A stretch of 64,000 nt of DNA. Source: Enchytraeus crypticus. Taxonomy: Eukaryota > Annelida > Clitellata > Enchytraeida > Enchytraeidae. This document shows positions 1 through 64,000 of this stretch, in pieces. A program made the translations under genes and the position numbers. Position 1 is the stretch's first letter. Each line of letters begins with the position of its first letter. The DNA is taken from contig CAJHZI010000518.1 of NCBI GenBank assembly GCA_905160935.1, forward strand, positions 934,501 through 998,500. The letters run 5' to 3'. The notes under the pieces are model-generated. The model was not told the DNA's origin. It did no database searches and worked only from the letters and a program-made list of their open reading frames with translations.

Positions 1-55
1 AGCGACCCACGTTCGGTTCGTGAAAATTTCATTCATTCTCTTTACCACACTCTCC

Positions 56-107
<52 letters not shown>
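56..107. repeat. (ATT)n microsatellite
   Basis: About 17 uninterrupted ATT/TTA units, followed by a short second stretch near 150-180. Simple repeat with no coding content; the rest of 1-255 shows nothing else that I recognise. Confidence 0.95.
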
Positions 108-108
<1 letters not shown>

Positions 109-490
109 GAGAGAGCTCCTTAGGTTTGTTGGAGAGTGACTTCTTCTATTTATTATTATTATTACTATAATTATTATTATGGTACAAATCAGCGGGAGGG
201 TGTCAAAAGTCAAGAGAGCGATGGGTAGACAAGTTCGAGAAGCTATAAAGAAAGAAATTGAGAGAGAGAGAGAGAGTATATGTTTATTTTCGACAACAAA
301 CATCAGTGTAAAGTCGCATACATACAAAGTGTACAAAAAGAGAAATAAAAGTGCAAGATTACAACATAGGCCTAATCAATGATGTAAAATTAAGACAATC
401 CAAATACCAATTAATCGGTCCCTAGTGAGAGCATTGCTCTATCTAGCTAGTCGCCTAGATAGTAAGGGAAAGTGCTTTTATCAGAATAGT

Positions 491-2551
491 TTACCAGTTC
501 TTGAATAAAAAAGATTTATATAGGATACTAAAATTATATACATTTCTAGCCGTTTTTATGGAATCGGGTACACTATTCCATATTTGAACACTAGTAAAAG
601 TAATCGAGTTAAAATTTTTCACATTGGAATAAGAATACAAATAGTTAGTTTGTGATAGTCTAGTCTCATACTTATGATTGGCAGTTCTGTTGACAAAATA
701 ATCTTTATTAATATTGGAAGCAGTCCTATTGCTATCAGATTGAATATATTTGTATATTAGTTTACCAATTGCTAATTTAAATAATAAATTAAGAGGAAGT
801 ACATTAAAATTTTGATGTAATTCTTCAACATTGCAAAATTTATTTTGCTCTTGAAGATTTCTTAGTACCTTATTCATTGCAACTTGCAATGGATGCAACA
901 TCGATCGACTAGTATTGCCGTATATTGCAATACCATAACAAATACGTGAGTAAATAAGTGCGTGAAATAACTTTAAGCGACAATTAATGGGTAAGAATTT
1001 TTTACGATTGAATAGCATTGAATTCAAAGAATTAATTTTTTTAGCTAATTGATTTATATGTTCGTGAAATGATAATTTATCATCAATCCAAACACCTAGG
1101 CACTTAACACTATTAGATCTAATAAGTTCACAGTCATTTATCTTAATTTTAAGATTATTGATCTTAATAATTTCATTATCTAGATTAGACGGATAAAATA
1201 AAATGAAAGTCGATTTGGCAATATTAACAGTTAATCGATTACAATTGAACCAATTCAATAAATTATTACATACAATATTACCAGTCTTATATAGCTCTAC
1301 AATGTTATCTTCACAGACAAAAACATTTGTATCATCAGCAAATAGTTTTAACTTTGCGTTATAATACGAATATTGTATGTCATTGATAAAAATGAGGAAT
1401 AATAGAGGCCCAAGAATAGAGCCTTGGGGTACTCCAGTACAAACGGGTAAAACGGATGAAATAGCTTCGCTTATGGAGATAAATTGATATCTATCATTGA
1501 GATATGATCTTAACCATTCATATGAAATCCCTCTTATTCCATAATATTGAAGCTTGCTCAGTAAAATTGAGTGATCCACTGTATCAAAAGCCTTTGTTAG
1601 ATCAAGGAATATTCCCATAGTTTTTTCTTATTACCTTTTTCCATATGAATCATATTAATACTATTATATAAGGCATCTACAGTTGAGTGACCTTGTCTAA
1701 AACCAAATTGGTTGTCAAAAAGAATATGGTATTTATTTAAAAAGTTCACAGTACGTTTATAGACTAATTTTTCAAAAATTTTGCTAATAGTGTTAATTAG
1801 TGATATAGGTCTATAGTTTTCCAAATTGTCATGTTTACCTTTTTTAAAGATAGGTATTACTTTTGAGCATTTAAACGCAGTAGGGTATATTCCCAGTTCA
1901 AAAGATTTGTTGATAATATAACTTAAAGGTTCAGCAATAACATCCGCTGAAATTTTTAGTACTCTACTGCTTATGTTGTCTGGACCAGTCGAATTAGTAG
2001 TACTAAGCATTTGAATAGCTTGAAATACCTCAGAAGAATCAGTTGGAATAAGAAACATAGTGTGTGAGTAATTATTGGTTAGATATTTTTGAAAGTCAGA
2101 GTGGATAACATTAAAATTTGATGTTAGTCTTCTGCCGATTGACGCGAAGTATTGATTAAATTCTTCTGCAATGCTATTCATATCACATATAGTGCCATGC
2201 GTTGTTGTTAACTTTGAGATGGAAGTTTTATTGTTGCTGGGTTTATAGCTACACACATTATTGAGAGATTTCCAAATGTTTTTTATAGAGTTTAATCTAC
2301 TATCAAACATTTTTCTGAAATATATTTGTTTTATGCTTATAAATCATACTTTCAATTTTACATTTAAATGATTTATAGATTTGCCAATCATTATCATTTT
2401 GGGTTTTTTTGAAATTCAGATGAAGCTTATTTTTAAGCTTGATGTCTTTTTTCAGGGCATTAGTCAGCCATGACTTATCTTTAAGACATTTCCTAGAGCA
2501 TCTAGTTAAGGGAAAATATGTATCTATTAAAGTAGTTAAATTTTTTGTCAT
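491..2551 (-). pseudogene. LINE reverse transcriptase (broken ORF2, C-terminal part)
   Basis: Reverse transcriptase that would copy the element RNA at a nicked target. Visible motifs in order are NYRPISLINTISKIFEKL (fingers), NQFGFRQGHST, FLDLTKAFDTVDH (first catalytic Asp), GVPQGSILGPLLF, LKLFADDTNVFV (F-A-D-D catalytic pair) and VKCLGVWIDDKLSF. The C-terminal thumb region ends at 491 with a YKSFLFKNW tail, typical of CR1/jockey relatives. The FRQGHST block and the FLDLTKAFD block lie in different frames that overlap at 1,597-1,618 beside an A6 run. A second frame change in an A run at about 2,305 separates the upstream linker (2,551-2,303). All catalytic residues are still readable, so decay is moderate. 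Confidence 0.88.
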
Positions 2552-2617
2552 AGTATTTGTAGAATGATTTACATCATTGGTATTAGTAAAAGACCAGTCT
2601 AAAGTAGCTAAATTACT

Positions 2618-3694
2618 TTAAAATTTTAAAATGTTGGATTTGCTAAATATTCTTATTATAGATCTATTTTCAAAGTTTACCCGTTTGCAAGGACGAACAA
2701 TAGCAATTATATTAGCGAAGTGGTCAGTAATATCCGTAACTACTGTTAAACAAATAGTATTACATAGTAAAGGCGAACAATCACTGTTGAATGAAACAAA
2801 GTTTGAGAATAGATGATCAATAATAGTACCATTCATGTTGTTATTATAATTAGAATTTGAACCTTGTACGCTATTCAAGCAATGTGTCGGCACAACAGAC
2901 AAAGGAGTAAAATTAAATTCACTCAATATATCAACATATCGTTTAACAGTATTATTACAATCATATTTGCCTATATCAATATTAAAGTCACCGCATATTA
3001 AACTCCTTTTGATAGGTTTCCATATTGAAAGAAAATTAGAGAAAATCTCAATAAATTGGGAAACTGGTTTACTGGGATGTCTATAAAATAAATAGATTCT
3101 ATATTTGGTTTCATTAACCCATACCTCTAAAACAATAAACTCAGCTAATGAATTGAACATATTGCAATCAATTGAAGATGATGTAATTTCATACTTAAAG
3201 GAGTTTTTAACTAAACAGGCAACACCTTCAGCCATCTGATTAGCAGGAGTTATCGGAATAAATTTATATTGTAGGAATATATTGTCAAAAAAAGAAATAT
3301 TCTTTGACCTGATTTCACTTAGCAGAATAATATCAAATTCAGTATCATATGATATAAGGAGATCTTTGAGTCTGTTAGCATTCAAACTTCTTATATTGAC
3401 ATGCAGTAAGAGTAAATTAGTTGATTGGATGCTTTTTAAGATTGAATTAGTTAGCATTCAAACTTCTTATATTGACATGCAGTAAGAGTAAATTAGTTGA
3501 TTGGATGCTTTTAAGATTGAATTAGAATCATCTGGTATATAATGGCCAATCTTACAAGCACTAATAAAATTAGAGTTTAGGGATCCAGTAAAATTAGGTA
3601 TTTGATGATCAGACTGCCTATCATTATCAATAATACTGTCCAAAGTTATATGACTACTCATGATGACTTCGAAGATGGCATAGTATGCACCCAC
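2618..3694 (-). pseudogene. LINE endonuclease domain (broken ORF2, N-terminal part)
   Basis: Apurinic/apyrimidinic-type endonuclease domain of the same LINE, which would nick target DNA. Readable motifs are LLLLHVNIRSLNANR (N-terminal Asn strand), FDIILLSEI (catalytic Glu), a YRIYLFYRHP strand and ICGDFNIDIGKY (Asp/Asn pair). The C-terminal TDITDH stretch carries the expected D-H pair. The N-terminal 75 residues (3,694-3,467) are in another frame because a 76/75-bp tandem duplication interrupts the reading frame at 3,375-3,525. The 5' UTR and any ORF1 were not found upstream. Confidence 0.85.
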
Positions 3695-3700
3695 TCACGA

Positions 3701-6371
3701 ATAATGCAGTCGATGGGCCATGTGTCGGCGTCGAAATTATGGTATGAAAAAATTGAACCACCCAACCCCAAAGTCCTGGCTACTCTAATACGTGTAAATG
3801 AATAAGAAACTTTCTTACGAGTTCCTTAGGCAGTTGAAGGCCCTCCTTTTCAATCTCTCTTTTCCATCTATTTCGCTTTCATAAAGAAACGAAAGGTTAA
3901 TGTGATTCAAACGAAGACTACCGAAGATTGGATGGAAGAGAATTCAAGATTTGCGGTGCAACATACTGAAAAGAACGGTCGACTAGATTTAGAGCGCGAA
4001 AGTACGTTATAGCTAGCTCTCACAAGAGTAATTACAATTTAGCAGTAACAGCAAGCTGCATCACCTTAATCAAGTGAGACATAAGATTAAGTTTGTCCAG
4101 GGATAGTGATTGCTGGACTTATTGCAAGTAAACACGTATTATATATATGAAATGATAATATTGAGTTCTCCAATCCTCTCTCCGTTATAGGAGTTTGGAA
4201 ATGGAGTCGTGGGTTCGATTTTTCCAACTCTTCATGCTTAGGCGGTATTAATCTTGAGGATGCAAGGATGTCTTGCTCATATAGCCAGTTAGAGGCTAAA
4301 TCAATAAGACTGGAGCTGCTGTGAACAGAACTCATGCTTATTCGTTCAATGTATGATAAATTATAGTATTTGTGTATTATTTGTATAGATTCTAACTAAA
4401 TTAGAATATTGACACAAAAACCAGTGATTTATTATCTCAAACGATTTATTATTAACAAAGAAACACGATAGCAATATAACGAGTTAAAACATTAAACATA
4501 AAGATAGCATAGAATATTAAACTAACAGTACGTAATAATTAATAAAATGCTAAAAATAGGCGATAAATGTAAAGTCAGTCTACTTACAATTAGTTAGTTA
4601 ATGTCTGTACTTGCAATCAAAATAAGAGAGAGAAAATGGGAACGAGTTATTGGCTTCAAGGCACTCCTCGCTTATATGATTTGATACTTTCCCTCTTTTC
4701 TTCTTTAGTATGACTGTGAACACGTAAGGTGGTGTTTCACAGTCGTTCAGTTAAATCTGTGAAAAAGACGCTTAACTAGAGTAGGCAACTAGTAAATTGC
4801 GCTTTCCGCAGAATTCAGAATTGTAGTTGTTTAGCTGAAATCTATGAAAGCAACACCTATCTAGATTAGGCACTAGAAAATCAGTATTCTTCGTAGAATT
4901 TCGCTCTTTTCTGATTCTGTCTTCCTCTTCAATTTCTTTCTTCAATTTTCAGTCTTCTATCTTCACTGCCAACACAAAGTGTTGTAAACGCAGCTATTCA
5001 CCTGAATTGACGAGAAAACGCTTATCTAGATCTCTAGTAATCGGCGTTTCTGGTACAATCGAGGATTTTTACATTCAATGGATTGAGATATTGAAATGGA
5101 TCGTGGTTAACCAACTCATTGAAGGTTAGACGACGATTCCACACAAAATCTGCAATCCCGTGAGGCACAATCGTTTCAATATAGATTTCGTATTTTTCGT
5201 GCTAACTATCACCGACCTATAGAAGGTGCATAATAGCAGTACTTTCTACGAATGCAATCAGAAGTTCAGAAGCTTGTATGGAATCTACTAGTTTATGTGT
5301 TTGTCGCAATAATTCATTCAGAATTATCTTTAGACAAGTTCAGCTAGTAATTCCACACATGCCAGAGTTCAGGAGTGAACTAAAATTCTATAGCCTGTTC
5401 TCTGGTCATATAGTCTTGACTGAGGCCATGCTCAACAGCCAATCAGAATCAAGCTCTTCATAAGCATTTCTCCACCCAACCCCCACGAGTGGTTGCGTTG
5501 CATGCATGTATCTTATGCATATAATTTCTATTATTACTTTACATAATCTACTGTTTTTACTGAATGTCATATCATATTTAATTTAACATCAGTTTTTACA
5601 TGAATACACCAATAAGCAAAGATCATATCTCAATATATGAAGGTTAAACTTCTAATGACATATTAATTTGCATTTCCTCATTACTTATTTTAATATCCTC
5701 GTTTCATAATCTTGCAATTCTAACGCAAAATAAGTTCTAATAAACATACGCTGAAATGAATACAAGTCTTGATGCACAAAGATCAATTTAAACATCTAAA
5801 TACAAACATGAGTGCCAATAAAATTAATTCCAAACATATGGGTAAGAAATAAAATATGCAACACATTTAGTTGCGCTACATTATAGTGAAACGTCAAATC
5901 ATCTTTTATTCCCACCTTACTTTAAGACTAAATTACACGATATATATCAGTTTACAATATACAATTTATTAAAATATCTCTCAATGCACAAATAGCGATT
6001 TGAAATAATACACATCTTGTACATGGTACAGTTCAGAGCAATTTGCAGTGATTTTTAATAGTAAATATAACTCGAGATTACTTGTTAAGTGCTATAAATT
6101 GAAACCAACACTTGTAATAGTGCAGCAAAAGATAAATATTCCCGCTCTCACAGAGCCAGCCATGAATATCGAATAAAATTTCAATTTCTTAAATCACTTT
6201 AAATATATTAAAAACTGAATGAAAAAATAGCACTACAATGGCTTCACAGTACATAAACCAGATTTCTTATAATAAACTAAATTAATGTTGATATCTATCA
6301 CTTTTTAACATCACATGTTTAAACCTTTAGGCAATTTTTGTCCATTTTCCCTGTAAAAGAGTCCAGTAAAT
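3701..6371. other. Intergenic stretch without recognised genes
   Basis: No open frame here has a recognisable motif; the longest is an 82-codon minus frame at 4,087-4,335 with low-complexity Ser/Leu content. The only structure I see is a set of three diverged units of about 85 bp between 4,742 and 5,060, reported separately. AT content is high throughout. Confidence 0.6.
4742..5060. repeat. Three diverged direct repeat units of about 85 bp
   Basis: Units start near 4,742, 4,825 and 4,985. Each contains an AGTTGAAATCTATGAAA-like start, a CTTATCTAGAT-like core, an ACTAGTAAATC-like segment and a CGCAGAATTTC-like end. Similarity is imperfect and was judged by eye; units two and three are separated by pyrimidine-rich DNA. 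It could be a decayed satellite or the terminal region of an unrecognised transposon. Confidence 0.4.
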
Positions 6372-7093
6372 CAGAGGCGGATCCAGGGGGCCCGGGAACC
6401 CGGGCCCCCTTAGGCTCGACTAAAAAAATTTCAAATATATTTTCATTGTCTCTACGGCAATTTTTATGTGTAAATAAGTTTGTAATGGCAGTGGTTGGGG
6501 GGAGGGGGGGACGAGAGGGAACTCAGTTCCATTATCTCTATGTTTTTCTAGGATAGGGGGCCTATACTAGGAGCCATGTATAATGGAAGGGGGCACGAAA
6601 AATGAAGACTGTTTCACTAGCTCTGAATTTCCACTTTAACCATATACGTGTATATTAGAAGAAAACTGGTGTAAAAATGTGAACTCTGTCCCGGAGCAGT
6701 GGTGCAAACAAAATTTTATGGGAGGGGCTAAAGCCCCCACCCCCTACCGTCAAAATTAAGTCACTTTTGCAATTGTTCCAGATCTGTAGTTTCTTCATAG
6801 GTGAAAAAATTAATCTATTTTTTCCACAACATAGGCCTATGTCGGATTTTATAGGCATTTTAGGTTTTCCACTTAAATTAGTACGGGTATGAGTGGGGGG
6901 GGGGGATAAGATTCGGGGATTCACTCATTATATGAGCCGAACGCAGTAGTGAAAAGTCTTGAGCCCCCCCCCCCCCCCCCCACAGCATTCTGTCTAGTTG
7001 CGTCACGTGTCCCGAAGAAGGTGGGGCGTAAGCAAAAAATATGTACTCTCAAAAAATGTCGCCCCCCCTAAAATGTTCCTGGATTCGCCCCTG
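6372..7093. mobile_element. hAT-like non-autonomous element (MITE)
   Basis: A 722-bp element with terminal inverted repeats: CAGAGGCGGATCCAGG at the left, and at the right the complement of CAGGGGCGAATCCAGG. It is flanked by 8-bp direct repeats, cagtaaat (6,364-6,371) and cagtgaat (7,094-7,101), which differ at one base. An 8-bp target duplication and CAG-starting termini are the marks of the hAT superfamily. The interior is rich in G and C homopolymers and contains no transposase; open frames inside it are spurious. Confidence 0.8.
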
Positions 7094-7104
7094 CAGTGAA
7101 TGTC

Positions 7105-7225
7105 CGAGATTTTAGTTTCGGATAAGCTCGGCTGGAAATCGAACCCACTACAAAGAGCTCAATTCACCCCCCCAGGATCTGTCATTTAAAACTAAATGAC
7201 GCTAATTACGCCTACGCTATTGAGA
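7105..7225 (-). repeat. Possible tRNA-derived SINE fragment
   Basis: On the minus strand an A-box-like TAGCGTAGGCG lies about 75 bases ahead of a B-box-like GGGTTCGATTTCC, the spacing of a pol III internal promoter with an insertion. A short inverted repeat (catttaaaactaaatg) lies between them. Weak call. The rest of 7,230-7,930 shows no gene. Confidence 0.35.
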
Positions 7226-8299
7226 CATTTATTTATTTGTAAATGAATACGTTCTTTATTCTTTAGCCAGCGAAAAGATTTTAAAGTAAATGTAACATAT
7301 GCCACCATAGAATAAAGAATTCTATTCTATATCTTTGCATGCCACTGAAATTTAAAAAAGAGGAATTTTTTCATTATCCCAATTTTATGGAAGTTTATTT
7401 ATATTTAAATTATATAATTAGTTCCAAAAAATAGTATATAAAATACTTTTTAAGTCATTTAAATCAACCCTATCTTAATTTTTGTTGGCAGATACTGCAA
7501 TAGTTAAGTTAGAGTGAAGGTAATTGCTGTAAAGTTATACTTATGTTGTTGTTTTTGCGTTAATATCTGCTCCAGATGACTCCAGATGTAGGCTATCATT
7601 TTGTAACATGGCAGCACGAAGTGTATTAGCGTTCATTTGGAAATTTTGGAGGTAGTCTTTCGATCAATCAAAATAATCGTTTTGTTTATTTTATAAATGT
7701 CATCCAATCTAACCCTAATTCCATTAATATAACCCTAATTTCATTCGAATGAAACCATAACTCTTTCTCTAACCTTAATCATAAATATAATCCTTAACTA
7801 AATTTAATAACTTCTATACACTAAATTAAATATGCAATGCAATTTTTGTCATTGATCTAACGTCTATGAAAAAGTTGCACATGTATATGTAAACATCTAA
7901 TAAATATGTAAAACTTATTTTATGTATAATAATGTTCAACAGAATATATAATAAAATAGATAATCAAATTCCATTAAGTCAGGCCGCATATAGAAGAGGG
8001 AGAAGCACCACAGAAAATGTATGTTCATTAAAACTAATAATAGAAAAGCCAATAATAAATCAAAATGTAAATATTGAAATACTTTTATTAGATATGAATA
8101 AAGCGTTTGATTGTGTAAACAGAAAGATACTAATTGAAGATTTAAAACAGATTTTAGAGAAAAATGAACTTTATATAATAAATATGTTAATAGAAAATGT
8201 AAAAATAAAAGGTATAAATGACAATTTTAAAGGAAAAGAATTTAATACCAACATAGGAGTCCGTCAAGGAGACTGCTAAAGTCCAATATTATTTACTTT

Positions 8300-8313
8300 A
8301 TATCTAGCCATAG
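8300..8313 (+). repeat. Left target-site duplication of the RTE insertion
   Basis: The sequence atatctagccatag is repeated exactly at 10,228-10,241. Joining the flanks restores the LYLAI-ALNAKE continuity of the interrupted LINE. Confidence 0.9.
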
Positions 8314-10227
8314 ATATAATATAATAGTGGGTAAACAGGATAGTGTTCTCAGGGAATGACAACCCTGCCCTGTAAATGTCAAAGCTGAGGAAGGCATAGG
8401 GGGCCCACCTCGTCAAAAAGCATATCCCCCAAGAAATAATGGTATATCACGACAAAAATGAACGCCCCCAGTCCCGTTGCACCCCTTAAATAATGGGGGG
8501 GGGGGGGTAAGAATTCCACGGCCAGTCGGCAGCTTGGGTGCCCCACAGATATACCAGGAGGACATTCCGTGCGCCCCAAAAAGATAAGTGTGGGCACATG
8601 GAATGTGATAACTATGAGTGAAAGGGGAAAGTTAGGAAATGTGAAGAGGGAAATGAAAAGAGGGAAAATAAATGTCCTAGGGATGAGTGAAGTGAGGTGG
8701 TTGAGAACTGGACATTTTGAAAGTGATGGGTACAGGTTATATACTCCGGAGGAGATAATAGGAAGAAGGGTGTGGTTATGATACTGGATAGAAATTTAAG
8801 TGAACGCGTAACAAAGGTTCTCTTGCGCAGTGACAGGCTGATGTTAATTTGGATCAAAGCAGATCCAGTAGATTTGGTGTTTATCCAAATCTACATGCCT
8901 ACATCAGCCTCAGAGGATGAAGAAATCGAAGCGATGTACGAAAAAATAGAAGGACTGATTAAAGGAGAAAAGGCCACAGATCAGGTGTTAGTTATGCGGG
9001 ATGGGAACGCGGTGGTGGGTGAAGGGAGAGATGGAAATGAAGTTGGGGAATATGGTCTAGGAAAAAGAAATGAGAGAGGACAGAAATTGGTTGACTTTTG
9101 CAATAGAATGCTATTAGTGGTGACCAACACTTGGTTCGAACATGAGAAGAGAAGGCGTTACACGTGGAAGAAACCAGGAAGCACCGGAAATGAGGGAAGA
9201 TTGGATAACGATGATGAATATCTTAAAAAGAATAGGAATTGACTGTCTCTGGAGAGACAGAAGACTAAATTTGAACTTGTACATGAATCAAAGAGCAGTA
9301 ATCAAAATCTAACAAGAATACTCAGAAGAAGGCGAAATAGGACGTGGAGTAAGACAAGGTTGTAGCATTTCGACGCTGCTTTTTAACATTTACAGTGAGG
9401 CAATGATGGAGGAAGCCTTAGAAGACATGGAAGAAGGAATAAAAGTAGGAGGGAAATTGTTACAAGATGTACGATTTGCAGATGACCAAGGAATGGTAGT
9501 GGGTAGCGAGATTGGACTGCAGAAGATAATGGATAGGCTGAATGATACGGCATGAAGATTAATATAAAAAAGACGAAGGTTATGAGAGTGTCCCATAATA
9601 AAGGTAAAGTTAATATCACAATAAATGGTACGAAATTGGAACACGTAAGGAGTTTCAAATATTTGGGTCATACTATAACGGATGACGGGAAATGCGAGAC
9701 TGAAATGCAGTAGGATTGCACAAGCAAAAGCGGCATTTGGCAGTAGAAAAGAACTATTAACAAAAAGTTGGAAGAAAGATACAAAGATAAAGATAGTGAA
9801 AACTTTGGTTTGGACCACACTATTGTATGGATGTGAGACATGGACCTTAAGGAAGGAAGATATTAGGAAACTAGAGGCGTTGGAAATGTGGATTTGGAGA
9901 AGAATGGAGAGGATTAGCTGGACTCAAAAGGTTACAAATGAGGAAGTTCTGGAGAGAGTTGGCACAGATAGACAGTTGATAAATGTATTAAGAAATAGGA
10001 AGAAGAGTTTGATAGGGCACATTCTAAGGGGGGGAAGGTCTATTAAAAGAGGTCATAGAAGGTAGAATGGAAGGAAAAAGAGGCAGGGGCAGGCCGAGAT
10101 TAGGTATGTTAGATGATTTAAAGACCCACTCATATGTGGAAATGAAGAGGAAGGCGGAAGACAGAGAAGAGTGGAGGTGTTATATACCATGGACCTGCCA
10201 GTAGGCAGTGCACTAAGAGAGAGAGAG
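8314..10227 (+). mobile_element. RTE-type LINE inserted in the older LINE
   Basis: The endonuclease begins near 8,575 with TWNVITMSERGKLGNV and LGMSEVRW and continues through QIYMPTSASEDEE and RRRYTWKKPGS to about 9,220. It then jumps to late reverse-transcriptase motifs (GVRQGCSISTLLF at about 9,340, DVRFADDQGMVV at about 9,470, FKYLGHTITDDG at about 9,655), so the middle of the protein is deleted near 9,230-9,310. The C-terminus has LLYGCETWTLRKED, MWIWRRMERISWTQKVTNEEV and LIGHILRGG, characteristic of RTE/BovB-like proteins. The 3' end runs into an AGAGAG tract. It is flanked by 14-bp target duplications (8,300-8,313 and 10,228-10,241). Related 3' ends recur at 41,152-41,600 and 38,507-38,573. 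Confidence 0.9.
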
Positions 10228-10241
10228 ATATCTAGCCATAG
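10228..10241 (+). repeat. Right target-site duplication of the RTE insertion
   Basis: Exact copy of 8,300-8,313 immediately after the AGAGAG tail of the inserted RTE element. Confidence 0.9.
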
Positions 10242-11344
10242 CTTTAAATGCAAAAGAAGATAATAATATACCAGCAGAAATATGATATACATATTGGAAT
10301 AAAAACAAAAATGGGAAAATAGATATAGAAACAATAGATCAGCAGTTTGCTGATGATATAGGCTGGGTTATTTTTGGAAATAACAAATCTGATGAACTAA
10401 TAGAATATGTAGAAAATAGATTAAAACGGAGAGATTTGCAGATAAATAAAGATAAAATAGAGAAAATAATTAAACCAAACACAATAGATGATACGCAATG
10501 GCAAAATACTAAATACTTAGGTAGTATGCTTGAATCAGAAAAAGAATCAAATGAAAGGAAAAAATTAACAATGATGGCATTTAATAAATATAAATCTAAA
10601 CTAAGAAATAAAAAATTAGGCTTGAAAATAAGAATTAAAATATTTAATATATATATCAAACCTATCTTTATATATAATAGTGAATTATGGATAATAATTA
10701 AAAGCATGGAAAGTAATATAGATCTAGTCTAATATTTCAAAGAAAACTATTGAGAATCATATTAAATATAAAATACCCACACATAAGTAGCAATACGGAC
10801 CTATATGATAGAACACAAGAAAAACCATGGAGTGAATTAATAAAATTTGAAAGACTAAGTTGGATAGGACAAATGCTAAGATTGGATGAAAATACTCCAG
10901 TAGGAAAAGCTCTAAATTGTAGAATAACAAATAATAGAATGAAACTAGGTATGGGAAATAAATATACTTTAATTAAACAATATAATAAAGATATAGAACA
11001 AATAGATACTAAATATAACCTAGCACAGAGTGATATCTCTGATCTTGCCCAGGACCGGTATCAGTGGCGACAGAAGGTAAAAGAGGCTGCTCTGGTGTCC
11101 ACAAAGTGACGTTAAGCAGAGAAAAGAAGAAGAAGAAACTTATTTATTTAGGAAACTCCTTCATTTACTAATACCTGTTAAACCACTTAATTTTTTTTCT
11201 AATTTCTCTGGGATTGAAAGGCGAAACCGAGTTTTATGCAACAGGTAACAGGATTCAAGATGCAATATACTGAGAATTACGAAGATCATGCTTCATATAA
11301 GTAGTCTAAAATTCTAAATGTAAAGAGGTCTAAATTGTGATCTA

Positions 11345-11960
11345 AAGTGCAAGATGGTAGCAAGTGATTTAAAAAAATACAGGCTAGATATATTAGCGGT
11401 ACAAGAAACACATATATCAATTAGAAAGTAAAGAATAAATTCAGTAATAAAACAATCATCGTAATAGGAGTTTCTAGCACAAATACTGGCTCAGGCTATA
11501 AATTATCTCCTGAAAATACGTGCAAATTTGGAAAAGGAACTAAACAGCAATGGTGAAAAATTATTAGAATTTTTTGTAACAAATACAATTTAATACTTGT
11601 AAATACTTTATTTGATCACAAATTAGCTCACTGAGCAACATGGACTAATCAAGTAAATCAACAAATACCAAACCTAGGACAAACCAAAACGACTCCAGAA
11701 TAACTCGAGCAAAATGCAAAGGTATGATAGAAAACTGTAGATCTTTCAATGGTCATTGGAAAGATACAGATCGTAAATGAGTGATATACCAAAATTTAAA
11801 AAGTATAACGAACCAAATAAGTAAATGGTTGCAAACTAAACCTGAAAATATTGAATGACTGCTATATTAAAGAAAACTTTAAAACAAATATACAACAAGA
11901 CTATGATAAATTCATAGAAGGAAATTGAAAAAGAATTTGGAATAATATAACTAAAATAAT
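11345..11960 (+). pseudogene. Degenerate LINE endonuclease fragment
   Basis: Reads SDLKKYRLDILAVQETHIS (the catalytic Glu strand of an AP-type endonuclease) near 11,355, then NLILVNTLFDHK and ATWTNQVNQQ in shifted frames near 11,580-11,670. Multiple stops and frame changes make it a relic. Its A/T-rich codons resemble those of the LINE at 7,932-11,110, so it may be a displaced piece of the same family. Confidence 0.55.
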
Positions 11961-11984
11961 TTATGTCTTTCAACTATTTTATTT

Positions 11985-12090
11985 ATCGATGTTATCATCA
12001 TCATCTTCCCTTGAATCCCAGTTCAACCATGGTCAGGATTTGTAGAATTAGAATTTATAGCAATTTCTGGAGACTAGGTGTACTTATTTT
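11985..12090 (+). repeat. Dispersed repeat family, copy 1 (CATCATCTTCCCTTGAATCC)
   Basis: Starts with a CATCATCATCTTCCCTTGAAT block that recurs in modified form near 48,700 and, inverted, near 59,490. Nearby 12,090-12,420 shows nothing else and would contain the YAE1 promoter, for which no clear element is visible. Confidence 0.5.
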
Positions 12091-12473
12091 ATTATAAAAT
12101 GCAATATGAAATGTGTATACAAATTAATCAGAAATAGTTCATTGTCATCATATACGTCCCTGCATTTTCTTACTGTGAGGAACTGGACGTTCAATTCTTA
12201 TTGATTGATTGAGATGTCTCTGAATTAAGTAAAAATAAAAATTATAAATTCAAGATCAGTCTAAATTAGTCTGATGATATTGTTTTGTATGTAGCTATAG
12301 ACACACTCTCGGTTCATGACAATCATGATTTAATGCAAGCCTTAGTGTCTACCAATATTTCTTTTAATGATGGAGTAAGGTACATACTGACTGTAACTAC
12401 CTAAGTGGTTGTTATATTTGCAGCCTCCTGGACACAGTTTTAATATTGATCACCTCGTGCATGCTGCTAGACC

Positions 12474-12554
12474 ATGGAGGAAGACACATGTGCAACGAAT
12501 GAAAGACTGGATGAGTTGTCTGACTGGAATCGTGTGCAGAATGCTATTAAACTT
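12474..12554 (+). CDS. YAE1: YAE1 exon 1
   Basis: Twenty-seven codons, MEEDTCATNERLDELSDWNR and seven more, ending in a GTGAGT donor after AAACTT. The D-E-L-x-x-W-N-R-V stretch aligns with the short helix before the GX3 motif in the vertebrate protein. Too short to be noticed by length alone. Confidence 0.82.
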
Positions 12555-15500
12555 GTGAGTCTTGTCTGTACCTGGTGTATAATTTCTGATAGGGGTATAC
12601 TGGATTAGATTTTGTCAAATCCAAGGGACCTAATTTCTGAATCAAATCCGGCTGAAACGGGAATGGGATTTGATAAAGCTATATGTGTTATGTAGAAAAC
12701 ACTAAATGCAGATGCCTATATATGACATGCTATTCTATCTATAACCAGAATTACATGTATAATTAATCCTGAAGAGAACTACATATACATAACTCTGCCA
12801 AAAATGTCTACTTAAATGTAATTGAAACTGAAATATAATTAATACTAATAGGAGATGCCTCTTACTGTGATATATGTTCATAATGGTATTGACATTAATG
12901 TAGGGATAGATAATATAAATCATCACTTAAAAATAAGATGTTTAAATTCTACATAATTATGATCTTACTGTCAATAGCAAGGCATTATTCAAATTAATTA
13001 TCTCGTTACTGATGGTTATTATTACTATCTCGTTCACATTCTAGCGGTTATATAGACTAATCAAATCATCATTAATAACTTATTGGCTTGGTTACACTGT
13101 ATACTCAATCAAGTCATCATCGTTAAGTCGTTAACTAGGTTAGGAGTGTATACTCTCTATCAAGTCTCGCTATCTCGATCTTCATCCTCAATTTCTCTGT
13201 CTTTCGGTATACAGCACATTGGTAGGTTCATGGCATATAATTTGGCATGGCATATAATAATTGATAGGTCCATGACATTAGGGAGAGGATATGGCAAAAT
13301 GGTTAGAGGGTTCACCTCGGATACAAGTGGCCTGGATTCAAAGCCCAGGTCTTTAAAGTAATGATGGATATCCCCTTGAGCCCATGGAAGGTTAATCTTT
13401 TATCAGAGCTTTGCTGCCGGTTGGCACTATCAATAGCAATAATATGATTTACTATAGAATGGATTAGATATAACCTGTAACCTGTAAAGCGGTCTCGAAG
13501 ATCTGACACCGGCCATGGCACCACCATAAAAATTGTCGAAGGTTATTATTATAACTACACTTGTTCATCTATGATCAGATCGTTGACTGTCTAACTATTT
13601 CGTAGCCCAATATCCAAAAATTTTCCGTCGTGTGTCCGACCTCTGAGAGAATTCGCAAGCAAGCTGTGACTGATTCAGGTTGTCTAGCATGTGCTGATTA
13701 ATATGGCATGTTGCTACAGCATTACGCCGTTGCTGTGCCAAGGTGGTTTTATGCCAGTTCTTCAGTCATCCAAGTGCTTTGAATGAGAGCTTGGCACTGC
13801 AGGAGGAGACCGGACATATTAGCAGTAGCATAATTAGATCCTCCATATTCCTGAAAAGTTAGTGCACCGCGGGCATCGTTTCTTGGAATGCCATCTGGGC
13901 TTCATACACACTCATGACTGTATATTTAGACCTTATATCACTAGTTAATCAAACATGAATTGCATTTCAGAACCGCATTATATGTCACTTGCAAGTGGGG
14001 TTTAAGAGAATTTTTTCCAAGGACATATGCATTCCTGATGCATTCTCATCAGACCTGATGCTGAGTTGGGTAGATAGTCGGAAGTTATTTTATGGAGTGT
14101 CTAATATATGAGGTTCACAGGTACCAGTTAAGCGTGTTGCAGGGTTACAGGACCAAGTTTGTACCATTTATATAATGTGAAAATATCATCAAACAACATT
14201 TTAATCTGATTAGCTGTTCCTAGTGCAGCAGTAAATCTTTATTTGCTTAGATGCCTACAACATTGCACTCCTGTTACCTTATTCAAACTATAGCAATTGA
14301 TTGAGTTCTGCCAGTGGTTCAAACAACTTTTAGCTGAAATTTATTCCCAGGAGGGTAACTCTATCATGAAAATGATACGACAAACCACGAGCTTTGGTGG
14401 CTGATTCTGTATGAGCTGTAGAGCTCATCTCGTAGAGACTGCCAGAGACTGCGTCATAATGATCGATTGGGAAAATTGGCAAAAATACACTGAAAGCCTG
14501 AACCTCACTTGTGTATATTGGATTGGTTTGAGGGAAGTTGGGTGGTCCGAGGACTTATGCATTGGATGCTGGCTCAAATATGTGTTCATATTTGCCAAAT
14601 AGTTTTTATAAAGCATCCACTTCATTGACTCACTGCATTGCATCTCACAGAAGGTCCAAGCTGCTGCAGTATTCTGTGCGACATGGTTCGTGCAGTGAGC
14701 ACAGCAATGAAAGAAAAGAACTCTTGACACTCTGAATGATGGCTGATTTTCCTGAATGTTAAAAACCATTGTATATGCTTGGTATGTTCACTGCCCATCG
14801 TTCGTTTGAGCTGTAAGGTAAGTGGGGTAAGTTGAACATATTAGAAATACTGAAACAGTTTTTATTAAACATTTGTTACACTATATAGTACGTAGACATA
14901 AGTGTCACATAACCAAGTTCAAGATACATAAGAGGTTAAGCGTTAGAATATCTTCATAATATAATCTTTATTTCACCAAAATCATGGCAGTAAACAAAAA
15001 CGAAAACAGAAAAACAAACAAGTATCACTTAGAGATACAACATAAAGATATTCCTTGTGATCACAAATAAAACTCAACTGAACTGAGATTCATATTAAGT
15101 AGCTAATTGCTTAAACCATAATTTGCCTATTAAGTACTTAAAACCAGATTTTCCACATATGAGTTAGTTTAGTAACATTTAGTAACAAGAATAACGGATA
15201 ACATTTTTCCCTTGTCATTTTATAGTATTCAATTTTATTAGAATTGACCCAGTCTAGAAAAAAGTTTAACATTCGGAGGAGAAGTGCCAATGTCATTCAC
15301 TGCTGGTTAATCATTAACAATACATGGTACAATAGCCTCACGCCTGAGGTTCAAAGTGATCAGAGAGATTGTCAGAATCATTAATAGTAATTAACGAATG
15401 TACAAATTTCTGTTAATATTACTGAAAAGAAAATTATCAATATATGAATAGGCATTACGTTTCTCCATTGCGATAGTATAACTTCACTAGGATTCTCAAG

Positions 15501-18500
15501 ATGTGCATTTCACAACTCTAAACCTAGGCAATTAAATCTAGCATTAATATTTGTGGATTGATTATTCGTCTTCAACAAATTGCAATTCATGTCACCCCCT
15601 ATTATAGCATAGCTATAGTTAATTCCTGCAATATCGGACTCTAACCTACTGAACGTTAACTCCAACTCGTCACGCTTCAGCGCAGATTTACAAGTAGGAA
15701 GATACATATTAACTAATAATAGCTTATCCAATGCCAACATCATATAACGATCCTCACATGCAACAAGAGATACTGGATTAAATAGACTACATAATTTAAT
15801 ATCTAACAGAACGGCCAAACCTTTAAAATGGCAACCACGTAAAATATTATTCTTCATAATGTTTCCCATTGAAGAAGAAATGTACACCATATATTTATCA
15901 TCGAAATAATTGAAATTATTTAACTGTCCAGGAGTCAAACAGTGTTCCTGCAGAAAAATAACATCAGCCTTATAATTATTGCATTTTGATTTTAACATAG
16001 TTATACCTTGATTAAAACCATGCATATTGTAACTTACCAACTTTAAGATACCATCATCTCATTGAGTAACATGTGTAGACATCCTATACAACTAAAAGTT
16101 TGGGCTGAGGTTTAAATACCCATTCTCTTATAATCAGATGTGGGCCGCATTCAGAAATGAATTTATTAACATCATCAGCATCAATATTGACCCTGAATGC
16201 ATTCAAATTTTCGAATCGTGTCTTTTGCTGCAAATACATTGTGGACTTTAATATTACAATTTTATAACTAGCTTTCAAATGCTTCACAGCCTGTTTCCGT
16301 ATCAACATGACAGACATAGAATATTTTATTTTCCTAATTTCATGAGCCGCTTTAATCGCACACTGGGTATTAGAACCTATAATCGTTTTTGGTTTTCTTT
16401 TAGGTTTCAATGATAAGTTATCCTTAGGTTTAGCTGCAACGGTACGACTGCATTTTTTTTTCTTTCCTAGAACATGCTGATATCCCTCCGAGTCCATACC
16501 ATCAGTGTCCATCTCTGCAGTTACAGAAGCTCTTTCACCTCCACTTCGATTGGAATGACGTAGAGTAGTTTCTACCAATTCCGCCCATGATCTACCGGTG
16601 CTCTGGTGACAGCAGTGACGGAATGAGAAGATGACTCTTTGAGAAGTTCAGGCTCAGTCAACTTTTTTACTTGACCAGAGGAAAGTGAGGATAATTGAGA
16701 TTCTATATATGTCAGCTTACCCATCAAAGATTTCAGATCATTAATATGCTGCAATATATCCACAGGAGCCGAGGCGATTGCTGAATTATCCAATTTTGTA
16801 TCCAAATTAACCTGCTTATTAATGACACAATGTAAATCACCCTCCTTGAGTCTTGACAAAGGTAAGTTGTCCACATTATCATGTACAAAGCCAGGCAGCT
16901 TATTTAGCAGTAAGTTTTCATCTAAGAAAACGAAGACATTGAATATGTCGTTTATCTCTGTTTTAGACCAATTCTCACTGTTCTTCCATTTAGCAGGTTT
17001 AGGCCATTTCTCAAGACCCAAGTTGTCCACAGAATCGACTAGATGCTCTTTTGCTACTGTAATATCATCCGCCGAATAAAAGTCTCCTATAATACTCATT
17101 AGCTTTATGCTGGAAAGTTGACCTAATGCATTTCAGATAGAATAAAATTTCGCATACAATTACAATACAGTTGTCAGATATGTCGACAATAATATTGCTT
17201 CACTCAGCCATGTCTATAATTAACACGTCCGTACAGGCGGACGGTTGGCGAATGAATGGTACTTAGAATATATTGGTACTTGGACCAACACACATACTTA
17301 CCCAAAAATGTTCAACTTACCCCAGTCAGAGGTGATACTAATAGTAATACTAATCACTGTCCATGTTTTCATATTCAATACACATAAATTTATGTTGCCT
17401 TTTTTCAGGCAACCCTTTGCATTCATGGTGGAACCATTTAAGACATGACAGCATTTGGCATTGAATCCAGAGGCGCCCAGGTTTATCATTGCAGAATCGT
17501 TCATGGCAAGTTCTACAAGGTTCGGTGTCTGATTGCATAGAGGTTCCCACACTTTTACCCTTAGTACCCACACTTCCATATAATTTTTTCTTCTACCACA
17601 GTTTTGCTTTGACAAATTAGTAACCAATGTTGCATTTGCAGTTTTTGCACATGCTGAAGTAAGAGTAGCTATTAATTCAGTGCTCGTCAGTTTTCTGGAT
17701 TTTGTCATCTGGCTTGTTTTAACTATAGCACGGGTTGCCTTGGGAATTGGTACAATAGTTGTGAAGATATTGGCACTAAACTGAGCACTGTTATTCAACG
17801 TTACTGCTGAAGTTTCACTAGTGGTTAGTACCTGGCAGCCGTGACTGCGACTGAAGTGCCATCGTTTGCGGAACTGTGGCGACGCCATAGGTGGAAGTAT
17901 TTGGCTCAATATTGTTCATAGCATCAACACCGTCAGAAGAAGATGGAGTAACAGGTAGGTCACGTTCAGTAGTCATAGCTGGGATAAATGCATCATCGAG
18001 GATAGCACTGCGGTTCACTGGCCATATTCCAGTGGATCTAAATCCAGATATTGCTGACATCATGGTGGCCGTTGACAAGTATGGCTTGGTAAATAGTGAA
18101 GAAAAATCATTGCATGCTAGAACTTTGCCAGTATGATTCTTTGTAAACTTTCACACCTCTCGATAGACCGCTTTTAAACTCTTGAAGTAGGCACGGTCCA
18201 GAGGTTGTGTCCAGTTTGAAGTGTGTGGTGGCAAGCAAAGGATACATACAGTAGACGACTTGGCAGGCTCCAGAGCATCAAGTGACTGCCAATGCACACC
18301 GTGTTCATCCAGGATTAGAATTGTCATACCACTTTCTTCCTCTTTGAATTGACAAAATTGAACCATCCTCTCGTAGAATCTAACCTTGTCAATGTATCCA
18401 TTTTCTGTGCATGTAACTATCGTACCATAAGGGAATCTCATTTTTAGGTCATCAGCAAGTTTTTTACCTTTGTAAATTATCATTGGCAGAATAAAGTGTC

Positions 18501-19138
18501 CAGATGCACTGCAGCAAACAACACTGGTTACATTCTCCCTACTCAGCACTAGTAATTTGGAAAAAAGTTCAATGCCTTCGCTTACCAAAAATCATGTTTG
18601 TGGTAGGGACCAGGGACAAACCCGTTTCATCTACGTTATATATACTACTTGGACTTGTGATGTTGTATTCTTTTATTTTACTAACCAATAAATCAAAAAA
18701 TATATTCACTTGATGATGATTCATGTGCTGGGCCCGAGCCAATAAAAGACCCTCCGGTATTTTCACAGTAACTTGGCGATGTCTCTTCAAAAATTCTTCA
18801 AGCCAATCACGTGAAACTACATGCACGTGAAGAACTCTATTTGAAATATTAGGTGTAGATTTGTGCTTGTCTAGGTACTCGCGAATGATATCCTTGAGAT
18901 CAGAATGTGTTAATCCAAATCCGCGACCCTCCATGTCGATAATATATTTAACCAGTTGTTCTTGTTTGGCACCATTAAGTAATCTACGTGGTACAACATT
19001 GCCCAGGTTCTTCTTTCCACTTTGTTTATTAATATACTAGCTGATCCGGCGGACTTCGTACCGCCTATCAACAATACCTATCTATCTGTTTGTCTGTCTG
19101 TCTATATCTATCTATCTATCTATCTATCTATCTACATG

Positions 19139-19174
<36 letters not shown>

Positions 19175-22100
19175 ATCTCTCTACCATCTCTCTACCATCT
19201 CTCTACCATCTCTCTATCTATCTATCTATCTATCTATCTACATATCTATCTATCTATCTATCATCCAACCGCTGGTAGGGTGTTTGAAGGAAAAAGTTTT
19301 TAATGTATATAAAACAAACCCGACTTTGTTTGATATAGTAAGATTTAAAAAAATGACACAATTTTTGATCCAAAGAAACTTATAAAATAAACTTAAACAA
19401 ACTTAACTTATAAACTTTACAAAAGAAAAGTGACCCAAGCCTGAATCGAACCCCTGACCACTTGATCTAAAGTCTAGTACCTACACCATTGGGCTATCAA
19501 TGCTTCCGTCTGAAGGAAGTTGAATAGATGATGTCAACTTATCGTATTGAAAATCGCAAACTATATAGATGCAAGTCACTCGACTGATGGGAGCATGTTA
19601 GAATTTTGGCGTGTTTGACTTTTTCAATTTTTTGGCCATTAGCTCATTATTTTTTTAATATTTTATTAGCTACTATGCAGGGGCTGCTGGAGACGAATCC
19701 AAAATGTCCGAGATCATTAAAATCTGTTCAGCCGTTCTTGAGTTATAGGGGCCATTACGAACACGACTTTGTTTTATATATATATAGATAGAACATGGCG
19801 ACGCAATGAGGAATGTCGAAGATGATGGCTGCATGGGCGACCTTCATCTGATTCTCCTTCATGGCAGCGATAGCTTTTTGCAGTTATCCTCATTCGACTG
19901 TCCTCTATCAGATTGCCTCACATAGATTGCCTCACATGCAGATGTTCATCAACATATCTTATACAGAGCAAGCAAGATTGCTTGCAATCTTGATTGAAGC
20001 AAGCAATCTTCTTGCAAGAAGCAAGCAAGATTGCTTGCTTCTTGCTCTCTGCCTGAACAGTACTGTGTTCCATCCACAATAATGCCTAAAACCCCGGAGA
20101 CATGTCCCAAATATTTTTAGTTATCCTGCATAGTACTGTATGCACAAGTAAATCTAGAATTTCATTTTGGCTGTCATGAGACAAGAAGCTCGTTATTATA
20201 TCTCCCATTTTTTCAGGTCGTATCCATCTTCTGTATGCAGTTTTATCATCTGCATCAGATTTCCTTAAATCTCATCATGTCCGTGTAGGCTAGACCTTGT
20301 CTCGCTAAGTAGCTTACAGAGCTAAATACCTTGCACAGTGCAGAACGTGCAGCAACTTCCTCAGCAGCTCTTTGTTTTGGCATTTGAATATAGTGGGTGC
20401 CTCTTTCTGCTGATGCAGCAGTTACATAGCAGCAAATCGATTTCATACACAAGCTTCACGAGTCGAAAACCTTTCTTTGACTTTCGTACAGTTTGTGAAA
20501 CCTTTTGATGGAAATTGTCTTAAGATTTTGTGTTTATCTTCTAAACTGCCGACATGGCACACGTTGCACCTGGGAAACACAAACACTACCTTAAGCTGTG
20601 GTTAAAAATTAAGCCATGGAAATTATTCAAACCATCAGGCTTGAAATTTTCAAGTTTTATCATGATTGATTTGGATAGGGAATGAAGTAGGCAGATGATA
20701 CTGGCACGACTGGTCACAGGTGAAAGTTGACGATACTCGCTGACTGGTCACAGGTGGAGGTTGACGATACTGGCATTGACTGGTCACAGGTGTAGGTTGA
20801 CGATACTTGAGGATACTGGCACTGACTGGTCACAGGTGGAGATTGACGATACTGGCACTAACTGGTCACAGGTGTAGGTTGACGATACTGGCACTCACTA
20901 GTCACAGGTGTAGGTTGACGATACTTGACGATACTGGCACTGACTGGTCACAGGTGTAGGTTGACTATACTTGCACTGACTGGTTTCGGGTGGTAGTTGA
21001 TGATTACTGGCACAGACTGGCCACAGAATATATACATCGACCATGTTCAACAGACCACAAATCCTCCAGCGTTTTAAATTTATACCCCGATAGACACCAG
21101 CAAGACTAGAAGGCCCTTGAAAGCTTGGTACGAGTTACTACCTTCCAGTCCATTTGATTCTCAGAGTTCAAAGTTTTCCAGGATGTATGAATGCGTGAGG
21201 CTTCTCTATCCGTGTTGCGAACTGTGATATCATTACTCTGTAGCGATCAATATGAATGCTTCAATCTGAATGCCGAACGATGAATCTAAAAGTTTTAGAT
21301 TTCGCCCCAGCGCCTCTCGCCCACTGCCGTGGAGACCGGACGTACGACTTGACAGTCGATCCTTATGAGTAGGGGCGACTTTACGCGTAGCCATTGCAAG
21401 GAGGTAGATTCTCAATGGAACTGCGGGGTCGATCCTCGCTAGAGTAATTAATAAGTAGAGGGATCGATCTGCCTCGTGATAACCTATTTGATTCTTAACC
21501 GAGGTCTTAGCGACATCTGCACTAGGAGCAAATCGTGAACCCTTGATATTACGGCCTCTTTCAGCCTCCTGATGAGCCTGCGCTCCATCAGCGCTGTCCG
21601 TTATGTCAGAGATCAGAACACTAGGCATCAGTAATGGCTCTAAAGAATATCCTATGGGATTTAACCCGTCGACCAGAGGCTCTAAGACCTAAAGTCTCTA
21701 CAGGATAAAGCGGTAGATCATGATCTGGGTTTGACGCCAGGTGAGTACCTGGCGTCAAACTCAGTCTCAATCCACTGAATCTCAAAAGAAATTGGTAAAG
21801 ATGGATAAACCTCATAGGCGCCTTCCGCTGTCTCAAAATCGATCAGAGACTCTTCAATACTGCAGGATACACAATTTATTTAATAACGTGAACAGATTTG
21901 AACCGCTGAAGGGCAAAGTCAGCCGCAATACAACTATGTATAACTACATTTGTTGGACCCATACTGATGTTATCTGTACAGACTGTGTGTAAAGGATTCA
22001 TGAGCTGTTGATTTTGAGGCCATTTAATATTCAATGACTAAAAAATATTTATGTTAAAGTTAATGCCTTTTCTTTAAGTTAGCCTATTACATACATTTTA

Positions 22101-23309
22101 CTAATACTGTATAATCGACTCTGTTGTACGACACTATTGTATGTAGGATGGCTACAGAGAGGGTGTAACTGCTGGACAGGACAGTGTCCTACAGGAAGCA
22201 TTCAATGAAGGATTTCGTTCCTCTGTCAACAAAGTCGCCACTCTGTCCAGTATAAGAGGCGTTCTAGTGTATGTGTTCCTATTATTTCTCTTCATTGCCT
22301 GCAGTTGTTTCTTGTTTCATTCCCAATTTCTTTTAGCCACTTAGGCATTTTTTCTGACATTTTGTAAACTGTAATTGTTTGCTACACTTTGAATGTAGTC
22401 TACTTGTGCTTTCTAAAATATTGGCGTGGCTTTTAATATTTTAACCTCATTTAAAAAATTGCTGATATATAATACTATTTTATGCTTTCTCTAGACAGAG
22501 TTTGCATAATTAATTAATAGGACTGTGTAGTCTAAGGTAGATAGTATAAGTAGTGGTAATTTTCCACATTGTCCTTTTGGTTATTTGTATTTATAACTCT
22601 AGTCATTATTGAATTACAAATTAATACTTTTAACATCTACAAAATTAGTTTTCATATTGACTAGTTTTCGGGCTCTTCAAATTAATTTTTTGTCAAACTT
22701 TAGTTTTATATTTCTAGGTTAATAATTTTGGTTTTACTATTTTACATTTGGTGTTATTTCAAAACAGCGAATAAATATAATTTCCAATCTGTTTCTATTT
22801 TAGGAAAATACAAGTTATTTTACATTATTGAAGCTTAGGCTTCCTAGCATTTTACATTCTTATTCAGATGTGTGCTGTGTTGTTATGGTGACAGTGCGGT
22901 TCAGGGGTACCTGCTACTGAAAAACAATTCTGATGCGACTCTTGATGCTGGAATAGGAGAGTTGTTGAATGATATAAGCAGACTGGAGAGAGATTGGAGT
23001 GGAGGTTCGGAAGGGGGCGCTTCCTCGGAGGATCAGATGAGTGATTTGTTCTCTACGCAGCTGACTGTGTCTGACAGCGCCGGTGCTGATGCTAGCGGCA
23101 GCAGAGATATTGACAACTGCAGTTCAGCCAACTGCACTGCAATCTCTACAGAAGAAAAGAGTGATGTTAACTGTTTTGATGTTGTTAGACGGACGTTGAT
23201 AGATTCAATTTTTGATGCTAAGGTATGTCTAAATGAAGATGAAATGAAAGCTTATAATCTTATTCTTCAGAACATAAATTCATTATTTAATCTACAGCTT
23301 CATAGATGA
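12474..23309 (+). CDS. YAE1: YAE1-like Fe-S cluster adaptor (three exons)
   Basis: Host gene joined from 12,474-12,554, 22,147-22,268 and 22,895-23,309, 205 codons plus stop. Start ATG sits in a strong ACCATGG context. Introns are GT..AG with donors GTGAGT and GTATGT, and phases 0 and 2 agree exactly. Exon 2 carries the diagnostic deca-GX3 motif of Yae1 proteins: DGYREGVTAGQDSVLQEAFN then EGF. It is followed by the IRGVL segment that matches RLRGTL of the human protein. Length is close to the vertebrate protein (about 226 residues). In yeast and humans YAE1 works with LTO1 to hand Fe-S clusters from the cytosolic assembly machinery to ABCE1/Rli1, needed for ribosome recycling. Exon 3 is acidic and little conserved. 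Intron 1 is 9.6 kb and packed with transposons. Confidence 0.85.
12555..13280. other. YAE1 intron 1, left part
   Basis: AT-rich intronic sequence with no recognised element. Minus-strand open frames here have no motif and high Ile/Tyr content expected by chance. Confidence 0.6.
13283..13530 (+). repeat. tRNA-derived SINE, copy 1
   Basis: Begins AGAGGATATGGCAAAATGG (A-box-like) and has a B-box-like GGATTCAAAGCCC about 45 bases later. The 3' part ends with GCGGTCTCGAAGATCTGACA and then CCGGCCA. A second copy at 29,248-29,412 shares both ends. The tRNA-like head and shared tail support a SINE family. Confidence 0.65.
13600..14815 (-). pseudogene. hAT transposase relic, C-terminal half
   Basis: On the minus strand LFFHCCAHCTNHVAQNTAAA (about 14,720-14,660) matches the His-Cys core of DUF4371-type hAT transposases. 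Next come YDAVSGSLYEM and TESATKARGLSYHF (about 14,460-14,370). The hATC dimerisation region reads LLICPVSSCSAKLSFKALG, then LKNWHKTTLAQQRRN (about 13,830-13,740). Several stops and frame changes are present. Its N-terminal half lies at 19,885-20,600, so the element was split by the Tigger insertion between them. Group inferred from motif style (TTF finger/ZMYM1-like hAT). Confidence 0.75.
14839..15480. other. Non-coding DNA between Tigger terminus and LINE fragment
   Basis: AT-rich, with no motif. It probably comprises the Tigger 3' flank and/or a LINE 3' UTR remnant; I cannot place the boundary. Confidence 0.4.
15480..17230 (-). mobile_element. LINE fragment: ORF1 plus start of endonuclease
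   Basis: Three minus-strand frames in order. An ORF1-like protein has an acidic start (GDFYSADDITVAKEHLVDS, 17,099-16,572) and a basic second half (16,578-16,084) carrying a GKKKKCSR stretch. Then comes an endonuclease (16,040-15,510) with MVSYNMHGFNQGI, VIFLQEHCLTPGQL (catalytic Glu), LLVNMYLPT and IIGGDMNCNL. The two ORF1 halves overlap by 7 bases in different frames, suggesting a frameshift. No reverse transcriptase follows: the copy is truncated or internally deleted. The ORF1 type resembles that of CR1/jockey-superfamily elements; family not determined. Confidence 0.75.
19030..19790 (-). mobile_element. SINE-like element with tRNA-related region
   Basis: Inserted inside the Tigger transposase, between its HTH and core. 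One end reads TACTAGCTGATCCGGCGGAC and then TTCGTACCGCC, a terminus seen in dispersed repeats of many invertebrates. The other ends in a TATATATAGAT run. Between 19,430 and 19,505 the minus strand has A-box-like TAGCCCAATGGTGTAGG and B-box-like GGGGTTCGATTCAGG at tRNA spacing. A TATC microsatellite fills 19,079-19,262. Class uncertain (SINE or RTE-derived). Confidence 0.6.
19079..19262. repeat. (TATC)n microsatellite with CTCTACCAT variant
   Basis: Two long TATC runs flank four CATCTCTCTAC-like units. Simple repeat; it creates spurious Tyr-Leu-Ser-Ile open frames. Confidence 0.95.
19885..20600 (-). pseudogene. hAT transposase relic, N-terminal half
   Basis: On the minus strand, from high to low coordinates: a TTF-finger-like KILRQFPSKGFTNCTKVKER (about 20,540-20,480), SALCKVFSSVSYLARQGLAY (about 20,340-20,280), FLSHDSQNEILDLLVHTVLC (about 20,180-20,120) and GIIVDGTQYCSG (about 20,080-20,045). 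After a palindromic low-complexity expansion comes IRYVDEHLHVRQ (about 19,960-19,925). This order is that of DUF4371-type hAT transposases. The remainder of the protein continues at 14,815-13,600. Confidence 0.72.
20014..20045. repeat. 15-bp perfect inverted repeat in hAT relic
   Basis: Arms 20,014-20,028 and 20,031-20,045 (GCAAGAAGCAAGCAA and its complement) are separated by two bases, within a wider 19,965-20,045 tract built of GCAAGCAATCTT-like words. Confidence 0.85.
20695..21030. repeat. Minisatellite, roughly 38-48 bp units
   Basis: About eight or nine imperfect units of TGACTGGTCACAGGTG, then a GTTGACGATACTGGCAC-like word. Some units carry an extra TTGAGGATACT insertion, so period length varies. 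Confidence 0.9.
21050..21990. other. Unclassified, relatively GC-rich block in YAE1 intron 1
   Basis: Less AT-rich than its surroundings, with two adjoining minus-strand open frames (21,836-21,621, 71 codons, and 21,628-21,233, 131 codons) that overlap by 8 bases and resemble no family I know. A 14-bp perfect inverted repeat (GTTTGACGCCAGGT, 21,729-21,742, and its complement 21,747-21,760) lies inside. Possibly an unrecognised mobile element. Confidence 0.35.
22147..22268 (+). CDS. YAE1: YAE1 exon 2 (deca-GX3 domain)
   Basis: The acceptor TATGTAG precedes GATGGCTACAGAG. The 122 bases encode DGYREGVTAGQDSVLQEAFN, then EGFRSSVNKVATLSSIRGVL, with G/Y-E-G/T-A-G spacing at every fourth residue. 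Ends in phase 2 before the donor GTATGT. Confidence 0.88.
22895..23309 (+). CDS. YAE1: YAE1 exon 3
   Basis: Starts after GGTGACAG in phase 2, giving GVLVAVQGYLLLKNN at the junction, which fits the conserved hydrophobic helix after the GX3 motif. The remainder is Ser/Asp/Glu-rich and stops at 23,309. An in-frame Met at 22,872 belongs to the intron and is not used in this model. Confidence 0.82.
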
Positions 23310-23522
23310 TCATGTAGTTTACATATATAGGCCCTGGTTTACATATGCTAGAGTATACTACTGTCTAGAAAATGAAAGTTTAAGGTTTACCAGAAAGTTT
23401 TGGGCACAAATATTGTCGACAGCTTGGGATCATTTCAGTTGCGTTTTTTGCAGTTTCGCAGAAATTCAAATTTAATCAAAAAGTCTGCTTTTGTAAGCAT
23501 AGTTGAAATGCTGTGAAATGCA

Positions 23523-23528
23523 AATAAA
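23523..23528 (+). promoter_or_regulatory. Candidate YAE1 polyadenylation signal
   Basis: AATAAA about 215 bases after the YAE1 stop codon, the first such hexamer downstream. Plausible 3' end of the transcript. Confidence 0.5.
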
Positions 23529-23639
23529 AGCTCCAATGATTATTTCAGAAATTAGTGATGTTGTACTTGGACGATCCTTTGCCATTTCAATCCACGAGGT
23601 CAAGTTTCTGAGCTTGCCATATTATATTATTAGATTGAT

Positions 23640-24400
23640 TTAAGACTGCAGTATATGCTTTCGTTAAATAGGTGTATACAAAAAACTTTGTGTGACTCTA
23701 ACGATCTAACGTTTAATATTAAGATTGAAAAGGAAATTAAATTTAGAGTGGAATTTATGGAATTTCTTGCAGTGACTATTGATTCTAAATTTGGCAAAAT
23801 GATCATATTAACTATGTAGCTCACAAAATCCTCATGTGTGTTAAACGGAATCAAGTAAAAGCTACCTAAAAGTTGTTTGAAAAAGCCTCTATTATAGTTT
23901 AATATTTCCTCACTTCAACTACTGACTAATAATATAATTATATGGGGATGTGCAAACATTACTTCCTAATTAACTTCTCATTACTTCCAAAATCGAGATT
24001 TTCATATATATTACTATCCATAAAGCAATTTCAAATGCCATATTTATCCTATTTTTAAGAAGTTAAACTGCTAAAATATTATTATATTTAATTTCTATCA
24101 TGTACAAGCATAAACTAAACATATTACCTGAAACTTGTAATTGTGTGTTATCAATGTATAGTGTTAATACTGACAATAATGTCTCAAACAATCGTAAAAC
24201 TGTTTGACTTTCTTATTCCTTCTAAACGTACTTGGCTAAGTGAAAAATTCCTAAAAATTAGAGGTCTAATGTACTTTATACCTGCTAATATTACATGTGT
24301 TGACTCAATCTCGATTTTAGCATCTAGATTGCTTAATTATTTATTTGATAGTCTGATATGTGATAGAGATATGTTTTCGAATATTTAAGTTTTGAGAAAG
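23640..24400 (+). pseudogene. LINE reverse-transcriptase C-terminal relic
   Basis: Frames switch often, but the order is RT-like: FNIKIEKEIKFRVEFMEFLA then DHINYVAHKIL (the strand and helix after the palm domain), and KRTWLSEKFLKIRGLMYF and CVDSISILASRLL near 24,230-24,330. Probably CR1/jockey type. It lies just downstream of YAE1 on the same strand. Confidence 0.5.
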
Positions 24401-26700
24401 ATAGATCGTTATCAATTTGTTAGCTTAAAGAGAGCTCAAATTAGCCTATGTAAATGGAATAACCCGACACAATTTACCTCTAACCGTAAAATGAAACATC
24501 AGTTATTTAATATGTAAAATTCAATGCATTTCTGCATTGTTCAATAGCCTTCATGAGTACATGCATTTTAATGTTATATTGTTCTTATACATTCAAATTT
24601 GAAGTCTCTAAATGTATAAAAATTATAATACGATATTCTGTTGGTTTTTTACATTCAGATCAATATTTAAAAAAATACATTAACATATAACTATGCAACA
24701 ACAATTATAAACAAAATATTTATATCAATATAAACTTTTCATTTAAATGTTTTGATAAAAATAATTAATCAAAGGCATCTTTGGCTAAGCTAATTCTCCA
24801 TCTAAATTCTGCAGGCAGGTGCAGTGGTCTGCATACTAATTTTCAGTGACAAACATAGCAAGATGGACGGCGTTCAAATTCTATGACAGGATCTTAAAAC
24901 GTTTGTTGAATTTCTCATCAGTGGATTATGTCACGGTCGAAAATACAAAATTTAATATAATTGAGGAACCATACATGAAAAAAATGTAACTACTTTTCTT
25001 ATAAACCAAGTCAAATTGGGCTGTCAATGTAACCCTAAATTTATACCAATAAGACTGCTTTTTTACGATTAAAAGCAATTTAGCATGTCAGTTTATAATC
25101 TTGAAGGACTAGGTCTATAATAAGCCTCCTGCATGCTAGCACATGTCTTCAATACAAAGTTTAAATAACACTTTTGGGCTCAAATTATACATTAGGCCTA
25201 CTGCCTGTGGAGTACTTTTCATATTGTTTTATTTGCATTTATTGCACGGTAAATTTGCAAGTACCGGCCAATGGTTTCACTGTCTTGAACAAATTAGTTT
25301 GAGTATTCAGGCGTGCATGAAATAATATGAAATAATTAACATGAACATGAAATAATTACTGTTACAGAATAACAAGAGAAAAACTGATGCATGATACTAT
25401 ATCAACGCAGATCTTAATCGCTGGACCGTCGCTAGAGAGGACTTCACATTTTGAAGGAGGATGAAGTGAATAAAATCCACAAAATTTTCTTCAAATTGGA
25501 ATAAAAATCTTTGCAACAATTAAATTATGTCTTAAATATAAAATATTGAGAGGGAGAGAAATTTAGGGGAACACACTCAACTCCTTCCGCGACGGTCCAG
25601 TAAAATGTTTGGAGTCAAAGTAATAACAATTATAGGTAAAATAGTATAAGGAGGTCTCTGCTAATACGCTTAATTAATTCATAAGTAACATAACAGCCTC
25701 TACTGAACATTAAATTGTAATATAGCATATCTATCATTTAACTAGTTTATTAAAATAGTTTAATATTTATTTCTGACGATAAGAAAGCGCTTAATTGCTT
25801 TAAGCCAAGAGCTAGCACTAAAAATAACAATAAATTAGAACATTTAATAATTGCAAACACAACAAATTACTTCTTAAATATTTAACTTATATTGCAAAAA
25901 GTTTGCTACGAACTAACTGTAAACCAGTAAAACTGAAATTATTTCTTAAATATCGAAGTATTAGCATAAATATCAGCCATACGATATTCTTATCACACAT
26001 TTACCCTACCAAGAGGATTAGATTAAATGATTGCGGTCTCTGAAATGCTTAAAAGCTTAAAATAAATGATTGTTGCGCAACCCAATGACGCCGTCAGAGA
26101 GATCTATGATTTGAGCCCGAAATTCCCTGCTTATAATACAAGCATGCTACTACAGTAAACGGTTCCGAGCATTCGACCGATTAATAACAAAACATTAAGC
26201 CAATGTCAATATGGTACAACATGATTACTTTGCAAAAGGCTCTAATTAAAGTCTAATTGAACATTGAGCAGATAAGTTGAATTTCTCAGAGATGACATAA
26301 GGCATAGATTAGGCCACCGATTCCAAGCGCACCTAAAACAGAAACAAGCCACACGACCCATAATGTAAACATTAGATGCTATCTATCGTACTCGTACAAC
26401 ACATGATTTAGCTGACTACAAGATGCAGCATACTAAAGAGTCATACAGCGTATTTTCGGTAGTAGACAATATAATAACAGAACAATAACAACACTTAGAA
26501 TGCTACCCTCGTCTATGACAACATCGAGGACTATTGAGACTAATTCAAGCCGGTGAGCAAAAAAGAAGGTCCAAAAAGGTACAAATAGGCCTACTAAAAT
26601 CTAGAAAATTAGTACTAAGATAACTTTGTTTAGATAATATTAATTTGCACAATGTAGCGTACTACTGAATTATAGGCTATATATGGGGAATTATCGGCTG
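24400..26700. other. Convergent intergenic region between YAE1 and the giant gene
   Basis: AT-rich, with no convincing exon, repeat array or RNA gene on either strand. Short open frames such as 25,143-25,325 carry no motif. Confidence 0.6.
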
Positions 26701-26703
26701 TAA

Positions 26704-26746
26704 GTGTCTGAGAGAATGTAGCGTGAAACTACATTCTCTCAGACAC
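26704..26746. repeat. 18-bp perfect inverted repeat (hairpin)
   Basis: Arms 26,704-26,721 (GTGTCTGAGAGAATGTAG) and 26,729-26,746 are exact complements with a 7-base spacer CGTGAAA. It lies about 20 bases beyond the candidate poly(A) signal of the giant gene. Confidence 0.95.
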
Positions 26747-26765
26747 ATACATGTATACTGTAATA

Positions 26766-26771
26766 TTTATT
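26766..26771 (-). promoter_or_regulatory. Candidate poly(A) signal of the giant gene
   Basis: AATAAA on the minus strand about 120 bases after the proposed stop codon at 26,894. Confidence 0.45.
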
Positions 26772-26893
26772 TGTTCAATGCACAACTGAATGAAAGGATT
26801 TCAGGCTTTTAACAGTGTAACGCCACGTATTACATGATGTACTCCACAATAGATTGAAAAACCTTTGAAAGAATACCGACAAAATAAACAAAA

Positions 26894-26926
26894 CTAGTTT
26901 AACAATCCACTGTATCTAGTATCATA
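26894..26926 (-). CDS. Giant gene, probable last exon (10 codons)
   Basis: After a 170-base intron with a strong pyrimidine tract (CTCCCTCTCTGTCTCTCTC) and acceptor TTGTTAG, the phase-0 frame reads YDTRYSGLLN and stops at TAG. Phase and acceptor fit, and an AATAAA lies downstream, but so short an exon is a prediction only. Confidence 0.5.
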   Translation of the reverse strand, partial: YDTRYSGLLN

Positions 26927-29900
26927 CTAACAAATTGAGAGAGACAGAGAGGGAGTGAGACTTTTAAAGTAGTTAGTAAACATTAAGCGACAAGCAAAGC
27001 GTACAAGAACGCGTAGGCCCTATATATTTGTGATGCATGTCTGTGGATAAAGTGAAATTAACATACAACGGAAATGTAAACTAATACTAAACTTACCTCT
27101 AATCTTCGCGAGCGTCGACTGAGTGACAATTCATTGGGATCAGGTTCTTCCTCAGGAGAATAGTCACGTGATCTTTGACGTCCGCCCGTCGCTCTATGAG
27201 GAGCGGGATCAGCGGGTGACTTGGCTGGACTCGAGCTGAGAGAGCGAGTCTCGTACTGCTGATGGAGACGTCGAACCCTGGGGTCCTCGTTCCTCATCTC
27301 TCCCACCTGCAGGGCCTGGCTAGCGTCAGGGGTGAAGAGCAGGCTGTTGGATGAGTGAATATCGTGTATGGATGGTAGGTCAAGTAACTGAAGAGCTCGA
27401 TGTAGCTCTTCAATAGTGGCATGATCATCTCTCAGCTTCCACCACCTCTGCATGAGATCTTGGAACTGATCGGTTAGATTGGAAGGATTCTTTAGTTGAA
27501 TGTCTTTTATCATTCGCACAGTTTCTTTGTCACTGAGAACCTCATCAAACAAAATCCAAGCGAGATCCTGCCACTTGTCGCCAATCTTAAAGAAGAGAAG
27601 AGTTTGACGTGTTGGAGAAGGGGCACGCCCCTCAGTGTCGCTCTCCCCTCCACTCACGTATGACGCTTGTGATACCCTCTGTCTCTCTCGCTGTCCCTCT
27701 CTCTGTCTCTCCATGTCATGCATCATGCGCCTCATGCTGCGCCCTCTAGCAATGACCCACTGACCAGGTTGAGCGTTTGCCTCTCTCTTCGGCAGAGTCT
27801 CAAAGAGAGCTCGAGGCGGTGCAGTACCTGATGGTATCATGGACATGTACATCGTGCGAGACTTGAGCACTGTGTTTCTATCAACTTGCTCCATCCACAG
27901 CTGAGCTATTATACTGTAGCGAGAGAAATCAACCGGATCTGGTTCCAGTATTCTGGGTGGCTCATAAGTTTCTTGTGCCTTAGGTCTTGCACCATGACCT
28001 CGACGACTTCCTTTGGAGCTTGATCTTCTCTTTTCAAGACCAACTGATTGAAATGCACTTCCCTTTGACGATTCCAATCCTGCATTTTTAAAATCCCTTT
28101 CCTTGTCTTCTCTTTCCTTTTCATTTACAGGTTTGTTTTCCTTTTGGTCATCCTCCATCCTGTTCTTTGTTTCAACCGTATCCCGTGCTGGCTCAGGTTC
28201 GTACAGGGAGTCATAACGATCAGCGTCAAATGCATCAGACTCCTTCCTTCTGACCGAGCCTCTGTGGCTACCAATGACGTACAAGGGTTCAGGTCGATAA
28301 ATGTGACCCGCATTAGATGGCGTATCTTCTGCTGCCGCTGCTCTACTTCTAGACTGCTTATGACCTCGCTGCACTTCTGCTGAAATAGCCTCTATAGCGG
28401 CATCTTGCAGGGTTCTGGCTGGTAAGTCAATAAACGGCTTGTCGTCTGGCTCAGCATCCCTGGTCGTTTGACGGCGTCTTTCCTGTCTCTGTCTCAGCTG
28501 AAGGCTTCCTAAATTCACGACAATATAATTCAGTAGATTATTATACGGCATTCTTAATATGATAGTTATTATACTGATAATTAGGAAAATATTAGTACGT
28601 TATAATCAAGCAAATGTATCATTATGTCAATTTAGAATCCCTATTATCTATTGGATTTTTATTTCATACTTTCTAATTCATTTCCCTTTGTCCTTCAGTA
28701 TTTTTAGTATTCTGTATATTCTTTTATTCAGTATATTATATGTTATATGGTAAATTTTGTATTCTTCTGAATTTTTTTCAATATCATTTGAAACTATATC
28801 ATTTAATATTAAAGTAATTTATTCAGTATTTTTTCTCTGAGTAGAAATAAAACGAAATGATTCGGTTCATTAGAGAGAGAACTTGTTTATTAGAAGCAAA
28901 GTAAAATTTCATTAGAAACTAAAGTTGGTACCGCCAGATATCCGGTGTATGAGAGACATCATAGGCCTACCTGTGATAACTTTACAGATATAGCGCGATG
29001 TCTCTGAGTTGAAACTTCGTTGAATATGATTTAATGATCAAAACGTATGCAACCGCTGTTAACAACTATGTCTGTTGCATTCTCTGTAATTTTATTCATA
29101 GGCCTACTTCAAGTCACCAAATACCAATTTAGCCATATAACATATCGAATCCGTGTCCAGCTCTATATTAATTTTATATTTCCACAATCATTATCAGCGT
29201 CCTCTGTAAATGACACTAAACCGATCTTCAACTTTATTTCCAACAAAGGAAGAGAAGGGGATATGGCGTAACGGTTAGACTGTTCGCCTGTCAGTCACCA
29301 ACAAACGAATATCTGCTAGGGCTCCTGGAATTGTGCCCATGTATCGGCGCTTGCAGCCAATTTAAAGGAAAGGAAGCAGTCTCGAAGACCGGTCACCGGC
29401 CACTGTAAATTTAATTTGAAAGAATAGTTGCATTAATTAAACAGTATTAATATGTAGTTCCGACTGGGCCTACTTATCACTTCTAAAGCCAGTAGCAACA
29501 ATTGACTATTTTAAATATATTCAAAAATTAAATTTAAAGTAATAAAATCCATTGCCTCTATTTCACTCAAGCATTCAGCACACGTTGATAAACTTAAATT
29601 CTTAGAATAAAATTAATCACATTATCTCTAAAATTTCAGTCATTTGTGTGCCAATGAGCCTATACATCTAATGACCATGTCTATGAACACCTGTTGATTG
29701 CGTACAAACTTAAGATAGCCTACCTGATCCACTGCGACTAAACTCTCCCGCCCTCCTAACATTCTCGGCTCGTGGAGGAACACTTTGCGGGCTCCTAGCC
29801 TGACCTCTCTCAGAGGACCTCTGGGGTGACAACGAGTGGTGCCTGTCACCTGACTGTGCTCCGAGTTTAATGGATTCAACCGCCGGGTCATCTTCAACTT

Positions 29901-32900
29901 GACCATCAGTCTTATCCAGCTTTATCTCATCCACGCGTGACTCAGCATTCTGCACATCATCCTCATAACCATCATATCCCTCCCACAACCACGAGTCCGT
30001 CTTGTCGGGTTGATTGTCCCTTGTGGCGCGGCTGGTTCTGTTGAGGCTGATGGCGGCCTGAGAGGGACGATAGACTCCCCGCCCGTAGCTGAGCGAGTCA
30101 TCGGCTGCCGCTGATCTCTTCTTGATGCGCTGACTGCCTGAGCTCAGGGTCAGCTGAGACAAAGCCGCTTGCTCGAGAGATAGCTGAGGAGGTCCCACAG
30201 ATAACTTAGCGTCCTCCTGCTGCTTTGGACGCTCCCTTACCTCACTTGCAGATCTTCTCTCACTTCTCATACTTGATCTCTGACTTCTGCCACTTGCCCT
30301 TCGAGCGCTTCTCGTTATATCTGCACATATGAGTGCAAGTCAAAAGATTCCTCAATGGGCAACATTTTATGAAAACTATTTTCATATCCTTGCTCAGGTT
30401 CTGTTGCAATTAATATATTACAAGATATTATTAAGACGTATACTATCAAACATATAAATGATTGTTCATTCATAATGCTAATAACTGAACTTAAGTGAAG
30501 CTGAGAGACGACTTCATATAATACTGGTCAATGTATGTCCTAAGAACTAGAACCGAAAATAAAGCTAGTTTCTTTGACAGGATGCCCAATCAGCCACGGG
30601 TGGACCCAGTGATTTGAGTTAATCATTAACGTAGTGGAGCAAAGAGCCGCTTGCTCATGCCTTACTGTTTTTAGCGACATTATAGACAGCTTTTAAATCA
30701 GACAAAGCTAGTTCAAACTTCGTCCTGATATCGTGGAGTTGCTCTTCAGCAGCATGCTCTACTCTACTTTAGCAAGAGATGTTGGTTCACGTGTTGTTTG
30801 TACTCTATCCGGGTTTATCCAAGTCAAAAACAATGACTGAATTTCTCGCCTTACGGCCAGAACAAAATAATACGAATAAACATGAAATCCAGGTATAGAC
30901 TAACAAGTAACAAATGACAAAACATCTAAGACATAACATTTAAAAGGTTTACACTACCTTCAGGAGCATAGTCGATATGCCTCTGTTGAGAGAGACTGCT
31001 CGTAGGAGCATAGTCAGATTTCTTGTCCTCTACTTGACGATCAGTCGCCTCTATCACATCCCTTCCCTCATTATCTCCCTGAGGCGTTTCCTCCTCCACC
31101 TCGTACCCGTCATATCCATCCCACAACCAATCCACCTCATCCTTCTTATCGCCTGTCTGGCGAAGTCCTCGAGATCCAAGTATCTTGATAGGCGGCTCTG
31201 AGGCAGGCTTGTAGACACCTCCTGCATAAGACACTGAGCTCTCAGGCGCCCTGCGATTAGTTGAACGTCTGCCGCCAGATGTCTGGTGTGACGATAGAGC
31301 TTCAAATGCCGCCTGCTCCAAACTCTTATCTATGGGTTTAGAGAGTGGCTTTGCGTCAACAAGAGAAGAGTCGGTACGATTTGTTGGAATCCTGGTTGTG
31401 GAACGTCGTGATCTAACAGAACTTGATCGTGCACGCTCTCCTAACAAAATACAAATATAAATCAAGTAATCGAAGAACTTAACATTTGGTTTATAAGTCT
31501 ATGACAATATCAGGGATTTCCTGATATGCACTTAACAAAACTGAAATCAATGACGTGGTTATCAGTGTTTCTTTTTTCTCTAGAAGTAATTAACTGTTAC
31601 GGTTGAGAATTTAATTTAATGTCTAAATTTTGATGTGTAAGATTCACATATTCCAACAAGAGATCTTACAATTAAGTAGGCCTAAAGTTTTCACATTTGT
31701 ATTTGTCCATCAGACCCGGAAGCTGATTTTTTGTTTTTAAAAGTCCCAGTCCACGAATAAAAATTCAAATAAGAATGGATTCTATAATTGTTTGAATTGT
31801 TCTCAGTTGTATTCGGAATTATTGATAAAATAATTGACGATTCGCTTTATTTCTGTCCACTACATCTATGCGATATAACCTAGATGAATATCAGACACTC
31901 ACCTCTGATGAACGACACTGAAGCATTCTGGGGCGTTCTGCTCCTCGCTGTACCCAACATTCTCTGCGGAGATCCGTTCATCTCAATCCTCTCACTCTGC
32001 TTGTCTCGACGCTCAGTCTGAGAGACGTCGATGGAATTTTCCTGATGCGCTTTATCTGGGTCATCAGCAGCGCCTTCAGCATTAAACCCTTCCCACAGCC
32101 AGTCGCTGTTGACGTCACGAGTTGACCTCATCGCACTGGATGATCTGCCCACGTTAGGAGCATTGCGAGGTCTATATACGCTGAGTGGAGTAACTGCTTG
32201 ATCAATGGTGCCCTCGTTGCCCCTCCTCAATCTTACACTGCCACGTAAACTCTCTTCTCTCTGAAGTACTTCCATGGCTGCCTCAGTCAGAGTTCTACTG
32301 GTAAAAACGATTTTGCTGTTCCTCTCCGCTACCTGACCTTTCGTTGATGCATTCAAGCTCCTTTCTCTCTGTGAACTCGTTGTTTGTTTCCTTTCAGACG
32401 AATGCCCATCTACATTAAAATATATAGTGATTAGTCATCATTACATCGAAAAGACTCGATGTCACTCAATATCAAGACAATATAAAATTACAAGTCCTTA
32501 TCAGAGTACTGACACGACGTCCCAACTGAAAGAACGTACAAGTTCTATTTAATGTGCAAATCAATGTAACACTACCCAAGTAGAGATAAAAGCAACTGGT
32601 TCAAGTTTAAATCACTGTTAGCTTTAGAGTATTTACTCGATAACATTTTCAAAATCATAAGCTGAAAAAAAAGCCAAATTGTAAGTAAAATTATAAAACT
32701 TTTGCTGAAGTCCATCTAACAACACAGTCAGAGAAGGGTAACGTCTCTTTCTACAGCGCTTAATTTACAAAAAACCAACTTAGAAAAATCGCACAACCTG
32801 AAATGAAATAACTTGATTTTATGAACATTGTTAATAAATTACTTTTAAGATATATAGAATTAAACTGACCCGGGAATAAATCTCTTTTAACATTGTCCGC

Positions 32901-35900
32901 TCTTTTCTCAGTCAAATGTTCTGAGAAAGAATTAGTAGAGCCTGGACGTTCAGAAGACCTGGCCCGGTAGCTCCCTGCCTGCCTACTGCTCGAGTACAGC
33001 TCTCTGTAGTCCTGGCTGTGGAAGGGGGATCGTCTCGGGTTGGGCCACACGTCGGCGTGATGCTGCGTGAGGTTGGGGTCGTCAGGGGGGTAGGTGAGGG
33101 ACACCTCGATGAAGCGGGGACTGAGGTCTCGCTCGTACATGTAGCACTCGTCACAGTGCAGGCAGTGACCGTGGTCCTCGTCCTCCCCGCATGAGTCATA
33201 GGCGTCGTACGACTTCCCGTGGCCGATGAATCTCTTTCCCTTCACCTGCCGATGACGAGCGCTGCTGGATGACGCTGCTAGCAATAAACAACAAATTAAC
33301 AATTAAACTACGTTTAAAATCAATTTAACTTATAAACTCAAAACTTCCTACACCTTTCTATCGTACTTATCTAAGCATTGCTTTCATTCTTCCTTTACAT
33401 AGGCTTTGTTTTACTAATAATTATCTTCAAGCAGTCTCTTTATCTCATACACATTTTTGGAACAGTTAAGAAATTCTTTTTTTCGCTCCTTTTCATATGC
33501 AGCTCCCACCATTGGGAACTTTTTGCTATCTGATTTCCGCTCTTGATTTTCTGTTTCCATTTTCTCTAACAGGCTTAAAACACAACTTTTCTCGTCACTG
33601 TCGTCAGAGATACAGAGTTTCTACACTGACTTTTTTGGATCACTACAAGGCAAAATTTACAAACTTTTCTCTTTAATACATGGTCTGTATAAATCTTTAT
33701 GGTTAGTCAGTTTACAGCGATGTGTGCATCTTCTGAGGATGTTTCTTGACATCAACCTTAGAGTAGAAGAGGAGCTAAGAGTTTAGTATTTATTTGCTAT
33801 TTAGTCACAGCCAAAGTTTATGTACCAAGGAGGAGAGTGGGGGCTAAACCCCACAGCTTTTCTGCTCAGCCCCTCCATCTTTCAAACAAAATTCATTCCC
33901 TGCCATTAAACATGTAGAATTGTAAAGTAAATAATGTGAAGTATGATCCACAGTACGTAATTATATGACAATAAGAGGACTTTACCCTATTTGTGAACTT
34001 ATGTACTCATTACAGCAAACTCATTCGTATATTTATTAGGATTAATATTAATCGGTACTAAAACTGCATCAAGTTGTATTGACGCTAGTAAATCGTTTGC
34101 TAACAGTGCGGCGTTCTGCTAATCGCTTTGGTCAATAACTTAGCGTACTACTCGCACATGCTGTACTCGCTCGGGAGATTCAAGTGCTCGTTCGGCTCCT
34201 TGTGCACAATTCAGATTACATCTATCACCCCCACATCCCAATTGCAAGAGCCTAGTTGCAATCCAGATATACACGTGTATAACCTAAACCAGAAAAATTT
34301 CATCTTCAGACTAAAGCCGATATAATACTTCTATCTGTCAATGATTAATTATTGACATAAATTTTGATTAACGAGAGATTTAATTAAGATCAAATCAACA
34401 CTTCATGTGTTACACTATTAAGAGACATTATCACCTATCAGTAGTACGCCATAGATAAGCAACATTGCGAGATCCTACCGTGTTGTGCCCGCATTCCTCG
34501 CCAGCCATCCTGCTTGGCTCGTTGATCTCTTGCTAGGAAATCGTCGAAACTCTCAGTGCCAAAACTTTCTCCATCAAAATATCTATTGTCACCGGCTCGT
34601 AGGTGTGAGTCTGCGCTTATCGGACCATCTCCGTGAAGTGGCTTAATATGTCGCATCTTTGGAGGTCCGCCAGCAGTAGACCTTCTTGCCTCACTTTCTT
34701 CGTCCGAGCCAATCGGTCGAAAAGGTGACGTCGGGTCAACGTAGCGTGGACAGCAGTCAGAATGCTGACCGATGGAATGAGCACCGACATGGCTGCCGCA
34801 GTGCAGACATTCTCCGTAGTCTTCATCATTAGATAGGTATGGATTGTGGTATTTCTTAAATGTGTGTCTCCTCATCGTGGCTTGTGGCCTGTGACCATGA
34901 CGTCTTCTGTCTGCACCTGCGAAAACATGAATACCATGTACAGTTAGTCCGTGTTCTTGTTGTTTAGCTGGAAAAAATTCCAAACGTGACACCTAATCTT
35001 ATCCTTCCAAAGGTTTTGGAGTCCAGTTTCGTTCGAGCTATACAGTAGAATTTGCAAAAATTATAATTAGGGTCAGAGATACAAAAACATTTACAACCAT
35101 TATCAGACAGATAGGAAATATTGCGAAAATAAATTCCGGTTCATAATACTAAACAATATAAATAAAAATAATATATTACTAAAAACTTTTAAAAAATTCT
35201 GGAATTAAAACGATACTACTACTAGACCAACAGCCTAAGCAAAACTCTGTCAATATTTAATACTGAAAATGTATGTCAGTATAATCGCTCTCTAGCCTCT
35301 AGGATTTAAGCAATATTAAGAAAGCAAAATATAATTGTAACAAAGGTATAAATTGGAACGACAGCATTATTCAAACATACCTGTTATAAAGAGACTACTT
35401 AAAAATCTTACATTTTTTATTTGTCTAAATATTCTAAACGACACTTCATCTCAAACAAAAGTTGACTAGAAAGGGTCTGCTTCCACCCCGATTAACAATG
35501 CGCCCACTATGACCTGAGGAATACAAGATACTTCGTTATTTTCCTTAGTGATTGCATTCGTGACACTTTTTTGACACTCATGTAATTCTCATACAGTTTA
35601 ATATAATCAATTGGACTATTCACAAGAAGCAGTCGAATCAAATAATAATAATTAGTAAAATTCTTACGCCTAGCAGTTGGCCTATGCAGTGAGGATCGTC
35701 CAGTGCTATCGCCATCTCTGTATTTGTCAACATAAGCACTGTCGTAGTCGCCTCTTCTAACATATCTGCTGTCATCAGATCCATATCCTTCTGCATCCTG
35801 CTCATTCGTTATGGATTCATCTCCAGGATAGTGCAGTGGTTTAATAGCTCGACGTCTTGGAGATGTTCCAAGATGGGATAGTTCCAGATCACCTTCCTCA

Positions 35901-38900
35901 TCAGATCCAATTCTATCAATAGCCCGAGAATCATCAACATATCTGGGACAGCAGTCAGCGTGTTTACCGGACCCATGTTCTCCTGGGTGCTTCTTACAGT
36001 GAGGACAATCTTCATCTTCTCCGTGTGAGTCATATGGATCATAAGATTTCTTGTAGTACTTTCTGCTCGTAGGTCGAGAAGATCTTCTTCTATCGCGCTG
36101 ACTGAGACCTGAAAACATAAATTATAGATGATCAATTATACGCAAAAAAGCCTATTATTACAGCTAGTGAGATTTCGCAAAGATGCTGCTAACTTGTAGA
36201 AATCATTACCTTAGACTTACACATAGCAATACATACAATAACATTTTCTGCCTCATGAGTATCTTCATGTAAAGCAAAATCTAAATGAATAGTTTCCAAG
36301 AAAAGTAAACATATTAAACCAAAGCCAACAAACTTAATTTGGGAATACAATAAAGGAGTATAAATGCTGTTTCAATGCACATTTTAACGAAACGTAATAG
36401 CATAAAAGACTGAATTAAATCTTTTTGCAAAGGAATTCTAATGGAAAATTAATGATTGGCTGAAGATGGAGACCGGGTTTTTAGGGTTTAGACTCAAAAT
36501 GAGTAAACGCGGGGTTTGCATCGTGACTGAATTTCTTTCTACAACAAACTGAGTTACGCTCAGCTTTGAGCTTTCCTTTCTAATCTTAAACAAATTGAGC
36601 ATAACATCCGAAAACACAAAACTAGAATAATTTCATCAATTGTATTGCTAAACGTAATTCTAGTTGAGTGACACGAATTTATTCGATTACACCAGCACAC
36701 TAGTCCCCAGACAAAGTTATTTCCAAGTAAATGTCCTGTCAGTAAATATATTTCAGCAAAAAATATTTTAGCCAAATCATATTAGTAAATTAATATTTTA
36801 GAATATCAAACATGCTATTTCTTGTAATATCTAACTTCTTAGTATTCCTAATTCAAGCAGAAAGATCTAATTGCAATTGACTTATAGTTCTCTCGCAGAG
36901 ACTCTGAGAACATTTATATAGACAATCTATTTATTCTTGATAAAGGTAGTAAGTATTTCAGTCTCACAAATTTCAAGTGAATAACGTCCAACATTAAGTA
37001 ACACCTTAAATTAATTTTGAAAATATACAATCTGTTATTTGTTTCAATAATCTACATTACGTTACAATACTTTAATACTTTAATACTTTAAAACTATAAT
37101 ACGTTACAATATGACTGTTGCGCAAAAGTAATAGTAGTATAAGTCGTATTTGAAGTATCAAAAAAGTACTACAGATATGGAAATGAATATCTTCACAGAT
37201 ATGAAAATATTTATTTAAATTTGTGCTGCAAATAAGTATAATGCAAACTAGTAATCTCTTGTAAATGGTACACAAAGCATGACTAACGTTGAGCTCTGGC
37301 AATATGGCGCTGATTGTAAGAATCTCGAGTCGAACGAGCACCCATCCCAGACACAATATCACCAGCTTCATCATCAAAACTAGCATCACTTCTTCGCCCA
37401 ATCAAATCTTGTTCAGTCGATATAGATTCATCTCCATGATAGTGCAGTGGCTTAATAGCTCGACGCCTAGGAGATGTTCCAAGATGGGATAGTTCCAGAT
37501 CACCTTCCTCATCAGATCCAATTCTATCAACAGCCTGAGAATCATCAACATATCTGGGACAGCAGTCAGCGTGTTTACCAGACCCATGTTCTCCTGGGTG
37601 CTTCTTACAGTGAGGACAATCTTCATCTTCTTCTCCGTGTGAGTCATATGGATCATAAGATTTCTTGTAGTATTTTCTGCTCGTAGGTCGAGATGATCTT
37701 CGTCTTCCTCTAAATGATCGTCCTGTAAATGTACACATAATTAGCCAATATAAACATAAAACTATATCATATATACTTAAATCTAACAACAAACTGTTCC
37801 TGATATCCATCTCATATGAAGAACCAGACGTTAAATCCTCTTTGTTCTAATGACTAGAAAAGAAATTGAATGGAACACGTAGCAAGTAGTTTTTTAAATG
37901 ATAAACATTTGTGAATGTACTCTTCGAAAAGAGTTGTGTATACAATACAGACCTAAACTAAATCCGTAAACTGGATCTCTAACAAGTTGACAATTCACAT
38001 TTACTCAATTATCACAATTACCGATAATCCCGATTTGAAACATCTTATTTTAAAGACGTTACTAATTATTAATGCCCAGAATTGAAAAATTACCACCTGC
38101 TATAATATGGCACAAGTTCGAATATCAGTTGAATTTTCATGGATGTTTTCTAATAACTAATTGATAATAATTGTTAAAATATAAATTCAGGCTTTCCAGA
38201 GTCGTGCTAGGTTAGACATTGAGGTAATTAAAATCAATAAACTTTGAAGAATTCCTACATAATGACTAAAATTTAGAGCTGTACGACTTTAAATAACAGA
38301 TTTGATACATATTAAGTCAATTTGTAATGTCATTTGTTTAGTAGACTATTCATATGGCAATCTAGACGAGTGCGTCCATAAAATCCAATCATAACTGGTA
38401 TCACCAAAAACAATGGAAGTCCCTACGGGACCCTCTCATGATTGCATTGAGCTATATAATCCTGCTATTAATATACAATCTAAAAGCTCTCTGCAATGTG
38501 ATAATAGTGCACTGCCTACTGGTAGGTCCCTGGTATATAACGCCTCCACGCTTCTCTGTCTTCCGCTTTCCTAAATGCTAAAGATGATAATTTTAACGAT
38601 ATTTTCTTGTCCTATTTGACACGTCATTACACAAGTACACTTTGGTCAGATAACCTTTATACACTTTACATAATGAAGAATTGAAAGCAGTACAGGGGGA
38701 AGAGAATGTAGGAGTAACTGCAATGTGTTATCCTGCATTTTGAATGAGATAATAGTGTGCAGGTTGAGCAACTAGCATACTAGGAACTTGACTTTATTAG
38801 TTTAAAACACAGAATTAAACAGTACGGTTCATGCGATAACAATAATTTAATTGATGACCATCAAGTAATGGCAGATCTGTCAAAATGTAGGATGTTAATG

Positions 38901-41900
38901 ATTAGAGCAAAAACCCTTGCTTACCACTTGCTCTGATGATATGACGTCTGTTTCCAGCTTGCTCGGATTGTACTACTGACATACTCTCATCCATTCCTCC
39001 GTATGATCCCTCATCACCATACTGATACAATCCTTCATCCTGTTCGTTCGTTATGGATTCATCTCCAGGATAGTGGAGTGGTTTAATAGCTCGACGTCTT
39101 GGAGATGTTCCAAGATGGGATAGTTCCAGATCACCTTCCTCATCAGATCCAATTCTATCAACAGCCTGAGAATCATCAACATATCTGGGACAGCAGTCAG
39201 CGTGTTTACCGGACCCATGTTCTCCTGGATGCTTCTTACAGTGAGGACAATCTTCATCTTCTTCTCCGTGTGAGTCATATGGATCATAAGATTTCTTGTA
39301 GTACTTTCTGCTCGCAGGTCGAGAAGATCTCTTTCTTCCTCTATATGATCGTCCTGAAAGAAAGAAAACGTTTAACCTAATTATGTAAAACGGTATGACC
39401 ATGAGACTCGTAAAATTTATCTCTTAAATATTTAACTTAGTTATACTTAGAAAGCTAGAAGACTTCAACTACAATGAATAACATATAGCGAGTTTACCGG
39501 AGCAATCGGACCTATGGGGTCATATGGCAAAATATATACACATTCCTCCTATGTTTCGTGTTGATTTCAAATATGCTCAAAACTTTGTTCTAACACGTCA
39601 AGTGTTTGAGATATATGCAAAAATTTAATTTAACTATAATTGCTCCTTATTGCGGTAGTACGCACGCATAGTTGCAAATAAATTCATTACTGAAATTTAA
39701 CGATATGTCAAAAACAATCTGAAAAGTCAAAAATTAGTGTTCTGTAGAATATATAATAGTTTCAAGACATTGTATTAATTTATCGTATCTATTTTGGTAT
39801 CTGTTCAGATACTTAATGGGCACCTCTCATAGTAAAACTTCTTCGCCATTTCTAAGTAAAACTAATGGACTCCACCACGATTCCAAGATGAATATCAGAA
39901 GGTCATGAACCCCAGAATTTATCTGCATAACGTGTGATAGTAACTCGTGCTATAAGTTACTAACATGGTGAATGGGTTCATTAAGCATCTCTGTGATGGG
40001 ATCGTTTATATCACGATAGATGGAGTGTCGCGTAGTTAATTCCGGCTGTAGGAAGCTTCAAAGAGATGTTTTAAACGCTCCATAAAAAATATAAGGTAAG
40101 GCAAGGCTAATGTTGACGTCAGTTTCCTCACTCGAAAGTGATGTCAGTGACGCGCGAGCCCAGGATTTGAACCTCGCAGGATTTGATTCGCGGTCGAGTA
40201 TCTTACCGACATCGCAGCTGGCTCCAGCCAGTGGCGGATAAAAGAAACAGAAAGAAAAAAAAGTATAACAAGTAAGAAAGTATAAAAGAAAGTCATCACC
40301 AAAAAGATTCAAGCCAAACACACCATAAATATAGAAGGCATCAAATGCTGTATACTAAATTAGAAACTAAACAGATAATCAGGAAGAGGGTCTACTTTAA
40401 CTACTTTAATGTCAAACATCACCCAGAGCCTTCTGGATCACAACATTTTGCACAGTAGCTAGAGAACAATTTTAATTGCATGCATAATTACTATACGCAC
40501 CACTTGCTCTGATGATATGACGCCTGTTTCCAGCTTGCTCGGATTGTACTACTGACATACTCTCATCCACTCCTCCGTATGATCCCTCATCACCATACGG
40601 ATACAATCCTTCATTCTGCTCGTTCGTTACGGATTCATCTTCAGGATAGTGCAGTGGTTTAATAGCCCGACGTCTAGGAGACGTTCCAAGATGGGATAGT
40701 TCCAGATCACCTTCCTCATCAGATCCAATTCTATCAACAGCCTGAGAATCATCAACATATCTGGGACAGCAGTCAGCGTGTTTACCGGACCCATGTTCTC
40801 CTGGGTGCTTCTTACAGTGAGGACAATCTTCATCTTCTTCTCCGTGTGAATCATACGGGTCATAAGATTTCTTGTAGTACTTTTTGCTAACAGGTCGAGA
40901 TGATCTTCTTCTTCCTCTATATGATCGTCCTAAAATAGATGATTAAGTTGGAATCTATACATATAAAATTATCTTCATTTTTTCCATTGTCAATGGTACC
41001 AGTTACAGCAGGTCAAGAATTTCAGGTCTTACTGTATTCATTAGACAAACAGTGTTATAGTATTTAACAAAATATTTTTAGTATAAAAAGACTCAGCAAT
41101 ATATTTATGGATAGAATCTTCACTGAATTCAGACCGGCATCAGTATTATGATCTCTCTCTTAGTGCACTGTCTACTGGCAGGTCCATGGTTTATAACGCC
41201 TCCACTCTTCTCTTTCTTCCGCTTTCCTCTTCATTTACACACATGACTGGTCTTTAAATCATCTAATATACTTATTCTCAGCTTGCCTCCGCCTCTTTTT
41301 CCTTCCATTCTACCTTCCTTGACCTCTTTTAACAGACCTCCCTCCCTTAGAATGCGTTCTATCCAACCGCTCTTCCTATTTCTAAATACATTTATCAACT
41401 GTCTATCTTTACTAACTCTCTCCATAACTTCCTCATTTATAACCTTTTGAGTCCAGCGAAAAGTTTCATCTCCATTCTTTTCCAAATCCACATTTCCAAT
41501 GCCTCTAGTTTCCTAATATCTTCCTTCCTTACGGTCCATGTTTCACATCCATACAATAGCGTGGTCCAAACCAAAGTTTTCACTATCTTTATCTTTTATT
41601 ATTAACTTTATCTTTATTTATTTAGTATTGTGATACCAAACGATAAACGCTCAAAAATAATATTCCAGAACAATATTAGAAGTAAAACAATGCTTACTCT
41701 AACAAACAATGCATAACGGCCCACTTTAGATGAAGACTATCTACATCTAAGCAATTTTACCAATAAATAATGGATGAAAAAGCAGACATTAACTATACAT
41801 ACATTAACAGACATTAACTAGACATTAGCAAATAAAATTCATTAAGTCTCATTATTTCGGAAAATGTCTGTAATACATGCAAATTCATGAGTACCATTCA

Positions 41901-44900
41901 CAGGATAGTTTTAAAAATTCAGCAGGCATATCACAAATCCGTTTGACAAAAATATCACATCCTATTTGCGTATCAATTACACTAATTCTCTCAAGGAACG
42001 TTACGAACATAATATAGTGATATCTTACAATGCCTGATTGTGGTAGTTTTGTATGGGTTCGCGAAAAATAACATACGTTAAATTTATACTAGTATATGAT
42101 AAACATTTTACAATATTTTAACATTTATAATTAGCAAGCCTACTAAAAATTAACCAGATCGCATTCACATCCGGCAAAAATCAGCACACTTATAGCATAT
42201 ATAGTGGTAATCGATATCCGAGCCAGTATTTGCAATGTTTATCATGGCCAATTTCAAAAGATAAATCAAAAGAATAATAAAAATAATAAAATTAAAATAA
42301 TATAATAATAATAAAGGATAATCACTTCATTATTTGAAGTCTTTAACACTTTTAGTTCATAACTTCTCACACAACCGTACTTTAAAAATTTCGGGTTTCT
42401 GTGACCATTTAGAGTAACTGCAATTCAAATTTCAGCTACTATTCTTGGAATAATATAAATATTAACTGTGCTAACAAGAAAGCCATACCAAAAACCTTTA
42501 AAATTGATTAAGTCCTAAAATAGATTTTATTAACTGTACAAACCACTTGCTCTGATGATATGACGTCTGTCTCCAGCTTGCTCGGATTGTACTACTGACA
42601 TACTCTCGTCCACTCCTCCGTATGATCCCTCATCACCATACTGATACAATCCTTCATCCTGTTCGTTCGCTATGGATTCGTCTCCAGGATAGTGCAGTGG
42701 TTTAATAGCCCGACGTCTAGGAGATTTTCCAAGATGGGATACTTCCAGATCACCTTCCTCATCAGATCCAATTCTATCAATAGCCTGAGAATCATCAACA
42801 TATCTGGGACAGCAGTCAGCGTGTTTACCAGACCCATGTTCTCCTGGGTGCTTCTTACAGTGAGGACAATCTTCATCTTCTTCCCCGTGTGAGTCATATG
42901 GATCATAAGATTTCTTGTAGTACTTTCTGCTCGTAGGTCGAGAAGCTCTTCTTCTTCCTCTGTATGATCGTCCTACAGGAATAAAAAATTAAACAGTAAT
43001 ATTCTATGTTTTATACAATTCATCTCCTTTATTACTGTCAGTTACTTCTAGTTGGAGATTACCACCATAACCCAAGGAGTCATGAATGACTATGTTCAAT
43101 TTAATTTAATTTTTAAAGATTCATTTTGGTTGCACACATGAGAGACGAACGTGCTACTGTGTCTTTGCATAAGTTACTGAGTTTTGTACTTTTCATTCTT
43201 TTCTTCTTTCCATGGCTACTAATAGTTGTGCCATATAAATGATACACTGCAATCTGCGCCGCTTAAGAATAACCTTTCAAAACTTTGTGATTTTTATTCA
43301 ATCCAGCAAGCACTCGGTCTTCCAAGGTGGTCGCTCATCCATGTGCTAGCCGTTCCTTGTGTTGCTTAAATTCGGTTCCATGCGCACGTTAAACCAAATG
43401 CGCTAACCCAACTCTGACTTTTTATAATCACTATGATATTTTATACACAAATGAATATGCAAATCTAAAATTATTCAAAATAAATTCAAGTTGCGTTAGA
43501 TGATAGAATTTAGTAAAATTTCTAAACTCTCTTAGTTTATACGGAAGTAAACACATTGCATAGAGTGAATTTCCATAAAAGGAAAAGGATAGAAATACGT
43601 GGTCGAGTAATGTGCTATGAAACTAACATTTGATAATACACTAGAGTGATACAATTATTGTCGCAAATTAGAATGAAAAGTATTATTATCCGTCCAAAAC
43701 TTTCAAGGTTTTTACATTTTCTTTCACAATAAGTGGCGTAGAAAATTAAATTGAGCTACTTTTATTAAAAGCACTGAGAAAAAGACTTACAGACTTAATG
43801 AAGAGAATTTATTAGCTAGAGGCTGGATGTAACCTTTAATACGACTATTTTTGGTAAAATTTATTAGATAATCTCTAGTGTAATATAATATCATAAAGGA
43901 AAATGGTAATGGAACTAATTTACCTTTCTAAATATTATACGAGGGTCTAACCCTTGGTATATCACTTAATCGTGTTAATCTACGGTTATGGAGGAAATAT
44001 GCTTACTCATAAGGTGTTATAAATATGCTTGCTCTATGGCGTTCTAACCCTAGTATAGGTATTGGAACTAATTTAGTGTGGAAGCTAACCTATGTGTATG
44101 TCCTAAGCCAACAGTATACACATAAGTCCATTTTCTAATTTAAATTATACCTTCATAACAAATATACAGGTATACAAAAGTAAACAACAAATGTCAAACG
44201 TGTTACTGTTCATCGATATAACTTCTACTTACTGTTCAATTTTCAGTTTCTCTCTTAATTACAAAGTTACTCACTTACTTAATACTTAAGTTACCTTACC
44301 TCTGCTATGCTTACGTTTCTGTTAAAGAGGAGACTAAGACAGAAGAAGATAGAATAGAATAGAAAAAGACTTACAGCCTCGTAAAGACTTAAAGAGACCC
44401 TCAACTCATTTGCAAGCAGTTTATATACTGTACATATACATCCTACAGACGCTAAATAATTACTAGAGAGCAGGCATACATGCAGACTAATAGATACAGC
44501 TACAAGTAACGCTACTAATTCAAATTACTGAAAGAAAGTCACAGGCAAAGGTTATCATTTGAAATGAGAATTAACTCGACTTCATTATGGAATGTGTTCT
44601 ACTTCCATAAAAGCTAATTATAAGATAGAGATCAAACTACACAACAACATGGAATATGCCGAAACCGACGTAAATATACGATTCTACTACCCCAGCAGCC
44701 AAGCAGTAGCTTAATACATTCTTTTGACTGAGTCACTATTATCTAATCGTGCTAGTGCAGGCCTATACACCAATGCGGAAGAATACATAATAAACTAAAT
44801 GATAAAAGCAGTAGACTCAAAATACTAAAAATAAAGGTTAATCAACTATTATCAACTGTTTCCTCGCAAATAAATGACGCCTAGAGCAGTCCTGCGGCGC

Positions 44901-47900
44901 TTATCACTTCATAAGGTGAGCTTCTAAACAGAATAGAATGAATGTGAATTATGATAACAAGAAATTCATACCAAAGGCATTTAAAATTGATCAAACCCTA
45001 AATAGATTTTATTAACTGTACACACCACTTGCTCTGATGATATGACGTCTGTTTCCAGCTTGCTCGGATTGTACTACTGACATACTCTCATCCACTCCTC
45101 CGTATGATCCCTCATCACCATACTGATACAATCCTTCATCCTGTTCGTTCGTTATGGATTCATCTCCAGGATAGTGGAGTGGTTTAATAGCTCGACGTCT
45201 AGGAGATGTTCCAAGATGGGATAGTTCCAGATCACCTTCCTCATCAGATCCAATTCTATCAACAGCCTGAGAATCATCAACATATCTGGGACAGCAGTCA
45301 GCGTGTTTACCGGACCCATGTTCTCCTGGATGCTTCTTACAGTGAGGACAATCTTCATCTTCTTCTCCGTGTGAGTCATATGGATCATAAGATTTCTTGT
45401 AGTACCTTCTGCTGACAGACTGCGATGATCTTCTTTTACCCCTCTGTGATCGTCCTGCAAAATAAATTGTAAATCAGCAGACTAAGTTGAGCTATTGCTA
45501 TAACAACGCTAGAGCAATACAGCTCTCATTACCCACGACGTTGTGTCCGACAATTTCAGAACATACCAAACTTAAACTAAGTAAATCAGAAGAGAAGACA
45601 ATGGAGCAAGAATAGAGAAATGCAAAGATTAACCACCTCAGATGCCATATTATCTCAAACTATATTCTTGATTAGAGTCTGGTGAATTATAACCCTTGTG
45701 ATAGAATAAACTTGTTGGACAGTGGTATGCTACTGTAAGCAAAGAAATGCTACAGTTCTATTGTTCTATTTTATTATTCTATTCTTCTATTACTATTTAA
45801 TTTCATTATTTTATTTATATTATTGTTCTATTATTCTATTTGCTATTTTAAGCAAAGATGTAAGTAAAGATTTGAATACAAATATGTGCAAAACCTTTAA
45901 CACTAATACCCCAGAAATGCTACTTCGAAGACTTTTTGTAGTGATCAGGTACCGATAGACGGCAAATAAATGAGTACATGCAATGATGACAATGAGAAAC
46001 ATTAGATGAAAAAGTTTCATACCATGGAACTGCAGTCAAGCAATAAACCGAGAGAGAAAGAGAATGGAGAGAAGGACAGAGAGAGAGAGATAGAGAGATA
46101 GAGAGAGAGAGAGATAGGCCAATATCTAACAGAAGCCAATTAAATACATATTTATTATAAATCAAAATATTAAGAATTACAAGTGCCTGAAAAATGCTGT
46201 AAGATTTTCTAAACTTGAATAACTGAGGTCCAGAAAGTTTACATAAAGTAAGACTAAGGCTCACACTAAAGTAGGACCAGCCTAACATGAAGCCAAATTA
46301 ATTTGTTAGATCTAGACTACATTAATTCTGGACAAATATCGATAAAGATCATGTTAGGTTTTACATTTTGTGTAGATAGTTTGAGATTGCCAGAGGTATA
46401 AATTACTTTTCATGATTAATTACTAACGTATTGTATGCCCCGATAAAAACCAAATTCCTCTAAAAAAGGTACGCATAGCAAATATCTTAAGTGTAGATAT
46501 TAGATAAAGTGCATTATTAAGTGTAGATGTAAGATAAATATTTCAAGTGTAGATATTAGATTTTAAGTGTAGATATTACAAAAATGCAAATTAAAAGTTA
46601 GAATAAATAGTAGCTCTGAAGACCTCTCATGGCTCGAGTTCTCTTAGACAGGCTAGTACCAAGCATCTGGGATTCAGTCATCGACTCTTCATCAAAGGTT
46701 CGCATTCCCATACCCGCACTATCGTCATGCATCTCCGAATCATCTTCTATATCTGCCTTCTTTCTTCTCTCGTAGGAAAGAGGTCGTATACTTCTTTGCT
46801 TGGGCATATTTCCTCCAATGAAGCTCATCGAAAGTTCATCGTCCTGAACTGACACATTGTTGAGCTCTTCATCATCAACATATCTGGGACAGCAGTCAGC
46901 GTGTTTACCGGACCCATGTTCTCCTGGGTGCTTCTTACAGTGAGGGCAATCTTCATCTTCTTCTCCGTGTGAGTCGTACGGATCATAAGATCTCTTGTAT
47001 CTGGCATTCTTGAATGCTTTTGAAACAGACTTCTGTTTTCTAGCACTTCTGGCACGAACTACACAAAAAGACAATTATCTTAGCGTGAGTTAGAATACAA
47101 ATTTTAAACTAAAAAAAGTCTAAAAAGATTGAAAAGTTGAACCCCATTCACAATATAATATCCTATAATAATGACATACTTTACATACTTTGACATACTT
47201 TCATGTCACTTCAAAACGCTAAAAATAAGATAATGACCTATAATTGTTATTATGGGAGCAAAAAGTACATTCGGAGTATTGAAGGAATAGAACACATCAT
47301 GTTTTTAATCAGGTAACGGAAGTAGATAAATAAAACTTTCGTTGAATGGTTAATCAGATAATTACGAAATACATGTTAATGCACAGTAATTCAATAGCTC
47401 ACTTCACGCTGTGAAGAGTGGACTGATTATCTGGATTTTGGAATTTGCACCGTTTTTGAACCTTCTTTATGCTCGCCGGCTTGATTTTGTCTCAATAGTG
47501 CTCGATTTTGTCAATGATGACTGTAGCACTCTAATTGTTGTTATGTTATGTTATGTTATGTGAAATAAGACTCGAGTACATCTCCGAACATATCAATGAA
47601 TTGACTCCGACTATACCATCCTTTGGTGGCGATGCAGCACTAGAGGAACGTTTAGTGCAGTGAAAATGAAAAATATTCATGAGATTTGCTTTAACTTATA
47701 ATTTAACTGAAAGGAATACATTCGAATTCGACCCTTCTGGATCGGTGCTACAAATAGTCTACCTGTCATACTGAGAAAATACAAATCTCACTCTCTCTCC
47801 ATTTTCCAAGTTTCAAAAAGCAACTTAAAATATTCTATTCGCTTGAACTTTTTAATACCTTGCCACCAATATGGCATAGGCGTAAAGTGATGTTTATATA

Positions 47901-50900
47901 ACTCTATCCATTATGAATGGAATTATGCAGATCATAAGGCTGTGTATAACTGTAGCGCACCTTAATTTAGCCTTAACCTTAGAAAACACGTAGTTCCAAG
48001 ATGGTCTTCATTTCCTTACTCAGTAGCTTCTCTAGTTAGATATTATGGAACACGTATCAGTTTTCGAAAGTCGTGTTTCAAATTTCCCCGAATTTATCCG
48101 TGTAATACCGTAACTAATTTGAATTAAATTTACACTTTAACATTTTACATTTTACATTTTAGAGTTGAAGATTGACATACCTGAACGAATAACTGGTTTA
48201 AAGGCGCTTCCAGCGTGCGAAATTCCAAGAGTATCCTCGCTGACGAAGCTAGCTGTCAGACTCACTGTGTCCGCCTTCTCCGATTCATCCACAACTGACG
48301 CTGACGTCCTCTTCTTGTACTTGATAGGTTGAATCTTTCTGATTTTCGGAGCAGTACCATTGGAGAGCATAGACAAACGAGTAGAATCCGCATCGAGTCC
48401 GTTAGTAAGATCAGTCTCCGAGGCGCCGATAAAGCGCGGACAGCAATCCGAGTGATTAGCGTCCTTACCGTGTTTACAGTGCGGGCAGTACACAAACTCC
48501 TCGTCACTGGAGTGAAGCTGTTGAGACTGGTTTGATATGAACTTTCGTTTTGTGTACGAGTCGTTGTATGAACGATTTCCCTTTGAGCTGCGCCTGCGCC
48601 TATGCGCTACAAAAATATAGAACATAATTTTGTTGGGCATGTAATATAGTTAGTTAAGTATAAAGCCACAAAAACATCTGTACTCCTCGTCATTATCATC
48701 AGCTTCATCTTTGGATTCAATCTTCCCTTTAATCCTAAGTTAACTAAGGTTGGGATTTGAAAATTTTGTAATAATTTTGAAGACTAGGCGCTCATCAACC
48801 GAAAGCCCTTTCTGACGGTTTGGATCTTAGTGCTTTGTCGCCTTTTACGGCAGATGGGTCCACGGTTGGTATATTCTTCAGCAAACCGGACACAATGCGG
48901 GCAACAAACTATTATGATAACAGTACATGCTATGGTTCATTTGAAGGTTCAGATAAATAAGAGATTCCGCGAGAGACAACAACAACAGCATCCCCAGGTT
49001 CAGATCAATAAGTTCGCGCACAACTCATAGAGTAGTGTTAAGATTAAATAGTTAGATCGTGATAACGTGCATATTGATTCCCCATGTTTACCTTCTGGTC
49101 ATTTTTGGTAAAAAAAATAATTTCAGTCTCGAAGACCTGTCAAGGACATGACATTGCTATAGAAATGATCGTTAAAAAACAAATACAGAACAATTTTATT
49201 CATATGAATTCTGTTTTTGGTTTATGGTGTCGGTTTTTAGTTTTCATAATTTCCTACTTCCTCTCCATGGTTATTTGTAATCGTGGCCTTTTGACGGCGC
49301 ACAGAAAATAGTCGGCGCGGATTTAAGAGTAACTTTCAAACATCTTGGGAATTTTTCATTCAAAGTTGACAACGGTGTAACTGAAGAACGACTAAAATTT
49401 TGTCTATAAGTATTTGAATTAATTTGCAATTTAATTATATCAGACCTCTGTTTCTAGGTAGCGTTACAGCTTTCATGGAATCTTGCATCATCAGCGACTG
49501 ATCTGCAGTCTCATCCTGTAGATATTCTGAAGGAGCATCAACATCTCTGCTGTCCTCCACACCCCCGCCAGACCTGATTGGTCTGAACGTGTGTCTCGGC
49601 TGAATGTTTCTCTTGAGAGGGCCGCGTCCGTGGCTCTGAGCGTCAAACTCCCCAATGCCGCTCTCAGCCTGATCGTCCTGCTGGGAGGTGTCGCCGTCGA
49701 CGTAGCGTGGGCAGCAGTCGTGATGCTTCTCGGCGTCAGAGATGACCCCTGACTCGCTCGTGTGGCGACAGTGAGGGCAGCCTCCATCGTCGTCGTGGTA
49801 CGACTCGTGCGAGTCAAACAGTCGTCTGCCCTTGTAGCCCAGTCTCGTCCTCGATGATGATCTTCTTCTCGCTGAAACAATTACGTACATGTCTACTAAT
49901 ATCAAATCTATGTATAGTGTATTGCACTTAGTGCCTATCAGAAGGTCCATTCTAAAAAAACTCCTCTAATTATCACTTTCTTCTGCGTGCGTTTTCATAT
50001 TAAAATATATTTTCATAATTTACATACAGACACACAAAAGTAAATAATAAATGTCTTTTATATATACAATTGTGGTATCAAATTGTCAAACATCCTTTCT
50101 CATCAGGTGTACTTGCCTCCAACTTTCTCTAATTTTTTTTAAATTTATACCTGTATTACCTCTTACAACATATCATCTCTCCTCATAGAAAATGGCTTAT
50201 TAAGCCATCATTTCTTTTTACCGCGCATTTAGCAGTTGAGTATCATTACCGGCCCATCTTAATTCTATATTTTATTTTTTTAATCACTTAATTATTCCTT
50301 CCTTTTCCATAACATTATCTATTATCAAATCAATATGTCTATTTTTGAACAATAATTAAATTGCTGCTAATTTTAAAGACAACATCGATCAGTATTGAAC
50401 CAAATTCAAACAGATATTTATGTATCAAATGCAATGTATTGCATTGGATACATAAATATGACATATCTATTATGCATTATCTAATATTCTTGCAAGTGTT
50501 TACAGAGTTACCAGGCTTACAGTACTGTATGTCTACTTCTGTTATTTTCTCTTCATTCAACATTGGCAACGCAGCTAGGATCAATTAAAAATAAGGTTAG
50601 GGTATAATAAAACCTTTCCATAATCCCGAGTTTTACTCATAGCTGTGTACCACGAAATTAAAACGCAGACCTCACGACTATTACGCTCATGCTGTAATAA
50701 AGTACCAAACACCGATTCCAATATGATGCACAAAAAGTCATATATTGAAAACATAGACTGCTTACAGTGTCCATGATGCCCGGCAGAGAGAGCTCTTCTT
50801 CTTCCACCGTGCAGGGATTTAGCCTTCTCTCGAGCTATGGAGTAAGCTTCAACATTACATTCAGCATATTATCAAGTTGGGATCTCAATACTAACTTGCA

Positions 50901-53900
50901 ATATTGAAATACAACAACTGTTTGATTTCTGAAAATTAATAAATATTTCTCAACAAAAACCAATTAATTTTATACTCTAAACTTAAATTGTTTTATTTTC
51001 TATAATTATATATTTTAGATTCCTATATTCTATAATTCTATTTTAATACTTAATAAATAAATTGGTTTAAAAATCTGATTGTGTACTTTGAGTAATGATT
51101 TAAACATATTACTGCCCGGTGTCCACAGCGCTATCTGCTGGTTTGACTAGTTATCTTATATACAGACGTTAGGCTTAATAACATAACTTTTCAGTATATT
51201 AGTCAATCAAATGGAAATAAGTCGTTCATTCTATTTCTAAAGTCATGTTCTACCTAATTTACTAGAAATATTTGTCAAAACAGACCTGAGTCTATTATAT
51301 ATACGCATGTACATCTTGCGTTAGGCTAAATAACATAACTTTGTAGTAAATCTAGTCAATCAAATGGAAATAAGTCGTTTATTCTATTTCTAAAGTCATG
51401 TTCTACCTAATTTACTAGAAATATTTGTCAACAGACCTGAAACTATTATATATATATGCATGTACATCTTGCTTATCATAACAACAAATGTAACTTATCT
51501 ATGTAAATGTAACTGTATCTATTAAATTTTATAGTTATCTGTCATAGTGTTACAGTCTGCTGTTTGTAGATTGCTGATGGAAGTAAAAAGGAACAGATTA
51601 TTAGTATGTATGGAGTTCAAATCATGGCCTCGCCTACAAGCGATAACACCTGATTTTTATATTAATTATACTCTACATGTATAGTACTATTGTATTTTAA
51701 TATCCAAATGATGCAGGATTATATTTTTAGAAATGCAACTATTTTCATCTACATCTGCTACATTTTATAGCACAGAAATCTACATGTACATGTATATTGC
51801 CTACAGCTTAAATTGCATTATATTACAGTACAATCTATAGTAGTTGTGAATAATGCTACAACCTTCTTAACTACCAACAGAATAACCTGCAATAACAATA
51901 AATTATATTAGAATACCCTGCATCAGCTACAATTACATTAGCTACAATTTATATTAGCTACAAAAGCATCAGTAGGTTATACCTGTAGCTGAATGAGGTC
52001 TATGTGAGCGCAAAGCAGAGGAATGTTCATCTATGGTCTCACCAAATCTCATCGACTGGATGTGTCGCTTTAGAGCTGACATTCCTCTAAGCTGAGGCGG
52101 AGAGCCGAAAGTACGATCAGAAAGTAAGTTGCTCTCTCCCACACCGTACGAAAGAAGCTTAAAGCGACAACCATGGTGAGGACAGCAGTGTTTGTGGATC
52201 TCGTTGTACGTCAAGTAGTCCAGTTGAGCTTGGCTGGGAGTAAAGGGACGATGTTGGGACCGGCTCAAAGCTCTCAGCTCAGTTTCAAGATCACTCAGTA
52301 TTCCAGTTGGCGACATCACAGCACGCAAGTAGTTTTCTGCCTCGCGCTCTTGTACGATGACAGACTTAGAAGTTATCTCGAGCATCTCTTCGTCATCTAG
52401 CTCCTCCCACTTGCGTAACGGCGTGCCCCTCAAACTAGGATCCAAGCTAGAATGCTCCCGACTACTTATAGCTTTGGATCCACTGGTGTAATCTTGCGAG
52501 GCCTTTTGTTCTTTGTCATCCACAATCATTGAGATTGGCGAAAGAAATGGCATTTTGGACTTGCCTTGTTGCTCCTGGGGATATCCATTTTGCTGCTTAG
52601 CATTTGGTGTACTAAATTTTAAATTGGCTCCTCCTCTTCGACGAGCATTGTCAATGAGAACTTCCATTTCTGCAGCATGCTCATCATCACTCTCTTGAAC
52701 CGAAGCATTTAGTAGAGTTCTTCTATTAGTTGAATCCCTATGCCCTTTGATTTGACACCGATCGTCATAATTCTGAACTTCACCAGGTTCATGCAGATCT
52801 TGATCTAAATTCTGTTCATTTCTGTTTCTACTTGCATCAAGCTTTATAACAGAATTTCTATCAAGAATTTCTTCTTCATTTTTAGCAGCTGATAATTTCC
52901 TACTTCTAGAAGTTCTAGATGGTTCTATCAAGGTCTCGTCATTTCCTGCCAGTACATCATCGTCTCTTTTTCTTTCAACGTTTGTTTCATCTGCTTCATT
53001 CTCTGTGTCAGTTTCAGACTCCAGCTCTTCTGAGGAAGAGCCCTGCTTCATTTTTCCATTTTTCTTCAGTTCAGACACATTTGTGGCCTGATCAGCATTC
53101 AGAATTGAACCCTGATCTTGAAGACCGGACTTGTCGCTTGCTGTACTCATGGATTCAGCCGATTCTGCTGATTTATCATGAACACTAGTAACTTCTTGAT
53201 CTTCTACAACATCTGAGTGGCCTCTAGACGATGCGTTCATCAACAGTTCAAGATCTTGATCCACAATAAGGCTAGCTGGCTTTTCAACCTGTTGACCTCT
53301 TGCACGGGTTTTGTCATACAATTCCACGTTACTAGTTGGCCCACTGCTGTCAGATATTGCATTCTTACTACTATCCTTTGCAGACTTTCTCCTTCTACTA
53401 ACATCCTTCTTAGCTGAAATAATGTTTGTTGAGCATTCAGTTAGTTCTTGTTGTGACCTGATATCTGAATATGAAACTGAAGAAGCCTCTTCTTGCCTAG
53501 TGTCCGTGATAGGTTCAGCCTGTTGTCGTCCTATATCAGTTAAAGCTGAGGAGCTGATAGCAGACTGAGAATCTTTCATCAATTGATTTATATCCATATC
53601 GATGATCTTATCTTTTGTTTCTTCGTCTATATTCTCATTCATATCTCTGTTTCCCTCAGCATCGCCACCGCTCGGGACACTCTCACTAGCACCAACTTCA
53701 CTGATGTTTTTCTTTTCTTTTTTATCTACTTTTCCCCTTTGACGTCTACCTTTCGACCAAGTTGTTGGTTGCTCTGTTTGCTCGTCACATACAGCTGCTA
53801 CTGCCTTCTCACCACCTTTACCTTCTAAAATAGACTTTTTGATGTTACTTTTTACGGCTCCATTGGTTTGACTCAAGCCACTGTCATTCATCGCAGCGTC

Positions 53901-56900
53901 ATCGGCTGCTTCTGTTAGAGTTATCGTCTTATCCGCTTCAATCTGCTCACTTTCAACATCTTCATAGGTGGCAGAAGCCTCAGGAAATATGGGATTGCTG
54001 CCATCCGTCGCCTTTGGAATGGCAGCCTTAAAACTCCCTGGCCTACTTTCATCGCCATAATTATCATCTTGACCTTCCGGGTAACTGGCGGTCAACGATT
54101 GTGTATCAGTGAGCTCAGAAATCGTTTTATCTCTCTCATACTTCCTTTTAGAATTTTTGATTTTTGTTTCTTGGCTTATAGGTATAGCTGTAGAGACTGC
54201 CTCAGACCTCAACTTTGAAGTGTCCTTTTCTACAGACTGATGTCGCACGTCTTCAGAACTCAGTTGCTCTTTCTGAAAATTAGCTGCAAACTCAAAAACA
54301 GTTTCATCTGCCTTTTTCTTTATTTTTGATTTCCTTTCCTTGTTGCTTTTTATAGTATCACGTGACTGCATTTCAATTACAGGTACATCAGAAATATATT
54401 TACCTTCAACGTCAGTCTTTGCAGCAACTAATATAGGTTGTTCTTTTAGTAGTTTTGTTTCGATGTGTTCCGAAATTGTTTCACTCTCCTTTTTCCCTCT
54501 TCTTGATTTCTTTTCTTTTGCCTTTCTAACAGTCGCAGCTTCATGAACTTCCACAATAGCCGAAGTATCCTTAACCGCTAAATCTTTCCGTATATCTTCT
54601 GAAATTGGATCAGGCTTTTGTACTTCAACTATTGACTCCGGAATAGTTTCTTGAAAGATTTCCTTCTTCTTTCTGTCTGATTTCTTTTCTTTCTTATCTC
54701 TTACCGCTGCAACGGTTGACACTTCTACTACATTTGAAATTTCACTTTCCATAAAATCTTGTTCTAAATCACCTACCACATGCAGGTCACTTTTAAATTT
54801 AGCTGCCGACTCGAACACTATTTCATCTTCTTTTTGCCCCATTCTAGATTTCTTTTCCTTCTTGCCTCTGGTACGTTCAGATATAGGCATTACTATTAAA
54901 TTAGCTGAAACGTTTTTGGACGAATCTTTTTCTGAATCTCTTGAAATAGATTCTTGTCTTAGTTTGGGTAAATAATCTGAAAATGTGTCACCTCCTATTT
55001 GTTTTCTTGGAGAACTAACTTCTTCACTTACTGTGGGAGCTTGATCCATTGCAATTCCTGTCGAATATGAAGCAGCCATTATATCTAATGTCTGCTTTGT
55101 ATCTTCTGAAATAGTAGGTTCTTGCACAAATTCATCTTGATAGTCTGAAATTAAATAGATTTCCTTTTTCTTTGTTTTGGATTTTTTCTCTTTCTGGGAC
55201 CTCTCTGTTTCATCAGCAATCGTTTCCATTAAATTTGTGTCATCCTCTTTCGCTAAATCATATCTTACGTCATCTGGAAATTTCTGATCTGGATATTCCA
55301 ACTTATAATCGAGATTCTCTTCTTTTAATTTCTTTCGTTTCTGTTCTGGTTTCAGCTTCTTTTCCTTCCTGACCTTTACAGGTTCGATTCCATGAACTTC
55401 AGGATGACCCTCATGATAAATCAAAATTGAAGTATCCTCTTTGAGAATGTATTCCCGGGGAGGCTCAACTGGTTGAAATGTGTCGCCTGATTTTCGTTCA
55501 ATGGACCTGTGAACATCGGTGAAAGCTGACTGGTCACTGGGCAAATTTTCAAACTGCTGATAGGAAGTCAATTCTAGAAATTGTTGATAAGATTCATCGA
55601 CGTCTGTCTCAAATGACATCTTCTCTTTTGTGCTGCTAGAACTTGTCTCTAAAGCTTCCAATACAGGACTGAGTCCGCCATCAGTCACTTTAGGAATGTT
55701 TTCATCAGATAGCGATATTGCTTCATCTAAATTTCGTACCCTACCACCCGCTAGAAGATCACTCAATGTTTCATCCACATCTTCCTCATCTATATTTCCT
55801 GCGAACCGATGTGGATATATTTGAGACTTTTTAGTCTTACTTCTCTTCTTTTTTGCTGATGGTTTCACCACTGATTCTTCTAGAACATCGTGTCCGCTCG
55901 TTAGACTCTCAGAAGGACAAAATGGTTCACTTACTTCCATCTCCTCTTCTTTCGATTTAATGCCAGGTTTTTGGGATACATCCTTCACATCAATCTTCAT
56001 TTTCTGTGAAAGAAATTGATACTCCTCAATTTGAGCATCCATCGAACTAATCTGAGGTGCTCCCGTGGGATATAATGAAAAACCTTTAGGCTCAGACTCT
56101 AAAGTAACTACAGGATCTTGTTCGGGAATGTAATCTTCATCTATTGGAGTTTCAAAGGGCACTCTAGTACGACCTTGATCATAGATGGTCTCAGAGGAAG
56201 CCAGTGGCATATCACTCATAGCTTCCCTCCAGACATCTTCCTGCAAATGAGTCATCATGGAATGATCCATGGTAGGACTAACAGCAGTGTGAGAAGGAAA
56301 TATTTGTCTACTAGAAACAGTGTGTGCAGCTGTAACACTCTTGCCGTCCTCTACATATACCTGTGAGATTGACGTTTCTTCACCTAATGGTACTTTTGAT
56401 GACTTTGATTTAGCCTGTCTTCTTGTGGAATCTTCAGACCTACCCTTCACTTTATCTTTCTTTACTTTTTTATGCACTACAGTTTCGTCTTTCATTGAAG
56501 CTGTCAGCGACGAATCCTTGACTTGAAAGTCATCAACATGTGTAGAGACTTCATCCAGAGACCTTAACGTTTTCTCAGAAGTCGCTAATGAAGAAGGAAT
56601 GCTCCTTGGATCTGCAAGCTGACGTCTTGCTGCTCTATCCTCTGTGACTGCCTCATGCCTCATGCTTATATCACCAATAGTCCTCACTGCTTTGTCTTCA
56701 GAATGAGGCTGTACCCCTGCACTGTATGAAGTAGATCTATTTTCTTCTTTAGTAGAGAACACTAATCTTGGTTGCTCTTGACTATCCTCTTCAAAGCTTT
56801 CACAAAATGGCTCGAGTTGTGCATATAAAGTGGTGCTATTATCTGCAGCAATGGTAAAGCTCTCGATTTCATTTTCTACCGTCCCAGGCAAAGGGACATC

Positions 56901-59233
56901 AGATATATCATGCAAATCGTCACTAATGTAATCAGTCAATATTTCAGACAGTATCTTGGGCTTTCCCTCTCTCTCCGTATCTTTCCCGGAAATCTCTTGA
57001 ACAATTTTCTCTGAATTTCTTTCATCAAAGCCACTAGCAACAGACTTAATCGATTCCTTCTGTTCTATTGGCTCTGAAGAAACTTTTCTGTCTTTCTTGT
57101 CTTTCTTTTTGGAACTTGATGATGCCCTGCGTTGTTTTGCTTCGTATTTTCCATGATACGTTACACTTGTCTCTGCAGACTCTATGTATCCAGAGACGTG
57201 TAGCTCAGGCTCAACAGATGTTTCAGCAGTTGTGGTAGTCAAAGTTTGGTCACTAATTTCAAATGACTGTTCAGTGATTTGAGACTGATCCTGGAAAGTA
57301 CTGAAAGCAACCTCTGATTCAAATCTCGGATCTGCCATTGATTGATAGATGCTGTCTGTGCCAGCTTCCGATGGAACTTCCATAGGTAAGTCATGAGATA
57401 TATCAGAACTTGCTTGTGCATCTTGAATGGCATCTACATTCACTTCAATCTTACCAAACGATTTGTAAGGCTTAACATAGCCTCCAATGATTCTAGTATC
57501 AGTAGATCTCTTAGTAACTTCTTTCACATCAGCCAACTGTTCCAGATCTACAACCATCTTACTAGATGTTTCCAAGGGTGATGAATCCTTGACTTGAAAG
57601 TCATCAACATGTGTAGAGACTTCATCCAGCGACCTTAACGTTTGCTCAGAAGTCGCTAAAGAAGAAGGAATGCCCCTTGGATCTGCAAGCTGACGTCTTG
57701 CTGCTCTATCCTCTGCGACTGCCTCATGCCTTGACTGCCTCATCTTGTCTCGCGTTGACACCATAGATTCCAACGGATCCACGGTCATTATCGTTGGCTC
57801 TGAAGGCAATCTATCATCAGGCTTAGTAACTGAGGATGGCATTGTACGTATTAGCTGTTCGGAAGCAGGCAGTCTGGCTCTTGAAACTGTTGATCGAGCT
57901 GCATCTTCACTCAGAAAGTTCTGTTCAAGCGGAGAACAAATCAATTCATCTCTCATAGCCTGAGAAACAGACAGTGTAGAGATTTCATTCTCAATGTTTG
58001 ATACTGCAGGACTGTAGTACATGAGTTTTTGGGATATAGAAGGATCAGCTTCAGAACTCAAATACTCTGCAGCAGTAGCGCTCTCACGGACTGCTACTGG
58101 AGCAGGTGTCTGGACAGCAAGTGTCTCGTCTGCACCAGATGCAAGTAGCAGCTGAGCTATTGTGTGATACTGATTCCTGACAGCTAAACTAAGACATGTC
58201 TGCTTCTCAACATTTAACTGATTAAGTCGTATTGAATGCTGTATTAGAACAACTGCTGTAGCATAAAAGTCATTCATTTCTCGCATTACTGCACTTCGAT
58301 AAGGCAACATGACAAGTCTGTGAAGGGCCGTATTTCCATTCGAGTCACTCACGTTTACATCAGCTCCAAAAAGATCAAGTAAAGCGGTAACAGTTTCAAC
58401 GTGCCCGTGCTCGGCAGCCAGATGTATAGGAGCCAAGTCTGCACCACTCTGTGCTGAGCGAATGTTAACACACCGCAAGTCCATAGAACACAACAGCTCC
58501 ACTATGCTGGTGTGACCAGCCCTAGCAGCTATATGAACAGGAAGCAAACCCTCACCATTCTCTCTCCAGATGTCAGCTCGTGGGCTACTTGCTAACATCT
58601 TAAACAGCTGAAAGTGACCTTGATTAGCGGCTACGTGTAAGGCGTTGTTTCCTCTGTTATCAAACAGCAAAGGATCAGCTCTGAGCTGCAGCAATAGTCC
58701 TGTAAGATTGCAGTCACTGTTAAGCACTGCAATGTGTAAACAAGTGATTCCATTTCGATTAAGCAAATCTACATGAACGCCAGCTTCGACAAGTAATTCC
58801 ACATTCTCTTCACATCCACGTCGCGCTGCGGCATGAATAGGGGTGTCATCAGAGTTTGAACAAATCATCTTCAGTGCCTCTAATGAAATCTCTTGGGCAA
58901 GAATCTCCTTCAAAAGCTTTGGTGTTGGTTGCTGCACAGCAGCCCAAAGATTTGAAAGTATTTCTGATTCATGTTCCGAAAGAAAGAGATTAGTAGTTAC
59001 ATTGGAGAAAAATAGCTCAGCCATACTGGAGTCAGACTTTAGAATTTCTCTCAGAACTTTAATGTCAAAGTAGCGAATGTTTCTGACAAAGTGCCTGCCC
59101 TCTTGTCTGGAGAATGACCTTGACATGACCTCTGGGTGGTGCCTTGTAATCCATCTCATTGGATATCTATAAATGCATAACATTAACAACTATAGGCTAT
59201 AATAAAGGATAAGAAGAGCAGCTGCAGATATTA

Positions 59234-59264
<31 letters not shown>

Positions 59265-59267
59265 CTG

Positions 59268-59307
<40 letters not shown>

Positions 59308-61404
59308 AAATCAGGATCAGAGTTACTGAAGAGTAGACTAACCGCAGACTGTATGCGCCGTTAAAAGCGACACAGCACTAAGATCCAAACCAACGTATGA
59401 CAGGGCATTCAGTTGGTGAGTGCGTATGCTCAAGAAATTGCTTCTAAATTTTCTAATACCTACCCTATTTAAACGGGAATTCAAGGGAATATGATGATGG
59501 CGATTATGATGATCATTAGAGTAGCAATAAAAATGTAAAATTAGTTAATATATAACCTCGGCAGCTAAAAGGCAAATTTTCTAATCTTCATAATATCATA
59601 TAATTCTAATTTGTTGGTTAACTATCATCATCATCATCATCTTCCCTTGTCAACTATATACTACCACTTAACATATCATAACAGAATTTTACCTCCACAT
59701 TCCCTATTAATGACTAAAAGGCTCATTTAGTTAAGTCAATGGATCATGTCATGCAAATTAAAATGAAGACTTTCAGAATATTCAGTGTAAAGTCTAGCTG
59801 TTCAAATCACTGGTGAACTATATGGAATAAAATTACTAACATGAGCTATCTGATTATATAACTGACTGCATGCAAACTATAAAACTGTTTAACAGCTACC
59901 AATAATTATAATTATGTGCTTAAAAATTAAAAAAACTTCCTTATACGTAACTAATTACATTTTCACTTTTTATTAAAATTTTGCTCATCAGCCCTAGTAA
60001 TATAAAATTTAAGATGAGAAATCAGTGGAAGCCAAATGCATAACACTTTTAATTATACCTATAGCCGCAATTGAGTGTTTTGTTAGCATATTGATTAGCA
60101 ATTAAAAATTTATGAAATGTAGTTAGCTTGTAGAAGACAACAAGTAATTTAAACATTAAACAGAAATTAACTATCAGAGCATAATAACAACAATTTAAGA
60201 CAACAATATAATTTAAATATTAGGAGTATATAGGTAATAATAATAAAAATGTGCAAGATGCTTAATTACTGCAAAGTATTTAAGGCACAGAAATCATACT
60301 ATTCAAATAAAATATAAATCTGGTATTTAAGCAACCCATTTGTTTAATATCTCGAGATCTGAAAACTAAGCACTTTTTCCATCACTCTAGAATCTGCTTA
60401 GCCACAATTAATCAGATGTAGCATAATAGTGACTTTCTGTTTCCAGGACTCGGCACAGGTGCAACTTATAAGGTAAAAGGTTTTGACAGAGAATTGACTA
60501 GTACAATTACAGTGCTACTATCGTCCGTGACAACATCTAGCACAAACTAAATAATTAATTAATTAACTAACAAATTAATCACATTACAGATGTAGTGGTA
60601 CTGAGGTTAAGCATATTATTGTTCTAAGTTATCAAGTTTGGCTGTTTTCTAGAACATTGCATATTTCCCTAGAAGCTGCTGATCTCTTCGGGCATTCTAT
60701 CGGGAAACTGCGTATTTGTTGAAGTTATAAGTTGGCTACTTCTATGGTAATGTTTTGGGAATAGGTTGCTCTGCGGCATTGCATTGCGATGAGTGTTGGT
60801 AGGCTTTAGGCCGCAAAGTTAGTTTAGTTAGTTGCGGTTCATTCTATTCAGTCGATGCTATGATCTGAGGCAATGCAGTCGTTCTGTTCATTCTGCAGTT
60901 ACTCTCTATTGGACCTCTCTATTGGACTTCTCTGTTGAACGCATTTGAAGCGGGGCCTTCGGGCTCGGCCCGCAAAGGTGCCTTCGGAAATATGCACCCC
61001 GCCCTGCTGTGCTGGTTAGGACCTGGTCGATGCAGAAATTAACTATCAGAGCATAATTGATTTACGTTACTGTAACTTAATTTAGATAACAGCTGTAATA
61101 ATGAATTTAATTAATATTACATGAATAAAGTCTCTCGCGTCAAGTTCTTCGCAGTCTCTCACATTGCTAGCGGCCCATCTGGCTTTATGACAGCAGATCA
61201 CGTACCTGAGTTCTACAGTTAGTTTCCCCAAACAACATCATCGCCGTCTTCCGAGATCGACGTTAAACTCTAACAACATCTCTATTCAGTTCAACAAACA
61301 TCTATATTTAGCAAACAAAAAGCCTACCTGTTATACATAGGATATGGATACAACAATTTCAGCTTTGACTTTCGTCCCCGCTTTTTCCTTCTATTGATTG
61401 TCAT
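26894..61404 (-). CDS. Giant ankyrin-repeat / cassette / death-domain protein (whole gene model)
   Basis: Nineteen minus-strand exons, about 5,028 codons if all are joined. Order: basic N-terminus, seven ankyrin repeats, a long disordered K/E/S/T-rich region, eleven C-P-H-C/C-C-P-R-Y cassettes (A), three B cassettes, and a death-domain exon with a fourth B-like unit. Every intron is GT..AG and every junction phase agrees, which is strong support for one gene. Ankyrin repeats and death domains both bind other proteins, so a cytoplasmic scaffold is a fair inference; A modules may bind zinc through Cys/His. It resembles ankyrins at both ends and in having a giant exon, but shows no ZU5/UPA and has far fewer repeats. 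The start Met at 61,404 is the first in its open frame; an upstream exon cannot be excluded because an acceptor-like AG lies at 61,431-61,432. Confidence 0.85.
27097..28508 (-). CDS. Giant gene, exon with B-like unit and death domain
   Basis: A 1,412-bp exon, phase 1 to 0, acceptor GAATTTAG, donor GAG|GTAAGT. It opens with a B-like unit (ARTLQDAAIEAISAEVQRG, HIYRPEPLY, DRYDSLYEPE lacking the Trp pair). A charged linker and an uncharacterised region follow (PVDFSRYSIIAQLWMEQVDR to ARGRSMRRMMHDMERQ). A predicted death domain lies at about 27,605-27,372: KIGDKWQDLAWILFDE, RMIKDIQLKNPSNLTDQFQ, DLMQRWWKLRDDHATIEELH, RALQLLDL. The W..LA, N-P-x-x-L-x-x-Q, L-x-x-W-x-x-R-x-x-x-x-A-T and L-x-x-A-L spacing matches the ankyrin-type death fold, which pairs with other death domains. 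The tail is Ser/Arg-rich. Confidence 0.87.
29248..29412 (+). repeat. tRNA-derived SINE, copy 2
   Basis: GGGGATATGGCGTAACGG (A-box-like) at the start and CAGTCTCGAAGACCGGTCAC then CGGCCA at the end, matching the copy at 13,283-13,530. In the intron between cassette B3 and the death-domain exon; the rest of that intron (28,509-29,723) shows nothing else. Confidence 0.65.
29724..30320 (-). CDS. Giant gene, cassette B3
   Basis: A 597-bp phase 1-1 exon, acceptor ATGTGCAG, donor GTAGGC. Start DITRSARRASGRSQRSS; SLEQAALSQLTLSSGSQRIK; GRGVYRPSQAA; DSWLWEGYDGYEDD; then a Ser/Arg-rich tail. Confidence 0.88.
30958..31440 (-). CDS. Giant gene, cassette B2
   Basis: A 483-bp phase 1-1 exon, acceptor TTTTGTTAG, donor GTAGTG. 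SLEQAAFEALSSHQTSGGRR, AGGVYKPASEPP, then VDWLWDGYDGYEVEEE. The helix-like SLEQAA, the VYKP step and the WLWxGYDGY block keep their order and spacing. Confidence 0.88.
31903..32409 (-). CDS. Giant gene, cassette B1
   Basis: A 507-bp phase 1-1 exon, acceptor TTAATGTAG, donor GTGAGT. Belongs to a second module type: TSRTLTEAAMEVLQREES, then SVYRPRNAP, then DWLWEGFNAEG. No Cys. Starts with a Ser/Arg-rich stretch. Confidence 0.87.
32870..33277 (-). CDS. Giant gene, cassette A11 (core lost)
   Basis: A 408-bp phase 1-1 exon, donor GTCAGT. The acceptor is ambiguous (CTAG|CAG, a NAGNAG site giving one Ala more or less). YDAYDSCGEDEDHGHCLHCD and ECYMYERDLSPRFIEVSLT are homologous to cassette A, but the C-C pair has become L-S, leaving C-x2-C-x2-C. 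The R-x-I-x-P tail is not evident. Probably an old copy that no longer forms the same fold. Confidence 0.85.
33278..34478. other. Giant gene intron between A10 and A11
   Basis: No gene or clear repeat. A short CTAAACCCC/GGGGCTA-like G- and C-rich patch near 33,840-33,890 resembles the interior of the MITE at 6,372 but is too short to assign. Confidence 0.5.
34479..34916 (-). CDS. Giant gene, cassette A10
   Basis: A 438-bp phase 1-1 exon, acceptor TTTCGCAG, donor GTAGGA. Diverged module: RRRHGHRPQATMRRHTFKKY, then GECLHCGSHVGAHSIGQHSD and CCPRYVD, then PKMRHIKPLHGDG. C-x2-C and C-C pairs kept. Confidence 0.9.
35668..36108 (-). CDS. Giant gene, cassette A9
   Basis: A 441-bp phase 1-1 exon, acceptor TTTTCAG, donor GTAAGA. 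Start GLSQRDRRRSSRPTSRKYYK; one Glu shorter in the acidic stretch (HGEDEDCPHC); core as in A4-A8; tail DDSRYVRRGDYDSAYVDKYR is Tyr/Asp-rich. Confidence 0.9.
36109..37287. other. Giant gene intron between A8 and A9
   Basis: AT-rich, no recognised element. The minus-strand frame at 36,560-36,775 has no motif. Confidence 0.5.
37288..37722 (-). CDS. Giant gene, cassette A8
   Basis: A 435-bp phase 1-1 exon, acceptor TTTACAG, donor GTTAGT. First two thirds match A5-A7 almost exactly; the tail diverges after HYHGDESISTEQD into RRSDASFDDEAGDIVSGMGA. This marks the edge of the young duplication group. Confidence 0.9.
38507..38573 (-). repeat. RTE LINE 3' tail, short fragment
   Basis: About 67 bases match the 3' end of the RTE copies at 8,314-10,227 and 41,152-41,600 (TGCACTGCCTACTGGTAGGT, then CCTCCACGCTTCTCTGTCTT). 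In the intron between A7 and A8; no coding part remains. Confidence 0.7.
38925..39353 (-). CDS. Giant gene, cassette A7
   Basis: A 429-bp phase 1-1 exon, acceptor TTTCTTTCAG, donor GTAAGC (the best donor of the group). Start GRSYRGRKRSSRPASRKYYK, intact core, tail YGGMDESMSVVQSEQAGNRR, then HIIRASG at the junction. Confidence 0.9.
40100..40245 (-). repeat. tRNA-derived SINE-like sequence
   Basis: Minus strand shows an A-box-like GATGTCGGTAAGATACTCGA and, 35 bases later, a B-box-like GAGGTTCAAATCCTGGGCTC, followed by CGCGCGTCACTGACATCACT. tRNA-like spacing supports a SINE head. In the intron between A6 and A7. Confidence 0.5.
40501..40929 (-). CDS. Giant gene, cassette A6
   Basis: A 429-bp phase 1-1 exon, acceptor CTATTTTAG, donor GTGCGT. 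Variants against its sisters are RPVSKKYYKK, HYPEDESVTNEQNEG and LYPYGDEG. Core intact. Confidence 0.88.
41152..41600 (-). mobile_element. RTE-type LINE, 5'-truncated 3' end
   Basis: Encodes the RT C-terminus FRWTQKVINEEVMERVSKDR, QLINVFRNRK and LDDLKTSHVCK, closely similar to the copy at 8,314-10,227, with the same TAGTGCACTG/CTCTCTCT 3' end. Truncated at about 41,600 near KIVKTLVWTT. In the intron between A5 and A6; the rest of 40,930-42,543 has only AT-rich DNA. Confidence 0.85.
42544..42972 (-). CDS. Giant gene, cassette A5
   Basis: A 429-bp phase 1-1 exon, acceptor CCTGTAG, donor GTTTGT. Same module as A4, A6 and A7 with a few substitutions (RRRASRPTSRKYY at the start, LEVSHLGKSP, ESIANEQD). 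All Cys and His of the core are kept. The adjoining downstream intron shares about 60 bases with that of A4, so exon and flank were copied together. Confidence 0.88.
42973..45025. other. Giant gene intron between A4 and A5
   Basis: A 2-kb intron; apart from the 5S-derived segment near 43.3 kb and the copied flank of the cassettes at both ends I see no element. AT-rich. Confidence 0.5.
43298..43376 (-). ncRNA. 5S rRNA-derived sequence (pseudogene or SINE3-like head)
   Basis: Minus strand reads TTTAAGCAACAC, GGCTAGCACATGGATGAGCG, then ACCACCTTGGAAGACCGAGT and GCT. This is the 3' half of 5S rRNA (GTTAAGCAACGTCGGGC, TTAGTACTTGGATGGGTGAC, CGCCTGGGAATACCGGGTGC) with about a dozen changes, including the internal-promoter box C region. 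Too diverged for a functional 5S gene. Confidence 0.6.
45026..45454 (-). CDS. Giant gene, cassette A4
   Basis: A 429-bp phase 1-1 exon with no Met in its first three quarters, so Met-to-stop ORF listing shows only an out-of-frame shadow. Start GRSQRGKRRSSQSVSRRYYK differs from A5-A7; the rest (DSHGEEDEDCPHCKKH, HADCCPRYVDDSQAVDR, RRRAIKPLHYPGDE) is nearly identical to them. Acceptor TTTTGCAG, donor GTGTGT. Its 3' intron flank also matches that of A5. Confidence 0.88.
45455..46623. other. Giant gene intron between A3 and A4
   Basis: Contains a GAGAGA/GATAGA simple repeat at about 46,050-46,118 and a short direct repeat of AAGTGTAGATATTAGAT-like words at 46,490-46,580. Nothing coding. Confidence 0.6.
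46624..47058 (-). CDS. Giant gene, cassette A3
   Basis: A 435-bp phase 1-1 exon. Start RARSARKQKSVSKAFKN, then YDPYDSHGEEDEDCPHCKKH and HADCCPRYVDD identical to the central group, then a private tail with PKQRSIRPLSYERR. It is a hybrid: conserved core, diverged ends. Donor GTCTTC is weak. Confidence 0.87.
47735..47860 (+). pseudogene. Possible LINE RT C-terminal tail
   Basis: Plus-strand reading ATNSLPVILRKYKSHSLSIF, then QVSKSNLKYSI resembles the W-N-S-L-P...L-S-x-F-K-x-x-L-K ending of CR1/jockey-type RTs. Very short; in the intron between A2 and A3. Weak. Confidence 0.4.
48181..48606 (-). CDS. Giant gene, cassette A2
   Basis: A 426-bp phase 1-1 exon. Start HRRRRSSKGNRSYND; core VYCPHCKHGKDANHSDCCPR, the shortest spacer of the set (11 residues); then KIRKIQPIKYKKR. 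The Tyr-Asp acidic segment is replaced by HSSDEEF. Acceptor TTTTTGTAG, donor GTATGT. Confidence 0.87.
48690..48870 (+). repeat. Dispersed repeat family, copy 2
   Basis: CATCATCTTTGG/TTCAATCTTCCCTTTAATCC at the left and GGTTTGGATCTTAGTGCTTT, then GTCGCC at the right. The same two blocks occur in inverted orientation at 59,345-59,510. Possible SINE or MITE. In the intron between A1 and A2. Confidence 0.6.
49446..49871 (-). CDS. Giant gene, cassette A1
   Basis: A 426-bp phase 1-1 exon. Basic start RRRSSSRTRLGYKGRRLFDS; core GCPHCRHTSESG, then HHDCCPRYVDG with a long 20-residue spacer between the C-x2-C and C-C pairs; then PLKRNIQPRH. Diverged from the central copies but with all four Cys. Tail is Asp/Ser-rich. 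Donor GAG|GTCTGA is weak. Confidence 0.85.
49872..50765. other. Giant gene intron between the 69-bp exon and A1
   Basis: AT-rich; no recognised element. Confidence 0.5.
50766..50834 (-). CDS. Giant gene, exon 3 (69-bp linker)
   Basis: Twenty-three codons, REKAKSLHGGRRRALSAGHH and two more, symmetric phase 1-1, acceptor CTCCATAG and donor GTAAGC. The basic GRRRALS stretch resembles the starts of the A cassettes. It has no open frame long enough to be seen without splice logic, so support is phase plus good splice sites. Confidence 0.65.
51167..51475. repeat. Tandem duplication, about 152 bp unit
   Basis: Two adjoining copies start with CGTTAGGCT at 51,167 and 51,319. Long stretches (for example AGTCAATCAAATGGAAATAA) are identical. 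In the intron after the giant exon; the remaining intron (50,835-51,982) has nothing else. Confidence 0.9.
51983..59166 (-). CDS. Giant gene, exon 2: ankyrin repeats plus long repetitive region
   Basis: A 7,184-bp exon of 2,394 full codons. The acceptor TTTATAG precedes ATATCCAATG; the donor is ACAG|GTATAA, phase 2 to 1. Seven ankyrin repeats lie at about 58,865-58,110; DDTPIHAAARRGCEENVELL, ALHVAANQGHFQLFKML and APIHLAAEHGHVETVTALL are canonical. The remainder is low-complexity and charged, with a K-E-K-K-S-K-x-K-K-K-E unit recurring at 50-110-residue spacing over 55,380-54,120. A near-identical 150-bp segment is present at 57,583-57,735 and 56,512-56,664. The last 80 residues contain HKHCCPHHGC and ALKRHIQSMRF, which look like the core and tail of cassette A, so the array may have begun by copying this end. 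The exon layout recalls giant ankyrin exons, but here the repeats are in the same exon. Confidence 0.92.
59238..59307. repeat. (TA)n microsatellite
   Basis: Two TA runs separated by CTGTATATA, directly upstream of the giant exon acceptor region. Confidence 0.95.
59340..59510 (-). repeat. Dispersed repeat family, copy 3
   Basis: Reverse complement carries CATATTCCCTTGAATTCCCG, GGGTAGGTATTAGAAAAT and GGTTTGGATCTTAGTGCTGT, then GTCGC, colinear with 48,690-48,870. A further CATCATCATCATCTTCCCTT fragment lies at 59,625-59,650. Confidence 0.6.
60161..61057. repeat. 25-bp direct repeats around an 847-bp segment
   Basis: CAGAAATTAACTATCAGAGC followed by ATAAT occurs at 60,161-60,185 and exactly again at 61,033-61,057. 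The segment between them is AT-rich at the left and has a GC-rich, hairpin-forming block at 60,946-61,014. It lies in the first intron of the giant gene (59,167-61,327), which shows no other element besides those listed. Confidence 0.75.
61328..61404 (-). CDS. Giant gene, exon 1 (or first exon in window)
   Basis: Encodes MTINRRKKRGRKSKLKLLYP and then YPMYN, ending in phase 2 at the donor AACAG|GTAGGC. Joining to the giant exon gives an AGA codon and the local echo YPYPMYNRYPMRW. The frame stays open back to an acceptor-like AG at 61,431-61,432, so it could be an internal exon beginning at 61,430. The basic stretch could be a nuclear or acidic-lipid targeting signal, but this is speculation. 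Confidence 0.65.
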
Positions 61405-61430
61405 GTTGATGAAACTGTCAGTCCTCAGAA

Positions 61431-63240
61431 CTTAAAAATAAAATTCAGTCATAACGTATCTCAACACTGATCATAAGCTGCAAAACCAATGCAATCACAC
61501 GACATTAGTGAGTAAATCTTGCTTCATTTTAATCTAAAAAATGAAGATCTTTTATTTGTCAGTTAGGCAGCTAAACAAATATATCAAGTGTCTTACAATG
61601 AAGGAAGCAGTACAGACTACAAAATACAATTGCGATAAGTAAATAATATTACACAAGAGCGCTACCACAAAAATTGTTATAGACTTTTTGTTTCATTTTG
61701 CGTATCGATACTTTGATTAAAGATTGGTAGTATAATTCTAAATTTCCACTTTCACATAGAGTCCTTATATCTTTTGAAAAGATCAATCGTCTTAATATGG
61801 CCAAAAAAATTAAATTACATAAGTTAATTCCTTCTTTGTAAAATTTTAGACATAAATAAGATCGAATTGAAGCAAAAACAACAGTTGATGCCTCTGCAAA
61901 AAAGCAATAAAACAGATATTACAGGCATCCTAGTCACTGAATTACAAAAATCATAAGACCTATATGATAAGTATCATTTGACAATGAGGCACAGGTCACT
62001 TGTTCACAGAAATATGTGACTTTTTATTACAAATATTATTGAGATAAGTAAAACACTTTGGATAGAATAAATAATGAAACAGTGAGACCGTTTGAGGTTA
62101 AGATTGCTAACTAATTTAAAGTAAGAATAGCAGCAAGGTTTTCCCTTTATGTTAAAAGTAAAGTGCGAAACAAAGTTAAGGTGGGTTCATTGACAGTGCT
62201 GGGCAAAAGACATTTAAAAAGTATTTGAAGTAGTATGTAAAAAAATTGATATTACTTTTTATAAGTATTTTGAAAATGAAAAATTAAATATTATTTTGAA
62301 AATATTTGCAAATACTTTCTCCAAAATATTCTCTTAGATATTTAACTTCTACTTTTTGCATAAAATATTTCTACGCTCCTTTACACTGTAAATAATTACT
62401 ATAATAAATAATACTGTAATAAATATAACAATAATATAATAAATAATACTGTAATAAACTGTAAATCATTCCTATACTTTCAACTTTGGTTTAGTTCAAC
62501 TAAACTATCTTTCAACTGAAGTTGAAAGGTTGAAAAGGAGCAGAGATTATCCTTGATCTCGCTCATCAAAATGTTAATCCAGAAAATTCTCTAAGGAAAA
62601 TGTTATTCATTCGACCGATGGCAAAGTAGGCAGTAACCACATGATTAAATCAAAGTGCCTATGAAGAGATTAAATTGAAATTTGTTTATTTATCTATTTA
62701 TTTTATTACATTCACAGAGTTATTGCGTATCTCAATATGATTGTTCTTAATATCATGGAATTGATTCTCGATCACGCTGATCAGAAGTAAATTTGTTAGA
62801 ATTATGATTAGAGACTGGGCAACTATTTTAAGAATTATTACAAGTTACAAGAAGACTTCAGTTCAGGTAGCCAATATGCTGCAATGATGGTGATATTTTT
62901 TACAATAAGTTTTATAGGTTTAGTTCATTACACTGTATACAGATTTAAAGTCTTTTTCACATCCAAAGATGATGTCAAGGATGTTACTGCAGTCGTGCAT
63001 CACTACTTAATGACTTTGATAATGAATGACCCATGTTGTGTCAAGGCTACTAAAGAAAAGATCGATCATTAGCTGCACGGGTCCTAAGAGGAAACTGAGA
63101 AAAACTGAGTAAGGCAATCAGATATAAGCTCATGAAGAAACCACATTTGTCCCAAGCTACGGACTACAGTAAGATGTGGGCAAGGCATAGCCTTCTGTGC
63201 AGTCATTAACAAGAAATGTTGCAAACTATATCTAAAAGAT
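61431..63240. other. Region upstream of the giant gene
   Basis: AT-rich; no convincing exon or promoter element. At 62,197 the word CAGTGCTGGGCAAAAG, followed by AAGTATTTGAAGTA-like DNA, resembles the terminus of a hAT non-autonomous family, but no matching right end was found. Confidence 0.45.
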
Positions 63241-63242
63241 AG

Positions 63243-64000
63243 CTTAGTTCCCTTGGACAGATGAAATTAAATATTTAGGAATATATATTTTGAATGCATC
63301 TAAATTTAAATGTAGTTTTGATGCTGCCAAAATTAAATATTATAGATCTGCAAATGCAATATTGGCTAAATTAGGAACTTCTAACAATAAGCCTGTAATT
63401 CTGAAATTAATATCAACCATTGCTCTACCTTGTTTAACTTACACATTGGAGGCTCTGTCCCTTAATAAAACAGAGTTAACTACTCTAAATAGTCCGTGGA
63501 CTAAATCTTTTCAAAAGGTTTTTAATACATATGACACAAATACTATAAAACATTGTCAGTTGTATACTGGGTATAAATCAATTTTGCACATATATGCATT
63601 AAAAGTAATGTCCTTCTTATCGTCTCTGAATATGTCGGAAAATATAATGCTAAGATTAATACGTACAAGTCTGTCTATGGGCGACTTAGACAAGCTGGCA
63701 GCTCACTTCCATACTAATGCTCTGGATTTTAAAAATAACTACAGAGATGTAATAAATCTCAACTTTCAACAGTGATGAAAGAAAAAAATTGGCATATTAT
63801 GCCAATAAGTATTCTTGCGGAATTTTGACAAATGTAACCTATGCGGTTTCAATATTGATGATATTGATGTGCTTATACTGCATAGGCTACTTTTCGAAAT
63901 GCAGTCTATTGTTTTTCTTTATGTTCTATTTTCTTTGTTTTGCACATTTGCGCTTATTTCTGTTTCTGTTTTGTGTGTGTTTTGGTTGCCCAAGTGGTGA
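63243..64000 (+). pseudogene. LINE reverse-transcriptase C-terminus, runs off the window
   Basis: DEIKYLGIYI (the post-palm L-G strand), then NASKFKCSFDAAKIKYYRSA, ALPCLTYTLEALSLNKTEL and SPWTKSFQKVFNTYDTNTIK are typical of the thumb of jockey/CR1-superfamily RTs. The frame is open to 63,775. Downstream, SCGILTNVTYAVSILMILMC in another frame resembles the zinc-knuckle end and 3' region. No catalytic palm upstream, so 5'-truncated. Confidence 0.75.

What the first reader, a model, noticed from the sequence alone, without database searches (positions are those of the whole stretch)
32870..49871. Expandable array of eleven homologous phase 1-1 cassette exons with a Cys/His module
Eleven consecutive minus-strand exons (408-441 bp) encode one module: an Arg/Ser start, an acidic Tyr-Asp patch, C-P-H-C, 11-20 residues, H-x-D-C-C-P-R-Y, and a basic R-x-I-x-P tail. 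Every one is a multiple of three and bounded by phase 1 introns, so each can be duplicated, lost or skipped without a frame change. I know no named domain with this C-x-H-C...H-x-D-C-C-P-R-[YF] pattern; Cys/His suggests a small metal-binding fold. The setting between ankyrin repeats and a death domain suggests a scaffold whose number of docking units can vary by genome or by splicing. Exons, phases and motif are seen directly; metal binding and splicing choice are inference.
Basis: partly seen in the sequence, partly recalled or inferred. Interest (0 to 1): 0.9.

Follow-up and report, generated by a model that had tools for sequence, protein, structure and literature searches.

The report
Homogenised cassette-exon array in annelid scaffold
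In an annelid worm, one gene carries eleven copies of an undescribed cysteine/histidine-rich protein module, each on its own swappable exon, and the cores of most copies are kept nearly identical while the DNA around them has drifted apart.

Summary
Eleven minus-strand exons (405-441 nt, all phase 1-1) run from 49871 to 32870, between an ankyrin-repeat exon and a divergent death-domain exon. Corrections: C11 is degenerate, and the CxxC-to-HxD spacer is 7-14, not 11-20. Mitochondrial gene order points to an annelid. The module matches no Pfam, NCBIfam or PDB family, but 18 metagenome ORFs are homologous; the genome search found it only here.

Three further results. (1) A paralogue on contig C710 has the same two ends but no detected module; a phase 1 intron stands where the array sits. 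(2) A second symmetric family, D1-D3, resembles the start of the terminal exon. (3) Core silent sites of C3-C9 are homogenised while introns hardly align and several heads and tails are saturated: gene conversion.

AlphaFold2 gives no confident fold. Best reading: a largely disordered multivalent scaffold whose unit has a probable metal site and basic Ser motifs. Splicing, metal binding and docking are untested. New variant of a known kind.

The parts
61328..61404 (-). candidate first coding exon (ATG..., phase 2 end)
   Evidence: read by eye; unverified
51983..59166 (-). E0: ankyrin repeats, then about 2,000 residues of S/E/K/D-rich sequence; ends in phase 1
   Evidence: Pfam Ank_4 7.8e-31; composition; acceptor read
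50766..50834 (-). m1: candidate 69-nt exon, phase 1-1
   Evidence: borders only, no homologue sought
49446..49871 (-). module exon C1
48181..48606 (-). module exon C2
46624..47058 (-). module exon C3 (core homogenised with C4-C9, flanks diverged)
45026..45454 (-). module exon C4
42544..42972 (-). module exon C5
40501..40929 (-). module exon C6
38925..39353 (-). module exon C7
37288..37722 (-). module exon C8 (tail diverged)
35668..36108 (-). module exon C9 (tail diverged)
34479..34916 (-). module exon C10 (old, not homogenised)
32870..33274 (-). module exon C11 (degenerate)
31903..32409 (-). D1: second cassette family, 507 nt, phase 1-1
   Evidence: E 0.019 to D2
30958..31440 (-). D2: second cassette family, 483 nt, phase 1-1
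29724..30320 (-). D3: second cassette family, 597 nt, phase 1-1
   Evidence: E 4.4e-11 to D2
27097..28508 (-). D4: terminal large exon, D motif at its start, divergent death domain
   Evidence: Pfam Death 0.0026 under cut-off; 18 homologues

Best explanation
This is an array of symmetric (phase 1-1) exons in one of two paralogues, in an annelid, of an animal ankyrin-repeat/death-domain gene that is not a canonical ankyrin. A phase 1 junction just upstream of the death-domain exon, free of detectable modules in the paralogue, holds two cassette families here: the Cys/His module (C1-C11) and exons resembling the start of the terminal exon (D1-D3). Tandem exon duplication made the copies long ago. 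Since then gene conversion confined to parts of the exons has kept the cores of C3-C9 nearly identical, while introns, some heads and several tails have diverged beyond recognition. Each unit is best seen as a mostly disordered segment with a basic Ser-rich head of RRxS type (a likely kinase target), an acidic stretch, a four-Cys CxxC..HxDCC site that probably binds one zinc ion, and a basic RxIxP motif. In series the units give the protein many like docking points between its ankyrin repeats and its death domain. Shown by sequence: open exons, phases, homologues, paralogue, conversion-like pattern. Inferred: splicing into one mRNA, direction of change (gain here rather than loss in the paralogue), zinc, phosphorylation, docking.
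For: Exons and phases. Genome search with C4: 10 matches of 11 candidates scored, all C1-C10. Paralogue on C710: ankyrin exon 40% over 263 aa, death-domain exons; no hit to C1-C11 or D1-D3 at 1e-2 nor to the module profile at E 1 in 130 kb; junctions in phase 1 by sequence. D family. Conversion: silent differences C3-C4 about 4 of 23 sites in the core against 45 of 60 outside; C4-C9 core+mid 3 of 49 against tail 21 of 29; C4-C7 head 7 of 14 against 1 of 79 for the rest (rounded estimates). Run test, ten exons, third positions only: 9 of 45 pairs at 0 of 2000 shuffles. Introns: three blastn matches in all at 1e-3 (96 nt 81%, 56 nt 79%, 68 nt 91%). Core silent sites are not frozen in themselves: C1, C2, C10 against C4 give pS 1.03, 1.02, 0.79. 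Tree: C4-C9 form one group (SH-aLRT 95) apart from all 18 homologues. Cys: exactly four in each of C1-C10, all in the motif, none in D1-D4; C35, C38, H50, C53, C54 invariant over the 20 rows of A2, that is 13 of 18 homologues and 7 of 11 window exons. RRxS/T in heads of C1-C10: 15 seen, 4.8 +/- 2.0 shuffled, 0 of 5000 reach it (copies are not independent).
Against: No transcript data: the join of E0, C, D and D4 rests on order, phases and the paralogue. AlphaFold2 gave no confident fold. In the run test restricted to C3-C9 at third positions only 1 of 21 pairs reaches 0 of 2000, 11 of 21 are at or under 5%, and none of these involves C3 (there the shared core sites are mostly monomorphic, so C3 rests on the Fisher count). 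Regional constraint can raise such tests. Of 11 pairs of metagenome ORFs compared, only 2 show identical cores with diverged tails, and short contigs may be chimaeric at identical cores. C1 and C3 have weak donors. The genome search missed C11, so diverged copies elsewhere could be missed too. No function is known for any member.
Confidence: 0.6

Rival explanations
1. Choice array: the C exons are alternatives, and splicing picks one or a few per transcript, as in Dscam, so that tails and heads give variant proteins.
For: All exons are symmetric, so any subset keeps frame; tails of C8, C9 and of C1-C3, C10 differ strongly.
Against: C4-C7 are nearly alike (protein identity 92-94% to C4 for C5-C7), which gives little to choose from; a Dscam study found no gene conversion between its alternative exons and argued selection against it (PMC3236188, passages).
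Confidence: 0.13
2. Pure spacer: the repeats only set the distance between ankyrin repeats and death domain, as has been postulated for the repeat array of Drosophila Ank2-XL, and the motif has no binding role.
For: No confident fold; low-complexity composition; spacer idea for Ank2-XL (PMC5135030, passages).
Against: Cys/His and RxIxP positions are invariant over 20 rows, more than a spacer needs.
Confidence: 0.15
3. Recent tandem duplication alone: C4-C9 are young copies made by unequal crossing-over, without gene conversion.
For: Neighbouring exons are alike; 96 nt of two introns next to C4 and C5 are 81% alike.
Against: The other introns among C4-C9 show only a 68-nt repeat; C3 shares only its core, C8 and C9 lack the shared tail.
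Confidence: 0.07
4. Several genes: E0, the C array and D4 belong to separate transcription units or decayed copies.
For: No RNA evidence joins them; E0 has a stop six bases after its donor (of the sequence read).
Against: All exons are open and borders fit in one phase; amino-acid changes are rarer than silent ones between C4-C7 cores (0 of 103 against 0-5 of 23 sites); the paralogue has the same ends in the same order.
Confidence: 0.05

Closest known systems
Canonical and giant ankyrins (AnkG 480 kDa, Drosophila Ank2-L/XL; PMC5135030, passages seen)
   Same: Ankyrin repeats first, death domain last, a long S/E-rich part between; some giant ankyrin exons hold repeat arrays
   Different: No ZU5 found in the gene, 6 Pfam ankyrin stretches instead of 24 repeats, and the repeats lie on separate symmetric exons instead of inside one long exon
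Giant muscle proteins with many in-frame repeat exons (titin PEVK, nebulin), recalled
   Same: Long runs of in-frame repeat exons that can change number without a frame change
   Different: No comparison was run here; the unit is a Cys/His segment and the setting ankyrin/death domain
Dscam exon arrays (PMC3236188, passages seen)
   Same: Tandem duplicated exons in one gene
   Different: That study found no gene conversion between its alternative exons; here cores look homogenised
CCHC-type zinc fingers and knuckles, recalled
   Same: CxxC-x(7-14)-HxxC resembles their ligand order
   Different: No Pfam zinc-finger model matches, no predicted fold, and a further Cys directly follows the fourth candidate ligand

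Membership tests
Ankyrin (canonical) | ZU5-ZU5-UPA cassette | tested here: not met
   Pfam at E 1 on E0, D4, two C and three D reading frames gives no ZU5 or UPA; genome search for ZU5: 20 matches of 40 candidates, none on this contig C425 or the paralogue's C710 (the family rang in 0 of 14 control genomes)
Ankyrin (canonical) | 24 ankyrin repeats | tested here: not met
   Pfam Ank: 6 stretches in E0; ORFs of 80 aa or more upstream in the window show no ankyrin repeat by eye; beyond the window not examined
Ankyrin (canonical) | death domain | tested here: inconclusive
   Pfam Death matched by 14 of 19 members at E<=0.1, best 6.6e-4, the window's own under the cut-off; profile against PDB: Ankyrin-1 0.049, FADD 0.09
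Death domain superfamily | six-helix fold | not tested
   the structure job on A3 was never accepted
Known zinc-finger families | match to a curated model | tested here: not met
   Pfam 1 of 11 members, E 0.23, DUF7129; NCBIfam 0 of 20; PDB profile search 0
Known zinc-finger families | metal bound by the Cys/His set | not testable with these tools
   candidate ligands conserved; AF2 without metal gives no confident fold
Concerted evolution by gene conversion | silent-site likeness in tracts with sharp borders, flanks diverged | tested here: met
   weaker in the test restricted to C3-C9
Dscam-like mutually exclusive exon arrays | diversified exons, one per transcript | tested here: inconclusive
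   diversity is not met for C4-C7; use per transcript could not be tested
Symmetric repeat-exon scaffold | consecutive homologous exons, same phase at both ends, multiples of three | tested here: met
   11 of 11 C exons and 3 of 3 D exons, by sequence

The most novel reading that the evidence does not exclude
An annelid lineage invented a new protein module inside one phase 1 intron of a duplicated ankyrin/death-domain gene, then turned it into a multivalent array of near-identical zinc- or redox-sensitive docking units, held alike by gene conversion confined to part of each exon, so that copy number is the tunable trait.
Probability: 0.3. Interest if true: 0.78.

Novelty: new variant of a known kind. 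Interest (0 to 1): 0.57.

Why it matters
It offers a natural case of how a repeat module is born and kept: a paralogue in the same genome shows the junction without modules, the array was found in one gene only, and the exons show conversion-like tracts against introns that hardly align. That makes two questions testable: whether selection for multivalency favours homogenised exon cores (against diversified ones, as in Dscam), and whether copy number differs between species. The module has no curated name in the libraries searched (Pfam, NCBIfam, PDB).

Tried and rejected
Named domain: Pfam, NCBIfam and PDB gave nothing for the module. Viral and prokaryote collections: 2, 20 and 21 pattern matches, none confirmed, as expected for an animal gene. 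A protein search with the whole C-to-D4 part (2,597 aa) found nothing at 1e-3 among 7,834 candidates; the database seems to hold exon-sized ORFs rather than whole animal proteins (inference). Canonical ankyrin: rejected for lack of ZU5. Recent duplication alone: disfavoured by the introns. Rfam over the window: 0 matches. Literature: motif strings in 0 papers; the listings of searches (two returned none) show no paper on this gene by title; only PMC5135030 and PMC3236188 were opened, passages only. Absence from print is claimed for these searches only. Frozen silent sites: dropped because C1, C2 and C10 cores are saturated against C4. Restriction of the module to one clade is a guess from contig lengths: 6 of 18 death-domain homologues report contigs of 128 kb or more, and none of the 16 distinct contig lengths equals any of the 18; both searches are word-based, one search scored only its best 8,000 candidates, and diverged modules could be missed.
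Full report
WHAT IS THERE. The minus strand of the window carries what reads as one long gene. A large exon E0 (59166-51983) holds ankyrin repeats (Pfam Ank_4 7.8e-31, Ank 6 stretches) followed by about 2,000 residues rich in Ser, Glu, Lys and Asp (50.8% S/E/T/D/K/P over 2,012 residues). It ends in phase 1. A small candidate exon m1 follows, then eleven module exons C1-C11 (49871-32870), three exons D1-D3 of another family (32409-29724), and the large terminal exon D4 (28508-27097) with a divergent death domain (Pfam Death 0.0026, under the cut-off; 14 of 19 aligned homologues match at E<=0.1). Joined without a stop from the ATG at 59159 to the end of D4 this makes 4,989 residues. A candidate first exon lies at 61404-61328 (read by eye, unverified).

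CHECK OF THE OBSERVATION. All 11 C exons and all 3 D exons are multiples of three with phase 1 at both ends. A profile search over six frames of the window returns the 11 and nothing else below E 1. Ten of the eleven have CxHC, HxDCCPR[YF] and RxIxP; C11 has lost them. Each of C1-C10 has exactly four Cys, all in the motif; D1-D4 have none.

WHOSE GENOME. Contig C802 (15,205 bases) is the mitochondrial genome. By my reading of its ORFs, all on one strand, the order is cox1, cox2, atp8, cox3, nad6, cob, atp6, nad5, nad4L, nad4, then large-subunit rRNA, nad1, nad3, nad2. That this is the annelid order is recalled and comes from no call. The species was not identified.

THE MODULE ELSEWHERE. A profile of the eleven finds 18 proteins of 83-195 residues in metagenome collections, of 1,386 candidates (E 2.3e-30 to 3.4e-12). 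One is labelled as a bacterial MAG, probably animal DNA in a bacterial bin (inference). DCCPR is in 18 of 18; CxxC is in the 16 that are not cut short before it. In alignment A2 (13 of the 18, 7 of the 11 window exons; P0010, P0015-P0018, C5-C7 and C11 left out) C35, C38, H50, C53, C54, R87, I89 and P91 are invariant; P0015, left out, has Q for that last P. Three of the 18 report a contig of the same length, 43,602 bases, so probably a second array (inference). By eye, many ORFs read through borders that fit phase 1. In the window's own genome the C4 exon finds 10 matches, all C1-C10; it missed C11, so very diverged copies elsewhere are not excluded.

A PARALOGUE WITHOUT MODULES. D4 finds a second gene on contig C710. 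It has an ankyrin exon 40% identical over 263 residues, a second exon with a 25-residue likeness to E0 (60%, E 6e-4), and the death domain on two exons. In the 130 kb read no hit to C1-C11 or D1-D3 appears at 1e-2, nor to the module profile at E 1. By sequence the borders from the ankyrin exon to the second exon and from there to the death-domain exon are in phase 1. So the array stands at a kind of junction that is plain in the paralogue; whether the array was gained here or lost there is inference. In a tree of 20 terminal exons the paralogue goes with P0025 and P0036 (99/98), the window gene with P0031, P0019, P0020 and P0035 (100/98). ZU5 domains occur elsewhere in the genome but on neither contig (20 matches).

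THE SECOND CASSETTE FAMILY. D2 matches D3 (4.4e-11), D4 (0.0013) and D1 (0.019) and nothing else in the genome at E 1, of 6 candidates. The D motif (LQxAA ... YRP) stands at the start of D4 and of most of its aligned homologues, so D1-D3 look like copies of the start of the terminal exon.

CONVERSION. Silent differences per site between C3 and C4 are 0.17 in the 42-codon core but 0.90, 0.80 and 0.61 in head, mid and tail. C8 and C9 share core and mid with C4 (0.04-0.11) but not tails (0.72-0.74). C4 and C7 have no silent difference in core or tail but 0.50 in the head. Fisher tests on rounded counts give 2.6e-6 (C3-C4), 5e-7 (C4-C8), 1e-9 (C4-C9) and 2.7e-6 (C4-C7) (pairs share history and are not independent). 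A run test with shuffled columns over ten exons gives 0 of 2000 for 16 of 45 pairs on all sites and 9 of 45 at third positions; one of the 16, C1-C6, is a short Arg/Ser run. Restricted to C3-C9 at third positions it is weaker: 1 of 21 pairs at 0 of 2000, 11 of 21 at or under 5%, none with C3, because the shared core sites no longer vary in that set. Regional constraint could raise such tests, but the same core is saturated between C4 and C1, C2 or C10 (0.79-1.03). Introns of the whole gene give only three blastn matches: 96 nt at 81%, 56 nt at 79%, 68 nt at 91%. In a quick tree C4-C9 form one group (SH-aLRT 95) apart from all 18 homologues. An old array with conversion confined to parts of the exons explains this best. 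Among metagenome ORFs 2 of 11 pairs compared show the like (57 of 57 then 25 of 43; 46 of 46 then 14 of 37), the other 9 do not show a sharp border, and short contigs may be chimaeric.

FOLD AND FUNCTION. AlphaFold2 with 20 sequences gives pLDDT 57.3, pTM 0.17 and reports no secondary structure; the best stretch (block means 76 and 72) is residues 81-100, around PRRRAIKPLHY. So the unit is more likely a disordered chain with short motifs than a domain. Four strictly placed Cys and one His suggest a metal site of CCHC kind (inference). RRxS/T sites in the heads of C1-C10 are three times as frequent as in shuffled heads (15 against 4.8 +/- 2.0; related copies), which suggests a basophilic kinase (inference). 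A series of like units between ankyrin repeats and a death domain fits multivalent docking. Homogenised cores speak for joint use rather than choice, in contrast to Dscam, where one study found no conversion (PMC3236188, passages). Giant ankyrins (PMC5135030, passages) show that long S/E-rich parts and repeat arrays arise in such scaffolds; here the repeats are on separate symmetric exons.

VERDICT. The fold claim is weakened, the splicing claim is open, and the evolutionary pattern is the more telling result. I rate it a new variant of a known kind.

Noticed in passing
29724-32409 and 27097-28508: Second symmetric cassette family D1-D3, apparently copied from the start of the terminal exon D4
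   Followed up: yes
L036-L038 (contig C710): Paralogue without modules; the long intron between its two death-domain exons holds a virus-like mobile element (integrase-, ATPase- and capsid-like ORFs, judged by eye from memory)
   Followed up: partly
491-3457 and 15510-16058: LINE-type remains on the minus strand: reverse transcriptase 1.3e-21, endonuclease 1.9e-7 and 2.8e-4
   Followed up: partly
18151-19036: DDE_1 transposase (8.3e-13) with a Tc5-type DNA-binding part (6.8e-5), minus strand
   Followed up: partly
38505-38572 and 41161-41228: 68-nt repeat, 91% alike, in two introns of the array, probably mobile
   Followed up: no
about 57665 and 56594: A block of some 50 residues around SSLATSE occurs twice in E0 (residues 499 and 856)
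   Followed up: no
E0, residues 1103-1560: Five KEKKSK-like basic clusters in the low-complexity part of E0, reminiscent of microtubule-binding KKE motifs (recalled)
   Followed up: no
P0001: A module ORF is filed as a protein of a Vallitaleaceae bacterium MAG: probably animal DNA in a bacterial bin
   Followed up: no
51983-52230: E0 ends with HCCPHHGC and RHIQS, possibly a relic of a module; the module profile did not report it
   Followed up: no
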